IMG/VR virus record: IMGVR_UViG_3300030106_005388
Span: 1 to 26,911 of that record
DNA length: 26,911 bases
From: a virus
Reading direction: 5' to 3' (one strand)
Position 1 is the first letter of the stretch, and every line of letters starts with the position of its first letter. The position numbers and the translations under genes were made by a program. Shown here piece after piece: positions 1-26,911 of the stretch. The notes below the pieces were generated by a model, which was not told where the DNA came from, ran no database searches, and saw only the letters and a program-made list of their open reading frames with translations.

Positions 1-1
1 G

Positions 2-298
2 AACCTAAAGCCTATTGTAGGAAAAAAACCTTTGGTTCCAGTAGGTCCTATTAAGGGTCCTGTTAAAGATGAAAAACCAATAGATAAGCCAAAGGAAGAT
101 GCGAGACCTATTAAAGAAGAGCCAAAACTTGATAGGAAAGATGTCAATCCTGTAGTTGAAAATAAGCAAAAAGTAGTACAGGATGATTGGAAAAGTGCTA
201 AAACTGGTGGTGGCTATTTTTCAAAAGCAGTCGGCAAAATGATTGCTAAAAGAGGTTCAAGCAAAAAGAAAAAGAAAAAAAGAATATCTTTTACTTAA
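2..298 (+). CDS. Pro/Lys-rich protein, C-terminal fragment (cut by window start)
   Basis: The frame is open from the first complete codon at base 2 to the TAA at 296-298, so the gene begins upstream of the window. The TTG at base 32 is not a convincing start, because coding continues in front of it and no Shine-Dalgarno is seen. The visible 98 residues are low-complexity and rich in Pro, Lys, Asp and Glu, with loosely repeated 'PIK' units, and end in a run of six lysines followed by RISFT. The scaffold and capsid genes follow at once, so this could be the tail of a portal protein or of a small head protein. No domain is recognisable. The basic tail could contact packaged DNA, but that is inference only. 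Confidence 0.6.
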   Translation, partial: NLKPIVGKKPLVPVGPIKGPVKDEKPIDKPKEDARPIKEEPKLDRKDVNPVVENKQKVVQDDWKSAKTGGGYFSKAVGKMIAKRGSSKKKKKKRISFT

Positions 299-349
299 AA
301 AATTTAGATTTAAAAATTTACTTTAATAACCAACTCAAGGAGTGTTAAC

Positions 350-1225
350 ATGGTAAATGAGGAAGGTACCGAAGAGGTACAACAGTACGATGATGTTGAT
401 GCATCGTCTTACGATATAAGTGGAGATTCCAGTAGTCCTGTAGAAGAATCGCCACAACAGACCACAGAGTCTGCAACTAATAGTACAGATAATGGTGAAA
501 TCTCAAATGAGCAAGTAGACCCACAATCTGAAGAAAGTAATGAACCAGAAGAGTATGAGTTTGAGGTTGATGGCAAAGTTTATTCAATGGAAGATATTAT
601 GAATTGGAAAAAAGATGCTGACAACAAATCCGAATGGAACAAATCAAATACACAGAAGGCTCAAAATCTTTCGAGACTTGGTAAAGTCTTTGAAGCAATA
701 AAGGGAGATACAAAATTAAGAGACTATGTTAAAGATTATTATTATGATAATGATAAAGGCTACAAAGACTCTGGTTTTGGAGAAGTTGAATGGGATAATT
801 TTGATTTAAATTCCGAAACAGAAACTCCCCAAACTGAATTACCTAATGAGATTCTTGATAGGTTAGATGCTTTAGAATCTGATAAAGAGGTTCAAATTTT
901 AGAATCTCGTTTAGAGTTGATGGAACAAAATTACCCAGACTTGTTAGGAGGTGCTAAAACAGATCAGTTTTTGCAGTTTGTCGATGAACAAGGTATAGGT
1001 GATTTAGAGGTTGGCTTTAGACTATGGGCAACAGATACATTGTTAGAAGAAAGAAACCAAACCAGGGCATTAGATGAAAATCGTCAACGAAACTCTGGAA
1101 AGGTCATTGGATCACATGAGCAAGGAGCAAGTAGAGTTGTTAGTAATGCACAACCTACTGGGCAAAAGGCATATAATTCGATGAATTTGGATGACCCAGA
1201 GATTTCAAAGTATTTTGACAACTAA
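350..1225 (+). CDS. Putative capsid scaffolding protein
   Basis: This 291-residue protein lies directly upstream of the major capsid gene. The start is supported by AAGGAG at 337-342, seven bases before the ATG. The N-terminal 75 residues are very acidic and low-complexity (Glu, Ser, Asn, Gln). A short motif follows, EYEFEVDGKVYSMEDIMNWK (about residues 68-87), then a charged, mostly helical middle and a flexible C-terminus ending in an acidic segment. Long, acidic, helical proteins with this 'DGKxYxxEDI' element just before the capsid gene are typical of podovirus scaffolds, which guide procapsid assembly and then leave. The assignment rests on position, composition and that motif; there is no catalytic signature. 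No protease gene is visible beside it, so it may exit intact, as in P22. Confidence 0.65.
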   Translation: MVNEEGTEEVQQYDDVDASSYDISGDSSSPVEESPQQTTESATNSTDNGEISNEQVDPQSEESNEPEEYEFEVDGKVYSMEDIMNWKKDADNKSEWNKSNTQKAQNLSRLGKVFEAIKGDTKLRDYVKDYYYDNDKGYKDSGFGEVEWDNFDLNSETETPQTELPNEILDRLDALESDKEVQILESRLELMEQNYPDLLGGAKTDQFLQFVDEQGIGDLEVGFRLWATDTLLEERNQTRALDENRQRNSGKVIGSHEQGASRVVSNAQPTGQKAYNSMNLDDPEISKYFDN

Positions 1226-1253
1226 AAGGTAGTCATCCCCATAGGAGAAAATA

Positions 1254-2420
1254 ATGGCAGGATTAAATTATGACAATTTATCAGCCCTTACAAAGGATAA
1301 GTTTTTACCTATTCTCGTGGATAATATTTTCAACTCTAATGCATTATTGCTAAAACTATTATCAAATGCAGAAAAGTTAGATGGTGGTAAGAAAATTATT
1401 ATGCCAGTAGAGTATGGTAAAAATACATCTCAAGGGTTTATAGATTATAACTCAAGTACAGCAACATCAATTGCTGATTCAGATATTATTAGTGCATCTG
1501 AATGGCAATGGACAACAGCATATTCTGGAATTTATTTCAGAGGTGATGAAGAACATAAAAATATGGGCGATTCACAAGTGCTATCATTATTGAAATCAAA
1601 AATGAGAAATGCTGAAAAATCTTTAAAAGATTTGTTTGGCACATCTATTTTTGGTGCCCCTCAAGCAGATGGTGCTGAAGATCATGGATTAACATCGCTT
1701 AATGGTTTAGGTACTATTGATGGTTCAACTGATAAAACTGGCTATGATGCTGGTGCATTAGGTGAAACTGGTCATGGTGCAGGTATCATTGAAACAGTTG
1801 ATGCTACAACTTGGCATGCATTGGGTGCTGATGATAATGGTATTGTTGGATACAGAAGAAAGTTAGGTAACATTGATACTTATCCTTCTTCATCTGATGA
1901 TAACAAATGGTGGAACTCACCAATAGCATCTTTTTCAACATTACTTGCAGGTGGTGCTAATAATGTTGCATGTACATTCACAGAAATGACTGATACAACT
2001 AATGGTGTTGCAGATATGGTCAAAAAGATGACTGAAGTGTATGGTGCATTGACAATAGACAATGACCAACCAGATCTTATAGTAACAACACAAGTTATCT
2101 TTGATGCTTATGAAAGTTCTTTACAAGCAAACAAAAGATGGGCTGGTGATGCTACTTTGGCTGATGCAGGGTTCCAAACATTGAAATTCAAAGGTGCTAC
2201 TGTTGTAGTTGACTCACATTGTCCAGCCGGACAAATGTATATGTTAAATACAAAGTATCTTGATTTCAAAGTTCACAACAAAAGAAACTTTGCTTTTGAA
2301 TCATTTAGAAGACAAGAAGGGCATGATGTAATGCAGGCTCGTATCTTCTGGATGGGACAATTAACTTGTTCTAATGCAAGAATGCAAGGCTGTATTGTTG
2401 GTGGACCTACAAGTCACTAA
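1254..2420 (+). CDS. Major capsid protein (HK97-fold type, inferred)
   Basis: This 388-residue protein forms the icosahedral shell. The start has AGGAG at 1243-1247, six bases upstream. The N-terminal pattern (LTKDKFLPILVDNIFNSNAL, then about residues 44-53 DGGKKIIMPVEYG) is one I recognise from major capsid proteins of many uncultured podovirus-like phages, where a helix leads into a 'DGGxxIxxPLEY' strand. The C-terminal part has the expected strand-rich pattern (VVVDSHCPAGQMYMLNTKYL), which in capsid proteins lies in the A-domain, and then a segment on binding to neighbouring subunits. Small loops rich in Gly, Asp and Thr occupy the middle. Its place between the scaffold and a hairpin-containing gap fits a highly expressed gene. 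No leader peptide or cleavage site is evident. The fold itself is inferred from family resemblance. Confidence 0.85.
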   Translation: MAGLNYDNLSALTKDKFLPILVDNIFNSNALLLKLLSNAEKLDGGKKIIMPVEYGKNTSQGFIDYNSSTATSIADSDIISASEWQWTTAYSGIYFRGDEEHKNMGDSQVLSLLKSKMRNAEKSLKDLFGTSIFGAPQADGAEDHGLTSLNGLGTIDGSTDKTGYDAGALGETGHGAGIIETVDATTWHALGADDNGIVGYRRKLGNIDTYPSSSDDNKWWNSPIASFSTLLAGGANNVACTFTEMTDTTNGVADMVKKMTEVYGALTIDNDQPDLIVTTQVIFDAYESSLQANKRWAGDATLADAGFQTLKFKGATVVVDSHCPAGQMYMLNTKYLDFKVHNKRNFAFESFRRQEGHDVMQARIFWMGQLTCSNARMQGCIVGGPTSH

Positions 2421-2450
2421 TAGTTGAGTTAAGTTAAATAATAGGTTTAT

Positions 2451-2482
2451 GGGGGTCTTCTACCAAAGACGATGAGGACCCC
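2451..2482 (+). promoter_or_regulatory. Hairpin with two exclusive pairings after the capsid gene
   Basis: In the 79-base gap after the capsid gene, GGGGTC (2452-2457) can pair perfectly with GACCCC (2477-2482). An inner pairing of GTCTT (2455-2459) with AAGAC (2466-2470) competes for the same GTC bases. There is no T-tract after it, so it is not a standard terminator. It could be an mRNA-stabilising or processing hairpin at the 3' end of the capsid message, or a translational control element for the gene at 2500. It is the only GC-rich stem seen in the structural region. Confidence 0.4.
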
Positions 2483-2499
2483 TGTAATGCAAGGGCAAA

Positions 2500-3294
2500 A
2501 TGGCAAAAAATAAATTTTCGATAACAAAAGCACTACAAGATGTAAAAACAAAAAAAACTTATTTGAGTTTCAATACTGAAAAACAGGTTTTTGAAGGTTC
2601 TGCATTAGTAAGAGGTGATGATTATGATCCTGGTGATGGGAATTATCCTCAATTAAGGATTTCTATATTACCTTCAACTGTTAAAGCATATCTCGATTTA
2701 ACACCAGAATTGCTTTCTAATACAGAATATAGGTGGTTTGATATTACATGGGACCCAAGAGATGAATATGTATTAGATACATCAGTTGGACTTGCAGTAA
2801 TATGTGGTGTGTATGATGAAGATGGAACTATTGGAGGTGGGCAAACTTTTTCCGATTTTGTTGATTTATCTCCCCCTTCAACAGTATTAACCCCTTTGGC
2901 AGATATAATACAACCAGATGGTTCTAATGGATTTACTTTAGAATTTCAACCAAAATATGTTGCATGGATGCAAAAATTTAAACCAAAGGTTATGAAATCA
3001 TTAAAAGAGGATATGTCTGCACCAGAATTAGCAGGATATTCTACACATTTTAGTTTAAAGACTAAACCAACAACATGGTATGCAGTTGATGTTGCTGGTG
3101 GAGATTTTATTAAAACTTTAGGAGATACCCCATTCGGAAGGGCAACTATCGAGTGGGATGAAACAGATGTATATTGGGATGAGATTCATTCTATAAAAAC
3201 AAGTTTAGTTGATATAGATGAACATGACTCAACAACAATACCTACAGGGACAGAAGTGTTTTATTCAATTGATTATCAAGCAGTATTATTTTAA
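2500..3294 (+). CDS. Unknown head-associated protein
   Basis: This 264-residue protein is not one I recognise. It is strand-rich with many Asp, Gly, Thr and aromatic residues, and has no signal peptide, membrane segment or coiled coil. The start has AAGGG at about 2491-2495, close to the ATG. Segments such as ISILPSTVKAYLDLTPELL and TPFGRATIEWDETDVYWDEI suggest compact beta domains. It lies directly after the capsid gene and before two other beta-rich proteins and an adaptor, the slot that often holds head-decoration proteins or head fibres. A structural role is likely on position, but the exact one cannot be stated. Confidence 0.6.
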   Translation: MAKNKFSITKALQDVKTKKTYLSFNTEKQVFEGSALVRGDDYDPGDGNYPQLRISILPSTVKAYLDLTPELLSNTEYRWFDITWDPRDEYVLDTSVGLAVICGVYDEDGTIGGGQTFSDFVDLSPPSTVLTPLADIIQPDGSNGFTLEFQPKYVAWMQKFKPKVMKSLKEDMSAPELAGYSTHFSLKTKPTTWYAVDVAGGDFIKTLGDTPFGRATIEWDETDVYWDEIHSIKTSLVDIDEHDSTTIPTGTEVFYSIDYQAVLF

Positions 3295-3305
3295 GGAGAA
3301 ATTAA

Positions 3306-4763
3306 ATGGCAACTTTCACAACGAAGAAAATTTCAGAAACAGTAGCATGTATTTTACATGGAGATGATGGTAGTAGCAATGTAAGAGGACTTACTAATGC
3401 ATCCACAAATGTCGAATTAAGAACAAGTAATAATGGGGTTTCTACTATCAATATAACAACAGATAAAGTTTCTTTAAATCAAAGTTGTGTTGTCGCTGGA
3501 GGTCTTTGGAACAGGTCTTCTGGACAAGATTTAGATGTTAGATCATCATCAACAGCAGGTGCTGGTGGAACTATTTTTGCTGGAGAGGTTACTGTTTGGC
3601 AAGGTTCTTCTACTGCTTGGGGAACACAATCGCAAGGTGGAAAGGTTAATTTTAAAGATGGTTCTTCTGCACCAGACTCTGGAACAAGTGATGATTCTTT
3701 TTTTATAGACAACTATCATAGTGGTGAAGGGTTTGCTTTAAGATGTACAAGAAGAGAAAGTGGTGGTGCAGGTGCAGGAACAGATGAGGATACAAGATTA
3801 TTTACAGCAACAGCGAAAAACGGACAAGCATACTTTACTGTTGGAACTGTAGCAAGTTTAGAGCAATTTACATGTGAAGGAAAATTATCAACTGCAGGCA
3901 CAAGTTTAGGACCAAGGATTAATGAAATATATGTTAATTCAAGGACAAGTAATTTTGGAACTTTATTAGCAGGTGATGATGATAATCCAGGAACAAAACT
4001 ACAACCATACAAAACATTAAGTAAGGCTATTGTAAATTGTTGCCCTTATAGTATTAATATTATTTATTTGTATGCTGGGACTAATGCAAGTAGTGAAAAA
4101 ACAACATATAATATTTGCACATTAACTTTAAAAGGATTGAATATTCATATCAGACCTTGTCATAGCGATACCCCAGGAAGCAAAGAGGTGGGAGACCCTG
4201 TAGCAACAGATGAAGGAACAACTGCTCTTGAATTATATAGAGATGCAACAATTGTACAGCAATCTATATCTAATGAATTAGAGGTGGGTGGTGCTGATGC
4301 TGATTCTGCTCAATGGGATTTATGGAATGGAACAGCAGTATCAATGTCTGGGTTCCATATTAAATTAACATATCCAGGTGCAAGTGGTTATCCGTTATCA
4401 AAATTACCATTTAGAATGGTTTTTAATGGGGGAGGTTTACTTTCTTTAGGAGAACAAAATTCTACAGACTGTCAATCAACAAAAGTTGATTATGTTAGTT
4501 ACAATGGAAGCCAAGCAAATACAGCAATATTAACAAGTGAATATTCGTATGGACATCTTATCACTAAAAATGTTAAGTATGCATCTACTGCTGGAGATAA
4601 AACAAAACAAGCATTGTTAAGTGGTCCAGGCACATTAAATGTTCAACAAACTGGGCAATATTATCCAGACAACGGATTATATAGTGGTTGGTCTGGGTCA
4701 GAGTACGACCAATATGATTATATAGAAAGTGCTGGAACAGTAGGAACAAATTATACACCTTAA
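3306..4763 (+). CDS. Beta-helix-type head fibre or tail spike protein
   Basis: This 485-residue protein begins after TAAGGAG, in which the preceding stop codon is part of the ribosome site. The first 200 residues are Gly/Ser/Thr-rich and repetitive, as in fibre shafts. At about residues 206-260 there is the pattern NEIYVNSRTSNFGTLLAGDD, then GTKLQPYKTLSKAI and IIYLYAG. This matches the start of right-handed beta-helix (pectate-lyase/DUF1565-like) domains: 'VnxxtGxD..GTxxxPykTLskAi...iyl..G'. Such domains are common in receptor-binding spikes and in head fibres. The C-terminal half stays strand-rich and ends in Tyr/Gly/Asp-rich sequence. Its place between the capsid and adaptor genes slightly favours a head-decoration fibre over a tail spike. 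No catalytic residues can be assigned. Confidence 0.6.
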   Translation: MATFTTKKISETVACILHGDDGSSNVRGLTNASTNVELRTSNNGVSTINITTDKVSLNQSCVVAGGLWNRSSGQDLDVRSSSTAGAGGTIFAGEVTVWQGSSTAWGTQSQGGKVNFKDGSSAPDSGTSDDSFFIDNYHSGEGFALRCTRRESGGAGAGTDEDTRLFTATAKNGQAYFTVGTVASLEQFTCEGKLSTAGTSLGPRINEIYVNSRTSNFGTLLAGDDDNPGTKLQPYKTLSKAIVNCCPYSINIIYLYAGTNASSEKTTYNICTLTLKGLNIHIRPCHSDTPGSKEVGDPVATDEGTTALELYRDATIVQQSISNELEVGGADADSAQWDLWNGTAVSMSGFHIKLTYPGASGYPLSKLPFRMVFNGGGLLSLGEQNSTDCQSTKVDYVSYNGSQANTAILTSEYSYGHLITKNVKYASTAGDKTKQALLSGPGTLNVQQTGQYYPDNGLYSGWSGSEYDQYDYIESAGTVGTNYTP

Positions 4764-4775
4764 AGGAGAAAATAA

Positions 4776-5468
4776 ATGGCAATATTTAGTTCAACAGAAG
4801 CAGATACATCAACAACAAAAACAGCACAGTCTGAATACCAGGATGGCACATTTAAGATATGGTTATTTAAAATAGTTGATGCCCTTGGCAATGTTTACAC
4901 TTGGGAAGAAACTGATGAAAACTTAAATCATGCATCTGCACCAACAGAGACTCAAATATCCACATATGTAAAATCATATTTAACTGGTGGTGGGCATGCT
5001 GATGGTGGAGGAACTTATACAGGGGTTGAAAAAATAACATCGACTTTCAAACCAAGAACATTTAATCCACATAAATCAATAATCAATAAAGCACCAGGTT
5101 CTGCTCCAAGAGTAAACCCTAATGCATATAGAGAAATTTTAACAAATGCTACAGATTCAGTAAGTGTACACAGATCATATAAATTTGGAACATTTATATC
5201 TGGAGATACAACACCAGATGTAAGAAATTACAAATATTGGGAAACACACACAGGTGGATTAACAATAACAGATTTTGATGGTGGAAATATGGGAGATGTT
5301 ATATATGTAAAATCTAAAGGTGCGATAGTTTACGATGTTACATCAACTGGTTTAAAGGGTGGAACAACAAATTTAACAACAGCCTCTGGAGATTTAACAT
5401 GTTGGCTGTATGATGGCACAGATTGGCTATTAATAAGTTTTACAGATATGAGTGATAATTTAAGTTAA
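4776..5468 (+). CDS. Unknown beta-rich virion protein, fibre-like
   Basis: This 230-residue protein begins after AAAGGAG, with the same stop/ribosome-site/start junction as its upstream neighbour. It is rich in Thr, Gly, Asp and Ser. The N-terminal 80 residues include a strand-loop pattern (GTFKIWLFKIVDALGNVYTW) and then a Gly/His-rich linker around residues 72-85. The C-terminal part (GNMGDVIYVKSKGAIVYDVT, ending in a strand-rich WLYDGTDWLLISF segment) resembles the small beta-sandwich heads found at the ends of phage fibre proteins. I do not recognise the family. It is probably expressed with the two preceding genes and may assemble with the beta-helix protein, but that is inference. Confidence 0.55.
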   Translation: MAIFSSTEADTSTTKTAQSEYQDGTFKIWLFKIVDALGNVYTWEETDENLNHASAPTETQISTYVKSYLTGGGHADGGGTYTGVEKITSTFKPRTFNPHKSIINKAPGSAPRVNPNAYREILTNATDSVSVHRSYKFGTFISGDTTPDVRNYKYWETHTGGLTITDFDGGNMGDVIYVKSKGAIVYDVTSTGLKGGTTNLTTASGDLTCWLYDGTDWLLISFTDMSDNLS

Positions 5469-5478
5469 GGAGAAATAA

Positions 5479-6138
5479 ATGACAGCAGTAGAAATGTTAG
5501 ATTTGTTGGGATTGAGGTTAGAAGACCCCGAAGGCAAAGCATTTTCAGAGAATGCAAAATTAAAAGCATTAAATGTTGCACAGATGACAATAGTAAACTT
5601 GTGCGAAAATTCATTACTAACAGAATTAGAAACATCAACAGATGTTACTCTTGATGCCTCTGGAACATATGATTTAAGTTTATTGGACCCACTTGCTATA
5701 AGGAATGGTGTATATGCTGTTAAAAATAAAAACACAGATATAAATGCATTTATTAATCTTATTGAATTTAAAGATGTTAAAAGGCTTGAAAATAGTTATT
5801 TAGGTTCATCTAATACAAACCCCGTAGGCTATGTGTTTAAAAATACATTATATTCAGAACCAGCAAATGCAGATGCAGTTACTATTTATTATTTAGGAAA
5901 ACCAGATGACATGGGTCCTTCTACAGCAAGTACATTAGATGAGTCTTTACATGAAATCTTGGTTGATCTTGCAGAATCTCAATTATGGAAGATGGATGGA
6001 CAATATGAAAGAGCAACTGTGGCACAAACAAATGCAATGAATATCCTTAATGCTTTAAATGGTAGAGTTATTTCAGAAAAGCCTCAAGGTGTAGGGACAT
6101 ATGGGAGAGTAGCATCGGCAAATCCTAAAGGAGTTTAA
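5479..6138 (+). CDS. Head-tail adaptor (connector) protein, podovirus type
   Basis: This 219-residue protein has the layout of podovirus head-tail adaptors, which sit under the portal. An N-terminal helix pair (VEMLDLLGLRLEDPEGKAFS, then a helix with AQMTIVNL) is followed by a small beta region opening 'LDASGTYDLSLLDP', where the ligand-like loop of adaptors lies. The C-terminal helix pair is DESLHEILVDLAESQLWKMD, then a Gln/Asn/Ala helix. This order is typical of the P22 gp4/T7 gp11-like class. The ribosome site TAAGGAG overlaps the preceding stop. It lies just upstream of the nozzle-type tail protein, the normal gene order. There is no sign of damage. Confidence 0.7.
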   Translation: MTAVEMLDLLGLRLEDPEGKAFSENAKLKALNVAQMTIVNLCENSLLTELETSTDVTLDASGTYDLSLLDPLAIRNGVYAVKNKNTDINAFINLIEFKDVKRLENSYLGSSNTNPVGYVFKNTLYSEPANADAVTIYYLGKPDDMGPSTASTLDESLHEILVDLAESQLWKMDGQYERATVAQTNAMNILNALNGRVISEKPQGVGTYGRVASANPKGV

Positions 6139-6141
6139 TTA

Positions 6142-9100
6142 ATGCCAAAGCAGAAAAAATTTAAAGGCATTCCTTTAAGTGGTGGTTTGCTTACAAATGC
6201 TGATATAGAAGAAGTAGATGCACAGTTTTCTACAGACCTTATTAATATATCTTTAGACAAACCTGGAACCCTTACTATTAGGGAAGGGATAGGCGATCAT
6301 CATACTATCCTTGAAAATATTAAAACATTATATAGATGGAAAGATAAAGTCCAAACAATTGGAAATGAAATTGGTCCAGTTTGGATTGCAATTCAAAAAA
6401 CAGCAGTAGGGGAAAGAAAAATAAAATTATCTTACAGCGATTATCCTTCTGGATGGGAAAATATAGGGACAATAGGCTCATTTGATTTAGAGCCTAAAAT
6501 ACTTGATTTAGGTGGCTCTTTAAGGATTTTATTTGGACATCAAAACAGACCAATCTTTATAGATAAAATTGATAGAGTTTTTTTTGGCAATAATGCTGAT
6601 GGTGAACCAAGATATGTATTTAATGGAATACATGTTGATGATTTAAATCTTCCACATTCAAATATTTTAACAACAAGTGTGTCAGCAGTTGCAGGGGGTA
6701 ATTTAGATGATGGATATAGTGGTGAAACTATGTATTACTATTACAAAATATCTCCAGTTTATGATGGGTATCAAATAGGATCATTACCAGATCAGTTTCC
6801 ACATAAATGTGCTGTTCCACACAATGCAACAGATAAAACAGCATCGATTGCATCTCTTATAGAATTATCATCCTGGAATCCAAGAATAACACATTTAAAT
6901 TTATATAGAGCATCTTCTGCTAATATTGATTCAGCAGAAAATAGAACATATTATTTAATTAAAAGTATCTCTACATCAGACACATCTGAATTTTTAGATG
7001 AAACATTAGACTATACAAATATGTGTAGAAGAGTTTTCTCTAACGGAATAGCATCTATAGGTGCTGAAACCTTTGACGATGGTACTGCTTTATCTACTTA
7101 TGATGGTAGTGTCCCAGTAGGCGATGATGTAGCAAATATGTTTGATTATGCTTTTTTAGTAACTGGAATGCTATCTGTAACAGATGGAACAAATTTAGGG
7201 ACAGACACAGATTTTTCAAAAAGCAATGTTTCAGCAACAACTATGTGTTGGTGTGTTCCTTATTCTCATATGGCAAGAATGCAACATTATCCAACATCAG
7301 ATCAAAATGGCTACCAAACAATGAGGTTAATGATAAAACATCCTGTATATATGGAAGATGGAAGTGCAGATGATGATTTTGAATTAGCACATGGTGGATT
7401 TCAGTTTATAAGGAGAATAAATAAAATAGGTTCAGACCACATTGAAGTAGATGTCCCTTTTGTAGAAGACCCTTCTCCACAATCAGATGATTGGATGGGA
7501 CATGATACTACCTATGCATCCAATTTAGATAATTTTGACAAACTAAAGGCTCCAGAAACTCAATCAAATTTACATTATGCAAACTATGGTTGGTCTGCTG
7601 GGTCATCTCCCCAATATTGTAATGCTGTAGTAAAAAATAGAAATATTTTAAAATGGGGTAAAGACCCTTGTACTGGTGCGAGGTTGGAAACTCCAGTATG
7701 GACATTAGTTAATGAAGGGGATGGAAATCAAGATGGCTATGGTGGTGAAGATGGTGAAAATGCTTTTATGGATATAGACACATTGCCCTATAATATGACT
7801 GCAACTAATGGAACAACAACCGAAGACCAAACATTTTCATATATAGGAGTTGGTAGGAGTGGTGACCCAGAAAATGGTGCATCTCCTCCTAATGATTCTT
7901 GGAAAAGAATATTTTGGTATCAAGAAATAAAGAATGATGGATTGCAAAATGGACAATGGTATTGGATTACAGCATCATTTATGTTTGCAGAGTCAACTGG
8001 AAGAGGAACATCTGGACCTAATATGGGGTGCTATATATCGAGAGACAACCACGATGTTGAAGCCTCTGGAGACCCAACTGCTGATTATTTATTTAGGATG
8101 GGACAACCAGCGATAATCAATCAAACTAATGCTGGAACATATGACAATCCTTGGCTTGGTATGGGTATGTCTGGTGGTGAAAGTAATTTTGGACAATATT
8201 TTCCAAATAACAAAGGTTATCAGATGGGAGCCTGGTATTATCATTCAGACACAGACTCTACTGATGGTGATCCACATTATTTTTGCATAGGTGTTGGTTT
8301 GCATGATGATAGTGGGTTAGAATGGTCAAATGGTGGGTCGGTTAGGGATGGTTCTGATGTGTTTGCTTTTGGAAATATGGGGATATTTGAATGTTTAGGA
8401 CCTCCTTCTGGAACTGCATACTTTGGTCCAAATGTTGTTAGTGTCCCAACAGCAAAAGGATTAGAACCAGGTAGCAATTTAAGTTTTCCAGCGATGCCAG
8501 GTGATACATTTTATGTTCAAAATAGTGTACCTCTTCCTACTGATGAAATATGCCAATTAAGTGGCAATACACCAATAGAGTCTTCTGGTATAAACTTATT
8601 ATCATCTTTGGGAATTGTAGATAATGGAGATGAAACTATCACAATAACTATTAAAGATATGGGTGGAATGGATATGGAGCCACATCCATCACACGAAACA
8701 AGTTTAGATGTTAAATACAAACATGCTAAAATGATAAGTGGAAGACTATTTGTTGCAAATGTATTTATGTCAAATACAGAAAAATCAGAACAGCATCCTA
8801 ATTGGATTATGTTTTCAGAATTTCAAAAACCAGATATAATACCTATAACAAACTATATAGGGATTTCAGATTTAGGGGATGGAGAAATAACTAATTTAGA
8901 GGAGATGGGAGGCTCTTTAGTTGTATTTTCTGCAAATTCTATATATCGTTTACATGTACCATCTAATGATCCTATGGCTTGGAGTTTGATGGAGGCAGTA
9001 GAAACTATAGGATGTAGTGCCGATGATGGAATTATTAACATTCAAGGCAAATTATATTTTTGTGCGAGAGATAACATATACATGATGGATGCTAATTTTA

Positions 9101-9822
9101 CACCACAGCCTATATCTCAATATATACAAGGTACATATTTAGAAAATTATACTGATCTTGTTAAATTGAGACATGAGCCAATAAAGAACCAATTATATGT
9201 TATATTCCAAAATAAAGAGTGTTATGCTATTAATTGCAATAGACTACCCAATGAACAAATATGGCAAAGAATATGCTTTGGAGATGAATTTTCAGATGAA
9301 AACAATTTAAATGATTTAGTCATAGATGAGAATTTAAAATCTTTTGTTGTTTTTGATAATAAAATATCAACTTTATTAGGTGCATCAACTGTAGAAGAAA
9401 AACAAAAATTATTAAAGGCTACTGGTTGGATGAAATTAGCACCACAAGATTCTAATGTTATTTTAAGAAAATTACATGTTAGATATAAAAGTAATGTTCC
9501 AATAGAATTTTTAATCCATACTGAAGGGCAGTCGGAATCCGACACACTTTCTCAAAAGCACAAACCAAGCACCTATGATTCAGATGCAACGAATATAAAA
9601 GCAACAATTGATACAGGAAATATTATAGAAATTCCTTCTAATTGTAACCCAGATGGAGTTATATTAGAATCAGAATCTGGGGTCAAATCTTCGCTAAATA
9701 GCACGACAAGATTAGGGATTCGATGTTCTTCATTTAAATTAATATTACGAACAAAAAACACATCAGACCCCAATAATAAAACATTCTGTGAGATTTATAA
9801 TGTAGAGGTAGAATATGAGTAG
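6142..9822 (+). CDS. Tail nozzle/stabilisation protein with large internal insertion
   Basis: This 1226-residue protein is about twice the length usual for its class. The ribosome site AAGGAG is at 6128-6133. The N-terminus (FKGIPLSGGLLTNADIEEVD, then DKPGTLTIREGIG) is the hallmark opening of podovirus stabilisation/nozzle proteins, which have a P22 gp10-like beta-propeller hub. The propeller pattern runs to about residue 300 (ITHLNLYRASS, TYYLIKSIS, FLDET). It resumes at about 855 with the characteristic WIMFSEFQKPDIIPITNY, MGGSLVVFSANSIYRLHV and IGCSADDGIINIQGKLYF blades. Between them, residues about 303-853 (roughly 7050-8700) do not fit the propeller and look like one or more inserted beta-sandwich domains. 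WYQEIKNDGLQNGQWYWITA suggests a carbohydrate-binding fold. The likely role is closing the tail tube, and the insertion may add receptor binding. The last eight bases overlap the next gene. Confidence 0.7.
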   Translation: MPKQKKFKGIPLSGGLLTNADIEEVDAQFSTDLINISLDKPGTLTIREGIGDHHTILENIKTLYRWKDKVQTIGNEIGPVWIAIQKTAVGERKIKLSYSDYPSGWENIGTIGSFDLEPKILDLGGSLRILFGHQNRPIFIDKIDRVFFGNNADGEPRYVFNGIHVDDLNLPHSNILTTSVSAVAGGNLDDGYSGETMYYYYKISPVYDGYQIGSLPDQFPHKCAVPHNATDKTASIASLIELSSWNPRITHLNLYRASSANIDSAENRTYYLIKSISTSDTSEFLDETLDYTNMCRRVFSNGIASIGAETFDDGTALSTYDGSVPVGDDVANMFDYAFLVTGMLSVTDGTNLGTDTDFSKSNVSATTMCWCVPYSHMARMQHYPTSDQNGYQTMRLMIKHPVYMEDGSADDDFELAHGGFQFIRRINKIGSDHIEVDVPFVEDPSPQSDDWMGHDTTYASNLDNFDKLKAPETQSNLHYANYGWSAGSSPQYCNAVVKNRNILKWGKDPCTGARLETPVWTLVNEGDGNQDGYGGEDGENAFMDIDTLPYNMTATNGTTTEDQTFSYIGVGRSGDPENGASPPNDSWKRIFWYQEIKNDGLQNGQWYWITASFMFAESTGRGTSGPNMGCYISRDNHDVEASGDPTADYLFRMGQPAIINQTNAGTYDNPWLGMGMSGGESNFGQYFPNNKGYQMGAWYYHSDTDSTDGDPHYFCIGVGLHDDSGLEWSNGGSVRDGSDVFAFGNMGIFECLGPPSGTAYFGPNVVSVPTAKGLEPGSNLSFPAMPGDTFYVQNSVPLPTDEICQLSGNTPIESSGINLLSSLGIVDNGDETITITIKDMGGMDMEPHPSHETSLDVKYKHAKMISGRLFVANVFMSNTEKSEQHPNWIMFSEFQKPDIIPITNYIGISDLGDGEITNLEEMGGSLVVFSANSIYRLHVPSNDPMAWSLMEAVETIGCSADDGIINIQGKLYFCARDNIYMMDANFTPQPISQYIQGTYLENYTDLVKLRHEPIKNQLYVIFQNKECYAINCNRLPNEQIWQRICFGDEFSDENNLNDLVIDENLKSFVVFDNKISTLLGASTVEEKQKLLKATGWMKLAPQDSNVILRKLHVRYKSNVPIEFLIHTEGQSESDTLSQKHKPSTYDSDATNIKATIDTGNIIEIPSNCNPDGVILESESGVKSSLNSTTRLGIRCSSFKLILRTKNTSDPNNKTFCEIYNVEVEYE

Positions 9823-9994
9823 ATTAGGCTACAAACCAGAGGATTCAACAGGGGGTAAATTAATAAGTAGTTTGAGGCAAGAAATATTAACTTTGTCTTC
9901 TACTGTGAAAAAAATATCTGATGAAAATAAAAGATTAAAAGAAGGTTTAAATAGACTTGAAGCGAGAGAAGGCTCTCAATTAACAAGATTTTAA
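9815..9994 (+). CDS. Small coiled-coil protein (59 residues)
   Basis: This short gene starts at an ATG inside the end of the nozzle gene (8-base overlap) and ends at a TAA that forms part of the next gene's AAGGGG ribosome site. It has a short polar N-terminus (MSRLGYKPEDSTGGK), then about residues 16-52 with a regular Leu/Ile/Val spacing (LISSLRQEILTLSSTVKKIS and onward), typical of a coiled coil, and ends in TRF. I do not recognise it. A tiny coil protein between the nozzle and the second adaptor could be a tail-assembly chaperone or a minor tail fibre component. Its tight packing between genes and clean heptads make it very likely real. Confidence 0.7.
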   Translation: MSRLGYKPEDSTGGKLISSLRQEILTLSSTVKKISDENKRLKEGLNRLEAREGSQLTRF

Positions 9995-10003
9995 GGGGAT
10001 AAT

Positions 10004-11032
10004 ATGTATTATAAATCATGGAAAAAATTAACAGATAAAGTTTATATGCTTGGTAGTTTAAATGAGAAAGAAAAACCAAGAACATTTGTTACAGAACTTT
10101 TAAGAGAGGCAGAAAAAGAATTTGTAAGAACTGGCATATCAGAGGGTGTTTATTTTGCTACCCCAACTGAATCAAGTCCACGAGGGGGGACAGATACAAG
10201 CGAAATCCAACTACCTTCTCATATAGGTCTAATAAAATCAGTACAAGTTAATGGAGAGGTTCTTCCAAGGTTCAATTCTGGAGAAATTCATTTAAATGCT
10301 AATAATGAACCAGATGTGGGTCCTCCAACTGCATGGAATATGTTAGGCGAGGATATTTTAATATTTGACCAAAAACTAACATCTTCTGATAGTGTGGCAG
10401 TATTTTATGAGAGTTCATTTCCACAAGAAGATTTAATTATAAAAGCATTTATGATGGTATATACAAATACCTCAACAACACCTACAGTTTATGTGGAACC
10501 AGTAGCAGATTTGGAATTTAAAACATTTTGGGATGCCAATAGTTTAAGGTGTTACTGTGAAGATGATGATGGGAGTGTTGTTACTAAAATATCTGCAACA
10601 AGTGTGTGGAATACCACTCTTAAAAGTTCAGAAGTCCCAAACCATGTAGGTGCAATAAATGTTGAGACTGGGACAGCAAGAATTGAACAGCCATCTTTTA
10701 GCAATAGTTGGAAGACATTTGGACACAGAGGAGGATACCAATCATTGACTTTAGTGGGAGATGGTGCCGCTGGATCAACAGTTTTAAGAAATGCAAGTCA
10801 TTTAAGTTTGACAAATTATAATACAAGTTACGGACCTACTATAAGGAAAGAGCATCAAGATTATTTACCTTATTATGCATTAGGGTTATTGCTACAACCA
10901 GTAAACCCAAATATGGCTGATTATTATTTAAGTAAATGGACAGAATATTTATTAAATGTAAAAGATAGGTACCAAGATAACGATTTAAAAGGACAAATAG
11001 AAACAACAGTTAGAAGCACTTGGAGGTATTAG
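10004..11032 (+). CDS. Second adaptor-like tail protein with internal insertion
   Basis: This 342-residue protein has AAGGGG as its ribosome site, overlapping the preceding stop. The first 145 residues have an adaptor-like order: an N-terminal helix with EKEKPRTFVTELLREAEKEF, then a beta region (LPSHIGLIKSVQVNGEVLP, GEDILIFDQKLTSSDSVAVF). The C-terminus (HQDYLPYYALGLLLQPVNPN, then an amphipathic helix with ADYYLSKWTEYL and an R-rich end) is the standard two-helix close of phage adaptors. About residues 150-275 between them is an extra strand-rich, Cys-containing segment (VYVEPVADLEFKTFWDANSL region). It is therefore probably a T7 gp11-like tubular or second connector protein with an insertion. 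The resemblance is weaker than for the adaptor at 5479. Confidence 0.55.
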   Translation: MYYKSWKKLTDKVYMLGSLNEKEKPRTFVTELLREAEKEFVRTGISEGVYFATPTESSPRGGTDTSEIQLPSHIGLIKSVQVNGEVLPRFNSGEIHLNANNEPDVGPPTAWNMLGEDILIFDQKLTSSDSVAVFYESSFPQEDLIIKAFMMVYTNTSTTPTVYVEPVADLEFKTFWDANSLRCYCEDDDGSVVTKISATSVWNTTLKSSEVPNHVGAINVETGTARIEQPSFSNSWKTFGHRGGYQSLTLVGDGAAGSTVLRNASHLSLTNYNTSYGPTIRKEHQDYLPYYALGLLLQPVNPNMADYYLSKWTEYLLNVKDRYQDNDLKGQIETTVRSTWRY

Positions 11033-11533
11033 ATGATTCAGAATTTTGGAGAAGTTAGGACAGCAGAAGAAAGACAATGGGCAGACCAATTAAGAAGGAG
11101 GTCAACTACTGGCACAATGAACCTTGATTACTTAAATCAAGTTGCTGGAAGAACAGCGAGTCAAGTAGGAGCATTGCAAAAAGCACAAATTCAAGGTGGA
11201 ATGATGCAACAGGGTTTAGGAAACTCTATTGTTGCTCAAGAGTTGGCAAGAAAAACAGATAGAGACACATTAACATCACTTGCAGATGAATCAAGAAATC
11301 TTGCAATGATGAACGAACAAACAAAAATACAAGCACAAGATATGCTTGGTCAGTATGGTCAAATGAGGTCACAGAGATTACAAAACATACGAAATCAACA
11401 AAATCAAATGACTCAAAATAGATGGTCTCAACTATCAGCACAAAGTCACGATATGACAATGAATCCTTTTTCTTGGATGAATGCCAGTCAAAAAATAGAC
11501 CATATGTATGTAGGACACAAAGGTCGTATATAA
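11033..11533 (+). CDS. Small internal virion protein, Gln/Met-rich
   Basis: This 166-residue protein abuts the previous stop (TAG then ATG) and has GGAGG at 11022-11026. It is very rich in Gln, Met, Ala, Asn and Arg and is predicted almost wholly helical, with no membrane segment. Examples are VGALQKAQIQGGMMQQGLGN and MLGQYGQMRSQRLQNIRNQQ. Proteins of this size and make-up, placed just before the large ejected proteins, are typical of podovirus internal core/injection proteins such as T7 gp14 or P22 gp7. In those phages they leave the capsid early in infection and help form the channel for DNA. The role rests on position and composition only; there is no sequence signature. Confidence 0.6.
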   Translation: MIQNFGEVRTAEERQWADQLRRRSTTGTMNLDYLNQVAGRTASQVGALQKAQIQGGMMQQGLGNSIVAQELARKTDRDTLTSLADESRNLAMMNEQTKIQAQDMLGQYGQMRSQRLQNIRNQQNQMTQNRWSQLSAQSHDMTMNPFSWMNASQKIDHMYVGHKGRI

Positions 11534-11536
11534 AAA

Positions 11537-12805
11537 TTGGCAACATTTGACGAAATAAGACAGCGAATCTCAAAGCCAATGAAAGGCTATGTTGATAAAA
11601 TGCTTAAAGAGAACCAAAACTTTCTAAACAAAGGAAAGAATTTTGTTAATCCATCATCGTCTAATGTAAGTACATCTCCTTATAAAACACCTAAAAGGAA
11701 AATTCCTAAAAGAGTAGGACCTGTTGTCAACGATTATTTAGGAGAATCAAGTCCTTGGATAGAAGATAAAAAGGATAGGGAATATGTTAGTCCTTATATG
11801 GAAAGATTTAAAGATACAGATTGGCAACCCAAAAAAGTTGAGAAAGAATTACCAGAAGAAACTGGTTATGGAGTTGATTATGGAATGGGTACAGACCTTC
11901 CTTTTACAGAGCAAGTGGTTGATTATACTGGAAAAAAAATAGTATTAGCATCAGCAACTACAAAAGGATTACAAGAACAAAAGTTGAAATTTTTAAACGA
12001 AGATAGAAAGTTTAAAAATAAAGCAATAAAAGAAGAAAGAGAAAGATTAGAGGAAGAGACATTTGAGGCAAATGTTGAAACTTACATGAAGGTAAATAAA
12101 TGGAGTAAAGATAGGGCTGTTGAAGTTGCTGGATATTCTAAAAAATCTTACCACGAATTATTACAGTTGCAAACAAAATATCTTAAATATTTCAAAAAAG
12201 ATGATGATGAGAATTACAAATATTCCGATGAAACAAGAAATATTTTTGAAAAAAAATTAGATGATCTTCAAGGGTTTATTGATTCTGCTGAAGACAAAGA
12301 AGAGGAAAATTACTTAACTCCTAATGTTAAGATGGACAGCACTCCTGATTTCAAACAAGTCGACAATCAAATTCCTGGATTAACACCTGGTGGTGCAAAA
12401 GTAGAGAGAGTTCCTTATTTAGAAGAAGACCCTAAAAATTACTTTACAAGTCAAGGCGGCAGTTATATTACATATAAAGGTGCTTGGTATTCTAAAGATA
12501 GTTGGGAAAAAAAGAAAAGAGAATTAGAGACATCCTATAATGAGACGTCTTTAAAACACAAAATGTTATATGAGGAAAATTTCGCAGATAGACCAGGCGA
12601 AGCAAAATTTGTAAGTGGGGTGTATGATGGCGAATATTATGTTTTTCCAACAGTATTTAAAAGAGAGGGAGAAGATGTTTTTATTGAACTCTCAAAAGAC
12701 GAGGCATTCAATGAAGCCTTAATAAGAGGTGAGGCTATCCCATTTGATTCTGAATGGGAGGCTAATTTGTTTTCAAGAGGAAGTTGGAGGAAATACGATG
12801 AGTAA
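11537..12805 (+). CDS. Charged internal virion protein with C-terminal virion domain; TTG start
   Basis: This 422-residue protein most likely starts at TTG 11537 (LATFDEIRQRISK...), four bases after the previous stop. The first in-frame ATG is at 11582, would remove 15 residues of a good helical N-terminus and has no ribosome site. The only candidate site for the TTG is AAAGG, about 13 bases away, so coupled translation is likely. Residues 1-120 are Pro/Lys-rich, and residues about 150-250 form a strongly charged coiled coil. The C-terminus (about 361-422) includes GVYDGEYYVFPTVFKREGED and then ALIRGEAIPFDSEWEANLFS. I recognise this 'yyvfPTvf...deAf..Al..GeaipFdsexEA..Fs' pattern from phage internal virion and polyvalent proteins. 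No enzyme activity is assigned. It overlaps the giant gene by eight bases (ATGAGTAA). Confidence 0.6.
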   Translation: MATFDEIRQRISKPMKGYVDKMLKENQNFLNKGKNFVNPSSSNVSTSPYKTPKRKIPKRVGPVVNDYLGESSPWIEDKKDREYVSPYMERFKDTDWQPKKVEKELPEETGYGVDYGMGTDLPFTEQVVDYTGKKIVLASATTKGLQEQKLKFLNEDRKFKNKAIKEERERLEEETFEANVETYMKVNKWSKDRAVEVAGYSKKSYHELLQLQTKYLKYFKKDDDENYKYSDETRNIFEKKLDDLQGFIDSAEDKEEENYLTPNVKMDSTPDFKQVDNQIPGLTPGGAKVERVPYLEEDPKNYFTSQGGSYITYKGAWYSKDSWEKKKRELETSYNETSLKHKMLYEENFADRPGEAKFVSGVYDGEYYVFPTVFKREGEDVFIELSKDEAFNEALIRGEAIPFDSEWEANLFSRGSWRKYDE

Positions 12806-15800
12806 AGATGCCTATGTAAATGATTGGAATTATTTATACAATCCAGACAATGATTGGGATGATTTTGACGAAACTATGTCATTGAATATTGTAGAATCAG
12901 AGGATCATCCTATTTTTACAGACTTTACAGATGAAGACAAAGTAGATGAGCAGAGAAAATTAGCAAGAGCAAGAAGGTATTGGTATAATTTAACAGCAAA
13001 CCCAGATAACGAATACCACAAAACGGAAAGACTTGGAAAAGGTATATACGAACCAGAAAAAAGCGATGAAACAGAATCATTATATAATGGAAAAGAAGCA
13101 CCTAAAATCAACTTTAAAAACTCTAATAATATTAATTGGTTATTGGACAATAATATATCATCAACTAATTTTTCGCCTACTGAACTACATTATAAAAAAA
13201 GTAATCCAAATGCAAAATTATTAAATGGCTATAAATTTCCAAGTGACCCTTTTAAATTGAATTACAAAAGTATATCGCCTTTTATTAAAAACAATTTTAA
13301 TGACTTGTTACTTGAGTATAAAGATGCTGTAAAAAGTAAAACATTACCATCATTTGACTCATCTATTGCTTTTCATAATAGATATACTATAGCAAAAAAC
13401 ATATCTAAAGACCCAGAAACTAAAGATTCTGTAGACCCTTTTACTAATGATGTTATATATAATCTTGTAGATAGGCTTAATTCTGTGGATGATGGTTTTG
13501 AAATAAAGCCTACTTACACAGATTCTGCGAGTGTCTATAAAGACATAAAAGACAAGTACGAAATGAAAGGATCAAATTTACTAAATCCTGTAGATGGGTA
13601 TACAGTTGCATACAACCCAAATCCAGAGAGGTTTGTTCATTCAGGGACAGGACACAGGAGTGGAAAATATAAAATATTAAATGAGTATGAAGCAGTATTC
13701 ACACAAAAAGAACATGATGAGATTGTAAAATCACTAACAGCCAACCTCGACCCAAATGCTCCGGCTCACGAACAAGAAATTTTATTAGATAAATACAATA
13801 CATTATATTCTCAAGGATTTAGATTAATGGATGAAAAAGGTCAAGTTCTTGACCCTATGATGCCTAATGGGTTGCTATATGGTGAACCAGATAAAACATC
13901 TGATCCGGAATTACACGAAATATGGTCTGAATACTCACAACAAAAAGATGCAACAGATGTTTTTAGTGATTTTTGGGAAGACCCTATGAAATTTTTACCA
14001 TTTGTTCACGATGTTCCTGAATACTCTGAAATAATAAAAGTAACATCTTTGGCTCAACAATTAAGCCAAGGAGCAGAATTAAACGATGAGGAAATGTTAT
14101 ACTTGTCAGACTATATAAGAAAAACTGCTTGGTCTTCAGACCAAACTCAAGATGCAGATATTGCAGAAGGTATTTTGAATTTAATACCATATATGTTAGA
14201 ATTTGCTACTGTTTGGGGATTGAGTAAATCAATCGTTGGAATACCCGCTGCCTCATCTCTTGCAACTAAAAAATTACTAACAGATCAAGCAAAGAAAAAA
14301 TTAAAATCTCTTTTTAATAAATCTGCAATGAAAAAAATCAACAAATGGTTGGCTGGAGTTGGTCAAAAGAAAATAACAAAAAATGTAACTTTTGGGAAAG
14401 CAGTTGAAGAAGCAGGTAAAGGGTTGTTAGCATCAAGTCTTTTTACAGATATTGTACATGTTCGTACTGAAGATCATAAAGGTGAGACTAAATGGGTCAA
14501 CAGAGCAGACAAAAATGCGGCAAGATTAATGTTACCAGGATTGGATATAGACCAAAGAACCCACGATATAGTTGTGCAATCATCAAGTATAGATGAAACA
14601 ACAGCACATAAAATGGGAAGATTTCAAGGTCATCTTGAATTTTTATCAGAGAATTTAGGTGCTATGTTTTTTAAACCAATGTTCAAAATGTTTAAAACAT
14701 CTAATGCTCATTACATACAGAAAAAAACTATGTTAGATGCAATAATGAAAAAAAATCCTATAGAAAAATGGACAAAAGCGGGATTAAGTGAAAATGCATA
14801 TTATAAAGCATTACATAATTTATTTAAAGGTGGTGGGTATGATGGTATAATTGAAGAGTATTTAGAGGAAAGGTCAAACCAAGCGGGTTTAGCGATAGCA
14901 CATAGTTTAGGCGAAAATGGTTGGCTTGACCCTAAATGGGCAGAAGCGGGATGGGAATGGAAAACACCCACCTCAAGAGAATTTTTTACAGAGTTAGCAA
15001 TATTAGCATTTCCAGCGGGAGTTACTGCAAGTATTGGTACTGCTAATGAATTTTATAAAGATAGAAGATTTATGAGTACAACTGTCGGCAAGAAAATAAA
15101 GGCGGCACAAAAACTAAACGACAAAGAATTAAATAGTCTTTTAGATCAGTATGAACAGCAAGAATATATCCCTTCAGAGGAAGGAGTAGAGACAGATGAA
15201 AAAGCAGAAAAAGAAGAAAAAACAGACATAGAAAAAGCAGAGGAAGAAATAAGAAGCAAAGTTCAACAACAAAGAACATTGCAGTTTACAGAACAATTCA
15301 TCAAACAAAACCCACACTACTTTGATAGTATGGGTCTTCTCGATATAATTAATCGTGCTGGAAGCATTACTGTTGAAGATATGTTAAAAAATGGTGTAGA
15401 TGGCAAACCTATGACAATGGATGAAATTAAAGAGTTTTGGGAGGGAGAAGGTTTACCAATCGATACTGAAGAGGCTGACATTTTTGGTTCTACTCAATGG
15501 CAAAAATTTGGAGACATGATGAGAGTTGTCGTTAAACTTTATTCTGGAGCAAACACAAGCACAGTATTAGAGGAAATGATGGGATTTTCATATAAAAACT
15601 TATCAAGAGAAGAAAAATTGCTATACAGAAACTATTGGTTGTCTGTAGATACCAAATTAACAGAGCAAGAGTTTTTTGAAAACCAAGCAATGCAGTTTTT
15701 TTTAAATGAAAACTTACATCAATACAATGGTGTTACAGGGCAAGTAAAACAAATTTATCATAAATATAAAAATAGATTTTCTAAAATGCTGGGTTTACAC

Positions 15801-18800
15801 GAAGATAATTTAGATGCAAGATTAAGAGAGATGTATACTGATGCTGGGTTATTAAGAAGAACAGATATAAAGGATACAAAAACTCCAATAGACAGAGGTT
15901 TTGTTTTTAATGAAAAAGGGAAATTGGTTAAATCAAAAGACACTCCTTACAGCCTTGATAAGTTTAATAAGAAATTACCTAAATCGAGAGAAGATTTTGA
16001 TATTGAAAAAATTACAAATGAAAGATCATATCAATTAGGGTATCAAGGGTCGCACAGACCAGGTGACGATGGACCATCTGCCGATGATTTACTTTCTATA
16101 GATTTTGCTCCAAAAGATGTATATGAATCTCCACAACATTATATAGGGTCAACACCAGATGATTACAATGAATTTGATCCGGACACTCCTAAAGGTGCAG
16201 TATATAATGAAACATTAGAATTTATGCAAAAAATTAGAAATTTAAGAGGAAACCCAAATGAAGAAATTAGCATATATAGATCAAGTCCTGTAAAACAATT
16301 AAATAAAGGGGATTGGGTAACACCATCTTATTCTTATGCAAAACAACATGGATTTCATCCAACAGATGATTCTCTTGATATGCCCGTACATGAATATAAA
16401 GTAAAACTAAAAGATATTAAGTGGGATGGTAATAGTTTGGAAGAGTGGGGATATTTCGGTAAAGACATAATAGTAGAAACATTTGATAGTGAAATGAATT
16501 ATGATTTAAAACGTGGCACAGATATAAGTTTTGATTTGAAAAAAAGAAAACAAGCATTTGTGGACAAATCGTACAATGTAGTTAAAGAAAAACTTGGTAA
16601 AAGAATAGAAACAGATAAATTGTACAATTTTTTAAGAAACCAAGGCATCAAACAAAAAGAAATTGATGTGTTGAATATAGAAGACTTTATTGATTGGCAT
16701 AAAGAGAATGAAGAAAAATTTATAAATAAAAATGATTTGTTAAATCACCTTGTTTTAAATAATAGTAAAGTGGTTGTTAGGGAGATTGGAGATGATTTGT
16801 CATACCTAAATTTAGGATATGCAGACTTTGTGGGACAAGGAGAAACTCCTTATCAGAGAGTTGATGAGGATTACTTTAAAGAAGTATTTGACAGATTGAA
16901 TCAGCAAGGAGGTGTGTTTGGATGGCAAAGAGTCTATCTTTTTAGAAAAGAAGATTTTTCTGACAAACTACTTGATGATTCCTCTGTTTTCCCATTAGAG
17001 CATATTGAAGAAGAAATAAAAACTTTAAAAGAAAATGCTATGGTAATTAATCCAGAAGATGTATTTACTATACCAATTTGGGTAACAAATGAAGATAGTG
17101 AAACAGAGATTAACGAAAGTCTAAATAGACAACTGCAAAAAATGTCGCCCAAACCAAGATGGGCAAATATAAAAATGAAGGGAGATGTTTTATCTTACCA
17201 CGAAGCGATTGTCCAATTACCAAATTTAACAGAGATTGAATCTAATAAAAGATACGAAGATCATTGGGATTCAAGTTTTAACACCAAGTCATTTGGGCAT
17301 GTAAGATATACTATAAGAACAATAGATGGAAAATTAGTTTTATTTGTTGAAGAAATGCAATCAGACTACGAGCAAAGAGTGGGTGCAAACAACAACCAAC
17401 TAAAAAAAGCAAGAGATGCACAAATCAGACTTGGCTTAACTACCTCTTCAAGGGAGATACCAAATACTCCATTCAAAAATTTCAGTTGGGTGAACTTGCT
17501 ATTAAAAGTTGCTTTAAGGAAGGGTGCAGAACATGGTGTCGATAGAATAGCATTTACAAATGCAAAAGAACAGAAAAAGGCAAATAATTTATTTAAGACT
17601 ATTGAAAATATAACATACTCTCCACCAACTCAACAATGGACAGAAGAAATATATAATCCGGAAAATTACACGATTCAAGCAAGGGGAGATATAGTTGGTG
17701 AATATGCTCAAGAAAATTTTGTAATATCTGGTTGGTCCATTATACCAAAACCAATTTTAAGAGATAGATTTAATATCCAAACAGGGCATGTGGATTCAAA
17801 ACACTTTACAGAAAAAATAGATGAAAGTAGCACATCTACTATAAGATTTGAAAATGAACCACCTGAACACGAAATATTTGATATGTTTCTACAAGACTCC
17901 TTATTTGACCAATTAGAAGAAAATGATAGTAGATACTACATAGAAGCAGATGTTAATGGAAACAATAGGAAGATGTATGTAACTGATGCAAAATTAAATT
18001 TAACAGTAGGCAAAAATATTGCTGATGCAATGAGGAAAAGACAAGGCGACTTGAATATTCTATTTGACAATTATTTGAAAAGTGTCGTTCCTATGGATGC
18101 AATTAATGAACCAGATTTGCATTATTCGGAGAGAAATTTTAAATGGGCAAAAACTTTTGGAACACCTAATTTAACTCCTTCTATTACTGGAAAATACAAT
18201 CAAGAAAATAAACAAAAGTTTGTTCTACACCCTATGATTCATCGAGCATTGGGAAACAACATAACAAGTCTTGATTTATTTAATAAACCTTTAGTTAGAG
18301 AAAATGATACATTAATGCAGTATTTAAAAATACAGAAAAGACATCCAGCATCTAATATATTTAGCATAATAATAAAAAGCGAATTAAGTGAAACTGATTT
18401 TAAAAATCAAGTTTTAAATAATAATGGTGATGTTGTTAAAACTCTAACAAGTCAAGGAGTTTACAACAACCCTGTAGAGGTGGGTCTTTTCGTAAGAGAT
18501 ATGTCAGATGGAACATTTCTGCCAATTGTTGAACATCGTGCAGGTTCTTTAGGAAAGGGTATTTCTCTTATTTTTGCCGATTTAAAAACAAAAGAAGGTG
18601 AGGATACACTTGAAGTACAATCAGACAGAACACTAAAGGCAATAAATAATCTTCTTACAGATAGTGCCAAAGAATTTCAAAATTCTCAAGATACCCCAAC
18701 AGATGCTCCTGGTTGGATGAAAACATATACTTTAGATAAAACACATGTTGGAGAACAAGGTGCTTTTTATGATCTTATATATAATGTGAATACAAGTAAG

Positions 18801-21800
18801 TTTATAAATAAAAACAAATTATTGAAAGGAACAAATAGAAGATTTGGTAGACTTAAAGTAGGTCCAGAAAAGGCTACTCAATATTCTATGCAAGACATTT
18901 ACAATTTTGTTGATTCAGGACAAATGCATATTTCTATACCAACTCCAGCGATGATAATAAAGAAAATGATATTTGACCATTTTGGATTGCATAGAGCCGA
19001 GAACCCCTCAAAGATAGAAGATATTTTTAGTAAAAGAGAATTATATGATTTTAATGGTTCTAATAGAGCATCAGATAATAAGGCTTGGCTTTTTGAATAT
19101 TATCAAAATCATATATTAGAAAAAAACCCAAAGTTAAAAGACCAATACCCTGAATTAGATTCTTTAGGCATAATAGAAATATTAGCAGGAAATCCTATTT
19201 CAGATAAATCGAGTCTATTGGATTTAGCAACTGCGGCTACAAGTAATGAAAAAGACCATGGTTTTGATTTTAATGATTTTTTTATTAGAAATATAAATAT
19301 AGAATATAAGCATTTTAGTTCACCAATAGAAGTTGATGGTGTATATGAAATTGGATATTTTTCTCCTATTTTAACAATTAGACAAAACACATTAACTCGT
19401 CAAATTCAAGATAAATTATCTTCTAAATATGGGATGGAACCATCACCAGATATTCATGGATATATGTCTTATGAGATACCTCTTTCTATTTATACATCAA
19501 CAGCGATTGATTCACAGGCTGTTTTTGAATTAGAAAGTAGGCTGACAGGAGAATGGGAAGGATTTGCAGAGATCGATAAAAGTGAGGAAGGTGTTTTACA
19601 AAGAGAAAGATTGATGCTTGATTTAAATAAAGAGGCGACTGAAAGATTATTAACAGAATCACAGCCATCGTTTCAATTAGTGAGAAAGAAAGATTCAATA
19701 TTAAACAACGAAAGTATGAACATAAAAGACTCTACACTTTGGCAATGGATGCTGTATCATGTGCAAGACGATATGATTCGATTGAGAAAAATTGAAGAAA
19801 ATATAGGAGATCTTCCAGAAGACTTACAGGCTTATATGAAGCACGAGTTATATATTGGAAAAACCAAAGAAAAGATTATTGAGCAAGAAGAAATATTGAA
19901 TGAGTTTGAAGAAAGATTACTTGGAGATGATATTGGTATAAGTGAATTTGGTGAATATTTATATTTTCTACATGCAAAAGAAAGAGACAAATTTATTAAA
20001 AACAAATACAAAAAAGATGTAGAAAAACTAAAAGATAAAGTCAACAATGCAAAAACTCAATCTGCTAAAACAAAACATAAAAATAAGTTAGATCAGTTGA
20101 TTAAAAGAATTACAAATGGTTCTGGAAAGTCTACAAAAGAACAGAAAGAATATTGGGAGTGGTTTAATTCAAGACCATATAGAGTTAATTTATATAAAAA
20201 ATATGCAGAGGAATTTCAAGACAAAATTATAGCCAAGAAATTAGATATGCTATATGACAATGGCTTAATAAATGAAAAGAAATACAAAGAATTGAAAAAA
20301 CAATTTAAAAACTTTGTTCCTTTAAAAGGGTTTGAAGAAACTCCAGATGGGTTTATAGAAACAGTTAAAGATATTTCAAGAAGAGTTACTGGTAAATATA
20401 ATGTTCCAGGTGCAGGTATAATTGGAGCAAAGGGTAGAAACTCATCTGCATTAAACCCATATGTACAAGCAAAGGCAGACTTGTTATTTTCTATACAGTT
20501 AGCAGAAAAGAACGAGGTTTTGAAAGCCTTACACGATTTAATTTTAGAACACCCTGATAAAAATATTTGGGAGGTTAGTGGTAAACGTTACATTCCTAAA
20601 TATGACAAAGAGGGGGAGTTTTCTTTAATGCCATCAAATGATGACTTGTTGCCAAACCAAGTTGCATTAATGGTAGATGGAAAAGTTAAGATAATAACCT
20701 TACACGACAAAATGTTAAGAAGAGCCTTCAAGGAAAGCAAAGTACCCCCAACTCCTTTAGTTCATTTATTGAAAAATATGGCATCTGGATTTGGTTCTTA
20801 CTTTAGAGCAATTAATACATCCTTGTCTCCAGTTTTTGTTGTTACTAACTTTTTAAGAGATGCTCAATTGGCGGGAATAAGAATTGCTCCACATCTATCA
20901 AAAAAGCATATTAAGAACATATATAAAAATGTATTTAGTGCAATTAGAGGAATATATAGAGAGGAGAGAGGCAAAGACCCTAAAAACGAATGGGGTAAAT
21001 TTTATAGAGACTTTAAATTAGATGGCGGCAAAGTTGGTTGGATGGATCAAACAACAGTTGAAGAAATGATGGAAGATGTAAAAAAGAAGGTTAAAAGATT
21101 AGAAGAAAACAACAATATGAAAGAGGCTTTTTATCATATTGCTGACTTTATAGAAAGTATGAATATGGCTGTTGAACAAGGAGTTAGACTTGCAACATAC
21201 AGAGAGTTAATAGAGGCTGGAAATTCAAGAGAAAAATCTGCTCAAATGGCAAAGAACCTAACAGTCAACTTTAATAAAAGAGGTGCAAGTACAGGAATGT
21301 TTAACAAGTTGTTTGTTTTTGCAAATGCAAACATACAAGGTACTTATAATTATTTAGGTTCAGTCATAGGTCCTAATTCAAATTCAACATCTAAAAAACT
21401 ATTTTGGGGTTCTGTTGGATTTTCATTCCTTCTTAATTTTATGAATAGGATGTTAACAGAGGGAGGTGAGGCTGAAGATGATTGGGATTTAGTAGATGAT
21501 TGGAGGAAGGACAACAGATTAACATTTTCGGTTCCAGGAACAAATAAAAATTATGGTCTTCCTATAGGATATGGAATAAATGTTCCTTTTGCATTAGGTT
21601 CTGTTTTAGAAAACCATATAGCATCTTATGGTTGGTATCAAAACTTGTTTGGTTTAAAAGAGGGTTCTGGAATAACATTCGGAAAGGGGATAAGCAGATT
21701 ATTCCAAGCAACAGTTAGTGGCTTTTTACCAGTTAGTGGACCAAATGTTTCTCAAGCATTAATGCCTACATTTTTAAAACCTTATGTACAATGGGAGCAA

Positions 21801-22469
21801 AATGCAGATTGGTTAAACAGACCTATATACAGAAGTCCAAATGTTTATGGACAAGATGACCCAAATCATTTAAAATATTTTGATAGGAAAACAAGTAAAT
21901 ATTCAAAAGATGCTACGAATTGGCTGTGGGAAATTTCTGATAGGGAGATAGATTTAAATCCTTCTTTGCCAGACTTTATTGTTGGGCAGTATACTGGTAG
22001 TGCAGGAAGGTTTGTTACAGATATTATTAATGGTGGAATATCTGCATATGAAGGTGTTTTACCAGAGCCAGAGAACTTACCATTTGTTAAAATATTTAAG
22101 GGCAAAAATTATGGTTCAGATTCATATGGAATATTTAGAAATATGTGGTATAATGCGAAAAAAGAAAAAATGTCAAATCAAGACATAAAGAGATTTTACA
22201 AGCATGGAGAATATTCTTTAAGATTGGGCAGAGTAGACCAAGAGACATATGATAAGATGATTCAAGAATTTAGAGAAGCACAATTTGATATTACTAATGG
22301 AACAATGCCTCCTCGTCCTGGGTTAGATTGGGTTTCGCCAGATGACATTTTAAATTACCAAGAAAAGAAAGCAAGGGCATATCAAAGAAAAATTAAAAAA
22401 GAGCAAGAAAAAAAGAAAAAAATAAAAAAACCTAAAATTAAATCATATAATTGGAGAGATAGACTTTAA
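12798..22469 (+). CDS. Giant 3223-residue polyvalent ejection protein
   Basis: The start is ATG 12798, seven bases after TTGGAGG (12784-12790), inside the end of the previous gene. The order I can support is as follows. (1) An acidic N-terminus. (2) About 394-758, a helical region with candidate membrane stretches (about 457-490 and 728-754). (3) About 785-825, an acidic coiled coil. (4) About 905-1020, a zincin-like domain with LEEMM at 924-928 in place of HExxH. (5) About 1125-1230, an ADP-ribosyltransferase-like domain: IYR (R1161), GDWVT (1171-1175), NSLEEWGYF (E1216). (6) About 1253-1335, a 'LxxxGIKxxEIDxL' domain. (7) About 1455-1595, a domain with RYEDHWDSS and VEEMQSDYEQ. (8) About 2315-2515, a helical region ending FVPLKGF. 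(9) About 2665-2860, LPD38-like, with FVVTNFLRDAQLAG and AKNLTVNFNKRG. (10) A Lys-rich tail. Such proteins are known or inferred to enter the cell with phage DNA. Domain names are from memory of family patterns. Confidence 0.85.
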   Translation: MSKDAYVNDWNYLYNPDNDWDDFDETMSLNIVESEDHPIFTDFTDEDKVDEQRKLARARRYWYNLTANPDNEYHKTERLGKGIYEPEKSDETESLYNGKEAPKINFKNSNNINWLLDNNISSTNFSPTELHYKKSNPNAKLLNGYKFPSDPFKLNYKSISPFIKNNFNDLLLEYKDAVKSKTLPSFDSSIAFHNRYTIAKNISKDPETKDSVDPFTNDVIYNLVDRLNSVDDGFEIKPTYTDSASVYKDIKDKYEMKGSNLLNPVDGYTVAYNPNPERFVHSGTGHRSGKYKILNEYEAVFTQKEHDEIVKSLTANLDPNAPAHEQEILLDKYNTLYSQGFRLMDEKGQVLDPMMPNGLLYGEPDKTSDPELHEIWSEYSQQKDATDVFSDFWEDPMKFLPFVHDVPEYSEIIKVTSLAQQLSQGAELNDEEMLYLSDYIRKTAWSSDQTQDADIAEGILNLIPYMLEFATVWGLSKSIVGIPAASSLATKKLLTDQAKKKLKSLFNKSAMKKINKWLAGVGQKKITKNVTFGKAVEEAGKGLLASSLFTDIVHVRTEDHKGETKWVNRADKNAARLMLPGLDIDQRTHDIVVQSSSIDETTAHKMGRFQGHLEFLSENLGAMFFKPMFKMFKTSNAHYIQKKTMLDAIMKKNPIEKWTKAGLSENAYYKALHNLFKGGGYDGIIEEYLEERSNQAGLAIAHSLGENGWLDPKWAEAGWEWKTPTSREFFTELAILAFPAGVTASIGTANEFYKDRRFMSTTVGKKIKAAQKLNDKELNSLLDQYEQQEYIPSEEGVETDEKAEKEEKTDIEKAEEEIRSKVQQQRTLQFTEQFIKQNPHYFDSMGLLDIINRAGSITVEDMLKNGVDGKPMTMDEIKEFWEGEGLPIDTEEADIFGSTQWQKFGDMMRVVVKLYSGANTSTVLEEMMGFSYKNLSREEKLLYRNYWLSVDTKLTEQEFFENQAMQFFLNENLHQYNGVTGQVKQIYHKYKNRFSKMLGLHEDNLDARLREMYTDAGLLRRTDIKDTKTPIDRGFVFNEKGKLVKSKDTPYSLDKFNKKLPKSREDFDIEKITNERSYQLGYQGSHRPGDDGPSADDLLSIDFAPKDVYESPQHYIGSTPDDYNEFDPDTPKGAVYNETLEFMQKIRNLRGNPNEEISIYRSSPVKQLNKGDWVTPSYSYAKQHGFHPTDDSLDMPVHEYKVKLKDIKWDGNSLEEWGYFGKDIIVETFDSEMNYDLKRGTDISFDLKKRKQAFVDKSYNVVKEKLGKRIETDKLYNFLRNQGIKQKEIDVLNIEDFIDWHKENEEKFINKNDLLNHLVLNNSKVVVREIGDDLSYLNLGYADFVGQGETPYQRVDEDYFKEVFDRLNQQGGVFGWQRVYLFRKEDFSDKLLDDSSVFPLEHIEEEIKTLKENAMVINPEDVFTIPIWVTNEDSETEINESLNRQLQKMSPKPRWANIKMKGDVLSYHEAIVQLPNLTEIESNKRYEDHWDSSFNTKSFGHVRYTIRTIDGKLVLFVEEMQSDYEQRVGANNNQLKKARDAQIRLGLTTSSREIPNTPFKNFSWVNLLLKVALRKGAEHGVDRIAFTNAKEQKKANNLFKTIENITYSPPTQQWTEEIYNPENYTIQARGDIVGEYAQENFVISGWSIIPKPILRDRFNIQTGHVDSKHFTEKIDESSTSTIRFENEPPEHEIFDMFLQDSLFDQLEENDSRYYIEADVNGNNRKMYVTDAKLNLTVGKNIADAMRKRQGDLNILFDNYLKSVVPMDAINEPDLHYSERNFKWAKTFGTPNLTPSITGKYNQENKQKFVLHPMIHRALGNNITSLDLFNKPLVRENDTLMQYLKIQKRHPASNIFSIIIKSELSETDFKNQVLNNNGDVVKTLTSQGVYNNPVEVGLFVRDMSDGTFLPIVEHRAGSLGKGISLIFADLKTKEGEDTLEVQSDRTLKAINNLLTDSAKEFQNSQDTPTDAPGWMKTYTLDKTHVGEQGAFYDLIYNVNTSKFINKNKLLKGTNRRFGRLKVGPEKATQYSMQDIYNFVDSGQMHISIPTPAMIIKKMIFDHFGLHRAENPSKIEDIFSKRELYDFNGSNRASDNKAWLFEYYQNHILEKNPKLKDQYPELDSLGIIEILAGNPISDKSSLLDLATAATSNEKDHGFDFNDFFIRNINIEYKHFSSPIEVDGVYEIGYFSPILTIRQNTLTRQIQDKLSSKYGMEPSPDIHGYMSYEIPLSIYTSTAIDSQAVFELESRLTGEWEGFAEIDKSEEGVLQRERLMLDLNKEATERLLTESQPSFQLVRKKDSILNNESMNIKDSTLWQWMLYHVQDDMIRLRKIEENIGDLPEDLQAYMKHELYIGKTKEKIIEQEEILNEFEERLLGDDIGISEFGEYLYFLHAKERDKFIKNKYKKDVEKLKDKVNNAKTQSAKTKHKNKLDQLIKRITNGSGKSTKEQKEYWEWFNSRPYRVNLYKKYAEEFQDKIIAKKLDMLYDNGLINEKKYKELKKQFKNFVPLKGFEETPDGFIETVKDISRRVTGKYNVPGAGIIGAKGRNSSALNPYVQAKADLLFSIQLAEKNEVLKALHDLILEHPDKNIWEVSGKRYIPKYDKEGEFSLMPSNDDLLPNQVALMVDGKVKIITLHDKMLRRAFKESKVPPTPLVHLLKNMASGFGSYFRAINTSLSPVFVVTNFLRDAQLAGIRIAPHLSKKHIKNIYKNVFSAIRGIYREERGKDPKNEWGKFYRDFKLDGGKVGWMDQTTVEEMMEDVKKKVKRLEENNNMKEAFYHIADFIESMNMAVEQGVRLATYRELIEAGNSREKSAQMAKNLTVNFNKRGASTGMFNKLFVFANANIQGTYNYLGSVIGPNSNSTSKKLFWGSVGFSFLLNFMNRMLTEGGEAEDDWDLVDDWRKDNRLTFSVPGTNKNYGLPIGYGINVPFALGSVLENHIASYGWYQNLFGLKEGSGITFGKGISRLFQATVSGFLPVSGPNVSQALMPTFLKPYVQWEQNADWLNRPIYRSPNVYGQDDPNHLKYFDRKTSKYSKDATNWLWEISDREIDLNPSLPDFIVGQYTGSAGRFVTDIINGGISAYEGVLPEPENLPFVKIFKGKNYGSDSYGIFRNMWYNAKKEKMSNQDIKRFYKHGEYSLRLGRVDQETYDKMIQEFREAQFDITNGTMPPRPGLDWVSPDDILNYQEKKARAYQRKIKKEQEKKKKIKKPKIKSYNWRDRL

Positions 22470-22471
22470 AA

Positions 22472-22909
22472 ATGGAAAAAGAGTTAAGAGATATAGCAAA
22501 GAAAGTGTGTAAGCATTTAGGAATGTATAGCAAAGATGCAGTTGATTTAATAATAGCAACTGGTAAAGCAGAGTCGGGTTTTAGAGCATTGAAGCAAAAG
22601 GGTGGTCCAGCGATAGGATTCTTCCAAATAGAGCCAGATACTATAAATGATGTAATGGACAACTATGCTCATTACAGACCTCATATAATGCAAGATTTAT
22701 TAGATCTTGGTTTAAAACAAGGTGAAGAAGAGTTTTGTGTCTTAACGAACATTGCTTTACAAATAGCATTTTGCAGACTTTGTTATAGGAGAGTTCCAAA
22801 GCCTATTCCAAACAATCTTGAAGATATGGCTAAATATTGGAAAAAATATTATAATACAGAAAAAGGAAAAGGTACAGTTGAACACTTTTTAAAAGCAAAT
22901 AAGGGGTAA
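22472..22909 (+). CDS. Endolysin, transglycosylase/lysozyme-like
   Basis: This 145-residue protein has the SLT/lysozyme-like hallmark IATGKAESGFRALKQKGGPA, followed by GFFQIEPDT. The likely catalytic residue is Glu34 in 'GKAESGF', and the 'GFFQIEP' loop is the second conserved block. The C-terminal motif RRVPKPIPNNLEDMAKYWKK, with 'YNTEKGKGT', is common in phage transglycosylase-type endolysins. There is no signal peptide, so release needs a holin or other membrane protein. Translation begins two bases after the giant gene's stop with no good ribosome site nearby (a weak GGAG is about 15 bases upstream), which suggests coupling. It cuts peptidoglycan at lysis, although a virion-associated role cannot be ruled out given its position after the ejection protein. 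Confidence 0.75.
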   Translation: MEKELRDIAKKVCKHLGMYSKDAVDLIIATGKAESGFRALKQKGGPAIGFFQIEPDTINDVMDNYAHYRPHIMQDLLDLGLKQGEEEFCVLTNIALQIAFCRLCYRRVPKPIPNNLEDMAKYWKKYYNTEKGKGTVEHFLKANKG

Positions 22910-22910
22910 A

Positions 22911-23285
22911 ATGAATCAGCAAACAATTGAATTATTAATAGGTCAGTATGGCTGGATGATTGTTGCTGGATTTATCTTGCTCATAGGTCGTAGCACAATA
23001 GAATCTTTAATTGAGGCTATAAAAGTATTTGCTGGTGGAGATTTGAATACAGATGATACTATTATTTTTGATGGGAGACCAGCCAGAGTAGTAAGGGTTG
23101 GTTTTTGGAAAACAATATTGTTTGTGTATGAGGTAGGATGTGCAGATGGAAAACCTTTTATTAAAGGTGGAAATAAAGTAGCCATCCAAAATGTAAAAAT
23201 AAAAGACCATCTTATTGAAAAACCACTACCTATGTTGGATTTGAAAAAATGGGATGATTGTAAGGAAGCAGATGAAAAAAAATAG
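22911..23285 (+). CDS. Short MscS-like membrane protein
   Basis: This 124-residue protein has AAGGGG just upstream of its start. One hydrophobic segment (about residues 10-25, YGWMIVAGFILLI) is followed by an amphipathic stretch RSTIESLIEAIKVFAGGDL, then a small beta domain at about 43-107: DDTIIFDGRPARVVRVGFWK ... NKVAIQNVKIKDHLIEKPLP. This order parallels the pore helix and beta domain of mechanosensitive channel MscS ('SLxNLxxGxxLxxxRPFxxGDxVxxxGxxGxVxxIxxxxT...IPNxxI...IxNxSR'). The residual similarity is clear to the eye but weak, and the usual first two membrane helices are missing. It follows the endolysin, so it may help lysis, but osmotic protection or surface exclusion are equally possible. 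I infer function from position and fold resemblance only. Confidence 0.55.
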   Translation: MNQQTIELLIGQYGWMIVAGFILLIGRSTIESLIEAIKVFAGGDLNTDDTIIFDGRPARVVRVGFWKTILFVYEVGCADGKPFIKGGNKVAIQNVKIKDHLIEKPLPMLDLKKWDDCKEADEKK

Positions 23286-23454
23286 CAAAGAAGACTTAAT
23301 GATATCTCATCTTGAGTACATTATAAAAAGAGTAGATCAAATTAATGGCAGGGTTAGAGGAAATGAGAGAGATATTACTGCTATTAAAACTATAGGAACA
23401 ACAGTCACTATTATAATATCAATAACATTAACAGTTTTAGGAGTATTAAAATGA
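23272..23454 (+). CDS. XhlA-like small membrane protein (possible holin)
   Basis: I use the in-frame ATG at 23272 rather than the one at 23254, because AAGGA lies about five bases before it and the resulting 60 residues match the expected form. Residues 1-40 are a charged helix or coil (SKEDLMISHLEYIIKRVDQI). Residues 41-58 are a single membrane helix (IGTTVTIIISITLTVLGV). A helical head plus C-terminal anchor fits the XhlA/haemolysin-like family, which works with endolysins. The gene overlaps the MscS-like gene by 14 bases and the next gene by four (ATGA). A holin or holin-partner role is plausible but not proven. Confidence 0.55.
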   Translation: MKKNSKEDLMISHLEYIIKRVDQINGRVRGNERDITAIKTIGTTVTIIISITLTVLGVLK

Positions 23455-23744
23455 TAAAGATGCTTATAGTTAAATTAGTTGTAGGTGCCATAAGAAATGC
23501 TATAGAAAAAAAACAGAGAATTAAAGGGCTGAATAATCTTAAAAGAATAGATGATTATGTAAACAAAGAAAATGAACTCGATAAACAAGTAAAACAAATA
23601 CAAAAGAACCAAATAAAAATTTTAAAAAATCAAGAAAATTCTGATAAAGACATCGGTCTTTTAAAAACAGATTCACATCCCCCAATAAAAAATTTAGAGA
23701 AAAGGATTAAATGGCTGGAGAAAGAAGCAAGAAAAAGAAAGTAG
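23451..23744 (+). CDS. Small coiled-coil protein in lysis cassette
   Basis: The start overlaps the upstream stop as ATGA. The protein has 97 residues. The first 16 (MIKMLIVKLVVGAIRN) are weakly hydrophobic and could be a short membrane-associated helix, and the rest is strongly charged and helical (NELDKQVKQIQKNQIKILKN). Inner-membrane spanin-like proteins have a comparable short anchor plus coil, but the anchor here is short and interrupted by Lys. An alternative is a soluble assembly or regulatory protein. I do not recognise the family. Its last bases overlap the next small gene (34 bases). Confidence 0.5.
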   Translation: MIKMLIVKLVVGAIRNAIEKKQRIKGLNNLKRIDDYVNKENELDKQVKQIQKNQIKILKNQENSDKDIGLLKTDSHPPIKNLEKRIKWLEKEARKRK

Positions 23745-23851
23745 ATTGGGATTGGTTAATGAGTTTGCCAAAATTCCAAAGAGATTTTGAAATAAAAAAA
23801 TTAGCAAAAAAAGAAAAGGAGAAGAAAGATGACAGATTTCCTGGCAAATAA
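23711..23851 (+). CDS. Tiny Lys-rich protein (46 residues)
   Basis: This reading frame overlaps the previous gene by 34 bases and the next by 23. Its ATG has AAGGA four bases upstream. The protein is highly basic (MAGERSKKKKVDWDWLMSLP, then a Lys-rich helix), with two Trp residues close together in VDWDWL. It is not recognised. The ribosome site, chained overlaps with real-looking neighbours and sensible amino-acid make-up suggest it is translated. The basic composition would suit nucleic-acid or acidic-lipid contact, but there is no evidence for function. Confidence 0.45.
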   Translation: MAGERSKKKKVDWDWLMSLPKFQRDFEIKKLAKKEKEKKDDRFPGK

Positions 23852-23990
23852 TTGGGAATATGTTTTAATCGCAATAATGGTTGCTGAAAAAATCGTTAAA
23901 TTATCACCATCTCAAAATGATGATATTATTCTTGATTCTATCATAAAACCACTACTTAATTTATTAAAACCTAAAGATCAGAAAAAATAA
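23829..23990 (+). CDS. Tiny amphipathic protein (53 residues)
   Basis: This gene has AAGGAG at 23816-23821, seven bases before its ATG. The N-terminus (LANNWEYVLIAIMVAEKIVK) is hydrophobic with flanking charges, followed by a second helix (ILDSIIKPLLNLLKP) and a Lys tail. I recall similar 'NWE..l...mvaE.ivkltPsk.DD.ild.i..ll..l.pk' proteins in other phages, where they remain unassigned. It could be a pinholin-sized membrane protein or a membrane-associated helper. The position at the end of the lysis cassette fits but does not prove this. Confidence 0.55.
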   Translation: MTDFLANNWEYVLIAIMVAEKIVKLSPSQNDDIILDSIIKPLLNLLKPKDQKK

Positions 23991-23998
23991 ATTAATCA

Positions 23999-24017
23999 TT
24001 TAAAGTATTACTTTAAA
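23999..24017. promoter_or_regulatory. Perfect 19-base palindrome, possible operator
   Basis: TTTAAAGTA at 23999-24007 and TACTTTAAA at 24009-24017 are perfect inverted repeats around a single central T. Nine matching base pairs in a short, otherwise coding-free gap between two modules is a typical form for a binding site of a dimeric regulator. No repressor gene is visible in the window, so the protein would be encoded elsewhere or by the host. As RNA it is too A/U-rich to form a strong hairpin. A role as the far end of a leftward terminator is also possible, as its left arm lies just past the T-tract on that strand. Confidence 0.45.
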
Positions 24018-24038
24018 AAACCCTATTGTTTTATAGGG
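24015..24038 (-). terminator. Candidate leftward intrinsic terminator
   Basis: CCCTAT (24021-24026) and ATAGGG (24033-24038) form a perfect six-base-pair stem with a six-base loop. On the - strand this stem is followed directly by six T residues (24020 down to 24015), the classic form of an intrinsic terminator. On the + strand the stem is followed by GAAAAAT, so it would not terminate rightward transcription by the same rule. No - strand gene is seen, so the role may be to block antisense reads entering the late genes from the right. Confidence 0.5.
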
Positions 24039-24054
24039 GAAAAATCGTTATATT
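24026..24054 (+). promoter_or_regulatory. Candidate sigma-70-type promoter for the recombination/replication genes
   Basis: TTGTTT (24026-24031) and TATATT (24049-24054) are separated by 17 bases, the preferred spacing. The -10 box matches TATAAT in five of six positions, while the -35 box matches TTGACA in only three. Placement just upstream of the recombination module supports it. The -35 box lies inside the leftward hairpin, which would let one element serve both directions. In AT-rich DNA chance matches are common, so this is only a candidate. Confidence 0.35.
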
Positions 24055-24069
24055 ACAATATCGAAAATA

Positions 24070-24087
24070 ATTACGAAAAGGAGTAAT
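24070..24087 (+). promoter_or_regulatory. Ribosome binding site shown in a short hairpin loop
   Basis: ATTAC (24070-24074) and GTAAT (24083-24087) can pair across an eight-base loop, GAAAAGGA, so most of the AAGGAG site (24078-24083) lies in the loop. The ATG at 24092 follows after eight bases. The stem is weak, and the last G of the site is in the stem. It may simply be a coincidence of AT-rich DNA, but it would keep the site exposed. Confidence 0.25.
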
Positions 24088-24091
24088 ACTT

Positions 24092-24778
24092 ATGAGTAAA
24101 AAAAATAACTTGATTTTGTGGAACCAGGTGTGTGATTCTGATCCTAAAACTTTAAAGAAATTAAATTTTGGGGGATTTAAGCCTACTGTAATAGATGCAC
24201 AGTCACAAGTAAAAAAAGCAACAGAAATTTTTGGACCTATGGGTATAGGTTGGGGAATAGAAAAAGAAACAAGACATTTTGAAGAAGGTATGTTGTTTTA
24301 TTCTGCTATTTTATGGTATAAATTAGATGGCGAAACTGGTGCAGTAGCAATCTGTAGCGATATTAAGATTAAAAACGATTGTATGAAATCTGTTCAAACC
24401 GATGCTCTTACTAAAGGTTTATCAAGAATAGGTTTTAATTCTGATGTATTTGAAAATCAATGGGATGGCGATAAATACATTGGATTATCAAAAGAAAAAC
24501 CTACCACTAAAGAAAGTATCAAAAAAAAGTTTACTGAAAATACAACAAAAGAAAAAAATACATCTTTTAATGATTTTTGTTATTCAAGGTATGAGAAAGT
24601 AAAGTATGGTTTTGATACTATTAAAAAGAAATCATATGCTCAATGTACCAATCAAGAACTTAAAAGTAATCTTGAGCATTTTGGTCCTATTACAGATGCA
24701 ACATCTGATGAGATGAGAAGACACCTTAATACAATTGAGGCAGAGCAATTAGAAAGGTTGGAGAAAAAAGGTGAGTAA
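24092..24778 (+). CDS. Sak/Erf-like single-strand annealing protein
   Basis: This 228-residue protein has a strong AAGGAG site eight bases before its start. The N-terminal 120 residues show the patterns NLILWNQVCDSDP, KATEIFGPMGIGWGI and DALTKGLSRIGFNSDVF (104-120). I recognise these from phage Rad52-like annealing proteins of the Sak (DUF1071)/Erf group. Such proteins bind single-stranded DNA as rings and anneal complementary strands, for recombination and sometimes for replication by strand-annealing. The C-terminal part (from about 135) is a Lys-rich linker plus a small helical domain. The PD-(D/E)XK nuclease follows with an eight-base overlap, the usual annealase-exonuclease pairing. The exact subfamily is uncertain, and an Erf assignment is also possible. 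Confidence 0.6.
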   Translation: MSKKNNLILWNQVCDSDPKTLKKLNFGGFKPTVIDAQSQVKKATEIFGPMGIGWGIEKETRHFEEGMLFYSAILWYKLDGETGAVAICSDIKIKNDCMKSVQTDALTKGLSRIGFNSDVFENQWDGDKYIGLSKEKPTTKESIKKKFTENTTKEKNTSFNDFCYSRYEKVKYGFDTIKKKSYAQCTNQELKSNLEHFGPITDATSDEMRRHLNTIEAEQLERLEKKGE

Positions 24779-25562
24779 GTTGGATTGGGACACATGTGTT
24801 GTAAATAATGCCTTTAATGGAAGGTGGTATGAATTAGCAGAGGGGACTTATGTCCCTTCTGTTACAACTATGTTGAAAGGTGGTTGTCCTAAAGATGAAT
24901 GGTTTTACAAGTTTTTAATAACTGCATCAGAAGGAGATTATGATAAGTATCTTCGTGGCAAATCAGAGGCATCAAGAGTTGGTATAAAAACACACGATAT
25001 AATAGAGCATTTGCTGACTGGTGAAGAATATGCATTTGGAGAATCCGATAAAGAGGTTCAAAGAGCAGTAACCTCTTTTTGTACTTGGTGGAGTAGTGTT
25101 TCAATAAAAAAGAAGGATATTGTAGCAATAGAGGAATTTCTGTATTCTTTGGAATTAAAGGATGGAAACTTAAAATATAGATATGCAGGTAAGCCAGATT
25201 TAATAACATATATGAAAGACCCTAAACATCCTTCAAAAAAAATACTTGCTTTAATAGATTGGAAGACATCTAAAAGACCCGACGACCCACAATATTCATT
25301 ACAATTAAGTGCTTATAAAATGCTATGGGATGCAACACATAAAGAACCTATAGAAAAACTATATATAGTATGGTGTAAGAAAAACTTTAAAGGTTCTGTG
25401 CCTGGAAAAACATCAAAATTTTTATACGAGGTTCCTTTTGACCCAGAGGGAGTTTATTGTGCAAATTATCTGTTTGATAAATTTTATAGCAAAGCAAGAG
25501 ACACTCAAGCATCACCAAGTTTTAGAGCAAACCTACAAACGGAGTTTAAAATTGATTTGTAG
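24771..25562 (+). CDS. PD-(D/E)XK exonuclease, Cas4/RecB-like; GTG start
   Basis: This 263-residue protein begins at GTG 24771, seven bases after GGAG (24760-24763), within the end of the annealase gene (GTGAGTAA). The motif order is that of RecB/Cas4-type nucleases: a helix with H75 (GIKTHDIIE); E121 in the VAIEEF segment; G140-K-P-D143; the catalytic D163-W-K165 in LALIDWKTSK; and Q178-x3-Y182 (YSLQLSAY). All metal-binding positions are present. The enzyme would resect double-stranded DNA ends to make single strands for the upstream annealase. No Fe-S cysteine cluster like that of many Cas4 proteins is evident. There is no sign of truncation. Confidence 0.8.
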   Translation: MSKLDWDTCVVNNAFNGRWYELAEGTYVPSVTTMLKGGCPKDEWFYKFLITASEGDYDKYLRGKSEASRVGIKTHDIIEHLLTGEEYAFGESDKEVQRAVTSFCTWWSSVSIKKKDIVAIEEFLYSLELKDGNLKYRYAGKPDLITYMKDPKHPSKKILALIDWKTSKRPDDPQYSLQLSAYKMLWDATHKEPIEKLYIVWCKKNFKGSVPGKTSKFLYEVPFDPEGVYCANYLFDKFYSKARDTQASPSFRANLQTEFKIDL

Positions 25563-25707
25563 AGAGTGCAAAGAAGACTATCCTAAAGAAGAGTATAGTA
25601 GAATAGGACCTTGGTATGTAAAAGTATGCAAAAAATGTGTTAGGGTTAAAAATAGAGAATTAGCCAGAAAAAAGGCAAGAGAGTTAAAGAAAAATAAATG
25701 GTTTTGA
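25552..25707 (+). CDS. Small zinc-ribbon protein; TTG start
   Basis: I place the start at TTG 25552, seven bases after GGAG (25541-25544), overlapping the nuclease gene by 11 bases. A longer in-frame reading from 25438 would lie inside the nuclease gene and has no supporting site. The 51 residues have two Cys pairs, C3-x2-C6 and C26-x2-C29, and then a strongly basic helix (VKNRELARKKARELKKNK). This layout is common among small phage zinc-finger proteins that bind nucleic acid, some of which are related to HNH proteins, although no HNH residues are present. The function is unknown. It overlaps the next gene by 10 bases. Confidence 0.6.
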   Translation: MICRECKEDYPKEEYSRIGPWYVKVCKKCVRVKNRELARKKARELKKNKWF

Positions 25708-25946
25708 TTAACAGAGGATATGTATCACACGATAGAGTATTCGATGGTTTAGATGAATATGAGGATGGTACTATGGTTCTTTGGAAAGGAGTTATACATG
25801 CCTTGGTTTCTCATAAAAGGAGTGATGGTGTAAGGGCATTGGGTTTAAAGGCTATGCTTAAATGGAAAGAACCAAAAAGAAATGAGCCTTGTTTTTGTGA
25901 AAGTGGAAAAAAATATAAAAGATGTTGTTGGAAAAAATTAAATTAA
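25698..25946 (+). CDS. Small protein with C-terminal SEC-C zinc motif
   Basis: The 82-residue protein ends in RNEPCFCESGKKYKRCCWKK, the SEC-C motif (C65-x-C67-x8-C76-C77), a zinc-binding element first seen at the end of SecA. Here it is likely used for protein or nucleic-acid contact. Residues 1-60 are a small unassigned domain containing a VLWKGVIHALVSHKRSDG segment. The ATG lies in the end of the preceding zinc-ribbon gene, with only a weak ribosome site, so translation is probably coupled. The two neighbouring zinc proteins may form a functional pair. No enzyme motif is seen. Confidence 0.65.
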   Translation: MVLINRGYVSHDRVFDGLDEYEDGTMVLWKGVIHALVSHKRSDGVRALGLKAMLKWKEPKRNEPCFCESGKKYKRCCWKKLN

Positions 25947-25962
25947 CGATAAGGGGGTAGTA

Positions 25963-26097
25963 ATGTTAGAAACTAATAGGTGGAAAACAAAATATCAAGC
26001 AAAAGGCTTGAAAGATGGAGAATGGTTGAACTTGAGAGATATGAATATTTACAAAGTGTCAAAAGATGGTTTTAAGAAATTAAGGAGTTACAAATGA
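25963..26097 (+). CDS. Tiny unknown protein (44 residues)
   Basis: The start has an AAGGGGG site (25951-25957), and the stop overlaps the next start as ATGA (26094-26097). The protein is basic (MLETNRWKTKYQAKGLKDGE, then LNLRDMNIYKVSKDGFKKL). The second half resembles a short beta-hairpin ('NIYKVSKDGFKKLRS') of a type seen in small phage regulatory proteins, but I do not recognise a family. Clear signals at both ends support a real gene. It may be translated with the replication gene. Confidence 0.5.
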   Translation: MLETNRWKTKYQAKGLKDGEWLNLRDMNIYKVSKDGFKKLRSYK

Positions 26098-26867
26098 ATA
26101 ACGATTATATAATAATTCCAGGAAATTTGTTAAGATCAACTGATTTATCGATGATGCAAAGATTGTTATATGCTAAAATATTAGGTTTAGATAATGACAA
26201 TGGTTGTTATGCATCCAACCAATATTTTGCAGATTGCCTTGGTGTTACTAAAGACTATGTAAGCAAAGCATTGTCTGATTTAAAAAAGAAGGGATATATA
26301 TCTATACGACTTAACTATGCAGAAGGTTCCAAACAAGTTGAATCAAGAACTATAAGATGTATGTCAGATACCTATAGGATTTCTGTCATAGAGGGTACAG
26401 GACAAAAGGCAGAGGTAAAAGTAAAGAAAGAATATAAAGAAGAAAAAGAATCTTTTGATTTATTTTATTCTGTTTATCCAAGGAAACAAGGAAAGGCAAA
26501 AGCATGGATTCATTGGAAGAATAATTATTCTAAATTACCAATATCTACTATAATGGACCATTGTCAAAAAGCATATGTAAACACAGAAAAAGGATGGATT
26601 CCTCATGCAGATACATATCTTAATCAGGAAAAATATTATGATGAAATAGTGGCGGCAGTTAAAAAAGTAGAACCTATTAGAATAAGTGAGTTTAAAAAAA
26701 CAACTACAGGGCATTTAATAGGTTATTGTCACGAATGTGATGAGAGTAGTCAATTCTATAAAGATAAATTTGATATACAGAAGGGGACACATTGTAAGTG
26801 TAATTCTACAGTATATCCAATACCAAAGGGGGGATTAAATGGGTCATCCATCGGTAATAATAGATAA
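26094..26867 (+). CDS. Replication initiator/helicase-loader-like protein
   Basis: This 257-residue protein has AAGGAG at 26082-26087. Residues about 17-72 form a winged helix-turn-helix (ASNQYFADCLGVTKDYVSKA, LKKKGYISI), as in phage replication proteins that bind an origin. Residues about 120-185 contain FYSVYPRKQGKAKAWIHWKN and then PHADTYLNQEKYYD, the conserved 'FYxxYPRKxxKxxAxxxW...iPHxxTyLNqexy.D' module of phage helicase-loader/DnaD-like proteins. The C-terminus adds a likely zinc ribbon, C212-x2-C215 ... C234-x-C236, which is an uncommon addition. It probably starts DNA replication by bringing in the helicase. The exact family is uncertain. Confidence 0.7.
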   Translation: MNNDYIIIPGNLLRSTDLSMMQRLLYAKILGLDNDNGCYASNQYFADCLGVTKDYVSKALSDLKKKGYISIRLNYAEGSKQVESRTIRCMSDTYRISVIEGTGQKAEVKVKKEYKEEKESFDLFYSVYPRKQGKAKAWIHWKNNYSKLPISTIMDHCQKAYVNTEKGWIPHADTYLNQEKYYDEIVAAVKKVEPIRISEFKKTTTGHLIGYCHECDESSQFYKDKFDIQKGTHCKCNSTVYPIPKGGLNGSSIGNNR

Positions 26868-26911
26868 AGATGTAAGCAAAGAACTTATTAAGAACCTATC
26901 AAAGAAAGAAT
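26839..26911 (+). CDS. N-terminal fragment of unknown gene (cut by window end)
   Basis: This ATG overlaps the end of the replication gene by 29 bases and has a G-rich AAGGGGGGA site (26826-26834) upstream. The 24 visible residues (MGHPSVIIDKDVSKELIKNL and on) stay open to the window edge. In such modules the next gene is often a replicative helicase or a primase, but nothing in these residues shows it. Confidence 0.45.
   Translation, partial: MGHPSVIIDKDVSKELIKNLSKKE

Follow-up and report, generated by a model that had tools for sequence, protein, structure and literature searches.

A variable insertion with a putative CBM-like jelly-roll in the predicted tail-nozzle protein of an uncultured podovirus

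The 1226-aa protein encoded at positions 6142–9822 is identified from its predicted structure, profile evidence and synteny together as a podoviral tail-nozzle protein, and the long insertion that interrupts its propeller core is most likely a CBM-like module for surface binding that can be swapped between phages, set in a nozzle of known type; it would bind glycans and may take part in receptor contact. The window, which is the whole stretch of DNA analysed here, comprises positions 1–26,911 of a virus record of 39,000 bases, which may itself be incomplete. In the ORF reading of the window, the nozzle gene is a single unbroken frame. The adaptor gene, the nozzle gene and the parts of the nozzle protein are as follows.

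5479–6138, plus strand: adaptor (head-tail connector) protein; its L005 homologue matches a Pfam adaptor family, and homologues occur in most relatives.
6142–9822, plus strand: predicted tail-nozzle (P22 gp10/T7 gp12-type) protein, 1226 aa; ORF, fold match to solved nozzles, profile match (E = 9e-7), directly after the adaptor gene.
6142–6663, plus strand: residues 1–174, N-terminal platform part and putative first propeller blades; confident AF2 strands, with the blades assigned from strand order and the nozzle papers.
6664–6987, plus strand: residues 175–282, Ig/Fn3-like beta domain, apparently analogous to IG1 of phicrAss001; six consecutive confident AF2 strands.
6988–8601, plus strand: residues 283–820, insertion; low pLDDT, flanked on both sides by confident core, variable length in 35 homologues.
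6988–7623, plus strand: residues 283–494, first part of a base lying between the propeller and the jelly-roll and enlarged in this protein; a shorter form in relatives, no confident model.
7624–8409, plus strand: residues 495–756, predicted jelly-roll, a CBM-like module within the insertion; AF2 model, best PDB match CBM4 1gui, CBM_4_9 at the same site in L053.
8410–8601, plus strand: residues 757–820, second part of the base; occupied in most relatives.
8602–9384, plus strand: residues 821–1081, putative remaining propeller blades, the most conserved part; conservation in relatives, AF2.
9385–9819, plus strand: residues 1082–1226, C-terminal platform-type beta domain, variable; alignment of relatives, AF2, and separate copies in L078 and L085.

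The relatives (L numbers) were reached via the capsid protein (phrog_9953), which led to related IMG/VR contigs and to 35 full-length nozzle homologues, a few of them near-identical. Direct searches with the full nozzle protein gave no match in Pfam, PHROGs, the phage collection or a first viral-contig scan, no close relative was present in the phage collection searched, and searches of genome contigs with the nozzle C-half and the capsid alignment returned no relatives. The adaptor gene lies immediately upstream of the nozzle gene, and the adaptor homologue in L005 matches PF24175 (Pfam SU10_adaptor, E = 3e-8). A tail-module gene adjoining that of the adaptor is what is expected of a podoviral tail nozzle, and the order of adaptor, nozzle and internal protein is kept across the relatives.

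Downstream of the nozzle gene, internal virion-type proteins are followed by a single 3246-aa ORF (12729–22469), which has a Pfam LPD38 domain close to the C-terminus (E = 2.9e-22). This ORF probably encodes a giant injected virion protein, and long ORFs related to it come after the nozzle module in the relatives. The 342-aa protein at 10004–11032 is adaptor-like in sequence at its C-terminus and, by analogy with crassviruses, could possibly form a second ring; in its place, relatives of the L078 type have another adaptor-like ORF upstream of the nozzle. A 145-aa ORF at 22472–22909 matches phrog_3108 (E = 4.7e-30, unknown function) and looks by sequence like a small lysozyme or transglycosylase. 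In L006, a 697-aa cytosine-C5 methyltransferase-like ORF (2369–4462) holds several repeated TLT/CTL-type segments, and it may resemble phage methyltransferases of the multi-specificity type, in which several target-recognition domains are combined.

The structure of residues 1–1199 was predicted using AlphaFold2 (AF2) with an alignment containing 30 homologues. The prediction was confident at residues of about 4–282 and 821–1130, and pLDDT was mostly below 50 for residues 283–820. The propeller core, consisting of residues of about 4–282 and 821–1199, matches the solved nozzles of phicrAss001, SU10, P22 (gp10) and T7. The best Foldseek matches of the core in the PDB are tail nozzles, namely those of cyanophage A4, Carin 1, SU10, P22 gp10, Pa223, VP1, phicrAss001 and T7. 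The VIA Z scores are 20.2 for phicrAss001 (528 residues), 19.3 for SU10 and 17.8 for P22 gp10, and for the nozzle matches overall they range from 17.4 to 20.2 across about 377–528 residues. Unrelated propellers also reach Z scores of 15–17, but across about 280 residues only. The fold matches fit the nozzle trait of a beta-propeller, presumably seven-bladed, with a platform. The profile of the nozzle family matches phage stabilization proteins (hhalign, 91%, E = 9e-7), and direct comparison of the nozzle with P22 gp10 alone gave no significant match. Because the predicted structure, the profile match and the synteny agree, the core is assigned as a tail nozzle.

The initial annotation had placed the two halves of a P22 gp10-like propeller before about residue 303 and after about residue 855. 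The split nozzle propeller is borne out by AF2, Foldseek and VIA, but its borders are better set at residues 283 and 820, because the AF2 core is confident on both sides and pLDDT is mostly below 50 between them. Set by AF2 confidence in this way, the insertion comprises about 538 residues (6988–8601). The AF2 strand order is compatible with an insertion placed either within blade 3 or at the junction of blades 2 and 3. Residues 175–282, just before it, appear to form an Ig/Fn3-type domain as in phicrAss001, judging from strand order and PMC10172136, and gave no Pfam match. The fold of the insertion itself was not resolved by the full-length AF2 prediction.

Among the relatives, residues 1–300 and about 785–1120 are kept, and residues 301–785 are poorly conserved and often gapped. 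The equivalent of residues 301–785 spans 103–485 residues in the 35 full-length homologues, the window protein being the longest, which refutes an equal length in all homologues. Relatives lacking the large domain were found: the shortest ones, L078 (667 aa) and L085 (678 aa), retain a base of some 180 residues. The insertion of about 550 residues proposed originally is thus real and variable, but its size was overestimated; since about 180 residues separate the propeller halves even in the shortest relatives, the excess over them is about 380 residues. No continuous propeller was seen in the structure prediction, where the confident core is split, and one continuous propeller was rejected on this split and the length variation among homologues. 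The insertion is richer than the core in Gly (11.5 vs 6.7%), Asp (9.1 vs 6.8%) and Trp (2.2 vs 1.2%), as had been noted from the sequence; Asn, which had been included in that description, is not enriched (7.1 vs 7.3%). The combined enrichment of Gly, Asn, Asp and Trp over the core gives a permutation p of 0.0008.

Extra stretches of about 130–300 residues also occur elsewhere in the nozzle, in the N part in L034, L045 and L040 and in the C part in L012 and L016; since they lie at different places, there are several insertion sites. The C-terminal domain of the nozzle, with its TGW...RR motif, recurs in L078 (7807–10072) and L085 (13992–15732) in two downstream ORFs, one of which has tandem ADASQFSADSV-type repeats. 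Both of these phages have shortened nozzles.

A carbohydrate-binding family is recognisable at the insertion site in a relative. In L053, residues 363–486 at the same site match Pfam CBM_4_9 (PF02018) with E = 2.4e-11 and 44.6 bits, against a cut-off of 25.9. Weaker, sub-threshold CBM_4_9 matches were found at this site in L004, L109 and L095, and a match at E ≤ 0.05 occurs in 5 of the 20 jelly-roll segments. When a profile of all 20 jelly-rolls was compared with PDB sequences, CBM proteins (CBM16 and CBM22 types) dominated the 11 matches, with E values of 0.02 or worse. For the window protein and its insert, no CBM_4_9 match was obtained in Pfam at E up to 1, and residues 495–756 gave none at E up to 0.05. 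Neither the jelly-roll profile of the window group nor the L053 module alone gave a significant match in the PDB, and the profile-profile comparison showed no significant link between window-type and CBM-type jelly-rolls.

Residues 495–756 were modelled separately using AF2 with a 20-row alignment that included CBM-bearing relatives. The model has ten strands, in which ten-residue blocks reach a pLDDT of up to 85, with a mean pLDDT of 54 and a pTM of 0.55. The best Foldseek match in the PDB is CBM4 1gui (E = 9.2e-4), obtained with this mean pLDDT of 54; the fold test is not fully independent because the alignment contained the CBM-bearing relatives. After 1gui, CBM22 and other CBM4 entries follow, mixed with Eph-receptor domains. 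In the VIA comparison, a MAM-type domain has a Z score of 8.4, CBM4-2 and CBM22 have 8.0, and Eph-receptor jelly-rolls lie just below (about 7–8). In the viral library, tail fibres and minor tail proteins are among the neighbours of the model, as is a protein with a CBM16 name. Because the fold matches, yet no sequence method links the window module to CBMs, residues 495–756 are predicted, with moderate confidence, to be CBM-like in fold and outside CBM_4_9 membership. The resemblance to carbohydrate-binding sandwich domains proposed in the initial annotation is therefore upheld by the family site (CBM_4_9 in L053) and, at modest model confidence, by the model of the module (CBM4 as best match), but not by the sequence of the module, which has no significant CBM match.

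The insert diverges faster than the rest of the protein. For pairs with 55–70% identity in the C-half, median values are 48% for the N-half and 32% for the insert, whose alignment is uncertain. With the same uncertainty of the insert alignment, L038 and L035 are 92% identical in the C-half and 33% in the insert, and L027 and L045 are 86% and 30% identical, respectively. The presence of the jelly-roll, scored by eye from sequence motifs, implies that, in the tree built from the conserved C-half, the domain was gained or lost about five times, with at least two of these changes forced by well-supported branches; L019 and L092, which have no jelly-roll, stand beside L056 and L095 on this tree. 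Fast divergence with repeated gain and loss is a pattern of host-contact domains and, read from sequences, suggests such a role, short of proof. Drift of a surface domain under loose constraint would also be consistent with the rapid divergence of the insert.

With a probability of roughly 0.55, the protein is the nozzle of an uncultured podovirus in which a base with a CBM-type jelly-roll is inserted into the propeller, so that six copies at the channel end bind the surface during adsorption. In this mechanism, the base domain carrying the large jelly-roll would interrupt the nozzle propeller after an Ig-like domain, and a hexameric nozzle would place six jelly-rolls round the distal mouth of the DNA channel. 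The jelly-rolls may bind surface polysaccharide or another envelope component at adsorption. Such binding would add to or replace that of fibres, and it could couple binding to channel opening. Divergence and exchange between phages would centre on the jelly-roll module, which is how a host-recognition element should behave. A stronger form, in which the nozzle is the main receptor-binding protein of the uncultured podovirus group and exchange of CBM-like modules at one propeller site sets host range without a separate fibre, is considered doubtful.

The jelly-roll could instead be a docking or assembly element that holds a tail fibre, spike or needle and varies with its partner. This arrangement has models in T7 gp12 and SU10 gp17, which bear fibre docks on the nozzle, in T7 with a jelly-roll, according to PMC6702177 and PMC9509320. 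A partner could be the product of the 485-aa ORF between the capsid and adaptor genes (3306–4763), which is beta-helix-like (DUF1565, E = 8e-4, below the cut-off) and possibly a spike or decoration protein, one of the candidate spike genes of the genome. However, L004 and L053 have the jelly-roll without a recognisable homologue of this ORF, and the domain recognisable at the site is CBM_4_9 in L053 and not a fibre dock; docking is considered unlikely. A trade-off between the module and the beta-helix spike gene was also sought across the relatives, where the only detectable homologue of the 485-aa ORF is in L005.

A mainly structural or gating insertion without a ligand, which would lengthen or seal the nozzle as do the nozzle domains of SU10 or the crass domain of phicrAss001, is improbable. 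The phicrAss001 muzzle likewise varies in length through insertions, as described in PMC10172136, but the absence of the whole domain in L078 and L085 and its fast exchange are unexpected for an essential gate, and the L053 insert belongs to a recognised CBM family. Slightly more improbable still is a module that binds free or particle-bound polysaccharide, such as gels, mucus or capsule debris, and keeps the phage near hosts without specific receptor contact. CBM-type domains do not require receptor specificity, and the diversity among the relatives' modules fits different polysaccharides; placement on the nozzle instead of the capsid, however, would favour contact at injection.

The CBM-like surface-binding nozzle module has partial counterparts in known systems. 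The core's best VIA match, the muzzle gp44 of phicrAss001 (7qol, 7qok), likewise has a propeller into which an Ig domain is set, here between the second and third blades, and blade 3 bears a further large insertion; its authors suggest cell-surface contact (PMC10172136). Unlike in the window protein, its inserted bulk is a unique crass fold and not a CBM-type jelly-roll. The nozzle gp17 of SU10 (7z4b, 7z47) goes with the same adaptor family, but it carries four nozzle domains of Ig-like type, which lengthen the tail, and separate long and short fibres bind the receptor (PMC9509320). P22 gp10, or "phage stabilization protein" (8eap, 8u10), shares the propeller core and the adaptor-nozzle gene order; its length of about 470 aa, however, leaves no room for an Ig-like domain, a base and a jelly-roll. 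CBM families 4, 9, 16 and 22 (1gui, 2y64, 2w5f, 2zex) share the predicted jelly-roll fold and, in L053, true CBM_4_9 membership, whereas the window sequence has no significant match to them.

In Streptococcus siphophages, CBM-bearing Dit and Tal proteins have been described, and such CBMs were shown to bind the host (PMC9437275). Sugar-binding modules thus sit on the central hub of the tail, close to where the DNA leaves, as predicted for the window protein, but Dit and Tal are different hub proteins, from siphophages of Gram-positive hosts without a podoviral nozzle. In Vibrio phage OWB, TTPB is the nozzle protein, binds the host receptor and is required for adsorption; the receptor for TTPA/TTPB is a protein, and no CBM-type insertion is reported in the part of PMC7241545 available. 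Domain insertion at this nozzle propeller position (SU10, T7, phicrAss001) and CBMs in the siphophage tail hub are thus already known. A literature search, which covered few subscription journals, found no report of a CBM-type module inside a podoviral nozzle that is variable across a phage group.

If the proposed function is true, host recognition in an uncultured phage group would lie on the channel protein, with surface binding and DNA release combined in one polypeptide. In metagenomic genomes, whose receptor-binding proteins are as a rule difficult to identify, the insertion would also provide a fixed site for reading receptor specificity.
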